Below the pieces are notes generated by a model, which did not search any database, was not told where the DNA came from, and saw nothing but the letters and a program-made list of their open reading frames with translations. This document shows, piece after piece, positions 1 through 52,037 of a DNA stretch of 52,037 nucleotides (its first letter is position 1; each line of letters begins with the position of its first letter). Location: positions 1 through 52,037 of IMG/VR virus record IMGVR_UViG_3300025151_000050, one strand, 5' to 3'. The translations under genes were made by a program, and so were the position numbers. The DNA is from a virus.

Positions 1-119
1 ATGGTGTATTATCAGAATTAGTAGCACTAGGTTCAGGCGTTGCATATCCAAACTTTAGTGTATTAACCAAGTCTGAAGCTCAGACATTAGCAAATAGTTC
101 AACATTTACAGGAGAATAA
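1..119 (+). CDS. C-terminal end of a virion/tail-type protein (partial)
   Basis: An open frame enters from the left edge (first full codon at position 3) and stops with TAA at 117-119, giving 38 residues that end in STFTGE. The stop lies just before the lysozyme start, and the SD AGGAGAATAAG overlaps its last codons. The composition (Gly, Ser, Thr, Leu, Ala) resembles the tail and lectin-like proteins found at the other end of the window, so it is probably the last gene of the late structural run. No domain can be recognised from so short a piece. Confidence 0.55.
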   Translation, partial: GVLSELVALGSGVAYPNFSVLTKSEAQTLANSSTFTGE

Positions 120-120
120 G

Positions 121-543
121 ATGGTAAATAAGTTATCTGATGAATTAAGAGAAGCAGTAAAGTTATCTGAAGGATATAGAACTAGAGTCTACAAAGATAC
201 TTTAGGTATAGATACTATTGGCTATGGCTTTGCAATTAAAGATTTAGAACTAGATAAAGATATATGTGATATGATATTAGATAAAAAATTAAACAAGTTG
301 ATTAAAGATGTAGATAATAAGTTTTCATTTATGGATGACATTGCTGTAGAAGCACAAGATGTAGTTTATGAAATGTGTTATCAGCTTGGCATAAATGGAT
401 TTTCAAAATTTAAAAAGACTATTGCTTATTTAAGAGATGAGAATTATAAAATGGCAGCAATAGAAATGCTTGATTCTAGGTGGGCAAAACAAACACCTAA
501 TAGAGCAAAGCGTTTAAGTAATATTATTAAGGATTTAGCATGA
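121..543 (+). CDS. T4-type lysozyme (endolysin, glycoside hydrolase family 24)
   Basis: This 140-residue protein is a muramidase that would cleave the MurNAc-GlcNAc bond of peptidoglycan at lysis. The T4 lysozyme triad is visible with correct spacing: E17 (SEGYR), D26 (YKDTLG) and T32 (DTIGYG), separated by 9 and 6 residues as in T4 E11/D20/T26. The C-terminal half keeps the family pattern around QLGINGFSKF and the SRWAKQTPNRAKR block. No signal peptide is seen, so release should need a holin. The start has an SD (AGGAGAATAAG), and the gene overlaps the next small membrane protein by ATGA. Confidence 0.93.
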   Translation: MVNKLSDELREAVKLSEGYRTRVYKDTLGIDTIGYGFAIKDLELDKDICDMILDKKLNKLIKDVDNKFSFMDDIAVEAQDVVYEMCYQLGINGFSKFKKTIAYLRDENYKMAAIEMLDSRWAKQTPNRAKRLSNIIKDLA

Positions 544-689
544 TTGACAGCCTTAAAACACTATCTGTAAGCACAAGTGGCATGGTAGTTACATGGATGG
601 AATGGTTACCTGTGTTAGTTAGGATAGGAGTTGGAATAGCAACTATAATATACATAGGAGTTAAGACCTATAAAGAATACAAAAAATAA
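540..689 (+). CDS. Small single-span membrane protein, probable holin
   Basis: A 49-residue frame starts at the ATG overlapping the lysozyme stop (ATGA). It has one hydrophobic segment at about residues 23-41 (LPVLVRIGVGIATIIYIG) followed by a short basic tail (KTYKEYKK). Its size, topology and direct coupling to an endolysin without signal peptide suggest a holin that makes the inner membrane permeable. This is inferred from position and hydrophobicity only; small phage holins share little sequence. It could instead be another lysis accessory protein. Confidence 0.6.
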   Translation: MIDSLKTLSVSTSGMVVTWMEWLPVLVRIGVGIATIIYIGVKTYKEYKK

Positions 690-699
690 AAACGTAGAA

Positions 700-1458
700 G
701 TGCTTAAACGGGCAATAGTAACTCCCGATAAGCATTTTCCTTTACATGACCCTGAAGCAATTAGTTGTGTAAATCAAGCGATAGAAATAGTTAAACCTGA
801 TATCTATATAGATTTAGGTGATACAGGAGAATGGTCTTACTTTAGCACACATTACTGGAAAGGTAAGTTTGCGAAACCAATGGAAGATTTAATTCCACTA
901 TTGGACCAAGATGTAGCTGAAGTCAATGCTGGTATGGATTGGATTGATGCCTCTTTGGACAAAATAGGCTGTAAAGAGCGACATTTTATTCAAGGTAACC
1001 ATGAGGTATGGTTAGACAAATTCGTTACTAGATACCCGTATTTAGGCCATTATGAGACATCAAAGGCATTAAAGCTAAAAGAAAGAGGATATAAATATCA
1101 TCCTTATAATAAGAAAAAGAATTTAAAGATAGGTAAAATAAACTTTACACATGGAAAATATGTACCCAAATATCATGCTTATAAACATCTTGACCATTAT
1201 GGTGAGAATATTATGTATGGACACACGCATGACCTGCAAAGGTTTACAAAAACTTTTAATGGAGGTACTATAAGCTCGTGGAGTTTAGGTTGCTTAAAAG
1301 ATATAGAAGCTGATGAAGATTGGTTGGGTGGTAAGTTGACAAATTGGAATCATGCATTTGCAATAATAGATTTCTTTAAAGGTGGTAATTTTAAAGTAGA
1401 AGTAGTAGAAATTATAAAAGGAGTTACTACAGTATGGGGAAATTTAATTAAAGGATGA
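700..1458 (+). CDS. Calcineurin-like metallophosphoesterase
   Basis: This 252-residue protein begins at a GTG. The ordered metal-binding motifs of the calcineurin-like phosphoesterase fold are present: DKH at 10-12, GD at 40-41, GNHE at 99-102, TH at 150-151 and GHTH at 174-177. Such enzymes use two metal ions to hydrolyse phosphomono- or diesters, and the substrate cannot be read from sequence. The usual GDxxD is GDTGEW here. It lies between the lysis genes and tiny late genes. Phage members have been proposed to act in DNA processing or nucleotide metabolism. The next small gene starts inside its stop codon. Confidence 0.85.
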   Translation: MLKRAIVTPDKHFPLHDPEAISCVNQAIEIVKPDIYIDLGDTGEWSYFSTHYWKGKFAKPMEDLIPLLDQDVAEVNAGMDWIDASLDKIGCKERHFIQGNHEVWLDKFVTRYPYLGHYETSKALKLKERGYKYHPYNKKKNLKIGKINFTHGKYVPKYHAYKHLDHYGENIMYGHTHDLQRFTKTFNGGTISSWSLGCLKDIEADEDWLGGKLTNWNHAFAIIDFFKGGNFKVEVVEIIKGVTTVWGNLIKG

Positions 1459-1619
1459 TACAAGTAGTATTAGGTAATTTATTAGGCAAGTTTATTGCAA
1501 AGAAAGGTGGAATACATGTTCTGCTTTTTGTTGGAGATTTGATAGTAAAGACAACAAAGTCAAAAAAAGATGATGAGCTTTGGAAAAAAATAAAGCCTAT
1601 TATCAAGAAATATAAATAA
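1455..1619 (+). CDS. Small hydrophobic/basic protein of unknown function
   Basis: This 54-residue frame starts with ATG overlapping the stop of the phosphoesterase gene by ATGA, and has SD-like AAAGG just upstream. Residues 1-32 are mostly hydrophobic, including GGIHVLLFVGDLIV, and the C-terminal 20 residues are strongly basic with DDELWKKIKPIIKK. This could be an amphipathic membrane-associated peptide. The gene is supported by exact coupling to its neighbours; no family is recognised. Confidence 0.55.
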   Translation: MIQVVLGNLLGKFIAKKGGIHVLLFVGDLIVKTTKSKKDDELWKKIKPIIKKYK

Positions 1620-1630
1620 GGAGGTATGCT

Positions 1631-1765
1631 ATGCCATACGGTAAAGGAACATACGGAAGTAAAAAGGGTAGGCCATCAAAAAAAGCTAAGGCAGCTGCTA
1701 GAAAAAAAATGTCTCCAGCTAAAAGAAAAGTGATGAAGTCTAAATCTAAAAGAAAGAAGAAGTAA
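1631..1765 (+). CDS. Tiny highly basic protein (44 aa), possible DNA-condensing or virion peptide
   Basis: The frame starts at ATG 1631 after SD AGGAGGT and encodes 44 residues beginning MPYGKGTYGSKKGRPSKK, nearly half Lys or Arg. The GSKKGRPSKK block resembles AT-hook-like GRP cores. The next basic gene starts in its stop codon (TAATG). Small basic peptides like this occur in late modules of tailed phages. A nucleic-acid-binding or packaging-related role is inferred from charge alone. Confidence 0.6.
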   Translation: MPYGKGTYGSKKGRPSKKAKAAARKKMSPAKRKVMKSKSKRKKK

Positions 1766-1932
1766 TGTCTTTATATAAAAATATTAACAAACGTAAAAAA
1801 GCAGGAACAAGTCGTTCTAAAAAGAAGTCTACAATTTCTGCTAAAAACTATAGGGAGATGAAAAAAGGATTTCCTAATAGTAAAAAGAATAAAGCTAAAC
1901 GTAAGCGTAAAGCAACCAAAAAACGGAGGTAG
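1765..1932 (+). CDS. Second tiny highly basic protein (55 aa)
   Basis: This gene is coupled to the preceding one by TAATG. It encodes 55 residues with long Lys/Arg clusters at both ends and a middle segment NYREMKKGFPNSKKNK. It ends in KKRR, and the start of the next membrane gene follows after one base. Two successive basic peptides in the late operon suggest roles in the virion or in genome condensation; this is inference from composition. No catalytic motif is present. Confidence 0.6.
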   Translation: MSLYKNINKRKKAGTSRSKKKSTISAKNYREMKKGFPNSKKNKAKRKRKATKKRR

Positions 1933-1933
1933 T

Positions 1934-2212
1934 ATGTTAGATTTTTTAGTAAGTAATTCAACGTTAATAGGTGGTGTTGGAGGAGGTGGTGTAGTATTAT
2001 ACATCCTTAAAAAGATACCTAATGAAAGTATATGTAGCGTAATAGAAACAACATTTAAAAGCTTAGGTAGATGCATGACACTAGGACTTGGTAAATGGAA
2101 GTTTTCTAAAGGTGTTTGGAATAGTCAAATAGAGCCATGGTTTATTGACTTAATTGACAATATTTTTGGTAGTATTGTTAGAGGTTTTATTAAAGGATTA
2201 CGAAGCGACTGA
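1934..2212 (+). CDS. Small membrane protein, holin-like
   Basis: This 92-residue protein has an N-terminal glycine-rich hydrophobic segment at about residues 10-26 (STLIGGVGGGGVVLYILKK). An amphipathic region with aromatic residues follows (EPWFIDLIDNIFGS). The SD CGGAGG lies in the end of the preceding gene. Size and topology would fit a class II-type holin or a virion membrane-interacting protein. With the 49-residue protein at 540 there are two holin candidates, and this one is farther from the lysozyme. Confidence 0.55.
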   Translation: MLDFLVSNSTLIGGVGGGGVVLYILKKIPNESICSVIETTFKSLGRCMTLGLGKWKFSKGVWNSQIEPWFIDLIDNIFGSIVRGFIKGLRSD

Positions 2213-2250
2213 GCTTAAATTAAGTTTGCTTTTAGTTAAAAGTTGAAATA

Positions 2251-5235
2251 GTGCCAAGAGAAATTAAAAATATCAATAAATTTAATGGGGGTCTGAATAA
2301 TGCTTCGGACCCCAGTGACATTGAAGACAATCAAGTTGCTAATGTTAAAGGATTTGATTTTAGCAAGAATGGAAAAATTAGACCTATGGGCAGGTGTGAA
2401 GTTGATGAATCTTTACATAGCGTATATGGTAGCATTAGTCCAGGCTATGGATTAAATATATTTCGTTCATCTTATGGATTTCAACCATCTGAAGCTGGAG
2501 GTTTAAATTTAAGTCAACAAATAACTGCTCAAGGTACAACAGGTTCAAAAGCATCTTTTTATATAATGTTTGGAGATTACAATCATAATTTAGCTGATAT
2601 TGCTGATGGCTCTGGTGATAATAGTGGAAATTATGATAGTGATATATATTTTACATTAACTGTAGATGGCAGCACTATTATTGCTGAAGATAATCCTGTA
2701 GATGGCGGGTTATCTGCAGGTCAGTTTCCAGTTTATGATAGAAGTGACCAAAATCCAGATTATTATGATTTGCATAATACAGGATTTAATCAATCAACTG
2801 TAGATGCAGGTGTAGCAACATTATGTGATAATCTTATTACATCTATAAATGCAGGTACTGGTAGCCATGGATGGGTAGCTAGTGAATATGCTAGTAATCC
2901 TAGAGGAGTATTTATTGAAAAAAATGTTACAGGTGCAGCATATAATGACCAAGTAATATTTACATGGTATGGGTGGCCTACATTAGTAAACAGTATTAGT
3001 ATATTTCCTGGACCTGGCAATGTTGTAGAAACAGGGACTACTCCTAATTCTACAAAAACCTTTTCAGCAGCAGGTGGTACTGACGATGTAGCTGAGGTGC
3101 ATAAAATTAAGTTTTCAGGTACTCCAGTTGCAGGTGAAAAAGTCTATGTAAAAATAGAAGGTCAAGGTGGCGGGGCATTTTCTCATACTGTATCTCATAC
3201 TGTTACTGGCGGACAAACTGCTGAAAATGTAAGAGATTCAATTGATTCTTTATTAGATACTGCAGTTTCTGGAGGTAATCCTTTAAATGGAAAAGTAACT
3301 ATTTCTGAAAGTGATACAGGTGGATATTTTTCAATAATAACATCTGCTACTACAGGGGCTGGTGGAGCTTTGCAAATATCATCTTGGACATCTGATGGCA
3401 TAATGTCTAATGAAGATGTAGAAATATTATCTTTAGTAGATAAATATGGCACTTTAAAAGTACATGATAAAACAAATTCAACTCCATGGTCAAGTTCATT
3501 TAGTGATATAGGATGGGGAAGTGATTTTTGCAAACCTATTATGTTTACTGAAAATAGCTTATTAAGAATAGTTGATTCTAATTATTCTGGAATATTTACA
3601 GATGATACTGTAGATACTGACCATAGTGCAGGTAGTGGTGACAATTTTGGAGGTAACCCTAAAATATTAAGAATGGACAGTACAAGAAATTTAGCTGTAG
3701 GTATGGGTGTTAGTGGTACAGGTGTTGCTGCTGGCTCAGTTATTACTCAAATTGATTCAAATACATTATTTAGAGTTGATTTAAATACTACAGCTACAAA
3801 TAATAATCAATTAATGACATTTACATTTGATAATGCTAATAGAATAGTAGGTCCTATATATAAACCTTATTTATTTAATAGTCAAAAAACTATAAATGAA
3901 TTTTGTAATGAAGAAAACAAAATAGCTTCTCCAAATGCATCTACTCTTGTACGAAGATGCGATAATTCTTTGGATGGAGTTATAAATGATGGCACTATGG
4001 AGCTTAAAATAGTTGCTAGTGGCGTTTCAGATAGTGGTAATTGGGATGGGACATATAAATTTTATGCTAGCTGTGTATATGATGACGGGCAAGAGTCATT
4101 GCCTGATTTTGTATTTCATCATGATGGCTCTTCTACTGAAACATTAACTATTTCTGAAAAATCATTATTAGTTACTATTCAATGTGACCATGGAGCTAAT
4201 TACGCATTTCCTTTAAGACAAACAGGATTTAGAATTTACTGGAGTCAAGATTCAGATGGTTATGGAGAAAAGAATTTATTAGGTACTATAGATTTTAGAG
4301 AAGGATTTATACGTTCTGATGGCGGAGCTACTATAGGATGGAGAGATGAAACTAGTGGAAGTCCTGAAGTTGTAATAGCATCTACAGGTTCTAGTGGAGA
4401 GCAGATAGAAATAGAAACTCCTCCAGAAATAGAAACATTTGAATTAATAAATGGATATTCGCACAAAAATACTACTCTTACTGCAAGATATAAAACTATT
4501 GCATTTGGAGGAAGACGTGCATTTATAGGTAACGTTAGATATGGAACTAACAATAATGAAATAATTTATGCAGATAGAATTATAGTATCTCCTCCTAATC
4601 AAGTAGATGTATTTCCTGCTCCATATAATGTTATACAAACAAGTGTAACTGATGGAGATTCTATAGTTAAATTAGAAACATTTGAAGACCATTTATTAGA
4701 ATATAAAAGAAACTCATTATATATACATAACATTGCATCAGGAGACCCTGGAACTTTCTTTTTAGCTAGAAATATAAAGTTTTTAGGGATATCAAGTCCT
4801 AATGCTGTAGTTAAAACACCACATGGATTGTTTTGGGTAAATTACTTAGGTGCATATTTGTTTGATGGTAATCCTGAAGATGTAAAATATTTAGCTTATT
4901 TTGGAGATTCAGATAATAGTTCAGAAAGAATATCACAAGACACATTTACTACTTATGGAGCAAATAGTACAGGCGTGATGTGTGGATACGACCCTTCTTC
5001 TGATACAGTTATTATTAAAAAAACATGTGAAGCTACAACTACTAGTGGCATTGTTATGACATATAGTTTTAAAAATGATACATTTTCTTTGTCAGATAGC
5101 TCTGCAGGTACAGGGTTATTTGTAGATAATAAAGCAACTACTAACTTTGCAAATACTACCGCTGGTGAATTAATTTTAGGCGTAGATACTCCTGGAGGTA
5201 TTCCAGATGGTGATGATGGAGGCTCTCCAAAATAA
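2251..5235 (+). CDS. Large tail protein, probable tail nozzle/stabilisation protein
   Basis: This 994-residue protein starts at GTG 2251. Its N-terminus (KNINKFNGGLNNASDPSDI then DNQVANVKGF) follows a pattern common in large podovirus tail-hub and nozzle proteins of the T7 gp12 / P22 gp10 type: an F-x-GG-L-N block followed by a description of a reference state. The rest is beta-rich, with probable inserted Ig-like modules at about 280-390 and an SPPNQVDVFPAPYN segment near 780 typical of beta-propeller tail nozzles. It probably forms the tube below the portal through which DNA and internal proteins pass. The downstream gene starts in its stop codon. Confidence 0.65.
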   Translation: MPREIKNINKFNGGLNNASDPSDIEDNQVANVKGFDFSKNGKIRPMGRCEVDESLHSVYGSISPGYGLNIFRSSYGFQPSEAGGLNLSQQITAQGTTGSKASFYIMFGDYNHNLADIADGSGDNSGNYDSDIYFTLTVDGSTIIAEDNPVDGGLSAGQFPVYDRSDQNPDYYDLHNTGFNQSTVDAGVATLCDNLITSINAGTGSHGWVASEYASNPRGVFIEKNVTGAAYNDQVIFTWYGWPTLVNSISIFPGPGNVVETGTTPNSTKTFSAAGGTDDVAEVHKIKFSGTPVAGEKVYVKIEGQGGGAFSHTVSHTVTGGQTAENVRDSIDSLLDTAVSGGNPLNGKVTISESDTGGYFSIITSATTGAGGALQISSWTSDGIMSNEDVEILSLVDKYGTLKVHDKTNSTPWSSSFSDIGWGSDFCKPIMFTENSLLRIVDSNYSGIFTDDTVDTDHSAGSGDNFGGNPKILRMDSTRNLAVGMGVSGTGVAAGSVITQIDSNTLFRVDLNTTATNNNQLMTFTFDNANRIVGPIYKPYLFNSQKTINEFCNEENKIASPNASTLVRRCDNSLDGVINDGTMELKIVASGVSDSGNWDGTYKFYASCVYDDGQESLPDFVFHHDGSSTETLTISEKSLLVTIQCDHGANYAFPLRQTGFRIYWSQDSDGYGEKNLLGTIDFREGFIRSDGGATIGWRDETSGSPEVVIASTGSSGEQIEIETPPEIETFELINGYSHKNTTLTARYKTIAFGGRRAFIGNVRYGTNNNEIIYADRIIVSPPNQVDVFPAPYNVIQTSVTDGDSIVKLETFEDHLLEYKRNSLYIHNIASGDPGTFFLARNIKFLGISSPNAVVKTPHGLFWVNYLGAYLFDGNPEDVKYLAYFGDSDNSSERISQDTFTTYGANSTGVMCGYDPSSDTVIIKKTCEATTTSGIVMTYSFKNDTFSLSDSSAGTGLFVDNKATTNFANTTAGELILGVDTPGGIPDGDDGGSPK

Positions 5236-5648
5236 TGGCTGATGTAATATCATTTAAAAAATGGAACAATACTCCCTACTCTACAAATGGGGAAAAATCA
5301 TTTGAAACTAAATATCATTCTTTAGACTCTTCTAGTAATAAAGCAGTAGTCATGAAATTTGTTGTGAATCTATTAGCCTCTGCTGCAAGCAATGGAACTG
5401 TATTAGTTTACTATAGAACAAATACAGAAGGCTCTTATATATTATATGGAATTGGAGAAATTGCATATAATGCTAGTGCATCTGGTACTGAAGTGGTTAT
5501 AAGCAGTCATACTTCAGCTCCTATACAAAATGCTCCAGGTGTTCAATTTAAAATTACATTACAATCTACTAATGATGTGTCAATAAATAGTTATCATTTT
5601 ATGTATAGAAATAAAAGAAATTATTCTACTACGGATGTTGAGTCTTGA
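5235..5648 (+). CDS. Small beta-rich tail protein
   Basis: This 137-residue protein starts in the stop codon of the large tail gene (TAATG). The middle alternates hydrophobic and polar residues (VVMKFVVNLLASAASN, VLVYYRTN), as in a jelly-roll or Ig-like fold, and it ends with INSYHFMYRNKRN. It may be a module split from the large tail protein or an adaptor for the tail fibre encoded next. No specific family is recognised. Confidence 0.55.
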   Translation: MADVISFKKWNNTPYSTNGEKSFETKYHSLDSSSNKAVVMKFVVNLLASAASNGTVLVYYRTNTEGSYILYGIGEIAYNASASGTEVVISSHTSAPIQNAPGVQFKITLQSTNDVSINSYHFMYRNKRNYSTTDVES

Positions 5649-8119
5649 AACTAGATAAAAGATTATTAATGAAGCAAGAAAAGATACCTCAGGTAAAAGT
5701 GGGGTATCCTTCTCCTAAGGAAGGCTCTGAGGGAGATATGCAAATAAGAGCAGTTCCTAATAAGGGACTTTTTTTATTTTATAAATATGGTAATAATTGG
5801 TATGGCTCTAGAATGGAGAAATCTTCTGATATAAAGAATCCTAGGGATGATAGAAGAGTAGTTGTACAATCAGGAGCTAGTAAGAAAACAGGAGAAATAT
5901 CACGCTCTGGCAATACTTTTAAAGGTAGAATAGCAGATGGAACAGATAAAGAATTGTATAGAGCAGGCGGCACTGATATACCCGTAGCAGATGGTGGAAC
6001 GGGAGCGTCTACAGAAGATGGAGCATTAGATAATTTAGGTGGTACGACTGTTGGTAAAAATGTATTTAAAGCTGCATCAAAATCAGCGGCACGTTCTGCT
6101 ATTAGTGTGGATGAAGCAGGTACAGATAATTCCACTCCTGTAACTTTTGCAGCTGGGGCTAAAGATTATTTATCGCTATCTGGTCAAGAAATTACTGTAG
6201 GCTTAGTTGATTTATCTGATAATGTTACTGGTTTACTTGCTAAGTCTTCAGTAAATACAGCTTCAACATGGGCTGATTCAGACATTCCTAATTTAAGTGC
6301 AAATAAAATTAATGCAGATAGTTTTCATTTAGATAGAATACCTACTATACCTAATACTAAACTTCAGAATGATAGTATTAGTTTAGGTGGTGTAAGTGTA
6401 GATTTGGGAAGTAGTAATGCAACACCTGCATTTGATTTGCAAAACTCTACTAATACAAATTTAGATAGTATAAAATCAGGAAGTCAAATATCAGCAGCTA
6501 ATATATCTGATGTTGAATCATTTAGCCAATCAGGAACATATTCTGGTTTAACAGCAGGAACTGTAACAACTAATGCTAATTTAACAGGAGATATAACTTC
6601 TAGTGGGAATGCTACAACTTACAATAATGCAGTTCCAGAAGCTAAGGGAGGAACAGGTGTAACATCTACAACTGCTGTAGGTAAAGCATTACTAGGAATA
6701 GCAGATGGTAGTGGAGAAAGATTTATTAAAATTAATGACGATGAAACTATTACTGTTAGAACAGATTCACAATTTAGGGGAGATATAGGAGCAGGTACAA
6801 GTAATTTTGACGGAGATTATGGTTCATTGTCAAACATCCCATCTACATTTGCACCTATTATTGGGGCTGCTTCTAATCAAGCTTTAGCAGGTAATACTAC
6901 TGTCACTAATTGGGATGGAGGGTCTACTGGACTAACTGCAGGTACAGGTAGAACTTCTTTAGGTTTAGGTACTGCTGCTACAAAAGATACAGGAACAGCT
7001 GCAGGCAATGTTATACTTGGTAACGATTCAAGGTTATCTGATGCTAGACAATGTAACAATACTTTTGTTGATACTTCTACAGCAAGAAGTAATCTAGGTG
7101 TAGACCCTGCGGGTACAGATAATTCTACACCTGTCACAATAGCATCAGGAAAAGATTACATATCACTATCAGGACAAGAACTAACTCTTGGCAACATAGA
7201 TTTAACAAGTGATGTTACAGGAACATTACCTATAGGCAATACAGAGGCTAAAGTTACAGAGGTTGATGGAAATACTGGAGCTGTTACTGCAGCTGAAATT
7301 AGAGCTACTGCTTTGACTGACGCTACTGCAGGTCAATTATCTGCATCTAAAGCTATTATTACAGATGCTAATAGTAGAATAGATGAAATAAAACCAGAAC
7401 TTATTACCGTAGGAACTGGTAGTGGCCAAGGTGTAATTAAATCAAATGGAAACCATAACATTTCTATTTCAACTGGAAATACTACTACTGGTGCTATTAG
7501 TATTGTAAATGGAGCTAATGGTGCTATTAATCTTGCTACTAATGGAACTGGCGTAATAAGAGTTGGAAGTGGAACTAATCCAGGGCATATTACAACTAAA
7601 AGTGGACACGATTTAAAATTAAGTACTAATGACGATACTAATAGTGGCACAATTACAATTACAGATGGAACTGATGGAGATATTACAATTGCTCCTCAAA
7701 GAAATGTAGTTGCTAATAAGCCAATAGGTTTTACACATTATGCTCTTTCTGATATAAGTGGTGATGCAGCAACTCTTGATTTTGATTTTGGTACTAATGG
7801 AAATAAAATTAGGGTAGCATTTACAGCAGCTTCTGCGACAATTAGTGAAGCTCGATTAGTATTTCCTACTAATATTTCAGGAAATTATACTGTAATAGTA
7901 AAAAATCATACTAGTGCAATAACTAAAAATGAAATTACTTTATGGACTTCTAGTTTTGGAACTGCAGGTACAGATAAAGTAAATGTAAAATGGCCAAATA
8001 ATACCATTCCTTCAGTTACTGAATCAGACCCTAGCAGAATAGATATATTTAGTTTTTATTGGGATTGTAATGATAAAATTGCATATGGCGTATCAACATT
8101 AAATTTCTATTCATCATAA
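5645..8119 (+). CDS. Tail fibre protein with repeated modules
   Basis: This 824-residue protein most likely starts at TTG 5645, overlapping the upstream TGA by TTGA; ATG at 5669 is an alternative. An N-terminal virion-binding-like head (residues 1-100, GLFLFYKYGNNWYG) is followed by a long low-complexity fibre rich in Gly, Asn, Thr and Ser, with fibre signatures such as VADGGTGASTEDGALDNLGG. A roughly 40-residue block starting GTDNSTPVT recurs at residues 159 and 490, a 331-residue internal duplication. The C-terminal 110 residues look globular and probably form the receptor-binding tip. Confidence 0.8.
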   Translation: MKLDKRLLMKQEKIPQVKVGYPSPKEGSEGDMQIRAVPNKGLFLFYKYGNNWYGSRMEKSSDIKNPRDDRRVVVQSGASKKTGEISRSGNTFKGRIADGTDKELYRAGGTDIPVADGGTGASTEDGALDNLGGTTVGKNVFKAASKSAARSAISVDEAGTDNSTPVTFAAGAKDYLSLSGQEITVGLVDLSDNVTGLLAKSSVNTASTWADSDIPNLSANKINADSFHLDRIPTIPNTKLQNDSISLGGVSVDLGSSNATPAFDLQNSTNTNLDSIKSGSQISAANISDVESFSQSGTYSGLTAGTVTTNANLTGDITSSGNATTYNNAVPEAKGGTGVTSTTAVGKALLGIADGSGERFIKINDDETITVRTDSQFRGDIGAGTSNFDGDYGSLSNIPSTFAPIIGAASNQALAGNTTVTNWDGGSTGLTAGTGRTSLGLGTAATKDTGTAAGNVILGNDSRLSDARQCNNTFVDTSTARSNLGVDPAGTDNSTPVTIASGKDYISLSGQELTLGNIDLTSDVTGTLPIGNTEAKVTEVDGNTGAVTAAEIRATALTDATAGQLSASKAIITDANSRIDEIKPELITVGTGSGQGVIKSNGNHNISISTGNTTTGAISIVNGANGAINLATNGTGVIRVGSGTNPGHITTKSGHDLKLSTNDDTNSGTITITDGTDGDITIAPQRNVVANKPIGFTHYALSDISGDAATLDFDFGTNGNKIRVAFTAASATISEARLVFPTNISGNYTVIVKNHTSAITKNEITLWTSSFGTAGTDKVNVKWPNNTIPSVTESDPSRIDIFSFYWDCNDKIAYGVSTLNFYSS

Positions 8120-8670
8120 TGGCATTTAAAGATAACACATTAGAATTTAGTGACACTCAAATCTTTGATGTGCAATCAGGCATAGAAGTAATGATGTTTT
8201 GGGAAGTTCCTATAATGCAGAAAGCTGCAGAATACATATCACATAATAATGGAGATGTACTTGAAATAGGATTTGGCATGGGTATATGTGCTGATTATAT
8301 ACAAGAACAAGGTGTAAATAGCCATACAATAATTGAAATACATCCACAGATTTTAGAAAAGTTAAATGACTGGGCTAGTGGTAAGTCTAATGTAACAATA
8401 ATTGAGGGAGATTGGGCTAATTTAAGCCTTACAGATACATATGATGGCATCTTTCTAGATACATTTGGAGATGATAATTTAGATAGCTTTAAAACATTTG
8501 CATTAGAACGTATTAAATCAGGTGGTAAAATAACATACTGGAATAACGAACCTTCTGAAAATAATAAGTATGCATTCGATTCTATATCATATGAGCAAAT
8601 AAATGTAACTCCTGATGAAAATTTATACTTTGATGGTAATGTTTATTATATGCCAAAGGTAACAGTTTAA
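8119..8670 (+). CDS. SAM-dependent methyltransferase, guanidinoacetate-methyltransferase-like
   Basis: This 183-residue class I methyltransferase has motif I LEIGFGMG at 48-55, an acidic ribose-binding position in IIEIHP (E73), GDW at 97-99 and the motif IV-like FLDTFGDD at 112-119. The segment before motif I (MMFWEVPIMQKAAEYI) matches the pattern of eukaryotic GAMT/RMT2-type enzymes, which have a WETPYM block just before VLEVGFGM. This points to N-methylation of a guanidino or arginine group, though the substrate is unproven. It is embedded between tail fibre genes with TAATG junctions on both sides, so it is expressed late and may modify a virion component or a host metabolite. Confidence 0.8.
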   Translation: MAFKDNTLEFSDTQIFDVQSGIEVMMFWEVPIMQKAAEYISHNNGDVLEIGFGMGICADYIQEQGVNSHTIIEIHPQILEKLNDWASGKSNVTIIEGDWANLSLTDTYDGIFLDTFGDDNLDSFKTFALERIKSGGKITYWNNEPSENNKYAFDSISYEQINVTPDENLYFDGNVYYMPKVTV

Positions 8671-9326
8671 TGCCTACTGAGTTAATATACTCTACTACAG
8701 GAGGAGATGGATATGTAGGTAAAGGCTCTAGTACATATGCAGGTGCAAGAGATGCAACTACAGGAAGTTTTGGAAGTAACACCTTGACTTCAAATGCATA
8801 TGGAATTAGGTCTACAGTAACTACTGCAAGAGGAACTACGTCATATATAATATCAAGGTCGTTTTTTTATTTTAATACATCTAGCATTACAACAGCTCCT
8901 GACTCTGGAGTTTTAAAAGTACGTGGAAGAACATTTGGAAATTCTGATGTTGCATGTGTTAAAGCAAGTCATGGAATAAGTTTAACAACTGCTGATTTTG
9001 ATGCAATACCAGGATGGCAAACAGGAGTAAATAATAATGGAAATGTAACTCATTATGCGAGTGTATTAACATCATGGAATACTAGTGGATTTAATTCATT
9101 TACTTTAAATAGCGATGCATTAGTAGATATTAGGTCAAACAATACATTGCAAGTTTGTTTATTAGATTTTCCAAATGATTTAAGAAATACTGCACCAACA
9201 TCAGGTTCTAATATTAGTGGTGTATATTATGCAGATTATGGAGATACTGCTTACTGGCCACATTTAAACTTAACAATGCCAGATGATGTGTCGACAAATG
9301 CTATATTTTTTGGAGCAAATTTTTAG
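8670..9326 (+). CDS. Tail or tail-spike accessory protein, DNRLRE-like beta fold
   Basis: This 218-residue protein is coupled to the methyltransferase by TAATG. It is rich in Ser, Thr, Gly and Asn. The segment SYIISRSFFYFNTSSI followed by SGVLKVRGRT resembles the beta-sandwich modules (DNRLRE / TGF-propeptide-like) of surface and structural proteins, which carry an R-x-x-x-x-F-D-T/N-S core. A role in cell-surface recognition alongside the tail fibre is likely. No enzyme motif is visible. Confidence 0.55.
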   Translation: MPTELIYSTTGGDGYVGKGSSTYAGARDATTGSFGSNTLTSNAYGIRSTVTTARGTTSYIISRSFFYFNTSSITTAPDSGVLKVRGRTFGNSDVACVKASHGISLTTADFDAIPGWQTGVNNNGNVTHYASVLTSWNTSGFNSFTLNSDALVDIRSNNTLQVCLLDFPNDLRNTAPTSGSNISGVYYADYGDTAYWPHLNLTMPDDVSTNAIFFGANF

Positions 9327-9380
9327 TATGAATATTTTAAGACTTTTATTACATTACATTGATAAAAAGGAGTTGATTTT

Positions 9381-10115
9381 ATGGCTCAACGTCATTACAT
9401 ACCAGGTGTAAAAAAACCTCAAGATAATAGCAGTAGATTAGATTACCTCGACAATCTTGAAAAAGAAAGAAGAGAAAAAGCAGAATTTCCTAAACAAGTT
9501 GTAAGTTTAGCAGGAAAAACTATTCCTTCTGCAATGAACACCATGAAAGCTATCGAAAAAATAGAAACAGCTAAACTCCTTGATAGCGAAATATTAGAAA
9601 TGACTGACCCTGCAACCAATAAACCTATCTTTGTAGATAATACATTTACAGATAATAATTATGTTACAAATGAAATAGCAAATGCTACATCTCCTTGGAC
9701 TAGTAAAGTTAAAGTAAACCCTGCATTAGATTATAAAGAATATGAAATAGCTGAAATGTTATTCGATAAAGGTGTAGACCCAAGTACAACTAGTAAATTA
9801 GTTTCTACTGAAAAGCCAATGTCTACATATGCTCAAGTGTCTAAAGGAGTAAGCGAAGGCTCTAAATTTAGTAATATGCTTGAAAGCTCTGAAAGTATGG
9901 GGTTAACTACACAATCTGAAAAAATAGGTGCAACTTTAGGAAAGGCAGGGACCGCTTTATCAATTGGGTCAGGAGTATATAGAGTGTTTGCTGAAGATGA
10001 AATGCATGAAAAAATACATGGAGGGATTCAAGCTCTTTCTCCATATTTAATATCTACAGGGCCTTTAGGAGCAAGTATAGCTGCAATTAATTTTGTATGG
10101 GACTTTTTAGATTAA
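9381..10115 (+). CDS. Probable internal virion protein with hydrophobic C-terminus
   Basis: This 244-residue protein has a strong SD (AAAAGGAG). The first 150 residues are polar. The C-terminal third (GATLGKAGTALSIGSG, LSPYLISTGPLGASIAAINFVWDFLD) is glycine-rich and hydrophobic, as in small ejected or membrane-interacting phage proteins. It opens the set of genes leading to the giant protein. The upstream 54 bases hold only a 27-codon frame without support. Function is inferred from position. Confidence 0.5.
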   Translation: MAQRHYIPGVKKPQDNSSRLDYLDNLEKERREKAEFPKQVVSLAGKTIPSAMNTMKAIEKIETAKLLDSEILEMTDPATNKPIFVDNTFTDNNYVTNEIANATSPWTSKVKVNPALDYKEYEIAEMLFDKGVDPSTTSKLVSTEKPMSTYAQVSKGVSEGSKFSNMLESSESMGLTTQSEKIGATLGKAGTALSIGSGVYRVFAEDEMHEKIHGGIQALSPYLISTGPLGASIAAINFVWDFLD

Positions 10116-10471
10116 TGCGTAGAGAATTAAATAAAATGCAAGTAGAAAATATAGAATCTTATTTAAATAAATCTGGTGATAATATGCATGAATTTATGAA
10201 TAAAAATCCTAAATCTCATGTCTATGAAGTTCCAAATATGGGCTGGATTGAGTATTACGTATGGGATAAAATATTTTGGATACATACTGCATTTTCAAAA
10301 TTATCCACTAAAGAAACAAAAGAAATATGGAAATCTATTATTAAAATGGCTAAATACGAAGGATGTGAAAAAATACAATTTACCACAAAAAGAAATCCAA
10401 AAGCTTTTGAAAGATTATATAACGTTAAGACTGTACAATATAAAATGGAGCTTGACTTAACCAAGGAGTAG
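10115..10471 (+). CDS. Possible GNAT-fold internal virion protein
   Basis: The ATG at 10115 overlaps the previous stop (TAATG) and gives 118 residues; an upstream ATG at 10097 would add six residues but overlaps more. The segment VWDKIFWIHTAFSKLS, then a helix, then CEKIQFTTKRNPKAFERLY resembles the late half of small GNAT-like proteins encoded next to internal virion proteins in T7-like phages (compare T7 gp13). No acetyl-CoA P-loop pattern is clear, so catalytic activity is doubtful. It may be a chaperone or a core component. Confidence 0.4.
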   Translation: MRRELNKMQVENIESYLNKSGDNMHEFMNKNPKSHVYEVPNMGWIEYYVWDKIFWIHTAFSKLSTKETKEIWKSIIKMAKYEGCEKIQFTTKRNPKAFERLYNVKTVQYKMELDLTKE

Positions 10472-10473
10472 TT

Positions 10474-11565
10474 ATGAACAAATTATTAGAAAATATTAGC
10501 AATTGGATGCAAAATGGCTATAAAGGTAATCATTTACAAAGCAATGCTGCGTACGACCCTGATACAGGTGCGTATTCAGCAATAGGTACTGACCCTGGAA
10601 GTAAAATAGGTACTATAAGAAGAGTAGGAAAAGGAGATAGTTTTAAAGGGAAAAAATCTAAATGGAGAGGAGAGCAAACAGAAGCAGTTACTAAATCAGG
10701 AAAAGAATTTACATCTCTCGCTGAATGGGAAACAGAATGGAGAAATCCTTACATTGAAGGTAAAGAAGATGAAATTAAAACAATGGGTCAAAATATTTTA
10801 AGTACTGGAGAAGGAGAAGGAGTAGAAGGCACTGGATTTAAATATGCAGGAGACGAATATGCTTTTGAAGCTGCAGCCTCAGGATTTGAAGAAGCTGAAG
10901 GTGCTAGAGACCAAGCTATAAAAGATTTAGAAATAGCAGAAGAAGAATATATTGCAGGTAAAGAAAGAGCAGAAGAAGAATATCAAGCAGATATTAATAA
11001 AATGGCTCGAGATAAAGGAAGTATATCTAGTGAAGGGTATTCAGATTTATTAGCATCTGGAGCCGCTGAAAGTCAATCAGGATATGCTATGTCAGGACCT
11101 ACAGAAGAAAGAGCTTTAATGTCTAGTGGGGAAACAAGAAACAGGATGACTGAATTATCTCAAAGTAAATTTGAAAGAAAAGTTCAAAGAGATGATGAGC
11201 TAGAAGCTATTGAAGCTGATTTTGATGCTGCAAAAGACGTAGAATCTGCTGCTCAAAAAAGATTTAAAACTGAAGAAGCAGGATATAAAAGCACTGTTGA
11301 TAGTTTAATTGCTACAACTTTACAAACTTTAGATGATACTGAAGAAGCTATTTTTTTTAAAGGAGAAGAAGATACAGGCATTGAAGATTTATATATCTCA
11401 TCATCTACAGGTAGAGCAAAAGATTTATGGCAAAACATTTCTCAGCGTAGTGCCTACAGAGATACTTTGCAAAAAGTTAGAGATTTAAGAACAGGATATG
11501 ATACATTGAGAAGTAAAGTAGAAAGTGGCGAATACTTTGAATCTGGGTCAGGAGGTAATGAGTAA
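10474..11565 (+). CDS. Probable internal virion protein, coiled-coil
   Basis: This 363-residue protein has an SD (AAGGAG). Residues 130-175 are strongly heptad-like and acidic (GARDQAIKDLEIAEEEYIAG), as are 220-270, indicating long helices. The N-terminus has GAYSAIGTDPGSKIG. No enzyme motif is seen. The gene ends in a TAATG junction with the next one and belongs to the chain of genes 9381-26835 encoding large, mostly helical proteins, which I interpret as the ejectosome. Confidence 0.5.
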   Translation: MNKLLENISNWMQNGYKGNHLQSNAAYDPDTGAYSAIGTDPGSKIGTIRRVGKGDSFKGKKSKWRGEQTEAVTKSGKEFTSLAEWETEWRNPYIEGKEDEIKTMGQNILSTGEGEGVEGTGFKYAGDEYAFEAAASGFEEAEGARDQAIKDLEIAEEEYIAGKERAEEEYQADINKMARDKGSISSEGYSDLLASGAAESQSGYAMSGPTEERALMSSGETRNRMTELSQSKFERKVQRDDELEAIEADFDAAKDVESAAQKRFKTEEAGYKSTVDSLIATTLQTLDDTEEAIFFKGEEDTGIEDLYISSSTGRAKDLWQNISQRSAYRDTLQKVRDLRTGYDTLRSKVESGEYFESGSGGNE

Positions 11566-13166
11566 TGGCAGATTTTATGGATGATTTAGTTAACATAATA
11601 AATGCTGGTGCAAATGCATATGATTCTTATGCAAGCTCTAAATTAGCAAGTGCGAATGCTAGAGCTGCTTCAAGAGAGCGTAGAGAAATGGCTGTTTTTC
11701 AAGATTCATTATTACGTGAACGACAAAATGATAAAATTGTTATTGATGCTTTAGAAGATAGATATAATGAATCAGTTAAAGAAATTAAAAGGTTAGATGC
11801 AGAAGCTACTAACCTTGGATTTGATTATGAGAGTTATTTAGGAACTATACCTGAAAACGAAAGAACTCAAGATATGCTTTCTGTTTTTGAAAATGAAACT
11901 GATTATCAAAATAAAACATTATTTGCAAGCGTAAAAGAAGCTAATGATATTGATACATTAAAGAAAAATCAAAAAGCTAGTACTGCTATGAATGAATGGA
12001 AAATTAGAGAAATAGGCAATCTTATTAACCAATATGAAGCTGGTGAAGCTGATGCTAAAATGATGGATACAGAAATGGGAATTAAAAGTATTCCTGATTA
12101 TTATGATTATCAAAATAAAGTAAAAGAATTTAGTGATAAATATTTAATGTCTGAAGATGATGTCAGAAGATTTCAATCTGAATTTATGGGCATGAAAGAA
12201 GGCGATGAAGGTTATGGTATTTTTGGACCTAAGACAACTAAAGCTTATGATGAACTAAATCGTGGACCTATGATTTCTTTAGATGCAGGTCCTGATGAAA
12301 TATTAGGTAGCCTTGACGATACTAGAAGAGGATTATCTGCTAGAGGTGCAGGATTAATGAGCGGTGCTCCTACTACTAAAGAGCAATTGCAATTAGAAAC
12401 TGCATTAACTAATCTTAAAAATAAAAAATTAACTGATGATGCTAAATCTGGTTCAATTGATTTTACTCAAGCAAGAAGTGAAAATTGGTCTAGTGTAAAT
12501 TCAGATATGAGAAGTTACGCTACTAATGTTGCACAACTTCAAGGCACTGGTAGTTTAAATGAAGACTATAGAGAAAAATTTGCATTTGATGCATCTATTA
12601 AATTTGACAAAGAAGGTGGATTTAATAGTAAAGAAGATTTAAAACAATTTAGAGATAGTTTAGGTCAAAAGCTTTTGCAAGTAGCTAAATGGGGAGATGA
12701 CTCTAGCTTGTCTGATGATTTAAGAAAAGCAGTAATAGCTGGTGATTTGCTTGATTTATCTAATAAATTAATACCAGATAATCCAAATGACATTGACCCA
12801 ATGACTGGAGTTAGTAAAAAATATTCTGGTAATTTATTTGACTTTGCAGGATTTAATGATATGGGTGTAAATGAAAATAGACATTTTGTAGAAAATTTAA
12901 AAATGTGGAAAAAAGCATACGACATAGAAGGTGATATTGATAAATTTGAATTAGGGTTATTAAAAACACAGGCAGAGCAAAACAAAAGATTATCTAATTT
13001 AATATTACCCTCTTATTCTCCTTCAGAATTTGGAAAAGATGATATTGCCCAATTAGATGCATTTTTACCAAAAGACCTTTCAGTCTATGACGATAAAGGC
13101 GGAATAGATTATGAGCAATTATCTAAAGTATTAGATATGATGAAACTTTTTAATTTTGGGAAATAA
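11565..13166 (+). CDS. Probable internal virion protein, helical
   Basis: This 533-residue protein starts in the stop codon of the preceding gene (TAATG). It is largely helical by composition. The N-terminal SSKLASANARAASRERREMA is an Ala/Arg-rich helix, and charged coiled-coil segments follow at 50-150. Similar long helical proteins without recognisable domains sit next to the giant ejected proteins of podoviruses. Its stop codon contains the start of the 3444-residue protein, so the two are translationally coupled. Confidence 0.5.
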   Translation: MADFMDDLVNIINAGANAYDSYASSKLASANARAASRERREMAVFQDSLLRERQNDKIVIDALEDRYNESVKEIKRLDAEATNLGFDYESYLGTIPENERTQDMLSVFENETDYQNKTLFASVKEANDIDTLKKNQKASTAMNEWKIREIGNLINQYEAGEADAKMMDTEMGIKSIPDYYDYQNKVKEFSDKYLMSEDDVRRFQSEFMGMKEGDEGYGIFGPKTTKAYDELNRGPMISLDAGPDEILGSLDDTRRGLSARGAGLMSGAPTTKEQLQLETALTNLKNKKLTDDAKSGSIDFTQARSENWSSVNSDMRSYATNVAQLQGTGSLNEDYREKFAFDASIKFDKEGGFNSKEDLKQFRDSLGQKLLQVAKWGDDSSLSDDLRKAVIAGDLLDLSNKLIPDNPNDIDPMTGVSKKYSGNLFDFAGFNDMGVNENRHFVENLKMWKKAYDIEGDIDKFELGLLKTQAEQNKRLSNLILPSYSPSEFGKDDIAQLDAFLPKDLSVYDDKGGIDYEQLSKVLDMMKLFNFGK

Positions 13167-16100
13167 TGGCAGAAGAAAAATATGGAATAGGCTTTAATCC
13201 TATTGAAGAAGAAGATGAAGCTGTAAGATTATTACGTAGCTTAGATTACATACAAAATCAAACAAAACCTTTAAATGACGATGAAAAGTTAATAAGTGGT
13301 GATAAAGAAAAGTATGTAAAGCTTCCAGAAGAAGAACCTGTTGTAGAGCAAATAGAACCTCAAGAAGAATCAGAAGAAAACCAACAATTATATAACTACG
13401 CAAATCAGTTCATAGAGGCACAAAATATTCCTATTGGTGATAGTGGCAAGCCTATAGTAAATCCTTCCGATATAGGGCTATTTTTAAAGCAAACAAACCC
13501 ATATGATAGAGAAATACAAGACTATGATGCTGATTTATTGGGTGATAAATGGCTTAGAGAAAATCCAAACCAAAAACAATTTGAGATATATGAAACTAGT
13601 CTCTCAGATGAATTAGCTTATACATTTAGAGAATTTGCTGATAATATTAAATTATCTGTACCTGCTTTTTTACAAATGGCAGCACAGCAATCTAATGAAT
13701 ATAGTTATTTAAATACTGTAAAATCATTAGTAGGAGAAGAACCTCAAGATATATTTGACGATGAAACAAATATTAAACTCCCAAGAGATAAAAAAATAGA
13801 TATAATAAACATGCTTCAAGATGCTAAAAAAGCTCAACTTGAAGAAAATAGAAAAGATGTTGAGTATATGGCATGGATGAGATATGCTGCTGACACACCT
13901 ATGTCAGAATGGGGTGAAGGGGTATGGGCAAGAAGTGCTGGTCGTTCAGTTTCTAATTTATTACTTCAATATCTTATTCCAACTGGAGCTGCTATAATAA
14001 CTAGAAATCCAAATGTAGGATTAGTTTCTAGCTTAGGATTAGGTTATTTATTAGAAGGCTCTAATCAAATGTCTAGTTCTATTGATTATTTAATGCAAGG
14101 TAAAGAAATATCTTTAGATGAATATAATAAAAAATTATCTTTATTTAGAAATACATGGTCCGAAGAATATAAAGAGCAGTTTGGGGAAGATATTAGTGAA
14201 AAGAAATTAAAATTAGATAGCGATACATGGACAAATAATAACTTTGATATGAGTCAATTAAGTAAAGGTATTATTAAAGAGTATGGCCATTCTAAAGAAG
14301 AAGCGTATGATATAGCATGGGTTGCTGCTAATACGTATGCAGTAGCTTCAACTAGTATTGAATTTTTCCCTGGAATGAGAATAATGAAAAGAGCTGCTGG
14401 TGTAGATAGAAAAATGATTGGACCTAAAACATATAGAGCTTCTTTATTTTCAACCATATTAAATAAAACATCTGATGCAACTAAGCGTATTGCTCAAAAA
14501 ACTGGACTTGCTACACGATTATCTACTCCAGCAATAGCAGCAAATGTTGGAAAGACAAGTATTTTAGAAGGAGCAACAGAGTGGATGCAGTATAATGCTG
14601 AAGTAGCTATTGAAACTATAGGTCCAGCAGCGTATAAAAGCGAATCTTTTTCAGAAGTATATGATTACAATACTGCATTAGAATCATTTGTAGGTGGAAT
14701 GATGGGTGGCGGTATAATGTCTTTGTCTACTGATATAGTAAATAAATCAGGAGCAATGCAAAGAGTAGCTAACTTTAGCAAGAAAATGTATCCAGGTCGT
14801 AATACTATTGTAGTTAAAAAAGACGATGATGGTAGATATAAACTTGTATTTAATGATAAGTTCCAAGGAGTTACAATTGGAGACCCTGAAGTTAGAAATC
14901 AATTACTACAAAGAAATTTCAAAAAAGAGTTATTAAGAGACGAACAAAATAATGAAATATCTTATTCTAACTTTAGAGAGGCATCAGAAGTTGCTAGTCA
15001 ATTAACTGATGAAATGAATAAGTTTGACAATCAAATCTTCTTACATAAAATGCAGTCTTATATAGGAGGTGAAGTAAAGATAGAGCAAACCTCTGAAGGC
15101 AAGTTTCAAGTAAATGCTTATAATAAAGAAGGTAAATTTATAAACACTATTGAAACTGCTGATACTAAAGTTGCTGCTAAAAAGACATTAAAGATAGCGT
15201 CACAAAATATAGTATCTATAAATAAATTAAATGAGCAGATTAGTGAAAAAGAAATGTCTGAAAATAGATTCTTGCAACAACTTAAGCAAGAAGAAAGCAC
15301 TACAGGCGTTAATGTAGATGTTAAAACATCTGAAGTTAAGAATAGAGGATTAATTAATAATAGAGATTTAAATACTGATATAAATATATTAAAAGCATTT
15401 AATCCTGATAGTGAAGTTAAAACAGAAGAAGAAAATGATGTTATCGATAAAGTTAACGATGATTATAACCTGCATGAAGATTCTAATATTATTAAAGAAA
15501 TTATAGAAGAGCGTGGTGGTAATGTTATATTGCATAGTGGACAAACTCCTGTTGAGTTTTTAAAAGAATATGAAGATACTTTTGGAGAAGATAGCCCTGA
15601 AAATGTAGAAGCTATACGAAATATTTTAATAGAAGATGAGTTGTTACCTCCTAGTGAAATGCCACAAGACAATGAATCTACTCCTGCAGAAAAAGTAGAA
15701 AAAGAAATTGAATTAGGCCCAGAAGGTGATGCTGTTTTAGATAGAACAGATATACCTATAACAACAGTAGATAGAGATGATAATACTGGACGTAATATAA
15801 ATATAGATAAAGGTGAAAAATTACCTATACAAAAAACTCCAAAGCCTAAGGCTAGTAAAAAACAAAAAGAATTATCTAGCTTAACAGATGAGCAATTAAA
15901 GTCTAGATTAGCTACATTAATATCAACTGAAAAAAAAGCTGGACTTCCATTAGCTAGTCAGAAAAAAGAATTATTAGACGAACTTAAAGCTAGAGGTATA
16001 GATGAAAAAGATTTAGATTTAAAACAAAAAATATCTCCACGTATTCTTGAAAAATTAGAAGCTAATAGGGAAAAATATATTGAAATTGTATTGCCAAAAG

Positions 16101-19100
16101 ACATAGATGGAGATGTAGAAGAGCGAATAAATTACAAAGAATTTGCTAAAGAACTATCTAGACTTATTAAAATAGATACTCCATCTAGTGATTTGCTTAC
16201 TAGAGACTTTATTGACAATTCTATAAAACCATTTTTTGATAAACGAATAGTTAATAGTAAAGGTGAAAAGTTATTTAACGTTAAAGAAGTAAACGACCCT
16301 CAAGTATTTAATAAGGGATGGTATGTACCTTCAGAAAAAACGCTATACATAAATACTGCCTATGCTACAAAAGATACTCCTTTTCATGAATTTGCACATC
16401 CTATATTAGAATACATGGATAAGCAAGACCCTAAAACTTTCGATAAATTATATGAAGAAATTTTAAATACTCCTGAAGGCAAAAAAGCACATAGCGTTGT
16501 AAAAGAACTATATCCTGTAGATTATCAAAATCAAACTGCTTTATTTAAACATGAAGTATTTGCTGAAGCTTTAGGTTATATGGGTAAAAAGAAGTACTTA
16601 AGTCCTGCTGATAAAACTTTATGGCAAAAAATAGTTGATTTTATTAAACAAGTATTTGGAATAAAGCCTGAGTCTTGGAGGTCTATGAAAGCTGATAAGG
16701 TTCTTACTGGCCCTAATGTTAGTATAGAAAAACTTGTAGAAGTTATATCTGACCCTACTAAAAAATATACATTAGAAGTTTTTACTGACGAAGAAAAATT
16801 AGCATCTATGCAAGATATACTGCTAACAATGCCAAATCCATCTCCTACAATGAATCCTACTATACCTCAAAGAATTTTAACTCCTGTATTTAGTGAGATA
16901 AAAGATGCTGAATCTAGTCAAAGAGAGTTTCTAGATGTTGTAGTGGGTGAAGCTTTAAATGAAGCATTAAGTAATTTACCTGATAATCTTACCGATAACG
17001 ATATATTTAATCTTAATAAGTCTATTTCTTTAGCTTTAGGTAAAAAATTAAAAACTATGCTTAAAATACCAAAGCGTTTATATAAAGGTAAAAAGTATAA
17101 AGTAGGAGATATTGATTCTCAAGTTGTAGATATATTAGACAATTCATATAAAGAATTATTCAGTCAGACATTAGTTAAGTCTGGATTGCAAAGTAAACTT
17201 TCTGGAGATGACATTAGTCCAAAATGGACAAATCCTTTGTTTACATATTCAGACGATAGAAAAACAATAACTTTAACTGCCGAAGGGTCAGCATTGCATG
17301 ATGTATTTAAAGCAGTGCAATTTAAGAATAGGGTATCAGAATTTTTAAGAAAGAAACAAATAAAGTTTTCTGTAAATGACATTAATGCAAAGTTTAGTAA
17401 ACAATCTGAATTTGGCAAAGAGAGTAAAGAAATACAAGAATTTCAAAAGTATTTAGATAAAAAAGATATTTTAAATGTTGATGGCAAAAGAATAAAATCT
17501 ATTGATTCATTTGAATTAGCAGAACATTTTGACACCTATATGGCAGAAAAGTATCCATTATTTTACGAATCGTTTCCCAAAAATTATGGAGTAGAAATAC
17601 ATAAAATATATAGAGATTATGAATTATCAGAGCAGATGAAAGAAAATAGTATAGCTAATAGAGTTGCATTTTTTGATAAAGCAACCACTCTACATAACTA
17701 CTTTTCATATCATGGAATGGGTAAAGGATATAAAGAAGGTCCAGCCTCTATTGATAATACTGCTCCTTTATTTTGGTATAGTTATGAGAAAACTCATGAT
17801 GGAGATATTGTATTATATGAATATCAAAGTGATATATTTGACAAAGATGTATCTACAGGATTAAGTTCAAATGATTTAATAAAAGATTTAAAAACCAAAG
17901 GAAGCGATTCTACAACTAGTGGATTTATATTAGAAAAAGCACTTGATGTATATTATGGAAAAAGCTCAGATGCTGTAGCTGATATGTTAAAATATGGATA
18001 TAGAATACCTCCTGTAATAAAAAGGATGATTAATTTTGAGTTTAAATTTAAAGATTTAATTAAATATGTCGATGAAACTGATGAGAATAAATCATTACTT
18101 ATAAAAAAGATAGTTGATAATAATTTAATGCCTATGTTTCATTTAGATGACTTAAGGAATAGTAATAAGAAAGAATTATTTAAACTATTAGGTAATCATG
18201 CATTTGATGTATTTAAAACTACTGGAGATTTTAATAAAGCTTTAAATAGCTATAAAGACATTTTATCATTCCAAGTTCCTGACGTTACTTCGTTTGATGA
18301 AAATAGGCAATTAAATAATTGGGAAAATATATTGCATGAGTTTAAAGTGTGGTCTTCATCTATGTCTGGATACAATGCTTATGGAGTTAATAAAATAGAT
18401 AATGAAATGTCAGTAGCTTTAATGCAAGATATTATTAATAATAAAGCTAACAAGGAAAGATATTATGAAATTTTAACTGCTATAAATAATGGAGAGCAAG
18501 TTGAAGGTGGTAATGAAGCAGCATTAATTGCTTTAAACGAAAACAAATATAGAGAAATATCTTCTCGATATCAAAGAATAAAAACAGAAGGACTTAATAA
18601 AGAAAAATCATCTAATGCATTAACTGAATTTATAAAAAGTTCAATTATAAATAATCCTTCTTTTATGGAAGCAACATTAATTAGATACAAGCGTAGTTCT
18701 GAAATCCCTAATTTAATGTATAAAGCATTAGCCATGTCAAAAAGATTTACAAAACAAGCTGAAGCTGAGTTTCAAAAAGGTTTAAGATTTGCTAATAATG
18801 CTAAATTTTTAACAAATGAAGTATTTTCAAGCAAAGAAGCATTACGTGCTTTTGCAGAAGCTGAATTTCAAGAATCTATTGTTAAATTTTTAAACATATA
18901 TATATCAAATAGAAGTTCTTCTGAAATAAAAAGCAAGGCTCTTGAATTAGCTAATGAAAAAAATCAAGTAAATGCAGAAAAAATAGCTAAAGAATTTAAG
19001 GTAATTAAAGATAGACACGATAAAATGATTAATCCTGTTGTGCAGTCAAGATATTTTGATTGGATTATTCGTCATTCAATTATAAATGCATCTCAATTAA

Positions 19101-22100
19101 TAGAAGAAGGAAAATCTATTTATTTAAATACAGGTGCAAGTATTCACAAACAAGAGCATTGGGATGAGCAAAATGACCCATTTCATATCTATAAGTCTCC
19201 AAATGAAAATAAATGGCATATTACTAAACAAATTTTAATGGACGATAGAGATGCCCTATTAAGACAGAAATTGTCTAAAATGTTTGCTAAAGATGGTTTA
19301 GAAGATAAATATAAAATGAATTTAGGTATGTTTTTAGATACCTTTACTACTTCTGGTCCTGGTTTATTAGGATATAAATATGAATATGGTGAAATTAATC
19401 CTTACGATAATAAAGATTATAGAGAGGTTCAAGATTGGCTATCTAATAATATAAAAAATGCAGTTTCTGTATATAAGCCAACTGAAAAAACTACCGTTGC
19501 TGGTTTTGATTATAAATATGAAGCAACTAAAAAGAGATTAGAAAATTGGAATAAAGTAGGACCATGGTATACAGCATTAACAAAAATTAAAAATTTAGGA
19601 CTTGAATATGTTACTCCAGAATGGTCATCAGTTCCTTTGCTTAAAGTAACTAAAATACCTTCTGACTTAACTCCTACATTTTATCAAAAAACTGTATTAG
19701 AGATAAGTGATGCAGAAGGAAATCCACAATCTTTATCAGATATTAAAGAACTAGCTAATCATTTATTGGAAAAAAGAAATCTTACAGCTAGAAAGAAAGA
19801 CAGAATATTTAAGAATGCATGGAAACAATTAAATGAAATCAAAGAAGGAATTGTTGCAGACCCACAAGAATTTAGAGTCGCAATGATAGATGGACTGCCT
19901 ATTGATATAAGAGATGATTTTGTTAAATGGTTTAAAGTTAATTTTAACAAAGATAAAATGCAGAAGATTAGAAGTAAAGAAGCGTTTGGGGAATCTCAAG
20001 AATATTTTCTAGATATAGAAGATGTTGCAAGTAATGTTATGACATATTTAAATGAAATGTCTGAAGGCTTAGATGACTTATCTAATAAAAAACAAACTAA
20101 TGAAAAAGAAATAGGTATTAATGAACTTACCTATTTTAGAGAGTTAGGTATAAATATAAGTCAAAATGAATTAAAATCAGTTAGAAAAGAAGCACATAAA
20201 ATAGATAGATTTGAAGACTGGTTAAAAGAAGTAGGTCCTAAATACTTTGCATTAGCTCCTTCTAAAATGGTTAATTGGAAGAAAAATGGATTGCAAAAAT
20301 ATTATTTAAGGATTAGAAGTAGTATTAGAGTAAATACATCTGAAGGTGTAAATAATGAACGAGACAATTTTAATGTAGAAATAGTTGATGAATGGATAGA
20401 CGGACAGTGGGTAGTTAAAGATTTTAAGATAGGATTAAAAGGCCCTGAAGACAAAAGCTCAGGCAAAAAGAATGCTACTTTTGAAAAAATAATGCCATTT
20501 GAATTTGTAGAAAAAGGTTTGTTTGGTTTTATATCTCCTAAAGACATGAGAGTTTCTAGAGCAAAAAAAGATGAAGACGGAGAATATGTTTTAGACAATA
20601 CAGGTAAAGCAGAAAGAGAACTTAAGGAAAGATATGGAAGTTTAACAGAACGTGAACTTTTACTGTTATCTAAAAGATTAGGAGAAAAAGACCTTGCCAT
20701 AGCATTTATGAGAGGTGAAGCAGGAAAGCTCGGTATTGTAAGGATTACTTCTGACCATAAAAATAAAGCTAAAAATGCTGATGATTACTTTGATTTAAAA
20801 GGAGTAAGCCCTGAAATGAAAGAAGAGCTTATGGGCAAAGGCTTAAAGTTTAAAGATAATAACGCTAGAATGCAATACATAGCTGCAGAGATTGCTGTCG
20901 TTGAAGCTATGGAAAAAGTATTCCCTGATTATTTAAATAGAAGTATAGCTAATGTATACAAAAGAATAAAGCTACCTTTTACACCAGCTACATTTTCTCA
21001 TGAAATGGAAGATATAAAATTAAGACGTATTAGTCCTGAAGAATTAAAAGATTTAAGATTTGTATATAACAATAAAACTAATACAGATGGTTTAAAGAAT
21101 GTTAAAGGAGTTGGCGTTAAATATATAGCAGACGGTGGTACTATTAATGGTAGAAATATATTTGAAAAGTTTTATAAAGGGTTTGGTTTAAAGAGAGGTA
21201 CAGCTAAAGGTAAGACTGTTATATATCATAATGATGGCTCAGGAAATGTTATTGCAGTAAAACATCAGCATTCTATGATGGAAAAACTTATGGATATCTA
21301 TGTAGGTGATAAGAGAATTGCTTATACAGATAAAAATGGTAATTTATTTTTAGACAATGGAAGTCCTATAGATATGCTAGCTACTGAAGATGAAATTAAA
21401 ATTTTAACGGGAGCTGGTAATTTATCTAATGAGATAATAGAAATACCAGGGAATGCAATAGGGTTTATAAAGTTTGATGAGCATACATCTACAAATGGTA
21501 AAACTGCTATTCAAGCATGGAATCATATTTATGATAGAAATTTAGTAAGTGCATTTAATCAGTTCATGGTGCCTCAAGCTGAAAAAGAAATTAGAAAAAT
21601 GATTTTACTTGCTGTAGATACTGTTAATTCTAAGTCTATAGATAAACAATTAGAATTATTAAAGATATTAGAAAATCAAGATTCTGAAGGATATATGCCA
21701 TCTGCATTAGAAATGGCTAAATTAGGAGCAGGTAATCATCCTTCTATGGCTCCTGTTTATAATAAACTTGTACAAAGACATATCATTGAACCTGGGGTGC
21801 AGTTATCTAAAGTTCCAGGCTCACGATTAGATTTTGCTCCTAACTTTAGAGGAGATTTAGATAGAGGTGAAGTAGCATTATCGATTCAGAATGCTAAAGC
21901 TATTAAAGAAAAATATGCTGAAATGAATGACATGAGTCTTTCTGATGTAGATAAATTATCAATGAAAGTTTTAAATGAATGGTTAGCAGATAATCCTATA
22001 TATATATTTGCATCTAGAAGTCCTATACCACACGTTGGTGGTGCGATGATGGCTAGAGTTAAAAGACTGCATGGAAGAAAGGGTCTTATTGAAATTAATA

Positions 22101-23500
22101 CCGATGATGTATTTGCTAGATTTGAAGGTGATTTTGATGGAGATGAGCTACACATAGAAGTTTTACCTCAAGGTATGGGACAGCCTATGTTAGAATTTTA
22201 TGACAACATAGCTAAAAATTTAAAAGGTATTAGCTTAGATAAGTTTGTTAATCCTAATAATAATGCTAATTTTAGTATAGGCAATAGACGAGATAGATTT
22301 AAAATTATGGAAGCGTTAGGTCATGGAAATAATGCCATGGGAGAAATATCTAATGTTCAAGGCGTTTACGGTCAAATGGTTCAAATGATAGAGTCAATAG
22401 AGTTGCCATATTCAGGTAAAAAAATTATGCTAAAGCAGCCTACTGATATAATAAAATGGAAGCCTTCTTATTATAAAGATGGAAAATGGTCTGGGAATAT
22501 TAGTGACTTTTTAAGAATAATGTTACAAGCAGCTTTTGATAATAATGAATTTATGCTACTAGGCGAATGGAATTATAATCAGGATGGTCTGTATAGATTT
22601 TTATTTAAAGATGAAAAAGGCAATCCAATTACTGAATTAGATTTTGATTTATTAAGACCATTATTAAAATTAATAAAATCTGCTCAAGACATAAGAAATG
22701 CTAAGACTTATGTTGATGGCCAATTTGATTTGCTTACTACTATGAGAAAAAGTTCAGAGCTAAATAATTTTATTGAACGACTTAATACTGGTATTGTAGG
22801 TGATTTAAAAATTAAAAAATATGATGATGCAGTTATGAGCCCTGTACAAAGCCTTGCAATACTGCCATATCGTTTATATCAGGAATATCTATCTAAATAC
22901 GAAAGAATAGGTGAAAATGGTACTCCATTCCACTTAAACCCTTATCTTCATTATAACGCCCATTTAGACGCTATGGAGCGTATTGATAAAGAAGAGTATG
23001 ATATGTTAGCACAGGCATTAACAGTAGATGGAGTAAATATAGAAGGAAGTGGTGCTTATATAAGACAGCAAGTATCTGAAGGCAATAAATACGCTATGAA
23101 AATGGGTAAGGAATTTTATCGCATATTAGGTGGAGTATCTAAAGCTGGTCCTCAAACTACAGATAGAAATGAAGATTTTATAGCATTTAAAGAACAATAT
23201 AATAAAGAATTTAAAGAATTGTCTAATACAGCACAAGTAGCTGCTACTATTAAGTTCTTAAAAGGAGTAACTATATGGAGAGAAAACATTGCAAAGAAAA
23301 AAACAAAGGCTCCTCATTATTTACCATCTGCTAGTAGGTCTAAAGCAGAATTTCAATTGCTTGATGCAAACGTATTAAGTAGATTCTTTAGATATTATAA
23401 TGAAATAACTAATGCTCCTGAGAATAGAGATTTAAGAGCATCTAAAAGAAAATTAAAATACACTCCTACAATGGATTTATTAAAAAGGTTTGGTTGTTAA
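13166..23500 (+). CDS. Giant virion protein with DPBB-type RNA polymerase core and zincin motif
   Basis: This protein has 3444 residues and starts in the preceding stop (TAATG). Near the C-terminus lies ARFEGDFDGDELHIEVLP, with DFDGD at 2989-2993: the metal-binding signature of two-barrel RNA polymerases (NADFDGD in beta-prime). About 38 residues before it, SRSPIPHVGG (R2951) occupies the place of the beta-prime RAPTLHR block. YIADGG (2653-2658) and lysines 2769 and 2779 (IKFDEHTSTNGK) may belong to the first barrel, with less certainty. HEFAH at 1074-1078 plus downstream HEVFAEAL is a zincin pattern. The N-terminal 550 residues are helical with glycine-rich hydrophobic stretches near 260-300 and 505-520. 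Its size and its position among internal protein genes suggest an injected virion polymerase. The alternative is an inactive structural relic. Confidence 0.82.
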   Translation: MAEEKYGIGFNPIEEEDEAVRLLRSLDYIQNQTKPLNDDEKLISGDKEKYVKLPEEEPVVEQIEPQEESEENQQLYNYANQFIEAQNIPIGDSGKPIVNPSDIGLFLKQTNPYDREIQDYDADLLGDKWLRENPNQKQFEIYETSLSDELAYTFREFADNIKLSVPAFLQMAAQQSNEYSYLNTVKSLVGEEPQDIFDDETNIKLPRDKKIDIINMLQDAKKAQLEENRKDVEYMAWMRYAADTPMSEWGEGVWARSAGRSVSNLLLQYLIPTGAAIITRNPNVGLVSSLGLGYLLEGSNQMSSSIDYLMQGKEISLDEYNKKLSLFRNTWSEEYKEQFGEDISEKKLKLDSDTWTNNNFDMSQLSKGIIKEYGHSKEEAYDIAWVAANTYAVASTSIEFFPGMRIMKRAAGVDRKMIGPKTYRASLFSTILNKTSDATKRIAQKTGLATRLSTPAIAANVGKTSILEGATEWMQYNAEVAIETIGPAAYKSESFSEVYDYNTALESFVGGMMGGGIMSLSTDIVNKSGAMQRVANFSKKMYPGRNTIVVKKDDDGRYKLVFNDKFQGVTIGDPEVRNQLLQRNFKKELLRDEQNNEISYSNFREASEVASQLTDEMNKFDNQIFLHKMQSYIGGEVKIEQTSEGKFQVNAYNKEGKFINTIETADTKVAAKKTLKIASQNIVSINKLNEQISEKEMSENRFLQQLKQEESTTGVNVDVKTSEVKNRGLINNRDLNTDINILKAFNPDSEVKTEEENDVIDKVNDDYNLHEDSNIIKEIIEERGGNVILHSGQTPVEFLKEYEDTFGEDSPENVEAIRNILIEDELLPPSEMPQDNESTPAEKVEKEIELGPEGDAVLDRTDIPITTVDRDDNTGRNINIDKGEKLPIQKTPKPKASKKQKELSSLTDEQLKSRLATLISTEKKAGLPLASQKKELLDELKARGIDEKDLDLKQKISPRILEKLEANREKYIEIVLPKDIDGDVEERINYKEFAKELSRLIKIDTPSSDLLTRDFIDNSIKPFFDKRIVNSKGEKLFNVKEVNDPQVFNKGWYVPSEKTLYINTAYATKDTPFHEFAHPILEYMDKQDPKTFDKLYEEILNTPEGKKAHSVVKELYPVDYQNQTALFKHEVFAEALGYMGKKKYLSPADKTLWQKIVDFIKQVFGIKPESWRSMKADKVLTGPNVSIEKLVEVISDPTKKYTLEVFTDEEKLASMQDILLTMPNPSPTMNPTIPQRILTPVFSEIKDAESSQREFLDVVVGEALNEALSNLPDNLTDNDIFNLNKSISLALGKKLKTMLKIPKRLYKGKKYKVGDIDSQVVDILDNSYKELFSQTLVKSGLQSKLSGDDISPKWTNPLFTYSDDRKTITLTAEGSALHDVFKAVQFKNRVSEFLRKKQIKFSVNDINAKFSKQSEFGKESKEIQEFQKYLDKKDILNVDGKRIKSIDSFELAEHFDTYMAEKYPLFYESFPKNYGVEIHKIYRDYELSEQMKENSIANRVAFFDKATTLHNYFSYHGMGKGYKEGPASIDNTAPLFWYSYEKTHDGDIVLYEYQSDIFDKDVSTGLSSNDLIKDLKTKGSDSTTSGFILEKALDVYYGKSSDAVADMLKYGYRIPPVIKRMINFEFKFKDLIKYVDETDENKSLLIKKIVDNNLMPMFHLDDLRNSNKKELFKLLGNHAFDVFKTTGDFNKALNSYKDILSFQVPDVTSFDENRQLNNWENILHEFKVWSSSMSGYNAYGVNKIDNEMSVALMQDIINNKANKERYYEILTAINNGEQVEGGNEAALIALNENKYREISSRYQRIKTEGLNKEKSSNALTEFIKSSIINNPSFMEATLIRYKRSSEIPNLMYKALAMSKRFTKQAEAEFQKGLRFANNAKFLTNEVFSSKEALRAFAEAEFQESIVKFLNIYISNRSSSEIKSKALELANEKNQVNAEKIAKEFKVIKDRHDKMINPVVQSRYFDWIIRHSIINASQLIEEGKSIYLNTGASIHKQEHWDEQNDPFHIYKSPNENKWHITKQILMDDRDALLRQKLSKMFAKDGLEDKYKMNLGMFLDTFTTSGPGLLGYKYEYGEINPYDNKDYREVQDWLSNNIKNAVSVYKPTEKTTVAGFDYKYEATKKRLENWNKVGPWYTALTKIKNLGLEYVTPEWSSVPLLKVTKIPSDLTPTFYQKTVLEISDAEGNPQSLSDIKELANHLLEKRNLTARKKDRIFKNAWKQLNEIKEGIVADPQEFRVAMIDGLPIDIRDDFVKWFKVNFNKDKMQKIRSKEAFGESQEYFLDIEDVASNVMTYLNEMSEGLDDLSNKKQTNEKEIGINELTYFRELGINISQNELKSVRKEAHKIDRFEDWLKEVGPKYFALAPSKMVNWKKNGLQKYYLRIRSSIRVNTSEGVNNERDNFNVEIVDEWIDGQWVVKDFKIGLKGPEDKSSGKKNATFEKIMPFEFVEKGLFGFISPKDMRVSRAKKDEDGEYVLDNTGKAERELKERYGSLTERELLLLSKRLGEKDLAIAFMRGEAGKLGIVRITSDHKNKAKNADDYFDLKGVSPEMKEELMGKGLKFKDNNARMQYIAAEIAVVEAMEKVFPDYLNRSIANVYKRIKLPFTPATFSHEMEDIKLRRISPEELKDLRFVYNNKTNTDGLKNVKGVGVKYIADGGTINGRNIFEKFYKGFGLKRGTAKGKTVIYHNDGSGNVIAVKHQHSMMEKLMDIYVGDKRIAYTDKNGNLFLDNGSPIDMLATEDEIKILTGAGNLSNEIIEIPGNAIGFIKFDEHTSTNGKTAIQAWNHIYDRNLVSAFNQFMVPQAEKEIRKMILLAVDTVNSKSIDKQLELLKILENQDSEGYMPSALEMAKLGAGNHPSMAPVYNKLVQRHIIEPGVQLSKVPGSRLDFAPNFRGDLDRGEVALSIQNAKAIKEKYAEMNDMSLSDVDKLSMKVLNEWLADNPIYIFASRSPIPHVGGAMMARVKRLHGRKGLIEINTDDVFARFEGDFDGDELHIEVLPQGMGQPMLEFYDNIAKNLKGISLDKFVNPNNNANFSIGNRRDRFKIMEALGHGNNAMGEISNVQGVYGQMVQMIESIELPYSGKKIMLKQPTDIIKWKPSYYKDGKWSGNISDFLRIMLQAAFDNNEFMLLGEWNYNQDGLYRFLFKDEKGNPITELDFDLLRPLLKLIKSAQDIRNAKTYVDGQFDLLTTMRKSSELNNFIERLNTGIVGDLKIKKYDDAVMSPVQSLAILPYRLYQEYLSKYERIGENGTPFHLNPYLHYNAHLDAMERIDKEEYDMLAQALTVDGVNIEGSGAYIRQQVSEGNKYAMKMGKEFYRILGGVSKAGPQTTDRNEDFIAFKEQYNKEFKELSNTAQVAATIKFLKGVTIWRENIAKKKTKAPHYLPSASRSKAEFQLLDANVLSRFFRYYNEITNAPENRDLRASKRKLKYTPTMDLLKRFGC

Positions 23501-26500
23501 TGGCTAATAAATGCGATACAGGTAAAGCAGGATTTGATAATTTAAATAACGATAATGAAGCTCGGAACAAAATATCAGCTGCTGATGCTGATAAAAAAGT
23601 TAAAGCTACAGGGCGTTTATTAGAACGTGAAAATATTGTATCAGAATTAGAAAAAAACAACAAACCTAATTCTATTATTAAAGAGAAAGATTTAGACAAC
23701 GCTATTAAAGCTGTATTTGGTAAAGATGAAAGAAAAGTTTTATTACACAAAATTGACTCTTTATTTCATACAAATGAAATGATGCGACCTGTACTTGAAG
23801 ATATAATAAGAGAACATGTTGTTGTACATCAAAAAACAGGTGGTATAAAAGATTTTAATAAGTTAGGTCTTGAAGCATTAACGCCTAGTAGTTTAAAAGT
23901 TGTTTATAGAGAAATGAATAATTTTTTAGCTGCTACTAATGTAGGTGATAAAAAAGGAAATTATGCTGTAGGATTAATTAAGCATTTTAAAGTAAAACTA
24001 TATACTCCAAAAACTTCAGGTAAGACTGTATATGCAGATAAAGATGGTTCATTTTTTAAATTTGCTGATGAAATAACAAGACTGCATGAGAGAATATCGT
24101 ATCGTATTAATGAGTTTATGTTTAAACCAAAGACATGGAAATCTAAAAGACAATATGGTATGAATGACATATTAACTAGCTTAAGAAATTTAGCAGATGA
24201 TATTCCTTTAAATCAGCGTAAAGAGATTGAAAGACCTGATGAAAAAATAGTTACTATATGGTCGTGGATGATGGGTGGTAGAGTTTTTATAGGACCTAAA
24301 ACAATTAAAGTAGATGATAAAGATGTACCTAATCCTAATGTAGGTAAATTAATGATTTATCAAGAAAGAGCTTCTACTGGTAAGAAATATAAAGAGACTG
24401 ATGACCTTATATTTGCATGGCAAGACCCTGTTCTTTTATCTGAATATAAAAACGGAGAGTTTGCAATACCTTTTAGCTCTACAATGTTTAATAATTTATT
24501 AAAATTAGTTGAAAAAGGTAGAGTTGTAGACAATGAAATGCTTGATTATATGAATGAAAGGCATCCTAAGTCTGTAAAAGCAATAGAAGTAGCAATGAAA
24601 AAACTATTTAAAGGATTAACTGGAGTTGAAATTACTAATATATTGTGGAAACCTGAAAGCAAGGAAGCTCTTGCTGCTTTAAATAAGCTTTCTGACAATC
24701 AAAAAGTTTTATATAAAAAACTATTAGATGCATTTCAAGGGTATGCTTTATTAGAACCTTCTATTTACAATGGTCAGGTAGCTCAAAAAAAAGAAAATCA
24801 CTTTCCTGTGCAATATCAAAAAGAAATTATGCCTTATTTAATAGATAATTATATTTCTAGAAGAGAAAGTGAACTTTTTGACAAAAAAGGTGAGCTTGAA
24901 ATATCTACAGGCAAGGAACGAAAAGTTATTAAAAAAGAAATATCTGATTTAAAATCTAATATATCTAGAGCTCAATTTATACGTGATAGAATAGATGGTT
25001 ATCCGTTAGATACTAGCCAAAACATTATACTTCCTATAGCTAAGGATAATAAATTTGTTAAAAGAATTACAAATGCATTCCCTCATGAAGCTATGAGAAC
25101 AGATGGTGGTGTTTATTATACATATTCAAAACATATTATGTCTGGTATACAACGTAACTTTTTAACAGCACAGCTTATAGAATCTCTAGCAACTGCAGGT
25201 AATGAAAAAATACAAGATGCATTAATTAATTACTACAAAGTTCCATTTAATAAGCCTGATGTTAAAACTAATATTTTAGGTACATATACTTCTGTAGAAA
25301 ATATATCTAGACGATTAGGTAGTATTAACATAAATATTACTCCTGAAATGTTAAGCAGAAGAATAGGAACACTTAATTCGTGGGTTACAGCTAATTATTT
25401 ATCAGGACTGGGAACAACTGTACAAAATTTTACAGCTATAAATCAAAACATTATTGACCATAGCTGGGGGTCATTAAGAGATGCACAAGACTCATGGTCT
25501 AAATACAAAAAAGAATGGACTGAACTTATAAATGAATCAGGTATAGTAGAGTTCCAAGACTTTTTTAGTAAATCGATGATTAATGACCTTGCTAATCAAG
25601 AGTTAGAGGATAAAACTTCTGAAACTTTATTGGCATCTATGTTACAATATCACGCTGAAAAGAAAAAAATAGGTGAACCTAAAGCTAGAGAAAACTTTGA
25701 AAGCAACATAGCTAGAGCTTTAAAAGAATCAGCTTTATTTGACCAAAATATTGTTATTCTAGATGAATCAGAAATTAAACAACGTTCTAAAGAAAGAAAG
25801 TCTGAACGTAATAGAAGAATAATAAACAAAATGGTTCAATTTGCTATTAATAAAGAATTTGAATTTAATAGGCATATAAAAGGATGGAAAGTAGTTCCTT
25901 ATACTGCATTAGGAGCTTACCTTAAAACATGGACTGCAATTGCATCTAATATGGGTGTTTTAGGAAGCATGGGCTCTACTGAAGGTTATATAAGAAGTAT
26001 GAGTTTTATTATAGGAGTGCAAACAGCACAAAAGAATGGATATATTAGAGATGATATTCAGCCATGGAAAAATAAGGATGAATTAGGAGCTATTATTGAA
26101 ATAGGTAGAACATTTTCTAGGTTTACTAATTTTGGATTATCAACTACTGATGTAGGAGAAGGTTCTTATGGTAGAATAGGCAATTTAAATATGAAGTTTA
26201 AATACTGGTCTCAACAAAAGTTTGGTAGGGATGTGCGTATTATAAAAAACGCAATTACTTCAATGCAAGATATAGATAAGATAAGTAAAGGTAAAAGTGC
26301 TAATCCATTTTTTAATCCAAAAGAAGTTTTAAAGATATTGAAGCTTATGTTATCACCTAAATATATGGGGAAAGGTTCTGATGCATTAAGAAAAGTTAAT
26401 CCTGAAGTTGCAGCATTAAGAAACTTTTTATTTATACAAGGTATTATGACAATATTATTTGATTTTTTTATATTTGGACCATTATTATTACCTGGATATC

Positions 26501-26835
26501 TAGGAAGACAATTAGCTATAGGTCCTACTAAATATTTAAGAGGAATGGGAAGTGATTTATTATCATTAAGTATGATAGTACCAATGCTTGCATTAATGGC
26601 GTATATGGGAGATGATGAGGAAGAAGATGTAGAAAGAACTCTTACTCAATATTTAAGAAGAACTTATATTGGATATTTGCCTATGATGGCTTGGGATTAC
26701 ATAGTATTTTTATTTTACTTACTAAATGATAATACCAGTGGAGTAGCTAAACAAGCTGGCAACATTACAAGAGCATTGCCAGGTGGTAAATATGCGGGGC
26801 CTGTAGTTAGAGAAGCAATAGAAGCAGCTGAATAG
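23500..26835 (+). CDS. Large internal virion protein with hydrophobic C-terminal region
   Basis: The ATG at 23500 overlaps the giant gene's stop (TAATG) and gives 1111 residues; TTG at 23494 is a less likely start. Most of the chain is charged and helical. The last 130 residues contain clustered hydrophobic segments (GIMTILFDFFIFGPLLLPGY, LLSLSMIVPMLALMAYMG, MMAWDYIVFLFYLL) that could cross or enter a membrane. It ends the rightward operon. I infer an ejected pore- or channel-forming partner of the giant polymerase, comparable in role to T7 gp15/gp16. No enzyme motif was recognised. Confidence 0.55.
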   Translation: MANKCDTGKAGFDNLNNDNEARNKISAADADKKVKATGRLLERENIVSELEKNNKPNSIIKEKDLDNAIKAVFGKDERKVLLHKIDSLFHTNEMMRPVLEDIIREHVVVHQKTGGIKDFNKLGLEALTPSSLKVVYREMNNFLAATNVGDKKGNYAVGLIKHFKVKLYTPKTSGKTVYADKDGSFFKFADEITRLHERISYRINEFMFKPKTWKSKRQYGMNDILTSLRNLADDIPLNQRKEIERPDEKIVTIWSWMMGGRVFIGPKTIKVDDKDVPNPNVGKLMIYQERASTGKKYKETDDLIFAWQDPVLLSEYKNGEFAIPFSSTMFNNLLKLVEKGRVVDNEMLDYMNERHPKSVKAIEVAMKKLFKGLTGVEITNILWKPESKEALAALNKLSDNQKVLYKKLLDAFQGYALLEPSIYNGQVAQKKENHFPVQYQKEIMPYLIDNYISRRESELFDKKGELEISTGKERKVIKKEISDLKSNISRAQFIRDRIDGYPLDTSQNIILPIAKDNKFVKRITNAFPHEAMRTDGGVYYTYSKHIMSGIQRNFLTAQLIESLATAGNEKIQDALINYYKVPFNKPDVKTNILGTYTSVENISRRLGSININITPEMLSRRIGTLNSWVTANYLSGLGTTVQNFTAINQNIIDHSWGSLRDAQDSWSKYKKEWTELINESGIVEFQDFFSKSMINDLANQELEDKTSETLLASMLQYHAEKKKIGEPKARENFESNIARALKESALFDQNIVILDESEIKQRSKERKSERNRRIINKMVQFAINKEFEFNRHIKGWKVVPYTALGAYLKTWTAIASNMGVLGSMGSTEGYIRSMSFIIGVQTAQKNGYIRDDIQPWKNKDELGAIIEIGRTFSRFTNFGLSTTDVGEGSYGRIGNLNMKFKYWSQQKFGRDVRIIKNAITSMQDIDKISKGKSANPFFNPKEVLKILKLMLSPKYMGKGSDALRKVNPEVAALRNFLFIQGIMTILFDFFIFGPLLLPGYLGRQLAIGPTKYLRGMGSDLLSLSMIVPMLALMAYMGDDEEEDVERTLTQYLRRTYIGYLPMMAWDYIVFLFYLLNDNTSGVAKQAGNITRALPGGKYAGPVVREAIEAAE

Positions 26836-26856
26836 TTAAGCTTGAGCATAATTCAG
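26828..26856. terminator. Weak inverted repeat at the convergent gene junction
   Basis: CTGAAT (26828-26833) pairs with ATTCAG (26851-26856) across the point where the rightward late operon (stop ending 26835) meets the leftward early operon (last stop at 26836-26838). There is no T-run on either strand, so it would be at best a weak bidirectional terminator. No other terminator is visible here. Confidence 0.25.
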
Positions 26857-27021
26857 TAATTTCTTTCTTTCTCTTAATGTAACATGAACTTTTATTTTAT
26901 CTTTATTATCCAAAGAATCATAATCACAATTCACAAATAATTTTGAAAGCATAGTGTCTAAGATAACTACTTTAGCCATAACTTGCATTTGTTCTTGATA
27001 TATTCGTTCCTTATAAGTCAA
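26836..27021 (-). CDS. Small hypothetical protein, end of early operon
   Basis: This 61-residue protein is the last gene of the leftward operon. It has a helical N-terminus (YKERIYQEQMQVMAKVVILD) and a basic C-terminal helix (VTLRERKKLLNY). Its start overlaps the end of the nuclease gene by 11 bases, and the SD (AAAAGGAG) lies inside that gene. Its stop abuts the stop of the converging late operon with no gap. No family is recognised. Confidence 0.5.
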   Translation of the reverse strand: MTYKERIYQEQMQVMAKVVILDTMLSKLFVNCDYDSLDNKDKIKVHVTLRERKKLLNYAQA

Positions 27022-27361
27022 TTTTATCTCCTTTTATTAAATTTAAAAAGCTATCTATTTCAATAGCAGCATATGTTTTACTTCTATTTCGTTTAAAAAT
27101 AAGCACAGGTGTTCTATCATTACAATTTTCTTCTGCTTGTTCTAATGAAGACCATATATTTAGTCGTTCTTGATTTTTACATTCAAAACTATATGGTATA
27201 AGTTTTCTTGCAGCAGGAGAAAGTTTTATATCCTCACCTGACTCTCCCATAATAGCTGACTTTATATCATCTTCTTCTAAACTGCTAAATAAACTTCTTA
27301 ATTTGTCTCTTACGAAATCTTGAAGTTTTCTACCTTTAGCTTTTTTTGATGCAGTCTTCAT
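27011..27361 (-). CDS. PD-(D/E)XK-type endonuclease, Holliday-junction-resolvase-like
   Basis: Starting at ATG 27361 the protein has 116 residues; an in-frame TTG at 27379 would add six. The nuclease core is recognisable: an N-terminal basic helix (KAKGRKLQDFVRDKL), GESGEDIKLS with D44, SFECKN with E60 and K62 (the E-x-K half), then a strand ending PVLIFKRNRSKTYAAIE. Small phage proteins of this pattern are annotated as resolvase-like nucleases acting on branched replication or recombination DNA. The Sak4-like, SSB and primase-helicase genes upstream support that role. It overlaps the preceding 68-residue gene by 26 bases. Confidence 0.65.
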   Translation of the reverse strand: MKTASKKAKGRKLQDFVRDKLRSLFSSLEEDDIKSAIMGESGEDIKLSPAARKLIPYSFECKNQERLNIWSSLEQAEENCNDRTPVLIFKRNRSKTYAAIEIDSFLNLIKGDKIDL

Positions 27362-27542
27362 ATAATAATACCCTATCAAGCCTTCTATTAGTTACTCTTT
27401 TAAATTCTCTTAACTTACATTCATTAACTATTTCATCAACTCCATCTTTCAGTAATTTCTCTATTGAAAGCAAAGCTTCTCTTGTAAGCTGAATTTCTGA
27501 GTCTCTAAAGGCTTCTCTTATATATTTTTTAGATATACCCAT
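27336..27542 (-). CDS. Small protein with possible histone-like fold
   Basis: This 68-residue protein reads helix (SKKYIREAFR), short loop, long helix (IQLTREALLSIEKLLKDGVD), loop, then RVTNRRLDRVLL. The order and spacing resemble the histone fold of archaeal HMf proteins: a short helix, a long helix beginning at a V/I-S/T-x-x-A turn, then an R-x-(I/V)-T-x-x-x-(L/I) strand-helix. It could therefore be a dimeric DNA-binding protein. Similarity is by pattern only; an unrelated helical bundle is possible. It sits between a coiled-coil gene and the nuclease. Confidence 0.45.
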   Translation of the reverse strand: MGISKKYIREAFRDSEIQLTREALLSIEKLLKDGVDEIVNECKLREFKRVTNRRLDRVLLYEDCIKKS

Positions 27543-27742
27543 TACATTCCCATTCTATTTCTTATTCTATCAAAAATACTTTTTCTTTCTTCATGTTCTT
27601 TGCTAACTTTAATTAACTCTGCAGCCATTTGAGTAATATCAACTTCAATTCTCTCTAAATCTTGACCAAGCTTACTAACTTTATCAAATAATTTATCAAT
27701 ATCAATTGAAGGTGTTTTAGTTTCTTTTTTTGCTTTTGTCAT
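27542..27742 (-). CDS. Small coiled-coil protein
   Basis: This 66-residue protein has a lysine/threonine N-terminal tail followed by a heptad-like helix from about residue 14 to the end (IDKLFDKVSKLGQDLERIEV, ITQMAAELIKVSKEHEER). Its stop overlaps the next start (TAATG), and SD AAAGGAGC precedes it. It is predicted to oligomerise. No family is recognised; its position suggests an early accessory factor. Confidence 0.55.
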   Translation of the reverse strand: MTKAKKETKTPSIDIDKLFDKVSKLGQDLERIEVDITQMAAELIKVSKEHEERKSIFDRIRNRMGM

Positions 27743-27848
27743 TATAGCTCCTTTGATTCATTCGTTTAATAGCCTTTTCTCTATCAGCTAATATTTTGTC
27801 TATTTTTTCTAGATGAAGTATTTCACCACAGCGTTCACACACTATCAT
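27717..27848 (-). CDS. Very small CxxC protein
   Basis: This 43-residue frame starts at ATG 27848 after SD GGAGAGATTAA and overlaps the coiled-coil gene by 26 bases. The N-terminus MIVCERCGEILHLEK has a CxxC followed by H12, half of a zinc knuckle; the rest is a basic helix. Supported by the SD and the tight packing typical of this operon. It may bind metal as a dimer. Confidence 0.45.
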   Translation of the reverse strand: MIVCERCGEILHLEKIDKILADREKAIKRMNQRSYNDKSKKRN

Positions 27849-27887
27849 TTAATCTCTCCATATTTTTTAATAATATATTTTCTTAGT

Positions 27888-28097
27888 TTATTTAGAGTCT
27901 TTTGTATCTTCTTTTGGTCCAGATTCTTTAACTTTATATTTCTTCGAGAGGAACTCAATAAAATCTTCCTTTTTTCCTAAAAATTCAATTAGGTCTGTTA
28001 ATGTTTTACCTACAACTTCTACTGCATGATTATATTTATTATCTACAGCTCCTATATAATTTTGTAATTGCTGATTAGTTAATTTCTTATTCTTCAT
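27888..28097 (-). CDS. Small hypothetical early protein
   Basis: This 69-residue charged, helical protein begins MKNKKLTNQQLQNYIGAVDN and has a lysine- and aspartate-rich C-terminal tail (KESGPKEDTKDSK). Its start overlaps the end of the upstream basic protein gene by 11 bases. The middle helix VGKTLTDLIEFLGKKEDF is amphipathic. No catalytic motif is seen and the family is not recognised. Confidence 0.5.
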   Translation of the reverse strand: MKNKKLTNQQLQNYIGAVDNKYNHAVEVVGKTLTDLIEFLGKKEDFIEFLSKKYKVKESGPKEDTKDSK

Positions 28098-28272
28098 TTA
28101 AAAAGCTTCTCCATAATTTGAAAGTATGACGTTGTTTTTTTCTCCAAGCTTCATGCTCTTTAGCTGTTCTAGGTTTGCGTCCTAATTTTTTGCGTTTAGC
28201 TTCTACAGCTTTCTTTAAATTATCAGGGTTAGAGTCAAATCCACCCTTCTTATGATACATTTTAGATTTCAT
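28087..28272 (-). CDS. Small basic protein
   Basis: This 61-residue protein is rich in Lys and Arg (KKAVEAKRKKLGRKPRTAKE, WRKKQRHTFKLWRSFL) with GRKPR similar to a minor-groove-binding core. It resembles the short HNH-free tails of phage basic proteins, but no nuclease motif is present. It overlaps both neighbours by about 11 bases. DNA or RNA binding is inferred from charge. Confidence 0.5.
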   Translation of the reverse strand: MKSKMYHKKGGFDSNPDNLKKAVEAKRKKLGRKPRTAKEHEAWRKKQRHTFKLWRSFLNEE

Positions 28273-28498
28273 TCATTTTCTCCCAATATTTATTACGAAC
28301 TTTTCTTTTTAATTTGCTATCAGTCTTTCGATACTTTCTAAGTATCCATTCATTATTTATTTTAAATGTATAAAAGTCTTTTTCTTCCCATTGTAATCTA
28401 TGATATTTAGCTTTAGGATGTGGTCTAGGATTATTAATATTCCATTGCTCATCTATCGCTGTTAAAAAAAATACTAATATATATCCTTTAATTACCAT
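28262..28498 (-). CDS. Small protein with N-terminal membrane anchor
   Basis: This 78-residue protein has a hydrophobic stretch at residues 2-14 (VIKGYILVFFLTA) that could anchor it in the membrane or act as an uncleaved signal. A soluble domain rich in Trp, Tyr and basic residues follows. The start overlaps the end of the 31-residue membrane peptide gene. Function unknown. Confidence 0.5.
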   Translation of the reverse strand: MVIKGYILVFFLTAIDEQWNINNPRPHPKAKYHRLQWEEKDFYTFKINNEWILRKYRKTDSKLKRKVRNKYWEKMNEI

Positions 28499-28587
28499 CT
28501 ACCTAAATAATCTATTATTTTAACAAACAATAAAATGCTTAATATGATAAATACTGCATAGCATATTATAAATATAAATATATTCAT
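28492..28587 (-). CDS. Tiny membrane peptide (31 aa)
   Basis: The frame runs from ATG 28587 to TAA 28492 and encodes one long hydrophobic helix (residues 2-24, including FIFIICYAVFIILSILLFV) ending DYLGRW. It fills the gap between two genes, overlapping both by a few bases, which supports it despite the lack of a clear SD. It could be a small regulatory membrane peptide. Confidence 0.45.
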   Translation of the reverse strand: MNIFIFIICYAVFIILSILLFVKIIDYLGRW

Positions 28588-28769
28588 TTAAATAACTTTA
28601 TCGCTTGTAGAGTTAATGGATGGTCGCAAAACTGCCTACATCCTTTATTAATAATTTTTTTTGGTATATCTTTTGGTTCTTCGTCTTTAAAATACTTAAA
28701 CCAAGTACATTTATTATTTTCAAAGAACTTACAATTAAAACAAGAAACCTGGGGGGCTTCGCCCCCCAT
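28584..28769 (-). CDS. Cys-rich zinc-ribbon-like small protein
   Basis: I choose ATG 28769 because AAAAGGAAAC precedes it; the frame extends further to a TTG at 28787. The 61-residue product has C10-x2-C13-x7-C21 and C44-x3-C48, a likely zinc-binding arrangement, around a basic and acidic middle. The first codons lie inside a seven-base-pair GC hairpin. No family is named with confidence; small Cys-rich phage proteins often modify host transcription or are DNA-associated. Confidence 0.55.
   Translation of the reverse strand: MGGEAPQVSCFNCKFFENNKCTWFKYFKDEEPKDIPKKIINKGCRQFCDHPLTLQAIKLFK
28751..28767 (-). promoter_or_regulatory. Very stable GC hairpin over a start codon
   Basis: GGGGGGC (28751-28757) and GCCCCCC (28761-28767) form a perfect seven-base-pair stem with a three-base loop, flanked by GAAAC/GTTTC repeats. 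In this AT-rich DNA it is striking. On the minus strand it includes the G of the ATG start of the Cys-rich gene and follows the SD, so it could limit initiation or stabilise the mRNA 5' end. On the plus strand it resembles the TTCG-loop stem-loops known from T4 early genes. Confidence 0.5.
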
Positions 28770-28822
28770 TAGTTTCCTTTTCGACAAGACAACACCATCC
28801 CTGGCATTACCTAAATCTCTTC

Positions 28823-28838
28823 ATATCTTATAAGATAT
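28823..28838. promoter_or_regulatory. Perfect 16-base palindrome in a 108-base gap
   Basis: The gap between the DUF932 gene and the Cys-rich gene contains ATATCTTATAAGATAT, a perfect palindrome, and nearby AATAAT...ATTATT repeats. It may be a protein-binding operator or a weak terminator. No T-run follows on the minus strand. Confidence 0.3.
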
Positions 28839-28877
28839 CCACATATCATAGATAATAATGTAAGATATTATTAATAG

Positions 28878-29693
28878 CTACGCAACACATTTTAACAGAT
28901 TGTCTGTAACATATGCATTATGACTAAACGATGCAACTGTAGGTTTCTTTTCATGCCATAGTATATCAGTACAAGCATTATATAAATCCCACATAGTATT
29001 CTTAGTTAATGCAGAATTATCATCGTCATTTACATAGTTATTAAGATATTGGTCTGTTATCTTACCCCATGTAGTTGTGGGTAGTGCAGGTATATTTTGC
29101 CTAGCAATCTTTAGAGTATCTAAATCCATTTCTAGATTTGTCATAGCTCTAAATTTTCTAGCAATACTCTCTACACTATTCCCACAACCATTTATGATAT
29201 TGACGACTTTCATCATTTCTTCTTCATAACCTTGGCTTGATATATCGTGTTTGAATCGATAGGAGTTGAAATGGTCGTTAGTCATCATACCATTAGTACA
29301 TACAAGTCTCATTAAGAATAACTTCATTTTTAATGCAGTGCTACCATCATAGCTATTCCAAAATCCTAAACCTAACGCTACATCATCATCTTTAGCTATT
29401 TGAACTCTATGAGTTTGAGATACTAGTCCATAAAAATATCTTCTACCATCAAAGAACTCTTTAGCTGGAGTAAATTCAGCATTACAAAGACTAGATATAG
29501 TATCAGCCATTTCTTTTACATCTTTGTTAGGTATTAATAAATATTTCTGTCCTACTACACCACATTCTACCCAGTCTTCTCTGCCTGTTCCATCTTTATT
29601 ATTCTTTATTTCTTTTCGCTGCACAGCAAAAGCTGAGGATGTAATCCCCTGATAATCTAAGGGGACTTTTCTTATTTCGTTATATGGATACAT
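28878..29693 (-). CDS. DUF932-family phage/plasmid-like protein
   Basis: This 271-residue protein matches the DUF932 pattern of phage and plasmid proteins: a central ALGLGFWNSYDGSTALKMKL block followed by LMRLVCTNGMM, where the R-L-V-C-x-N-G signature is conserved. The family is common in replication regions of phages and plasmids, and its biochemical role is not established. It follows the primase-helicase gene in the same operon (single shared base at 29693). Length is near the family norm. Confidence 0.75.
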   Translation of the reverse strand: MYPYNEIRKVPLDYQGITSSAFAVQRKEIKNNKDGTGREDWVECGVVGQKYLLIPNKDVKEMADTISSLCNAEFTPAKEFFDGRRYFYGLVSQTHRVQIAKDDDVALGLGFWNSYDGSTALKMKLFLMRLVCTNGMMTNDHFNSYRFKHDISSQGYEEEMMKVVNIINGCGNSVESIARKFRAMTNLEMDLDTLKIARQNIPALPTTTWGKITDQYLNNYVNDDDNSALTKNTMWDLYNACTDILWHEKKPTVASFSHNAYVTDNLLKCVA

Positions 29694-31438
29694 TATAAAT
29701 TCCTTTCCATTTTAAGTTTGTTAAGTTTTAATACTAAGTTAAGTTGTTCCTTTTCTCTATTAGCAGTTGTAGCTACATGAAGCAATTTAATATTACCATC
29801 TTGACCTTTACGAGGTGTGATAGATAATACTTTACTTGCATTATATGCTATACGAAATGAGCCACGTGATGAAGCAATATTCATACCTTCAGCCATAGCT
29901 GTTTTAGTAATTTCTGATACAGCAAATACAACTAGGTTATTTCTAATAGCTACTTCTGTTAACGCACCTGCTATTTCCTCCATCTTGAGATTTAAGTCCT
30001 TATGCTTTGATTGCATTAAACCTATGTGGTCTACAACTACAACCTCTGGTTTAACAGGAAGCATATTTATCTTTTTCTCAAGCTCAAGAGCTAAACAAGG
30101 AGCATAGTCTACATACAACCATTTGAAAGCATCACTTATACCGTTCATACTTTGTTGGTAATACTCTCGTATCTCTTCTTCTGACCAGCCTTTTTCTATT
30201 TGAATAAAACGTTGCCATATTTGCCTAGCAGACATTTCCATTTCTAAGAAATAAGTTGGTCGTTTAAGATGATTAACCCAATTCTGTAAGAGCATAGTCT
30301 TCATAGATTTAGGTGGAGCTTGTATAACAACTAACTCGCCAGGATATATAGGAAATTCTACGCCATATTGTTTACCTATATCTATTGGCTTTAAATCACT
30401 ACGATAGAAATTAATTAAATTAGTTTCCATCTGTTCAGCTGTCATCAAACTAGTAGACTTCTTTGATTTATAGATTTTGCATGTAGATTTACAATAACTA
30501 TCCATTACTGTATCCATACATCCGTATCTATAGCCATTACCTCCATGACCTTTATAGCAATCAGTAACAATTCTATCCATTTCTGACACTTTAAATGGAT
30601 GTGAATCACTACTTACACGTTTACGCCAATCTTCCATAATAAGCCTAACTGTATGCTCAGGATAACGCCATCGCAGCCACGCAGCAATACGCAATGCTAC
30701 TGCATGACGATTTCCAAATGATGTACCTTGCAACATACCTGATATACAAGGATGATTGACAGGGTCAGGATTCATACCTACTTCGGTTTTATACATAACT
30801 GTTTCTTTCTTAACATTACGAACAAGAACATCGAATACTGGATTAGCAGCAATCAATTCTTTCGGCAACTTATCTTGTCGAGATTTACTAGCTAAGGATT
30901 GTATCTCTATTCCAGATAGACTATTTAATTCTTTTTCATCCATATATATTTTCCATAATCTGGATTTAGTATTTAAAGTATTATTTAGTCTTATTATTCT
31001 TGTTTTATCAGTTACTGAAGCATCAGCATAATCGTATACACCTTTCTTGGTAAGTTCATCTTTAACTTTAAGATGTAGATTTTGACAAGGCTCCCATTTA
31101 AAAGCAGTGTCAGGTATACCTATATGAAAACCTCTGCCACTAAAATATATATTATATGGAACTTCTAGTTTCTTAAGTAGTTTAAGAAGCTCTATTGTTT
31201 TAGCTTTAGCAGTTTCTATAGTATTACCATCTACATCTAATAAAAACTCTTTAGGCATATATATCTTACCATCAAAACCTGATAATGATTTAGTGCCTTC
31301 AAAGAACTTTATTACATAGCTATCATAACCATACAAAGAAATAAATGTATCCTTAGCTGTATTCTCAAACGAAGATTTCTTAGACGAATCAAAGAAATGA
31401 TGTCTATCAGAATAGCTAAACGCAAATTCTCTTATCAT
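29693..31438 (-). CDS. Archaeo-eukaryotic primase fused to DnaB/RecA-like helicase
   Basis: This 581-residue protein joins two enzymes. Residues 60-165 have archaeo-eukaryotic primase motifs: FLLDVDG (D68, D70), SGRGFHI (100-106, catalytic His 105) and ADASVTDKTRIIRL (D139, R147, R150). Residues 228-321 carry HPCISGMLQG (C231), GC (C307), C316 and C320, which resemble the four-cysteine Fe-S region of PriL-like primase C-domains. From about 360 a RecA-fold helicase follows, with Walker A APPKSMKT (374-381) and Walker B VVVVDH (466-471). Walker A has Met where Gly normally precedes Lys. The protein should prime and unwind phage DNA. It is preceded by SD AAGGAG and a structured leader. Confidence 0.85.
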   Translation of the reverse strand: MIREFAFSYSDRHHFFDSSKKSSFENTAKDTFISLYGYDSYVIKFFEGTKSLSGFDGKIYMPKEFLLDVDGNTIETAKAKTIELLKLLKKLEVPYNIYFSGRGFHIGIPDTAFKWEPCQNLHLKVKDELTKKGVYDYADASVTDKTRIIRLNNTLNTKSRLWKIYMDEKELNSLSGIEIQSLASKSRQDKLPKELIAANPVFDVLVRNVKKETVMYKTEVGMNPDPVNHPCISGMLQGTSFGNRHAVALRIAAWLRWRYPEHTVRLIMEDWRKRVSSDSHPFKVSEMDRIVTDCYKGHGGNGYRYGCMDTVMDSYCKSTCKIYKSKKSTSLMTAEQMETNLINFYRSDLKPIDIGKQYGVEFPIYPGELVVIQAPPKSMKTMLLQNWVNHLKRPTYFLEMEMSARQIWQRFIQIEKGWSEEEIREYYQQSMNGISDAFKWLYVDYAPCLALELEKKINMLPVKPEVVVVDHIGLMQSKHKDLNLKMEEIAGALTEVAIRNNLVVFAVSEITKTAMAEGMNIASSRGSFRIAYNASKVLSITPRKGQDGNIKLLHVATTANREKEQLNLVLKLNKLKMERNL

Positions 31439-31458
31439 ATTATTTCTCCTTGGGGTTA

Positions 31459-31548
31459 AAATGGGGACTCACGTATTCCTTCGCCTAACAGGGCACCTGA
31501 AAAGGTTATCGTAATTAGGACTTACAGGACGAGTTGATGTCCCCATTT
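31459..31548 (-). ncRNA. Structured leader RNA before the primase-helicase gene
   Basis: The 120-base gap contains a perfect ten-base-pair closing stem: AAATGGGGAC (31459-31468) with GTCCCCATTT (31539-31548). The 70-base interior on the minus strand can fold into ACCT-TTTC-AGGT and GCC-CTGTTA-GGC hairpins and possibly GTAA/TTAC, giving a multi-branched form. It ends about 20 bases before the primase-helicase start and its SD. It could be a regulatory leader, processing site or terminator-antiterminator element. No known riboswitch class is recognised. Confidence 0.5.
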
Positions 31549-31558
31549 ATAGGGTTAT

Positions 31559-32059
31559 TTAGAACGGGTCAGCAGTAGCTGTACTGTCAGCAGGCTTTTG
31601 TGTCCTACCAGCAATGTATTTCTCAGCTGCTTGCTTAATGTTTTCTATTCTATCTTCAGTATATTTATCTACTGCATTCTCAAATGGTGCGGCAGGAGCA
31701 ACCTTCTGAGCTACTTCTGCATATCCATTAGCATTTTTATAGAATAAAACTTGTAATTTCTTACCTTTTAATGATGCAGGACTGTCATCTAACGATGCCA
31801 TTTTAGTTCCATCATCACTTTCATGCTCTTCAAGAACATCAGGATTACAGCTACGAATCATATTAGATACGCTAAACTCTTCACCATCTTGTCCTCTTGC
31901 TTCCCAGATTCTACATTTAAGAGTTTCTGGATAGTCTTCAAACCATAAATCAACAAATCCAGAGCCATTATAGTCTCCTCTTTTAGCTTGACTTATCGTT
32001 ACATTCTTCCATCCTTCACCGAAAGATGTTCCTGATTTTTCTTTTACAGTAATTGCCAT
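31559..32059 (-). CDS. Single-stranded DNA-binding protein-like (OB-fold candidate)
   Basis: This 166-residue protein has an N-terminal beta-rich domain (residues 1-125; FVDLWFEDYPETLKCRIWEA, LKGKKLQVLFYKN) compatible with an OB-fold, a flexible linker and an acidic C-terminus ending TADPF. That ending resembles the protein-interaction tail (DDIPF type) of bacterial SSBs. It lies directly between the recombinase-like ATPase and the primase-helicase, as expected for a replication/recombination SSB. The fold is inferred. Confidence 0.6.
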   Translation of the reverse strand: MAITVKEKSGTSFGEGWKNVTISQAKRGDYNGSGFVDLWFEDYPETLKCRIWEARGQDGEEFSVSNMIRSCNPDVLEEHESDDGTKMASLDDSPASLKGKKLQVLFYKNANGYAEVAQKVAPAAPFENAVDKYTEDRIENIKQAAEKYIAGRTQKPADSTATADPF

Positions 32060-32062
32060 TAC

Positions 32063-32818
32063 TTATTCTCCTTGTGTTTTATTAATTAATGTTTTACAAC
32101 TAAGCGTTTTACCACTACCAGGTTCTCCTATAATAAGAATCTTTGCTGAATCCCAGCCTTTCTTCTTTATTACATCAAGTATTACCTGATAATCTTGTGG
32201 CATTTCAGGTTCTAACATTTGACTTCTATCTTTTGCATGACAATAGTGTTCGTCTCTAGCTGTTACCCAAACATACTCTCTTTCACCTTTCTTATTTTTC
32301 TTAACTTTGGTATACAATACAAAGTCAAACCATTTACCAACATCTACTTTAGTAGAGCCTTCGATATATGGCATCATTCGCAATACACCATTTTCATTGT
32401 CTTGTTCTGCTTTAGAATGACAATTAACTATCAAACTACATGGAATAGAGTTAGTAAAAGCAAAGAAACTATCTAGTTTATCCTTCAATTTACCCCATTG
32501 CTGTAGTTTTAACGCATCTTGTGAGCCTTTTAGCTCTCTTGCGTACTTTTTAGCCATTTCACTAGCTGTGTCAATAACCATACATTCTACTTTATGGCCA
32601 TCTTTAGGCACAACCTTTAGAGATGTCTGATTTACTTTAACACCATCTATATCAACAACTGATTCAACTCTTTCACGAGTCCATAGCTGTGCTATAAATG
32701 ATGAGAAGTCTGAGAATGTATTAAATTCAAGTGGGCTATATCCAAACATTTGTTTAATACTATCTCTGCTTCCTAGTGATTTGTAACCGTTTTCTAGGTC
32801 AACATATAGTGTTTTCAT
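32063..32818 (-). CDS. Sak4/RecA-like ATPase with circularly permuted P-loop
   Basis: This 251-residue protein contains all parts of a Sak4-type recombinase in changed order. It begins with the strand normally after Walker A (MKTLYVDLENGYKSL; D7, E9), followed by Walker B ECMVIDTASE (D83), a sensor-like SLIVNCHSK (128-136), the DFVLYTKV strand pair and TARDE...AKDR. Walker A, GEPGSGKT at 231-238, comes last, only 13 residues from the C-terminus. The SD AAGGAAA upstream supports the start, and no second P-loop frame exists upstream. It probably binds ATP and promotes single-strand annealing or strand exchange with the SSB-like neighbour. Confidence 0.8.
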   Translation of the reverse strand: MKTLYVDLENGYKSLGSRDSIKQMFGYSPLEFNTFSDFSSFIAQLWTRERVESVVDIDGVKVNQTSLKVVPKDGHKVECMVIDTASEMAKKYARELKGSQDALKLQQWGKLKDKLDSFFAFTNSIPCSLIVNCHSKAEQDNENGVLRMMPYIEGSTKVDVGKWFDFVLYTKVKKNKKGEREYVWVTARDEHYCHAKDRSQMLEPEMPQDYQVILDVIKKKGWDSAKILIIGEPGSGKTLSCKTLINKTQGE

Positions 32819-32895
32819 ACGTTATTATTTCCTTTTTTATTTGATTTTTAGTAAGTGTTAAATTTACAATAACTTATACAATAATAAAAGAAATA

Positions 32896-33102
32896 TTACT
32901 TACTTACATTATATGTGTACTTAGCATAACCCTTTTTAGGTACAATATTAGTCTCAATATCATGACCTTCTTGCCTTAGATTAAATATTAAAGCACCTAA
33001 CCTAAAGCTTCCATATTTTTCTAAAGCTTCAAGTGGTGTTATGCTGCCATATGTTTGTAAGTGAGTAAGTACTTTTTCTTGTTTACTTATTTTCTTGTCC
33101 AT
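32896..33102 (-). CDS. Helix-turn-helix protein (HTH_39-like)
   Basis: This 68-residue protein has the pattern of the small phage winged-helix family HTH_39: KQEKVLTHLQTYGSITPLEA, EKYGSFRLGALIFNLRQEGH, then DIETNIVPKK. The recognition helix should be FRLGALIFNLRQEG, followed by a beta wing (KKGYAKYTYNV). It may regulate early phage transcription or alter host promoters. It overlaps the upstream 51-residue gene by 20 bases. Confidence 0.7.
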   Translation of the reverse strand: MDKKISKQEKVLTHLQTYGSITPLEALEKYGSFRLGALIFNLRQEGHDIETNIVPKKGYAKYTYNVSK

Positions 33103-33238
33103 AATACTCCTTTGCTGTTATTTTGTTGTCTTTAATAGTATTCCAATTGACTGATTTGGGAAGATTATCCCAGTCATATCCTAAATCGTAACCGTAATCT
33201 GATAGCCAATCTTGTGCTACATCTTTTACTCTACCCAT
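33083..33238 (-). CDS. Small acidic protein (51 aa)
   Basis: The frame starts at ATG 33238 with SD AAGGAGAATAAAA inside the upstream gene, and runs to TAA 33083 within the HTH gene. The sequence is acidic and aromatic (DWLSDYGYDLGYDWDNLPKS). Small acidic phage proteins may mimic DNA or bind host enzymes; here that is speculation. The precise SD and overlaps support a real gene. Confidence 0.5.
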   Translation of the reverse strand: MGRVKDVAQDWLSDYGYDLGYDWDNLPKSVNWNTIKDNKITAKEYYGQENK

Positions 33239-33482
33239 TTTTTATTCTCCTTATCAATATCCATTCTCCAGTATGAGTAACATGATGAATAATCTTTTCT
33301 TGCATTTGCCTATCATTTAACTCACCATCCTCCCATATTTCTTCTGCAGGTACTTCTTCCCAGTTATCTACATCTTCACCCATATCTTTATCTTTCCACC
33401 AATGATATCTTTTATCTTTGGGTTGTTCGTTTACAACTGGTTTACATACACATACTTTATAAATACATTTACATTCAATCAT
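33231..33482 (-). CDS. Small protein with N-terminal cysteine cluster
   Basis: This 83-residue protein begins MIECKCIYKVCVCKP, with CxC at 4-6 and 11-13, which could bind zinc or an Fe-S cluster. An acidic central region (WWKDKDMGEDVDNWEEVPAE) and a beta-like C-terminus (GEWILIRRIKNG) follow. It lies immediately downstream of the radical SAM gene. The acidic core may also suggest a host-protein inhibitor. Not assigned to a family. Confidence 0.5.
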   Translation of the reverse strand: MIECKCIYKVCVCKPVVNEQPKDKRYHWWKDKDMGEDVDNWEEVPAEEIWEDGELNDRQMQEKIIHHVTHTGEWILIRRIKNG

Positions 33483-33492
33483 ATTAATCTCC

Positions 33493-34353
33493 TTAGAATA
33501 TATATCTTATTGTTTGCCATGGTATGTTGTGATAATGTAGATTCTCAAACTTTTTAATGTAATCTTTCTTAAATCTATAGTAATAACGTATATTATCACC
33601 TCCATATTCAGATGTTTTATCTTCCTGTAAGCTTGGATTCCACAAAAATTCTTCACCAGATACATCATTATCTACATTATATTGATGCATTTCTTTATTA
33701 TGAGTTAAAAATATGCATTCTGCTTTGACTTTATCTTTAATACTATCATCTACAATAGCATTTACATGAGTAAATAACTCTTTATAATCTTCTACAAAGT
33801 CTTTATACATAATAATAGGTGAGTAATTTAGATGCACATCGTATCCAGCTTCATAAAAATCATTAACAGCTTTAATTCTGTCAAGTATTTTACTTGTACC
33901 AGGCTCTAATACATCAGACATCACTTGTGGCATTAAACTAAAGCGTATTCTAACCTTACGATTAGCGTTATATTTTAATAAATGTTTATTTACATACTTA
34001 GTAGCTGCTGTGCCCATAGCTTTTTCATTACTTTTAAAATAATCAAATAGCTTTTCCCATTCGTGGTACTTTGCATGAGCTACATAGTCCTCGTTACAGC
34101 TAAAGTCATAAGTATAATATGTTTCGTGTGTTTGATTAGGCTCTTTAGGCCAATCAAGTAGCCATAAATGTCTATCAATAGCATCTAATATAGCATTTGT
34201 ATTCTTAGCAATTGTCAAACCATGTTTATTATGCCTACGCATATAACAATAACTACATTTATATATACAGCCATAACCAAAGCTGGGAGTTATATAGTCG
34301 CTACTACGACCTGAAGGTCGAATAATCATTGACTTTCTATCTATATATTTCAT
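33493..34353 (-). CDS. Radical SAM protein, spore-photoproduct-lyase-like
   Basis: I place the start at ATG 34353 because SD AGGAGC precedes it; the open frame extends to TTG 34392 but that part folds as a leader RNA. The 286-residue protein has the radical SAM cluster motif CIYKCSYCY (C29, C33, C36). Later segments KVRIRFSLMPQVM and the GYDVHLNYSPIIM strand follow the spore photoproduct lyase pattern of a serine-rich strand then a P-I-I block. These enzymes use a 5'-deoxyadenosyl radical to repair thymine dimers. Other substrates, such as modified nucleotides, are possible. Confidence 0.75.
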   Translation of the reverse strand: MKYIDRKSMIIRPSGRSSDYITPSFGYGCIYKCSYCYMRRHNKHGLTIAKNTNAILDAIDRHLWLLDWPKEPNQTHETYYTYDFSCNEDYVAHAKYHEWEKLFDYFKSNEKAMGTAATKYVNKHLLKYNANRKVRIRFSLMPQVMSDVLEPGTSKILDRIKAVNDFYEAGYDVHLNYSPIIMYKDFVEDYKELFTHVNAIVDDSIKDKVKAECIFLTHNKEMHQYNVDNDVSGEEFLWNPSLQEDKTSEYGGDNIRYYYRFKKDYIKKFENLHYHNIPWQTIRYIF

Positions 34354-34368
34354 TCTTGCTCCTGTATA

Positions 34369-34422
34369 AGGGCCTGCAACCTTGGTTATCAACTATTCGT
34401 CACAGGATTTACTGCAGACCCT
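34369..34422 (-). ncRNA. Structured leader before the radical SAM gene
   Basis: On the minus strand 34422-34413 (AGGGTCTGCA) pairs with 34378-34369 (TGCAGGCCCT): ten base pairs with one G-U. The 34-base loop contains TCCTGT and GATAACC...AGGT, also found in the leader at 31459-31548. The stem ends next to the SD of the radical SAM gene, so folding could hide or expose the ribosome site. Confidence 0.5.
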
Positions 34423-34432
34423 ATTATATTAT

Positions 34433-34684
34433 TTAATCTTTTAATCCTAATACTGGTAAAACATCTTGCTCTTTACCTGTTCCATACCATAATGCTCCAC
34501 CATCATTACCTTCATCATCTGCTTGTAATATTAATCGTGTGCCATTATCAAGAACTATACATACAGGCCTAGAATGCCAGTCATAATCTCTAGCTTCTTC
34601 AACACCCATATATTTTACATCAACTATTTTACGTTTAAGTAATACATCACGTGCTTTTTCATTCCAATATTCTGGTAAATCCAT
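34433..34684 (-). CDS. Small hypothetical early protein
   Basis: This 83-residue protein begins MDLPEYWNEKARDVLLKRKI. Strands typical of a small beta barrel follow (IVDVKYMGVEEA, PVCIVLDNGTRLILQADDEG). The N-D-G-G-A-L-W-Y pattern near residue 62 suggests a small metal- or nucleotide-binding domain, but no named family fits with certainty. It follows the alpha-CTD-like gene with a shared base (TAATG). Confidence 0.5.
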   Translation of the reverse strand: MDLPEYWNEKARDVLLKRKIVDVKYMGVEEARDYDWHSRPVCIVLDNGTRLILQADDEGNDGGALWYGTGKEQDVLPVLGLKD

Positions 34685-35244
34685 TATTTAGTCTCCTTAA
34701 TTTCTTTGTATTCATTTAGTTTTTCTCTTATTTCTCTTGCAGATTTACGTCCCATATTTTTATATTTTAAAAGTCTACTTTCAGGTATATACATAAGCTC
34801 TTCAAGATATTTAAATCCAGCATTTAAAAGACAATGATGTGTTCTAACACTAAATTCAGCATCTTGTATTGGAGTAATTAATTCTGCACCTTTATATTGA
34901 GAAGCAAACTTTTTATCAGTATATACATAATTAGATTTTACTTTTTCAATACATCTTAAAGCACCTTCTCTTTTTACTTTAAATACTACATGAAGTCTTC
35001 TTTTAACTTCATCAGGATTAACTTTAGGATAGTTTTCATTGTTTAAAATATAATTAGGTACATCACGATAATGATGCCATTGTTTACGTTGGTATATTTT
35101 ACACCATTGTCTAGCTCTTTCTTCTGTTACATCAAAATAAAACTTTTCACCTACTTTCATCTCAGACATAATTTGCATTGCCAGACTTTTAGGATATACT
35201 AGTTTTAATTTATTATTTTTTGTATATACTTTATATAATTCCAT
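34684..35244 (-). CDS. RNA polymerase alpha-subunit C-terminal-domain-like protein
   Basis: Starting at ATG 35244 (SD CAGGAG) gives 186 residues; the frame continues upstream but that part lacks an SD and belongs to a leader. Residues 121-180 match bacterial alpha-CTD: PIQDAEFSVRTHHCLLNAGF, then a helix, then LKYKNMGRKSAREIREKL. Residues equivalent to the UP-element-binding set are partly kept: R134 (R265 of E. coli alpha), C138, G165, K167, S168, E171. N268 is His and K271 is Leu. The N-terminal 110 residues are unassigned. It may bind promoters or activators and redirect host RNA polymerase. Confidence 0.85.
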   Translation of the reverse strand: MELYKVYTKNNKLKLVYPKSLAMQIMSEMKVGEKFYFDVTEERARQWCKIYQRKQWHHYRDVPNYILNNENYPKVNPDEVKRRLHVVFKVKREGALRCIEKVKSNYVYTDKKFASQYKGAELITPIQDAEFSVRTHHCLLNAGFKYLEELMYIPESRLLKYKNMGRKSAREIREKLNEYKEIKETK

Positions 35245-35687
35245 TGTTTTCTCCTGTGAGTTGATATTTATTATTAGTGATATACTTATTGAAGCATTAT
35301 TAAGCTTTTTTATCATTCTATGGTAGTGCCTTAAAGACTGTGCTTGTAGTCCATATATTTTGTTTCCATCTCCATCAACAGTTTGCATGGGAGAACTTTA
35401 AGGTTCCTGGAATAAACTTAGGCTAACTTCTCAGGACTGCCATAGCTATAGTTAGCTACTTATATATGCTTTAGAGCTGTACCACACAATAACGGGCCAT
35501 TAAGGATATATTGTCCACCTTACTCTATAATTTAAAAGGGGGCTTGACCCTCGTTAGTGCCTAACAAACATTGTAAGTAAAATGTAAACACTCGCCTGTC
35601 AATATCCCCCTAAATGATTGGGTGCGACAGTATTTAAACTGCTAAAGATTTGCTGTCACACAACTCTTCGCACCCACAACATAGAAT
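35245..35687 (-). ncRNA. Gene-free leader with two strong closed RNA structures
   Basis: These 443 bases precede the alpha-CTD-like gene. Structure 1: GGGTGCGA (35620-35627) pairs with TCGCACCC (35668-35675), eight base pairs, with CAGT/ACTG inside. Structure 2: AGGGGG plus TTGAC on the plus strand (35537-35548) pair with GTCAA and CCCCCT (35598-35611), enclosing ACATT/AATGT and GTTAG/CTAAC hairpins. On the minus strand structure 2 ends in CCCCCTTTT, so it may also terminate transcription. About 285 further bases show only weak pairing. An open frame over 35245-35388 lacks an SD and I do not treat it as coding. Confidence 0.5.
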
Positions 35688-36215
35688 CTAGCCGATTTCA
35701 AATCCACCAGATTCAGAGCAGAACAAAATAAAGTCTTGCAGATGACCCACACTAAATGGATACATCATATTAAAATCTTTAGGGTTACCATATTCATCTT
35801 TCTCAGCTTGTTCTATAGATAACTTTATTTCATTTTCATAATGAGCAGCTCTACCGTCATCAATACTTGCTTGTAAATCTCTAGCCATACCACTAGCTTT
35901 TTCTTCAGAGATTTCATAGCAGTCATTATAACTACCACGTTCAAAATCTTCTTCAGTTAAATCAGAACATACTTCACAAGCATACGCCCATAATCTACGC
36001 CACCACCATACATTAGAACGAAAATATATGCCTGGATTTTCTTTCTCTCTTAACGTCATTTCACTATAATAAGCCTTCTCTAACTCATCTTTAGCTTCTT
36101 TAAAAATCGCTTGTCGCTCATCCCAATTCATACCTTCATATTTATTATATGTAGGATATTTATCTTCGTTTATTTCTCTCATTACTGGATTCATACCATA
36201 TAAATCAAATCCCAT
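35688..36215 (-). CDS. Conserved-type phage hypothetical protein (MGFDLYG family)
   Basis: This 175-residue protein begins MGFDLYGMNP and has GIYFRSNVWWWRRLWAYACE at about 82-101, then NDCYEISEEKASGMARDL. Proteins with the MGFDLYG start and an F-R-x-N-V-W-W-W-R core recur in phage replication regions, without known function. The SD is AAGGAG. A pseudoknot-like element lies 38-73 bases before the start codon. Confidence 0.6.
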   Translation of the reverse strand: MGFDLYGMNPVMREINEDKYPTYNKYEGMNWDERQAIFKEAKDELEKAYYSEMTLREKENPGIYFRSNVWWWRRLWAYACEVCSDLTEEDFERGSYNDCYEISEEKASGMARDLQASIDDGRAAHYENEIKLSIEQAEKDEYGNPKDFNMMYPFSVGHLQDFILFCSESGGFEIG

Positions 36216-36472
36216 TGTTCTTACTCCTTATGTTGTTGTTTATTATCAAAATCTAGACCCCAAGTAGTCTAGGAGGAGCAACTCGGGGCGGTGTGTATAT
36301 CTACACTTAAAGACTGTTTACTAACCACTTTCGCTCGTAGTATTCAACTCCTGTTAATGGGTCTGTGGCAGTTTCGTGAGAGGTGTTCCGAGAGTCCTAG
36401 GACCTCTGTCGTTTCAACATCGTGTGGTACTTTCTTCGTGCCATTAACTATTACAACACACGCTAATGTGCT
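36216..36472 (-). ncRNA. Gene-free leader with H-type pseudoknot
   Basis: This gap of 257 bases holds clear pairing. Next to the downstream gene, CCCCAAGT (36258-36265) pairs with ACTCGGGG (36281-36288), and CTAGA (36253-36257) pairs with TCTAG (36268-36272) inside its loop, an H-type pseudoknot. Farther upstream AGAGGT pairs with ACCTCT around a palindrome TCCTAGGA. A 40-codon minus-strand frame follows the stop of the 106-residue gene in phase (from about 36470) but lacks a usual start, so I do not call it a gene. The arrangement resembles a small riboswitch or protein-binding leader. Confidence 0.45.
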
Positions 36473-36793
36473 TTAATTTATTTCCATCTCTATATTAAAT
36501 GGTTTAACATCTAAACCATCATCAAACTTATGGATAAAATCATTTATTACTTTCCATTTATCTTTATCTTTAGGTGATACACCAAACATAAATTCCATTT
36601 CTGCATTATTATTATGATGGTGTACATTTATATCGTTATCATAAACAGTAACTATTACATTCTTCGTGTTTACTTCATAACTATCACATATATCTTGTTC
36701 AACAGCATCTTGTATTGCTAACGCTATCGGACAATTACATTCATCTTCTTGAATACCATTTTTTATATGGTCTTTAGTAATCTCTATCAACAT
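36473..36793 (-). CDS. Small conserved-type phage protein
   Basis: This 106-residue protein starts MLIEITKDHIKNGIQED and then has CNCPIALAIQDAV. The pattern I-x-x-x-H-I-x-x-G followed by C-P-I-A-L-A is shared by small phage proteins of unknown role. The middle has HHHNNN. It overlaps the upstream gene by 20 bases. A metal- or nucleotide-binding role is possible but unproven. Confidence 0.55.
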   Translation of the reverse strand: MLIEITKDHIKNGIQEDECNCPIALAIQDAVEQDICDSYEVNTKNVIVTVYDNDINVHHHNNNAEMEFMFGVSPKDKDKWKVINDFIHKFDDGLDVKPFNIEMEIN

Positions 36794-36980
36794 TATACTT
36801 AGCCTCCATTTCTTTTTGGTCTAGCCAATTATCATAAGCATCCATTTCTTGCTCATTTTCTTTTATCTGTTGTTTTAATTCTTTTTTAAATGTTTCTATA
36901 TCATCATCAGCGTCTGTCTTTAATAAACGTAACGCTGTTTTTAGCATGGCTGTGCTATCAGCTAGTTCTGTGTAACTCAT
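36774..36980 (-). CDS. Small helical acidic protein
   Basis: This 68-residue protein is almost all helical: MLKTALRLLKTDADDDIETF, then KKELKQQIKENEQEMDAYDN, suggesting an antiparallel coiled coil. Its start overlaps the stop of the preceding 51-residue gene (ATGA), with SD AAGGAG inside that gene. No family is recognised. Confidence 0.55.
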   Translation of the reverse strand: MSYTELADSTAMLKTALRLLKTDADDDIETFKKELKQQIKENEQEMDAYDNWLDQKEMEAKYNVDRDY

Positions 36981-37132
36981 TTCTCTAGTCTCCTTAGATT
37001 TAATTGGTATTGATACCGTACTCGTTTAGTAGCCTGCTTGATAGAAATGTGGGTATACTCAGCAGCTGAGACATTCCTACCAAGGGCTACATCTTTACGG
37101 TTTATATAATGAATAAACTCGCTTGCTCTCAT
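36977..37132 (-). CDS. Small basic protein (51 aa)
   Basis: The frame runs from ATG 37132 to TGA 36977, with ATGA overlaps at both ends, which is strong evidence that this is a gene. The basic helical sequence (MRASEFIHYINRKDVALGRN, then IKQATKRVRYQYQLNLRRLE) could bind DNA or RNA; the RNRKD-like turn is reminiscent of a small HTH but is not diagnostic. Confidence 0.6.
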   Translation of the reverse strand: MRASEFIHYINRKDVALGRNVSAAEYTHISIKQATKRVRYQYQLNLRRLEK

Positions 37133-37470
37133 CCTCCAAAGTACTCCTGTAAATCACAATAAATAGCGTGCATAATTTCAGTATATCTTTCTTCATTAAC
37201 ACGTTCATTATTTATTTCTCTTAATTCTACAAATACTTTAGTGATAAGAGCTTGAAAGGGTTGTTCTAACCATGGCTTAGGAGGAGGTTCTTTTAACAAC
37301 GCCTTATTTAGCTCGGATGGATGTTCATTTATCATATGTTCCATAAGATTATTATCAGGTTGATTGATAAATATATCATCAACATATCTATTGTCTTCTT
37401 GCACACAGAAAGGACATGGCTCACCATTACCAACAGCTAACATACCTTCAACATCTATTTGTTTAGCCAT
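37129..37470 (-). CDS. Small protein with CxxC/H zinc-finger-like motif
   Basis: This 113-residue protein has PCPFCVQEDNRY near residue 18 followed by NLMEHMINEHPSE. C-x-x-C and H-x(4)-H give a classical C2H2-type zinc-finger spacing. The C-terminal half is helical and charged. SD AGGAGG lies in the upstream 43-residue gene. It may bind nucleic acid or a host protein in the early phase. Confidence 0.6.
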   Translation of the reverse strand: MAKQIDVEGMLAVGNGEPCPFCVQEDNRYVDDIFINQPDNNLMEHMINEHPSELNKALLKEPPPKPWLEQPFQALITKVFVELREINNERVNEERYTEIMHAIYCDLQEYFGG

Positions 37471-37594
37471 TTCTGTCCTCCTTATTTATTTTATTTACAT
37501 CGATACCAAGTTTCTTTTCTATGTTCTCGATGCGATTTAATATAATTCTAGCTGTCTCTCTTAGTTCTCTAACTATATCATCATAGATACTCAT
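37463..37594 (-). CDS. Small coiled-coil protein (43 aa)
   Basis: The frame starts at ATG 37594 after SD AAGGAGCGAAC and ends at TAA 37463, overlapping the zinc-finger gene by 8 bases and supplying its SD. The sequence SIYDDIVRELRETARIILNR followed by IENIEKKLG is a single heptad-patterned helix. It may be an oligomerising adaptor. Confidence 0.55.
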   Translation of the reverse strand: MSIYDDIVRELRETARIILNRIENIEKKLGIDVNKINKEDRNG

Positions 37595-37881
37595 TTGTTC
37601 GCTCCTTGTTTAAATTGTTGGGCTACTAGTCGCTCCTGACGTTCACCCACGCACCTTTAGTCTATCAGAATTATGTTGTGCTAGCAGAGTGGAGAAGGGT
37701 TAAATCACCATATTAACTTTCCTCAGCTTTGGCCGTCAAGCCGCTATTATATACTATTAAAGTATACTATACATTATGGCTCTAACCCCATAACAGCAGA
37801 ATCCTACTCATTAATACTTTTAACTCTCATCAGGCTATTAACCTGAGCCGAACCCTCAAAGCGGGCTAACACAATTTAAAT
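37595..37881 (-). ncRNA. Gene-free 287-base leader with several hairpins
   Basis: No frame longer than nine codons with a usual start occurs on the minus strand. Hairpins include TTATGG/CCATAA (37774-37779 with 37788-37793), TATACT/AGTATA (37750-37755 with 37761-37766) and CAGG/CCTG near 37830. A TATAAT-like sequence occurs near 37742-37750 and might start a secondary transcript. This may be a regulatory RNA or a long leader of the 43-residue gene. Confidence 0.35.
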
Positions 37882-38064
37882 TTACTTATCATTACCATAA
37901 AATATATCTAGGATAGGACTGATAGATAATCCTAGAAAGATTAACCACGCTGTTAATATTGGCGTTAGTTCGATACCTTTATACCAGTGATGTAACACAA
38001 GTATAGACATTAATATTTGTGCTGCTATTGGGGCATATTTAGCCCATTTATCAAAGAAATCCAT
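37882..38064 (-). CDS. Small membrane protein with two hydrophobic segments
   Basis: This 60-residue protein has two likely membrane helices at about 11-27 (APIAAQILMSILVLHHW) and 33-53 (TPILTAWLIFLGLSISPILD), and a short polar tail FYGNDK. TATGGAG precedes the start. Early membrane proteins of phages can block superinfection or remodel the envelope, but nothing here proves that. No family is recognised. Confidence 0.6.
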   Translation of the reverse strand: MDFFDKWAKYAPIAAQILMSILVLHHWYKGIELTPILTAWLIFLGLSISPILDIFYGNDK

Positions 38065-38178
38065 AATGTTGACACTCCATATTGTTTAGGACACGTTTAT
38101 TTATATATACTTACGTTTTAGTGTGTGTGAGAAGTAGTAAGGAAGTGAGTAAGAACCCACTCCCCTGCTACGATAAGA

Positions 38179-38538
38179 CTAATTGAAAGGCTGTTCAGAT
38201 ACAGAATCATCAGTATCTTGTTGCAATGATGCTTGATACTGTGCTTTGGTGTAAAGTTTGTCATCCTTGTCAATATAAATCTCTTCTCCATACTCAGCCT
38301 TGTAAAGCTCCACCTCTTCATCATTCACATCATTGAGCCAAATAGTAACTATATCACTAGTAGCCTCTTGTGACTGAGTAACACCTCTCTTGAGTCTAGA
38401 TATTGAGAAGTTTGTAGATGTATCGCCAAAGAAATCAACTGTCTTTTTGGGTTGCCTATTTGAGTAAGCCCAAGTGTTGCCTGAGTTGCCTGTAGTTGCT
38501 GAAGACCAAGCTATCTTCTGTAGTGTAAGACGTTCCAT
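38179..38538 (-). CDS. First protein of the early operon, unknown function
   Basis: This 119-residue protein has a strong SD (AAAGGAG) and is nearest to the early promoter region. It begins MERLTLQKIAWSSATTGN and has a beta-rich middle with VDFFGDTSTNFSIS. The C-terminus is acidic (NDEEVELYKAEYGEEIYID, then DTDDSVSEQPFN) and ends F-N like a flexible SSB-type tail. It is probably made in high amounts immediately after infection. The fold is not recognised. Confidence 0.55.
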   Translation of the reverse strand: MERLTLQKIAWSSATTGNSGNTWAYSNRQPKKTVDFFGDTSTNFSISRLKRGVTQSQEATSDIVTIWLNDVNDEEVELYKAEYGEEIYIDKDDKLYTKAQYQASLQQDTDDSVSEQPFN

Positions 38539-38627
38539 ATATTCTCCTTTGTAATTAATTCAATTCAAACTTAACCTTTTTCGATATGAAAAAAGCTATA
38601 TCAAGGGGTATACCTTATGAATATGGT

Positions 38628-38676
38628 TGTATAACATTTTGTAATATTTTTCAAAACTTGCCCTTGTATTTATAAT
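38628..38676. promoter_or_regulatory. Candidate overlapping divergent promoters
   Basis: On the minus strand, TTTTGA (38651-38656) and TATACA (38628-38633) are 17 bases apart and would drive the early operon. On the plus strand, TTTTCA (38648-38653) and TATAAT (38671-38676) are also 17 apart and would start a rightward transcript near 38683. The -35-like boxes share bases. Both -35 boxes are weak matches, and AT-rich DNA gives many chance hits, so this is tentative. Confidence 0.3.
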
Positions 38677-38682
38677 AGTAGG

Positions 38683-39048
38683 TTTAGTATATTATTTGGT
38701 TCATGAGGCAATATATAAATATTATCACCCTAGAAGTACCCCTGCAATGGTTCTGCTTAGAGGGTCAGACGTTGGTTTTACTCTCCATATAGGATAAAGA
38801 GTTTTTCACCGATAGCCTCACAAATTGTTTTAATATAAGCTTTAGTATGGGTCGATGTATAATTACTCGATGAAGGCAAGATGAGAATGAGAATGTCCGT
38901 AGGAGACTAAATAAGCTTGGTTTACTGAAAGTAGTTATCTAGTGTACTGGCTAAATGTGAAATTTAAAATTAAATATTTTTACCCTACAGGGATACTTAC
39001 GTCCTTTTGCATGTCGCTCACACTATTTGGAAATAGTGTTCGCTTTTT
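38683..39048 (+). ncRNA. Candidate structured noncoding RNA in the divergent control region
   Basis: The gap 38539-39061 (523 bases) has no supported gene. It shows TGAGGC/GCCTCA (38704-38709 with 38815-38820) closing an internal arm ACCCT/AGGGT (38727-38731 with 38761-38765), which is extended by AGAA/TTCT. A second arm, ACTCT...AGAGT, precedes TTTTT. The stretch ends in a strong terminator. The longest start-bearing frame is about 29 codons without SD. A short RNA from the rightward promoter candidate would end before the terminase operon; the true 5' end is unknown. Confidence 0.45.
39020..39048 (+). terminator. Rho-independent terminator before the terminase operon
   Basis: ACACTATT (39020-39027) and AATAGTGT (39032-39039) form an eight-base-pair stem with loop TGGA, followed by TCGCTTTTT (39040-39048). 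The T-run is on the plus strand only. It lies 14 bases before the first rightward gene at 39062, so it would terminate, or attenuate, a transcript starting in the control region. Confidence 0.75.
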
Positions 39049-39061
39049 GTATATTTAACCT

Positions 39062-39277
39062 ATGAGTAAACCTAAAAAGAATATTGTTACTTATACATTA
39101 AATATTAAATACAATAAAGATACCGATGAAGTTGAATATATTGCAGAAGGTTATGATGATGATATGGCTGATTTTGTCCCTATAACTCCATTTAATATAG
39201 AAAAAGACTATACTGAGTTTATTACAAGTGAAGATATGGAAATGATACAAGAAATTTATGACATCGAAGATTGTTAA
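39062..39277 (+). CDS. Small acidic protein, first gene of the right late operon
   Basis: This 71-residue protein begins MSKPKKNIVTYTLNIKYNKD and becomes strongly acidic (TDEVEYIAEGYDDDMADFV, then TSEDMEMIQEIYDIEDC). It starts shortly after a terminator, without a clear SD. Its stop overlaps the small terminase start (TAATG). It may be a packaging or transcription accessory; no family is recognised. Confidence 0.5.
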   Translation: MSKPKKNIVTYTLNIKYNKDTDEVEYIAEGYDDDMADFVPITPFNIEKDYTEFITSEDMEMIQEIYDIEDC

Positions 39278-40008
39278 TGAGACAATATACTGTAAATAAA
39301 TTTAAACATAATGTATATGAAGATGATGGGGAAGTTCCGTCTAATATAATTGTTAAAGAAGATTGGCGTACAGCTAATATAGGAGACTGGGTAAGAGCAG
39401 ATGATGACTGCATTATTCAGATTCTTCGTAAAGGTAAGATGCTTAGAAAAAAAGGTACTCGGTATTATGTAGGAACATGTACGGGTACTTTTTTAGTTTT
39501 ACCTAAAACAAAAATGGATACAGACCGTAGGTCTAATATATACTCTTTTGGTGGGCATGAAACACCTGAGGAAGTAGTAAAGAATAGAAAAGAATTAACA
39601 GCCAATGAGGAACTTTTTGTTAAGTTTATGGCTATAGATAAAGATATGCCAGAAGAAGCGTACGTTAAAGCGTTTCCTACAAATAATAAAAGGTATGCTA
39701 GAGTTAAAGCTGCTAACCTTTTACAAACTGAGAGGATAAGAACTCGCATGAAAGAAGACTTAAAACCAACCTTAGATGAATTAGGTATAGACGATAGAAT
39801 GGTTCTAAGTGGAATAAAGTCAGAAGCAGTAAATGCTGAAAAAGCAGATACAAGACTTAAAGCTTTATTTAAATTATCTGATATACTTGATTTAGAAGAA
39901 AAGACTACTACTAAAGTCCAGCAAGTTGCAGGAGCTGTATTTCAAGGATTTACCGATGATATGATAGAACCTGTAGAAAAATTAAAAGAAATATCTGATG
40001 GAAAATAG
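39277..40008 (+). CDS. Terminase small subunit (probable)
   Basis: With the ATG at 39277 (TAATG coupling) the protein has 243 residues; TTG 39271 is an alternative start. The N-terminal 90 residues look beta-rich (GDWVRADDDCIIQILRKGKM). From about 110 a helix-turn-helix-type segment typical of small terminases follows (NEELFVKFMAID, EEAYVKAFPTNNKRYARVKA, LLQTERIRTRM), and then a helical oligomerisation region. It should recognise phage DNA and load the large subunit, encoded 165 bases downstream. The N-terminal extension is unusual. Confidence 0.65.
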   Translation: MRQYTVNKFKHNVYEDDGEVPSNIIVKEDWRTANIGDWVRADDDCIIQILRKGKMLRKKGTRYYVGTCTGTFLVLPKTKMDTDRRSNIYSFGGHETPEEVVKNRKELTANEELFVKFMAIDKDMPEEAYVKAFPTNNKRYARVKAANLLQTERIRTRMKEDLKPTLDELGIDDRMVLSGIKSEAVNAEKADTRLKALFKLSDILDLEEKTTTKVQQVAGAVFQGFTDDMIEPVEKLKEISDGK

Positions 40009-40153
40009 TAGGCCCAAGTTAGAGGCAGTTAGGCTTGAAACTCCATTTGGTGCTATAGAAAGTGATAGTGGTAATCATTCTGTAGATGTTATTACTATAG
40101 GTGCATTGATAATTATATTATATATATGCAAGAGGATATATTTTGGTAGATGA
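39998..40153 (+). CDS. Small membrane protein between terminase genes
   Basis: A 51-residue frame starts at ATG 39998 inside the end of the small terminase gene and stops at 40153. It has a polar N-terminus (MENSRPKLEAVRLETPFG) and one hydrophobic helix (DVITIGALIIILYICKRIYF). No canonical SD is obvious. Overlap with the preceding gene and membrane character make it plausible, but it could be fortuitous. Confidence 0.4.
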   Translation: MENSRPKLEAVRLETPFGAIESDSGNHSVDVITIGALIIILYICKRIYFGR

Positions 40154-40172
40154 TAGAAGAGGTAATTAGTTT

Positions 40173-41726
40173 ATGGCTAATGTTAATTTTAATAATGTAT
40201 CAAAAGCAGAAGAAGCATTAAAACTTGCTAGTAAAGATAATATTGCATTTGGTAAATTATTTTTACAAGATGACTTTCTTAGGAGTGAAACTCCACCTTT
40301 CCATTATGAAATAGCCGATGTAATTTCAAACGAAGAACATAAGCAAGTAGCTATAATACTTCCTAGGGGTCATGGTAAGACAGTAATGACTAAGTGTGAT
40401 ATACTTAAATCATTTTGCTTTACTAAAGACCCTTTGTTTTATGGATGGGTATCAGCTACTGCTAAATTAGCTACTGGTAATATGGATTATATTAAATACC
40501 ATATTGAATTTAACGAACGGATTAATTATTACTTTGGTAACTTAAAGGGTAATAAATGGACTGAAACTGATGTGGAGCTTACAAATGGATGCAAACTTAT
40601 TTCAAAATCAAATATCTCAGGGATTCGTGGAGGTGCTAAACTCCATAAAAGATACGACCTTATCATTCTGGACGACTTTGAAGACGAAAACAATACGATT
40701 ACACCAGAAGCTAGAGCCAAAAACTCCAACCTTATCACTGCTGTGGTCTTTCCTGCACTTGAACCTCATACTGGTAGGTTACGTATTAATGGTACTCCTG
40801 TGCATTTTGATTCTTTTATTAACAATCTTATTGTTAATCACGAGCAGTCTAAGAAAGAAAACAAAGACTTTTCGTGGAAAGTAGTTCTTAAAAAAGCAAT
40901 AGAAGATGATGGTACTATGCTATGGGATTCATGGTTTGGTGCTAAAGAAATGGAGCGTAAAAAGAAGTTTTACGCTGATAGTGGGCAACCCCAAAAGTTT
41001 TTCCAAGAATATATGATGGAAGTGCAGAGTGAAGATGATGCTATGTTTACTCGCGACCATATTAAATATTATAAAGGTAACTTTATGCATGATGCTGATT
41101 CAGGAATAGGATATCTTATACCTGATGATGGAGATGCACAGCCTGTAAATGTATATGTAGGAGTTGACCCAGCGACTGACAGTGCAAGAAGAGAAGCTGA
41201 TTATAGCGTATTACTTGCAGTTGCAGTTGATTTAAACAACAATGTATATATATTAGAATATTTAAGAAAAAGAGGTATACCTGTACTTGGTATTCCAGGA
41301 GAGGATAAAAAAGGAATAGTAGATTATATTTTTGACTTTGCGTCTAAATATTCTCCACAGCTATTTACTATAGAAGATACTGCAATGAGTAAGCCAGTAT
41401 TCCAAGCATTAAGAGCCGAGATGCGTAGACGCAATAATTTTGATGTACGTTTTAAGGAAGAATTACCAGGAACTAGATTATCTAAAAGAGATAGAATACA
41501 AGGTATTCTTGCACAACGATTTGCAATAGGTCAAATACATTTAAAGAAAGATATGTATGATTTACAAAGAGAGATAATAACATTTGGTCCACGTATGAGC
41601 CATGATGATACTATTGATGCACTTGCATATGCATGTAAGTATGCACAGCCACCTATTGGAATAAAAGAAAATAAAGATAGTTATTATAAACATAGACCAA
41701 AAGCTAAAAGCTGGGTAACTGCGTAA
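40173..41726 (+). CDS. terL: Terminase large subunit
   Basis: This 517-residue protein is the packaging motor ATPase and nuclease. Walker A is LPRGHGKT (63-70) and Walker B LIILDDFED (163-171). The nuclease domain has VGVDPATDS (D332), TIEDTAMSK (E401/D402) and SHDDTIDALA (D478, D479, D482). This is the standard order of TerL proteins, with length near the norm. The nuclease cuts concatemers during DNA packaging through the portal, encoded 367 bases downstream. The type (headful, cos or direct terminal repeat) cannot be decided from this alone. Confidence 0.95.
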   Translation: MANVNFNNVSKAEEALKLASKDNIAFGKLFLQDDFLRSETPPFHYEIADVISNEEHKQVAIILPRGHGKTVMTKCDILKSFCFTKDPLFYGWVSATAKLATGNMDYIKYHIEFNERINYYFGNLKGNKWTETDVELTNGCKLISKSNISGIRGGAKLHKRYDLIILDDFEDENNTITPEARAKNSNLITAVVFPALEPHTGRLRINGTPVHFDSFINNLIVNHEQSKKENKDFSWKVVLKKAIEDDGTMLWDSWFGAKEMERKKKFYADSGQPQKFFQEYMMEVQSEDDAMFTRDHIKYYKGNFMHDADSGIGYLIPDDGDAQPVNVYVGVDPATDSARREADYSVLLAVAVDLNNNVYILEYLRKRGIPVLGIPGEDKKGIVDYIFDFASKYSPQLFTIEDTAMSKPVFQALRAEMRRRNNFDVRFKEELPGTRLSKRDRIQGILAQRFAIGQIHLKKDMYDLQREIITFGPRMSHDDTIDALAYACKYAQPPIGIKENKDSYYKHRPKAKSWVTA

Positions 41727-42052
41727 TGGATATACTTGCATTAATAGAAACGTTTGGAGTTCCAGTTGCTATGAGTATTGCATTTGGTTTTTTTATTTGG
41801 AAACAAAACAACTGGATACAAAACGAACTACAAAAAGAACTACGAGAATCTTTCGAACGATTAGAAGATATGATAGATAAAGATTTTAGAAATATAGTTA
41901 TTGGTCTTATTAATGCACAAAAAGAAACTCAAATTAAAATAAGTGAAATAAATAGAAGTTATAAAGCTATTGTCGAAATTATATGTATGTTAGAAGATAA
42001 TGGTTTAAAAAAGAAATGGCTTCAGAAAAAAACAGTAGAAGAAGACTGGTAA
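41726..42052 (+). CDS. Membrane-anchored coiled-coil protein, BhlA/UviB holin-like
   Basis: This 108-residue protein starts in the terL stop (TAATG). It has an N-terminal membrane helix (residues 2-24, LALIETFGVPVAMSIAFGFF) followed by WKQNNWIQNE and a long charged coiled coil. The G-V-P-V-A membrane start and following helix resemble the small holin-like BhlA/UviB family. It could be a holin, but it lies far from the lysozyme, between the terminase and portal genes. Confidence 0.5.
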   Translation: MDILALIETFGVPVAMSIAFGFFIWKQNNWIQNELQKELRESFERLEDMIDKDFRNIVIGLINAQKETQIKISEINRSYKAIVEIICMLEDNGLKKKWLQKKTVEEDW

Positions 42053-42093
42053 ACTTTATTATATTTAGATGCTAAATACCATAAGGACTATAA

Positions 42094-44358
42094 ATGGCAA
42101 AAATAGATAAAAGAGTACAAAGAATTAATGACGTGTACAATGCCTCACGTACTGAAAAAAGAGTACAGTGGGAATATATTAATCAAAAAGGATTTGATTT
42201 TGCTAATGACAATCAATTAACTGAAGAAGAACGATTACAACTTGAAGAACAAGGTATGCCAACATTTACTATTAATAGGATTATTCCTGTTGTAGAAATG
42301 TTAAATTATTATGCTACTGCTAAAACGCCAAGATGGCAAGCAGTAGGAGTTGATGGTAGTGATAGTGATGTAGCTTCAGTATTTTCTGATGTAGCTGATT
42401 ATATTTGGTATCATTCAAAAGGTGATACGCTGTTATCTAATGCTGTTAATGATAGTATAACTAAATCAATAGGTTATTTATTAGTAACTATAGACCCTAA
42501 TGCTGATAGAGGAATGGGAGAAGTTGTTATAAAACAACCAGACCCATTTGATATATTTGTAGATAATAAATCAAGAGATATTTTATTCAGGGATGCAGCA
42601 TATATTCTCATCCGCAAAATCCTACCAAAAGGTCATCTCGTTAAACTGTTTCCAGAAAGCAAAAGAAAAATAATGACTGCATCCTCGAATAATAATAGTT
42701 ATGATAATTATTCTGAAAAAAGTATTGATAGAAGTCAGCATGATTTCCATTATAAAGAAATGGAAGACAATACATCTTTATATAATGACAAAGAAAGTCA
42801 ACTATTAGAATTTCATGAATTATACGAAAAAGTTAAATTAGAATATGTTAATGTTTTTTATAGAGAGCTTCCTGATGAAGAGAAAATGAAAGATATTATA
42901 GCTGAAACAGAACAAATAATTAAAAGAATGTCTGTTGAACTTGAGGTTGCGTTTAAAGAAAAGAAATTAGAAATGGATATAATGCTTGAAAAAGGAGAAT
43001 TGCTTCCAGAGCGTTATGAATTAGAACTTCAAAAAATTAAAGAATCTAATAAACAGCAATTAGAGCAAGTAGAAATAGAAACAATGCACAGACTTACAGA
43101 AGAAGATTCTAAAACTTCTAATAAAATAGTTACTGCAAAAGAATTTAAAGTATTACAAGAAACTAAAACATTTAAAGATAGAATATTAAATGCTGTTAAT
43201 TTTTATGAAGATAAAGTAAAACTTACATGTATTGCTGGAGATAAGTTTTTATATGAAAAATTTTTACCAATAACTGAATATCCATTAATACCATTTCATT
43301 ATAAATGGACAGGAACACCTTTCCCAATGTCAGCTGTTTCTCCATTAATAGGAAAACAAAGAGAATTAAATAAAGCTCATCAGTTAATGGTACATAACGC
43401 ATCATTAGGTTCATCATTAAGATGGATGTACGAAGAAGGAAGTATTGATACAGACTATTGGGAAAAATATTCATCAGCTCCTGGTGCTTTGTTGCCAAAA
43501 CGTAGTGGTTTTGAAGCTCCACAGCCAGTAATGCCTTTTCAATTAAACAATGCATTTTTTAGTTTAGTGCAAGCAGGTAAAGGAGATATGGAATATTTAG
43601 CTGGTATATATTCATCAATGCAAGGTGATATAGGAGCTTCAGGAGATATGCCTTATCGTGGTATGCTTGCTATGGATGAATACGGAACTAGAAGAATTAA
43701 ATATTGGTTAAAAAATAGCATGGAACCTGCACTTCAACAAGTAGGTCAAGTTGTTAAAGAATATTCTCAAGCTGTTTATACAGCACACAAAGTATTTACA
43801 ATTACTCAACCTGATGATAGTATAAAAACCGTTGAATTAAATGTTCCATTGTATAATGACTTTGGAAGAGTAATAGGCAAATGGAGAGATTACAATACAT
43901 CTAGATTTGATGTAAGAATTTTATCAGGTTCTACATTGCCATTAAATAGATGGGCATATTTAGAAGAATTAAAACAATTAATGCAGCTTGGAGTTGTAGA
44001 TGATATGGCTGTACTAGCTGAAACTGATATAAAGAATAAAGATAAAATAGCATCACGTAAATCTTTATATGCTCAATTACAAGGTCAGATTGAAGAAATG
44101 AAAAAATTAATGCAAGATAAAGAGGGAACTATTGAAACCCTTGAAAGACAACTTGTTCAAGCAGGTATTAAAAATAAAGTTATGCAAGGTCAAGTTGAAA
44201 TTAGTAAACAAACACACGATTCAAGAAGTGCTATTAAAAAAGAAGAGATGGAAAGCAAAGCAATGCAAAAACTCTTAAGGCAAATGATGAAAAATGATGC
44301 TGACACTAAAAAAACAAAAGCACAAGATAAAATGAATAATTTGCAAAATAAAAATTAG
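42094..44358 (+). CDS. Portal protein
   Basis: This 754-residue protein follows terL in packaging-module order. Its N-terminus fits large podovirus (P22-type) portals: WEYINQKGFDFANDNQLTEE, then PTFTINRIIPVVEMLNYYAT, then VGVDGSDSDVA. A central DPFDIFVDNKSRDILFRDAA block resembles the stretch in P22-type portals that describes injected positions. The middle (240-360) has a long charged helix insertion and the C-terminus (650-754) a coiled coil, perhaps a barrel. Twelve copies would form the DNA entry and exit channel. Confidence 0.85.
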   Translation: MAKIDKRVQRINDVYNASRTEKRVQWEYINQKGFDFANDNQLTEEERLQLEEQGMPTFTINRIIPVVEMLNYYATAKTPRWQAVGVDGSDSDVASVFSDVADYIWYHSKGDTLLSNAVNDSITKSIGYLLVTIDPNADRGMGEVVIKQPDPFDIFVDNKSRDILFRDAAYILIRKILPKGHLVKLFPESKRKIMTASSNNNSYDNYSEKSIDRSQHDFHYKEMEDNTSLYNDKESQLLEFHELYEKVKLEYVNVFYRELPDEEKMKDIIAETEQIIKRMSVELEVAFKEKKLEMDIMLEKGELLPERYELELQKIKESNKQQLEQVEIETMHRLTEEDSKTSNKIVTAKEFKVLQETKTFKDRILNAVNFYEDKVKLTCIAGDKFLYEKFLPITEYPLIPFHYKWTGTPFPMSAVSPLIGKQRELNKAHQLMVHNASLGSSLRWMYEEGSIDTDYWEKYSSAPGALLPKRSGFEAPQPVMPFQLNNAFFSLVQAGKGDMEYLAGIYSSMQGDIGASGDMPYRGMLAMDEYGTRRIKYWLKNSMEPALQQVGQVVKEYSQAVYTAHKVFTITQPDDSIKTVELNVPLYNDFGRVIGKWRDYNTSRFDVRILSGSTLPLNRWAYLEELKQLMQLGVVDDMAVLAETDIKNKDKIASRKSLYAQLQGQIEEMKKLMQDKEGTIETLERQLVQAGIKNKVMQGQVEISKQTHDSRSAIKKEEMESKAMQKLLRQMMKNDADTKKTKAQDKMNNLQNKN

Positions 44359-44402
44359 TGTGTTAATTTATCTATTAGATTTTTCAATAAAAGGAGAAGT
44401 AA

Positions 44403-45296
44403 ATGAGTGATAATACAAACGGTAACCCAAAAGCAGTAGATGATGCAGTTTTTGGCTCCGCAGATTCATTCTTTGACTCACTTGAAGATGATGTTAATGG
44501 CATCATTCATGATGATGTTGATGAAACAAAGGCAACTCCAGAAATGGACCCCAATGTAAATAATCAGCCTCAAGAAACACAGGTGTCAAATACCTCAACT
44601 GAAAATCAAGATATTGATTGGAAGAAAAGGTACAGCGATTCCAGTCGTGAAGCACAAAAAATGCAAGCCGAGCTTAATGAGCTCAAACCTTACGTTCCAG
44701 TGTTAGATGCGATGAAAAAAGATAGTAGACTAGTAGACCATGTTAGAGGATATTTCCAAGAAGGCAATGACGTTCCACAAAATATCAAAGAGCAATTAAA
44801 GCTTCAAGAAGATTTTGAGTTCGATACTGACGAAATGGTAAATAACCCTAATTCGGACTCTCGTAAGGTCTTTAATTCAATGGTAGACAATATTGTTCAA
44901 ACACGAGCAAATCAAATACTGTCACAACAAGAACATCAATCTAGAGAAGCTAAAAATAAAGAAGCTATAAAAAATGAAGCTTTGGCTTTCAAAGAAAAGC
45001 ATAATATGGATTCTGATGAATTTAAAGTTTTTTTAGATACTGCTAAGAGTAAATTCTCTAAGCAAGGTCGCTTGTCTTTTGATGATATGTATTTACTTGT
45101 TAATCGTGATTCAGTTAAACAAAATGTTGCCAATGCAGCCAAGGAAGATATGCTTACTCAAATGAAGAATGTTAGAAACATTCCAACTAGTCAAGGAGGC
45201 ACTAATAACGCAGGAAATACTAAAGCTAGTCCAGATGATGGTGTATTTGATGTATTATTAGATGTCGATGGTAATCTCGATAACATGTTTGGCTAG
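44403..45296 (+). CDS. Scaffolding protein (probable)
   Basis: This 297-residue, strongly acidic and helical protein lies between the portal and major capsid genes, the usual place for a scaffold. It has an acidic N-terminus (SADSFFDSLEDDVNGIIHDD), a coiled coil around 75-95 (KKRYSDSSREAQKMQAELNE) and a helical C-terminal domain (TKASPDDGVFDVLLD). SD AAAAGGAG. It should guide procapsid assembly and then leave. It has no protease motif. Confidence 0.75.
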   Translation: MSDNTNGNPKAVDDAVFGSADSFFDSLEDDVNGIIHDDVDETKATPEMDPNVNNQPQETQVSNTSTENQDIDWKKRYSDSSREAQKMQAELNELKPYVPVLDAMKKDSRLVDHVRGYFQEGNDVPQNIKEQLKLQEDFEFDTDEMVNNPNSDSRKVFNSMVDNIVQTRANQILSQQEHQSREAKNKEAIKNEALAFKEKHNMDSDEFKVFLDTAKSKFSKQGRLSFDDMYLLVNRDSVKQNVANAAKEDMLTQMKNVRNIPTSQGGTNNAGNTKASPDDGVFDVLLDVDGNLDNMFG

Positions 45297-45311
45297 ATAA
45301 AACAACTAAAA

Positions 45312-45359
45312 AGACTATCTAGCTTAACTAACTTCACATAAATGTGGAAAGGATAGTCT
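45312..45359 (+). promoter_or_regulatory. Stem that encloses the major capsid SD
   Basis: In the 64-base gap before the capsid gene, AGACTATC (45312-45319) pairs with GATAGTCT (45352-45359), eight base pairs, enclosing a CACA/TGTG hairpin. The downstream strand overlaps the SD (AAAGGAT) and ends one base before the ATG at 45361. This may tune or delay capsid translation or mark an RNA processing site. Confidence 0.5.
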
Positions 45360-45360
45360 C

Positions 45361-46833
45361 ATGGCAGATTTATTCAATTTATCGAATTTGGATGTCTCTC
45401 CTGTTTCTGGTAACGGACCTGGTGCTGGTGCTAGTTTATCGACTGGAGATATGCGTAGACGGTTTAACTTTGGTGACAGAGTTTCTGAACTATCTATCGC
45501 TCAAGACCCATTTTTTCGATTCGTAAGTAAAGTGGCTAAAAAGCCAACAGATGACCCTCAATTCAAATTTACTGAAAAGAGGCACTCATATCATAAAAGG
45601 TATGCATACCTAAAAGCAATGGGAAGTAATTTTGCAACTGCTTTAACAGGAACTGTAGGTAGTGCTAATGGTTTTGCATCTGGTGAAACTTTTTATGGTA
45701 AATTTGGAGCTGATTACTCTAACCAAGGTAATTTAGTAAATAGGTTTGGTCAAACTCCTGAATATGAAGAAGGCGATACAAATACAAAGCCAGGATTCTT
45801 TATGGAAGGTCAATTAATTAAAGTTCCTGTAGCTTCTGCTGATAATACAGGTGGAGCTTCATCTGTAATTGACTACCAAATTGTTAAAGTTACTAGTGTT
45901 GTTGATAATGGTAATTATGTTAATATTACTGGTACAGTAATTAAAGGTGTTGCTACAGGTAGATACTATATGGGTGTGCCTGTATCAATAGTTAACAATG
46001 CTGGTACAACAACTCAAAGCGAAGAAGCTTTAGCTCCTTTCAAATGTTATGTTGTAGGTACTGCTCATGCTGAAGGCTCTGGTTATCCAGAAACTTGGCA
46101 AGACCAGCCTTACTCAACAAACTATGGAAGAACTCAAATATTTAAAACTTCTCTAGCTATGACTAACACAGCGATGGCTACTCAACTAAAGCATGAATCT
46201 AGTGAGTGGGCAAGAATGTGGAAAGAAAAGCTAATAGAGCATAAGTTTGATATTGAAACTTCTTTATTGTTTGGAACTCAAAGTGATACATATTACACAA
46301 CTCAAGGTGCAGTTGACTATATTAATAGTTATGGTAATTCATTTACACTAGACACTAACACTAAGACTTCAGATGATTTCTTAGATGATATGTCAGCGTA
46401 CATGGACCCAAGATACAACTCACAAAGTGCTAATGTGTATTTTGCTAGTACAGCTGTATATAACTGGCTACATAAAATGGGTGGATACTTCAAGAATAAT
46501 CTTGAAATTTCATCTAACTTTAAGTCAGATATTGCTATGACTGGTAAAAAGAAAGTATTTGGTGTAGATATCACTTCTTTCTCAACTCCATATGGTGACC
46601 TTAATGTGGCTAGAAATATCCACCTTGATGGAACTAATGTAAAGATGCTTGGAATTGATATGAAGCACTGTGCGTATCGTCCACTAGTGGGCAACGGTAT
46701 CAACAGAGACACTTCAGTTTACGTAGGTGTGCAAACACTCGAAAACTCTGGTGTTGACCGTAGAGTTGACTTAGTCTTAACAGAAGCGGGAATGGAATGG
46801 TCAATGCCTGAAGCTCACGCTATCTGGTTATAA
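45361..46833 (+). CDS. Major capsid protein (probable)
   Basis: This 490-residue protein follows the scaffold. The flexible N-terminal arm (about residues 1-40) is followed by a P-domain-like sequence (FTEKRHSYHKRYAYLKA), a long spine-helix-like region (KHESSEWARMWKEKLIEHKF) and FDIETSLLFGTQ. The phrase NTAMATQLKHESSE then IE-x-x-L-L-F-G matches the pattern of HK97-fold capsids in the SU10/DUF5309-type group. Position, size and pattern make it the best candidate. No head protease was found, so maturation may not need cleavage. Confidence 0.8.
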   Translation: MADLFNLSNLDVSPVSGNGPGAGASLSTGDMRRRFNFGDRVSELSIAQDPFFRFVSKVAKKPTDDPQFKFTEKRHSYHKRYAYLKAMGSNFATALTGTVGSANGFASGETFYGKFGADYSNQGNLVNRFGQTPEYEEGDTNTKPGFFMEGQLIKVPVASADNTGGASSVIDYQIVKVTSVVDNGNYVNITGTVIKGVATGRYYMGVPVSIVNNAGTTTQSEEALAPFKCYVVGTAHAEGSGYPETWQDQPYSTNYGRTQIFKTSLAMTNTAMATQLKHESSEWARMWKEKLIEHKFDIETSLLFGTQSDTYYTTQGAVDYINSYGNSFTLDTNTKTSDDFLDDMSAYMDPRYNSQSANVYFASTAVYNWLHKMGGYFKNNLEISSNFKSDIAMTGKKKVFGVDITSFSTPYGDLNVARNIHLDGTNVKMLGIDMKHCAYRPLVGNGINRDTSVYVGVQTLENSGVDRRVDLVLTEAGMEWSMPEAHAIWL

Positions 46834-46846
46834 GGAGGTTTAGATT

Positions 46847-47161
46847 ATGGGTATACCATTATATGGACAAAATAAAGATGGCGATAAGTTAAACTTATTT
46901 GCTAATGCTTTAGTGGCATCTAAAACACATGACTATGCAAGTTTAGCTGATGAAGCTGATGAAGCTACAACTGTAGACTGTCCTGGTGCTGTTTTAGGTG
47001 ATTTTGCACTAGCTTCCCTAAGCATAGACAATGAAGACATTATAATGTCTGCATCTGTTTCTGCCGCTGACACAGTGACTGTTAATGCAAAAAATATTGG
47101 TGGTGGCACTAAGGACTTAGGTTCTGCTACTATTAATGTTTTAGTTATTAAACAGTCGTAA
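46847..47161 (+). CDS. Capsid decoration or stabilising protein (probable)
   Basis: This 104-residue protein has SD TAAGGAGG and follows the capsid gene directly. It is acidic, with many small residues (DYASLADEADEATTVDCPGA) and a beta-rich C-terminal half (VTVNAKNIGGGTKDLGSATI, then NVLVIKQS). Small beta proteins in this position often decorate the capsid surface. Assignment is by position and composition. Confidence 0.5.
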   Translation: MGIPLYGQNKDGDKLNLFANALVASKTHDYASLADEADEATTVDCPGAVLGDFALASLSIDNEDIIMSASVSAADTVTVNAKNIGGGTKDLGSATINVLVIKQS

Positions 47162-47172
47162 GGAGGTAGATA

Positions 47173-47589
47173 ATGGCTGACGGAAATGGAACTAAGTTAG
47201 CTGGAAGAGCTAATTATCAAGATGGCGAATATATATTTGCTATGAATGATGCTTCTGCTTCAACTCACAATCTTGAAATTGGAGATAGTGGAAAAGTATA
47301 CTTTTTAAGTAATACTGTAGCAAGAACCATCAATTTACCTGCTCCTGCAGCTGGTGTCCGATTTAAATTTATAAATACGGATACTACTGCAGATAGTAGT
47401 ATTGTTGCAACTGGAGCTATCCTTAAAGGTGGTGCAGAATGTGGTGATGCTTACTTAACTCTTGTTGGAACAACTATTGTTGTTGAAGCAGAGGGAGCTA
47501 TAGGTGATTGGCTTGAGTTAATTAGTGATGGTACTTATTGGTATGTTAGTGGTCATGGTTCACATGATGCTAGCTTCTCAGTATCTTAG
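47173..47589 (+). CDS. Second small beta-rich head protein
   Basis: This 138-residue protein has SD AAGGAGGT. The sequence is beta-rich and full of Gly, Thr, Ala and Asp (LEIGDSGKVYFLSNTVARTI, then NLPAPAAGVRFKFINTDTTA). The GVRFKFINTD pattern is seen in phage head fibre and surface modules that resemble carbohydrate-binding or trimerising folds. It may be a head fibre or decoration protein that works with the preceding gene. Confidence 0.5.
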   Translation: MADGNGTKLAGRANYQDGEYIFAMNDASASTHNLEIGDSGKVYFLSNTVARTINLPAPAAGVRFKFINTDTTADSSIVATGAILKGGAECGDAYLTLVGTTIVVEAEGAIGDWLELISDGTYWYVSGHGSHDASFSVS

Positions 47590-47599
47590 TAAATAATAA

Positions 47600-47641
47600 A
47601 CTAATCGAGTTTGCCTGTTTCGGCAGGCAGACTCACTTAGT
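47600..47641 (+). promoter_or_regulatory. Long hairpin before the adaptor gene
   Basis: In the 62-base gap, ACTAA (47600-47604) pairs with TTAGT (47637-47641), GAGT (47607-47610) with ACTC (47631-47634) and TGCCTG (47612-47617) with CAGGCA (47624-47629), with a six-base loop. No T-run follows, so it is not a standard terminator. It ends just before the SD AAAGGA of the next gene and could mark processing or modulate that gene. Confidence 0.5.
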
Positions 47642-47651
47642 AAAGGAATAA

Positions 47652-48536
47652 ATGCAAACATTTGAAGAAAGAATAGAAAGTTTAACTAAAATAGCAATAA
47701 CGTCATCGTCTACTCCTAGTCAGGCTGATGTAAGTGAATACTTACAAGATGGAGTTAAAGATTATTTAAGAAAATTAATTACTTTAGGAAATGCTAAAGC
47801 TTTAGTTCCTTTTACACAAATTTCAAATGTATCAGATGGAAATGGACTGTCTGTAGAAACAACAGCAGTTTTAAATGTATTAAGAGGCGATGGTACGATA
47901 ATGAATCCTGCTACTGAAATACCTGCAGCTTTAAAAGGTAGAGCAGCGGATACAGATAGTATATATTATCAAAGTAAATATAATCCTGTATTTTATCAAG
48001 AAGGTAAAAAAATATATGTGTTACCTACACCTACAAGTGGGAGTGTAGACAATGCAGAGATTCATCATGTTAAATTTGATGCAGATATAAATCATGCGTC
48101 AGTTAGCATTTCTAATTTTACAAAAGATAGTGAATATTTAATTGTATTATATGCAGCATCAATGTCTTGCTTATCTGCTGCAACTGATATACATAATAAT
48201 CCACCTACTCCTCCTACATATGTTACTCCAAATACAACATTATCATTTACTGATGTCGATGCTGAGTTTACAGATGAAGACCCAGAAATGATTGATAAAA
48301 GATTAGCAAAGATGGATAAGCAGATTACAGAAATAGAAAATAACATCACAAATGCTAAAAATAAATATCAAGAAGAATTAGATGAGTACAATAAAACATT
48401 AGAATTAAATGTAAATAAATATAAATGGTGGATGGAACAATACGTTAGATTAATGTCTCAATACAATAGTGGTATTATGGGTATAGCTAACCCAACGAAA
48501 TCTAGAAAATCTAAAGAAAGAAGGGAGCAAAAATAG
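47652..48536 (+). CDS. Virion adaptor or head-completion protein
   Basis: This 294-residue protein has SD AAAGGA. The start (EERIESLTKIAITSSSTPSQ then DVSEYLQDGVKDYLRKL) resembles the N-terminal helix pair of phage head-tail connector proteins, followed by a beta domain (HHVKFDADINHASVSISN). The C-terminus is a long coiled coil with MEQYVRLMSQYNSG. Its position after the head genes suggests a connector. Length and coiled coil are unusual for a minimal adaptor. Confidence 0.5.
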   Translation: MQTFEERIESLTKIAITSSSTPSQADVSEYLQDGVKDYLRKLITLGNAKALVPFTQISNVSDGNGLSVETTAVLNVLRGDGTIMNPATEIPAALKGRAADTDSIYYQSKYNPVFYQEGKKIYVLPTPTSGSVDNAEIHHVKFDADINHASVSISNFTKDSEYLIVLYAASMSCLSAATDIHNNPPTPPTYVTPNTTLSFTDVDAEFTDEDPEMIDKRLAKMDKQITEIENNITNAKNKYQEELDEYNKTLELNVNKYKWWMEQYVRLMSQYNSGIMGIANPTKSRKSKERREQK

Positions 48537-49049
48537 ATGGCTGATTCAGCTACAATTAAATATACTGGTTCAGTTAATATTACTGAAACTATAGAAGCAT
48601 TAGATACTTCTCAAACTACAACTATTGTTCATAGTAAAGTAGATAAAGGATTTGGAGCAAATTTTTCTTTTAACCCAGCTTCCGTAAGTGAATTTTCATT
48701 AGTTACTGGATTAGAAACAACTACTTCATTAACAGATATAACTTTTTCAGATGCTTCAACTGGACATACTAAAGCTACATTTTATGATGGAATGACTGCT
48801 GCAAGTGAAGCTTCTGTTGATTTCTTTTTTGCTTATATTGAATCAGCTTTAAGCACAGGAACTCCTGATGCTACATTTAAATTTGGAAATCAAACTGCTT
48901 TTCAACCAATGCTAAAAGGTGTTGGAGATTTTTGTATTATACCCATGGTAAACTATAATCAAGGCACAGCTGATTTTGATGTTGAGATTCAATCTAGCGG
49001 AGCTACTACAACAGCTAAAGTAACAGTTTTAATAGCAAATAGGGATTAA
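48537..49049 (+). CDS. Small beta-rich virion protein
   Basis: This 170-residue protein lies directly after the adaptor gene; the SD (AAGGGAG) is in that gene's end. The sequence alternates small polar and hydrophobic residues (VDFFFAYIESALSTGTPDAT, ASVSEFSLVTGLETTTSL), consistent with an all-beta structure. It is a head or tail-connection protein by position only. Confidence 0.45.
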   Translation: MADSATIKYTGSVNITETIEALDTSQTTTIVHSKVDKGFGANFSFNPASVSEFSLVTGLETTTSLTDITFSDASTGHTKATFYDGMTAASEASVDFFFAYIESALSTGTPDATFKFGNQTAFQPMLKGVGDFCIIPMVNYNQGTADFDVEIQSSGATTTAKVTVLIANRD

Positions 49050-49050
49050 T

Positions 49051-49332
49051 ATGACAGTTAAAGAATTGATGGAAAGATGTAATATGACTCAAACAGGTAA
49101 AGCTATTGCTTATATAAAAGATGGCTTAGAAGATTTAAATATAAAATTTAATACTCATACTGATACAGAAAGAATAGATATTGTTGAAGATAAAAGGTTT
49201 TATGAATTTCCTGATGATATGGTAAAGTTAATAGACATAAGAATGAAAAATTATTTAAATACTAAAGATGAATATAGAAGCATACCAAGAATGATACATC
49301 AACCAACTATAAAAGATGGAGATGATATTTAA
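49051..49332 (+). CDS. Head-tail adaptor, N-terminal part
   Basis: This 93-residue protein has helices VKELMERCNMTQTGKAIAYI and EDLNIKFNTH, then a strand RFYEFPDDMVKLIDIRMKNY. The Y-E-F-P-D-D pattern and following sequence resemble the first half of podovirus adaptor proteins. The stop overlaps the next start (TAATG), and the next protein begins where such adaptors continue. The two may be one protein made in two pieces. Confidence 0.5.
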   Translation: MTVKELMERCNMTQTGKAIAYIKDGLEDLNIKFNTHTDTERIDIVEDKRFYEFPDDMVKLIDIRMKNYLNTKDEYRSIPRMIHQPTIKDGDDI

Positions 49333-50036
49333 TGGCTAGTATAAAAGATTATGCTTATTACATAGAAGGAAATAAAATTGCAATAGTAGAAAAAGATACT
49401 GCATTTGATAATAATATTAATTCAAAAGAATATGGTCCAGGAGTATCAAGAGCTATGTGGAAATCTCCTAAAACATCTGTAACTGATGGACTTGAAATAA
49501 AGTATGCTTATAATCCTAAATATTTTATAGTTGACAAAGCTACAGCTGTTGATACTAATATAACTAAATACAAAGCAAGTAGTGATAATTTCTTAATGCT
49601 ACAAGATGATACTTCAACTCATGAAAATTATAATACTGCTCCTCAATCATTATCTGTAGGTGATTATATAGTTTTAAAAGATGCTGATAGTTTTAATGGA
49701 TTGCATAAAATATCAGCTATTACTTCAGATACAGGTACAAATAATGTTTTAACTTTAGAAACAAAATATACAGGCACTACTACTTGGACAGCTATAAGTC
49801 CTAAATTATATTATAATATTGATGTATTAGATGATGAGTCAGATACTATAGATATTCCTTCTTATTTAAGCAAGGCTTTGGTATATTACGTGAAGGGTAG
49901 ACTGGCAGAAGATGCTGGTGAAATAGAATTAAAAGAATATATGATGAGAGAATATAAAAAACATATAGAAGTTTATGAATCTTCTCTTGTTAAAGGACTT
50001 AGAATGATGAGTCCAGGTATTCATGCAATAAGATAA
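49332..50036 (+). CDS. Head-tail adaptor, C-terminal part or separate tail-connector protein
   Basis: This 234-residue protein starts in the preceding stop (TAATG). It has beta segments (YAYYIEGNKIAIVEKD, GLEIKYAYNPKYFIVDKATA) and a C-terminal helical part with VYYVKGRLAEDAGEIELKEY and KHIEVYESSLVKG, which is typical of the end of connector proteins (a conserved Y-x-A-x-x-L-A-E-D-x-G pattern). It likely sits between portal and tail nozzle. Confidence 0.55.
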   Translation: MASIKDYAYYIEGNKIAIVEKDTAFDNNINSKEYGPGVSRAMWKSPKTSVTDGLEIKYAYNPKYFIVDKATAVDTNITKYKASSDNFLMLQDDTSTHENYNTAPQSLSVGDYIVLKDADSFNGLHKISAITSDTGTNNVLTLETKYTGTTTWTAISPKLYYNIDVLDDESDTIDIPSYLSKALVYYVKGRLAEDAGEIELKEYMMREYKKHIEVYESSLVKGLRMMSPGIHAIR

Positions 50037-50040
50037 AATA

Positions 50041-50074
50041 GTACATTCACGGTCAAGCTAAGACCTTAAAGTAC
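50041..50074 (+). promoter_or_regulatory. Small stem-loop in the leader of the next gene
   Basis: The 57-base gap has GGTC (50051-50054) paired with GACC (50062-50065), with outer GTAC repeats at 50041-50044 and 50071-50074. These are short stems and weak evidence. It precedes SD AAAGGAG. Confidence 0.25.
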
Positions 50075-50093
50075 AACTCGAAAGGAGAATAAA

Positions 50094-50426
50094 ATGGCAA
50101 GTAAAGGATTACACAGTTATACTGTGCAAGAAGCCCAAAATGCTACAATGGGACAAGCAGGTAGTGTCTATTTAGATACTGATGGAACAACATTCACTCC
50201 AACCTCTGGAGTAGTAGTAGCAATTACAATGATATCAGATACAGATTTTGATACATTAACTGCTGAAACAGGAGCTAAATGTATTGAAGTAGGCGGTACA
50301 GGATATGAATCGGCTGGTGATACATTAGCTAATACTGATTTATTCCCAGCAGGTATGACAATTTATGGAAGATGGAGTAGCGTATCTGTAAATACTAACG
50401 GTGCATGTATATGCTATATAGGATAA
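50094..50426 (+). CDS. Small virion protein
   Basis: This 110-residue beta-rich protein has SD AAAGGAG. It is rich in Thr, Gly, Ala and Asp (FDTLTAETGAKCIEVGGTGY) and ends CICYIG. The pattern V-x-I-T-M-I-S-D-T-D-F-D-T-L-T-A is typical of small phage structural proteins that bind the capsid or form a trimeric fibre base. No precise family is assigned. Confidence 0.5.
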   Translation: MASKGLHSYTVQEAQNATMGQAGSVYLDTDGTTFTPTSGVVVAITMISDTDFDTLTAETGAKCIEVGGTGYESAGDTLANTDLFPAGMTIYGRWSSVSVNTNGACICYIG

Positions 50427-50427
50427 T

Positions 50428-51621
50428 ATGCCTAAGTTAGGATTAGGAAACGCATCATCTTCAGGTTCTTCAATGATTACTCCAGGTGTCGTTACAGATG
50501 GTCTGGTTATGAAACATATGTATCCTGCAGGAGCAGTACAGCCATTAAGTGATGGTGCTGCATATTTTGATGGAGATGATACCTCTGGTTCTTATATAGA
50601 TTGTGCTGCATCTAATAATTTTATAACAGGAACAAATGTTACATATTCTTGTTGGGTTAACGTATCTGATGCTGACCAAGCTCGTTTAATAACTGCTCAA
50701 AAAGGCCCAGGCTCAACAAACCTTTCTTTAGGCGTAAATAATAACAATGGTGCAGAAGTTAAAGGATATATTACTTTTATAGTTTGGAATGGTTCAAGTA
50801 GTCATAATTATGTTAACTACAGCGCTGGAATAAATGATAATAATTGGCATCATATAGCTGCCACAACTACATCTTCAGCACAAAATTTATACCTTGATGG
50901 AGCTTTAGTAGCATCAGGGTCAAATACGTTTGGAAATGCAGCAAGTTCAAATAGATTTACATTAGGCTCTTTTCATAATTCGGGTGAATTTTTAGGTGGC
51001 TATATGGCTAATGTAGGAGTATGGAATAGAGTATTAACTCAAGCTGAAATAAAATCAATTATGTGGAAACAGTATGCAGATTTATCAACTAGTGAAAAAA
51101 CTAGTTTAGTATCATTTTGGAATTTAGATGCTTTAACTGAATTTGATTCTGTTGGAACTGACAATGGCCTTGTTCTTGATAATCATGATACTACAGTAGG
51201 TAGTGAACTGCTTACAGGATTTACTAATGGTTCTTCTTATCCCTTTAATATTTTTACTTCATCAGGAAGAGAGATATCAGCAGCAATAGAAACAAGTGGT
51301 AATTGGGGTGGATGTGCATCTAATGCAATTAGTGTAACTGCAGGAGAATGGTATAAATGCACTTTTGATTTAACATATATTTCTGGAACTGACAATCTCC
51401 AAGTAGTTATTGGAAATGGACCAAGTGGGGCTAGCTCAGAGCGAAGCAATGATACTTTTACAAGCACAAATGGGGCTAATACAGTTTATTTAAAAATTAC
51501 TGATACAGACAACGCAGCTTATTTGCAAATTGGAACTGGTGCAGAAACTGATGTAATTAATTTTAGCATGTCAAATATATCTCTAAAGAAAATGAATGGC
51601 AACCATGGAGAGCTTAAATAA
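50428..51621 (+). CDS. Virion protein with LamG/concanavalin-like lectin domain
   Basis: This 397-residue protein begins one base after the previous stop. Residues 50-210 have a laminin-G / concanavalin A-like fold: GSYIDCAASNNFITGTNVTY, then NNWHHIAATTTSSAQNLYLD, then FLGGYMANVGVWNRVLTQAE, the last being the characteristic end strand and turn. A second beta domain (about 260-385) is jelly-roll-like. Such domains bind glycans, which suggests adhesion to the host or to particles. The next gene begins in its stop codon. Confidence 0.75.
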   Translation: MPKLGLGNASSSGSSMITPGVVTDGLVMKHMYPAGAVQPLSDGAAYFDGDDTSGSYIDCAASNNFITGTNVTYSCWVNVSDADQARLITAQKGPGSTNLSLGVNNNNGAEVKGYITFIVWNGSSSHNYVNYSAGINDNNWHHIAATTTSSAQNLYLDGALVASGSNTFGNAASSNRFTLGSFHNSGEFLGGYMANVGVWNRVLTQAEIKSIMWKQYADLSTSEKTSLVSFWNLDALTEFDSVGTDNGLVLDNHDTTVGSELLTGFTNGSSYPFNIFTSSGREISAAIETSGNWGGCASNAISVTAGEWYKCTFDLTYISGTDNLQVVIGNGPSGASSERSNDTFTSTNGANTVYLKITDTDNAAYLQIGTGAETDVINFSMSNISLKKMNGNHGELK

Positions 51622-52037
51622 TGCCAGCTACAATACAAAAAATATTAAAACCAACTAAATACAGAGCGGTAGATACAGCTCCTAATAATTTATATTCATC
51701 TAATTTAGCAAATGATTTTGAAAATGTTAGTTTTGATAATTTTTCGTTTGTTAATGGAGTGCTTACTTTAGAAGCTACAGGAAGCGATGTAGAAAATGTT
51801 GCCATTACTAATCCTGTTGATGTTGCTGTTGGAGATGAATTTTTAGTTTCTTTTACAATATCTTCAGGTGGAGGAAGTGGAGTATATTTTAAATTAGCTC
51901 CTGATTCAAATTTAAATTCTGCAGATTTTACAACTGATGCTTTAGCTAATGGGACTCATAGCTTCACTATGTCTTCTAGTAGTTTAACAGATTCTACATC
52001 ATATTTTGGTTTCCGTTCTAATGATGCTCATAATGGA
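51621..52037 (+). CDS. Beta-rich virion protein (partial at right edge)
   Basis: The frame starts in the stop of the LamG gene (TAATG) and is still open after 139 codons at the edge. The sequence (VAVGDEFLVSFTISSGGGSG, TTDALANGTHSFTMSSSSL) resembles the C-terminal jelly-roll domain of the preceding protein, a carbohydrate-binding-module-like fold. If the edges of the window were joined, this frame would stop 6 codons into the window start. The real C-terminus is not known. Confidence 0.6.
   Translation, partial: MPATIQKILKPTKYRAVDTAPNNLYSSNLANDFENVSFDNFSFVNGVLTLEATGSDVENVAITNPVDVAVGDEFLVSFTISSGGGSGVYFKLAPDSNLNSADFTTDALANGTHSFTMSSSSLTDSTSYFGFRSNDAHNG

Follow-up and report, generated by a model that had tools for sequence, protein, structure and literature searches.

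The window analyzed here, by which we mean the whole stretch of 52,037 bases of an IMG/VR virus record (G+C 32%), encodes a giant protein of 3,444 aa. An earlier note had proposed an RNA polymerase core of the two-barrel family, marked by a DFDGD motif at residues 2989–2993 and by SRSPIPH upstream, at R2951, and both positions in the ORF are confirmed. The whole giant has no match in Pfam, PHROGs or the PDB sequences (phmmer), and a profile search of the PDB sequences returned chance matches only. No sequence match names it an internal virion protein, a label that the earlier note had deduced, and none of it exceeds the hydropathy threshold by which membrane helices were called. The gene and the parts of its C-terminal region are as follows.

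13166..23500, plus strand: giant gene, 3,444 aa, candidate virion RNA polymerase polyprotein (an ORF whose relatives occupy the same late-module slot of related contigs)
20363..23497, plus strand: two-barrel RNA polymerase domain as modelled, residues 2400–3444 (AlphaFold model, Foldseek matches)
21113..21295, plus strand: candidate first barrel (DPBB-B) with Y2653, D2656 G2657, K2683, Y2687 and K2699 H2700, all invariant in 16 relatives
22016..22033, plus strand: RSPIPH, residues 2951–2956, candidate counterpart of beta-prime RAPTLHR (R2951 and P2953 invariant)
22130..22144, plus strand: DFDGD, residues 2989–2993, candidate Mg-binding catalytic loop in the second barrel (DPBB-A), with the three Asp and the Gly invariant, modelled as a loop that joins a helix to a strand
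22325..22387, plus strand: helix 3054–3074, candidate bridge helix, tentatively placed, a long helix after DPBB-A in the model (G3054, N3063 and Y3068 invariant)
22499..22555, plus strand: LRIMLQAAFDNNEF segment, candidate trigger-loop helix, tentatively placed (R3117, Q3121, A3122, D3125 and N3126 invariant)

The DFDGD motif is expected 0 times in shuffles, and no other DxDxD protein was found among the main genes of the window. By itself DxDGD is weak evidence, because the giant holds a second match, DIDGD at residue 979, with no RxP upstream. R2951 lies 38 residues from DFDGD; in E. coli beta-prime the corresponding R-to-D spacing is 35.

Single-sequence scans of viral contigs with the giant returned nothing, and relatives were instead reached by collecting the terminase relatives among viral contigs (387) and then using the C-terminal domain as query against the longer records. 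This search, in which no motif filter was used, gave five homologues at 34–37% identity, and since all five have both RxP and DxDGD, the motif stands above chance. A profile scan added 11 contigs, partly motif-selected, to make a 16-row alignment with a mean column identity of 34%, in which relatives at 28–36% identity retain RxP...DxDGD together with an upstream DG...K...KH block. Around the motif R2951, P2953, G2958, H2969, D2981, E2987, D2989, D2991, G2992, D2993 and E2998 are invariant; as most relatives were fetched with motif-containing patterns, this conservation is partly by construction, from which the five unfiltered homologues are exempt. Degenerate-pattern scans put the clade at 17 contigs with the form of the window and ~30 with a second form described below. 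Annotated phage records held no relative of either polymerase form (a 27% match at E 0.8 was discarded), and gp35 of Roseobacter phage CRP-810 was rejected as a relative, HExxH being present and DxDxD absent.

An AlphaFold model of residues 2400–3444, built on the 16-row alignment, reached a pLDDT of 83.6 and a pTM of 0.79. Its top Foldseek match in the PDB is the virion RNA polymerase of the crAss-like phage phi14:2 (6vr4, E 8.4e-12), followed by QDE-1 (~1e-8), Arabidopsis RDR2 (5e-7), P23-45 gp64 and P74-26 gp62 (3e-6) and cellular beta-prime (1e-4), so that the proposed relation to crAss gp66 and QDE-1 is supported. Two-barrel polymerases account for all 28 PDB matches at E<=0.001, and the single-chain ones align over most of the model; global TM-scores are modest (0.38–0.47), with a large rmsd over the multi-domain alignments. 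The absence of a double-psi barrel from the model, which the earlier note had named as evidence against its proposal, did not occur, as judged by these Foldseek matches. No T7-type polymerase is among the 50 Foldseek matches listed, in agreement with the claim that the fold is not the T7-like one used by N4, and an N4-type virion polymerase was rejected on these matches. In the viral library, the best matches are two unnamed proteins (BFVD A0A516LSI3 and A0A516LUR1; 35% and 31% identity, TM 0.86–0.87), which means that the same family is already in UniProt, with no function given in the tables; further unnamed proteins, a crAss-like phage 'putative RNA polymerase' and P23-45 come later. At the level of profiles, the polymerase of the window has no significant match to the crAss polymerase profile (E 0.13), and the LRIMLQAAFDNNEF segment aligns locally with crAss polymerases, the order being kept, but weakly and below significance. 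The polymerase core appears real because the conserved motif block is joined by the two-barrel matches of a confident model, and residues 2400–3444 are thus very likely a two-barrel (double-psi beta-barrel) RNA polymerase, with the Asp triad D2989/D2991/D2993 presumably in the predicted active site.

The same slot was then compared among sister contigs, which share the terminase, portal and capsid families of the window and whose giant has no BLAST or HMM match to that of the window. These sister giants, of about 2,900–3,020 aa, carry R-N-P-H-T ... EGDFDID. The sister model (pLDDT 78.2) again has 6vr4 as its first Foldseek match (4.7e-10), and the sister group reaches the crAss profile at the motif with E 4.8e-4 and a probability of 32%. 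A shallow first profile comparison of the two forms gave E 0.003; with 20 sister rows they align at 97% probability and E 9e-11 over 600 columns that span both candidate barrels. The DPBB-B candidate is profile-aligned to a DAS...K...K block of the sister giants, with a K-K spacing of 16 in both, and all 20 sister sequences share the Asp triad, RxP and two Lys. The front 1,300 residues of the window form have no match in the sister form. More distant sisters (G026, G027) retain DxDxD, and RxP is not clear in them. In one further sister (G025, L130) the giant is apparently split into two overlapping genes (3367–7866 and 7809–11165), the second with DSDYD at the motif position. From the sister giants with the same slot and the same predicted fold, we conclude that a two-barrel polymerase in the giant slot is predicted to be a rule of the lineage, beyond one contig.

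What this lineage is was approached through its head and packaging genes. The plus strand carries late genes, in the order small and large terminase, portal, an ~300-aa gene, capsid and tail genes, followed by lysozyme and metallophosphoesterase genes and several large genes of unknown product, then the giant and a 1,113-aa gene, and the minus strand carries replication genes (DnaB/primase, Sak4). No terminal repeat was found in the 52,037 bases.

121..543, plus strand: lysozyme/endolysin-like gene (phrog_7, E 6e-17)
700..1458, plus strand: metallophosphoesterase gene of the late module (phrog_221, E 2e-23; phi14:2 gp086 is in the same PHROG)
23494..26835, plus strand: large 1,113-aa gene that follows the giant, its product a candidate for co-packaging or ejection (also after the giant in G007, G015 and G016, at 27–30% identity)
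40173..41726, plus strand: terminase large subunit (phrog_38, E 1e-75)
42094..44358, plus strand: portal (phrog_156, E 1e-61; the N4 portal matches phrog_156 at 7e-21)
45361..46833, plus strand: major capsid protein (phrog_1328, E 5e-15; weak tblastn to Roseobacter phage CRP-810 and PaMx41-like phages)

The terminase is of the N4 type, phrog_38 being common to N4 and hhalign to N4 TerL giving 97.6%. The portal does not match the N4 portal directly, though both belong to phrog_156, and the capsid has no match to the N4 capsid; membership in the Schitoviridae would draw its support mainly from TerL. Terminase, portal and capsid do not match phi14:2 gp102, gp104 and gp105 and fall into different PHROGs, and membership in the Crassvirales was rejected since these three proteins are not crAss-type. 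The layout had been called non-crAss-like, which is right for the head genes and the terminase but not for the late gene order, which resembles that of phi14:2 (portal, ~300-aa gene, capsid ... lysozyme, metallophosphoesterase, large proteins, polymerase giant, large protein). In the sisters, a gene of ~900–1,000 aa with no BLAST match comes after the giant. Because of the family matches of terminase, portal and capsid, the phage probably has a short-tailed, podovirus-like morphology, and because its terminase and capsid have marine named relatives, it is probably marine. The polymerase would then be a distant member of the phage/QDE-1 two-barrel clade, as far as the model tells, in a podovirus-like lineage with an N4-type terminase.

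One contig (G016, L124–L126) shares 90–100% identity with the window in the metallophosphoesterase, lysozyme, capsid, DnaB and some small genes, and its giant is only ~28% and the gene after it 27% identical. On sequence comparison, this contrast indicates strong mosaicism, as if the polymerase cassette had been exchanged. The early and late transcription units diverge from an interval of ~520 bases (window 38539–39061) that is devoid of long genes and is a candidate promoter region; it has no Rfam match. In the early region, sigma-70-like sites occur at chance level, no vRNAP promoter was found, and the repeats are mainly Shine-Dalgarno context. TAAGGAG-type Shine-Dalgarno sites recur before early genes on the minus strand (window 33229, 34675 and 36972) and argue weakly against a Bacteroidetes host; genome contigs held no relative of the polymerase, so the host is not assignable from them.

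Ahead of the polymerase, the giant displays a second motif.

16385..16402, plus strand: HEFAHP, residues 1074–1079, candidate zincin metallopeptidase site (HExxHP present in 13 copies, that of the window among them)

H, E, H, P and Glu 1130 are invariant in a 12-row alignment, and HExxHP is absent in two relatives (L097, L099). The invariant Glu at residue 1130, 56 after the first His, is a candidate third zinc ligand. Some relatives' giants hold extra domains (FtsK gamma, SLOG, acetyltransferase). In one of them (L087), an FtsK gamma DNA-binding domain (PF09397, E 3e-20) at residues 1359–1419 adjoins the zincin, and in another (L101) a circularly permuted YpsA SLOG domain (PF12694, E 6e-11) is inserted behind the polymerase core at residues 4175–4257. 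Polyvalent proteins that are injected typically have such extra domains. Among phages, the crAss-like ones, the phiKZ-like jumbo phages and P23-45 are known to inject two-barrel polymerases.

Three characterized virion polymerases bear on the function of the giant. The phi14:2 gp66 protein is a virion component that is translocated with the DNA and transcribes early genes (PMC7886860), and virions of crAss001 contain three polymerase-associated proteins (PMC10172136). As the top solved-structure match of both window and sister giants, gp66 is likewise a single chain with RxP and DxDxD, encoded in a run of large structural genes behind lysozyme-like and metallophosphoesterase genes; it differs in having DFDID instead of DxDGD, 2,180 aa instead of 3,444 and no HExxH, in the crAss-type head genes of its phage, and in the lack of a significant profile match between gp66-type polymerases and the giant. 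In the Thermus phage P23-45, gp96 is a giant virion protein that contains a DFDGD two-barrel polymerase and a metallopeptidase, is found in virions and has been proposed to transcribe pre-early genes (PMC10770324). Its catalytic block, RNPVMGHGGALLQARV...DFDGD, is very similar, and it is the best local hhalign match of the giant (E 0.012 in one comparison); however, its phage is long-tailed and its polymerase lies near the N terminus of a tape measure of 5,002 aa, whereas that of the giant is C-terminal, in a phage with an N4-type terminase and a related portal family. N4 gp50 is almost equal in length, as had been pointed out earlier, comes with an N4-type terminase and joins a zincin to the polymerase, N4 vRNAP being always zincin-fused (PMC5512222); yet its polymerase is T7-type and sits mid-protein with the zincin behind, and the giant has a two-barrel polymerase at the C terminus with the zincin motif in front. 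Outside phages, the eukaryotic RNAi polymerases QDE-1 and RDR2, the second-best PDB matches, share the single-chain two-barrel fold, but at ~10% identity and as cellular enzymes, not virion proteins.

We consider it quite likely that the giant is a single-chain two-barrel DNA-dependent RNA polymerase that is packed into the virion, ejected, and transcribes early genes. Its packaging and injection are plausible in view of the late-module position, the size, the zincin motif and the precedents. The DG...K...KH block would belong to the first barrel, RxP and the Mg-binding DFDGD loop would belong to the second, and a bridge helix and a trigger loop would come next; we infer the names of these elements and catalysis, and what was observed is the conservation, the model and the fold matches. 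The giant would be produced late together with the tail genes, packed into the virion and, either before the DNA or along with it, ejected via the short tail, as precedented by phi14:2 gp66, P23-45 gp96 and N4 gp50, and would then transcribe early genes. The HExxHP zincin may free the polymerase by cutting, or act on the host.

A two-barrel polymerase could also stay out of the virion and act after its synthesis in the cell on middle or late genes, as single-chain phage polymerases of the P23-45 gp64/YonO kind do exist (PMC10770324; PMC5467207). We hold this to be unlikely, since gp64 is a separate early protein of ~600 aa and YonO a protein of ~100 kDa, whereas the polymerase considered here is fused to >2,000 other residues within a late structural module; moreover, no second polymerase was detected in the window, where the search for a T7-type one (PF00940) is uninformative, as the control was also without match. 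It is also conceivable that the fold has lost transcription activity and is retained in an ejection protein for a structural task or for host takeover; in line with this, the protein is giant and evolves fast, and its relatives have inserted domains. However, 16 sequences at ~30% identity keep the three Asp, RxP and both Lys without exception, as do the 20 sister sequences, which makes such a loss very improbable. Least probable of all, to the point of being scarcely credible, is a two-barrel DNA polymerase or primase-like enzyme: PolD has the two DPBB domains too (PMC10770324), but no PolD is among the 50 Foldseek matches listed, and the best ones are RNA polymerases whose alignments span most of the model.

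The giant, if packaged, had been presented as an independent solution to injected transcription, which overstates the case: independence is unsupported because the fold is that of phi14:2 gp66 and P23-45 gp96 is already published in a non-crAss phage (PMC10770324). Instead, with the nearest catalytic block being that of gp96 and the nearest fold that of gp66, the giant represents a new, very divergent variant, and its family forms a new and strongly divergent clade of two-barrel RNA polymerases, probably virion-borne, in uncultured podovirus-like phages. A wider proposal, for and against which we find the balance about even, is that a whole lineage with an N4-type terminase uses a two-barrel (crAss/QDE-1-type) instead of N4's T7-type polymerase in a zincin-bearing injected giant, and that the giant of this slot comes in two or more forms whose front halves are unrelated, through a non-homologous engine swap and then extreme diversification. 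The giant would extend a rare known strategy to phages whose head genes are not of the crAss lineage. Its ~1,000-aa domain is small enough for expression and assay, and the combination of a gp96-like catalytic block with a fold nearest to gp66 may be useful for the question of kinship between single-chain two-barrel and RNAi polymerases.
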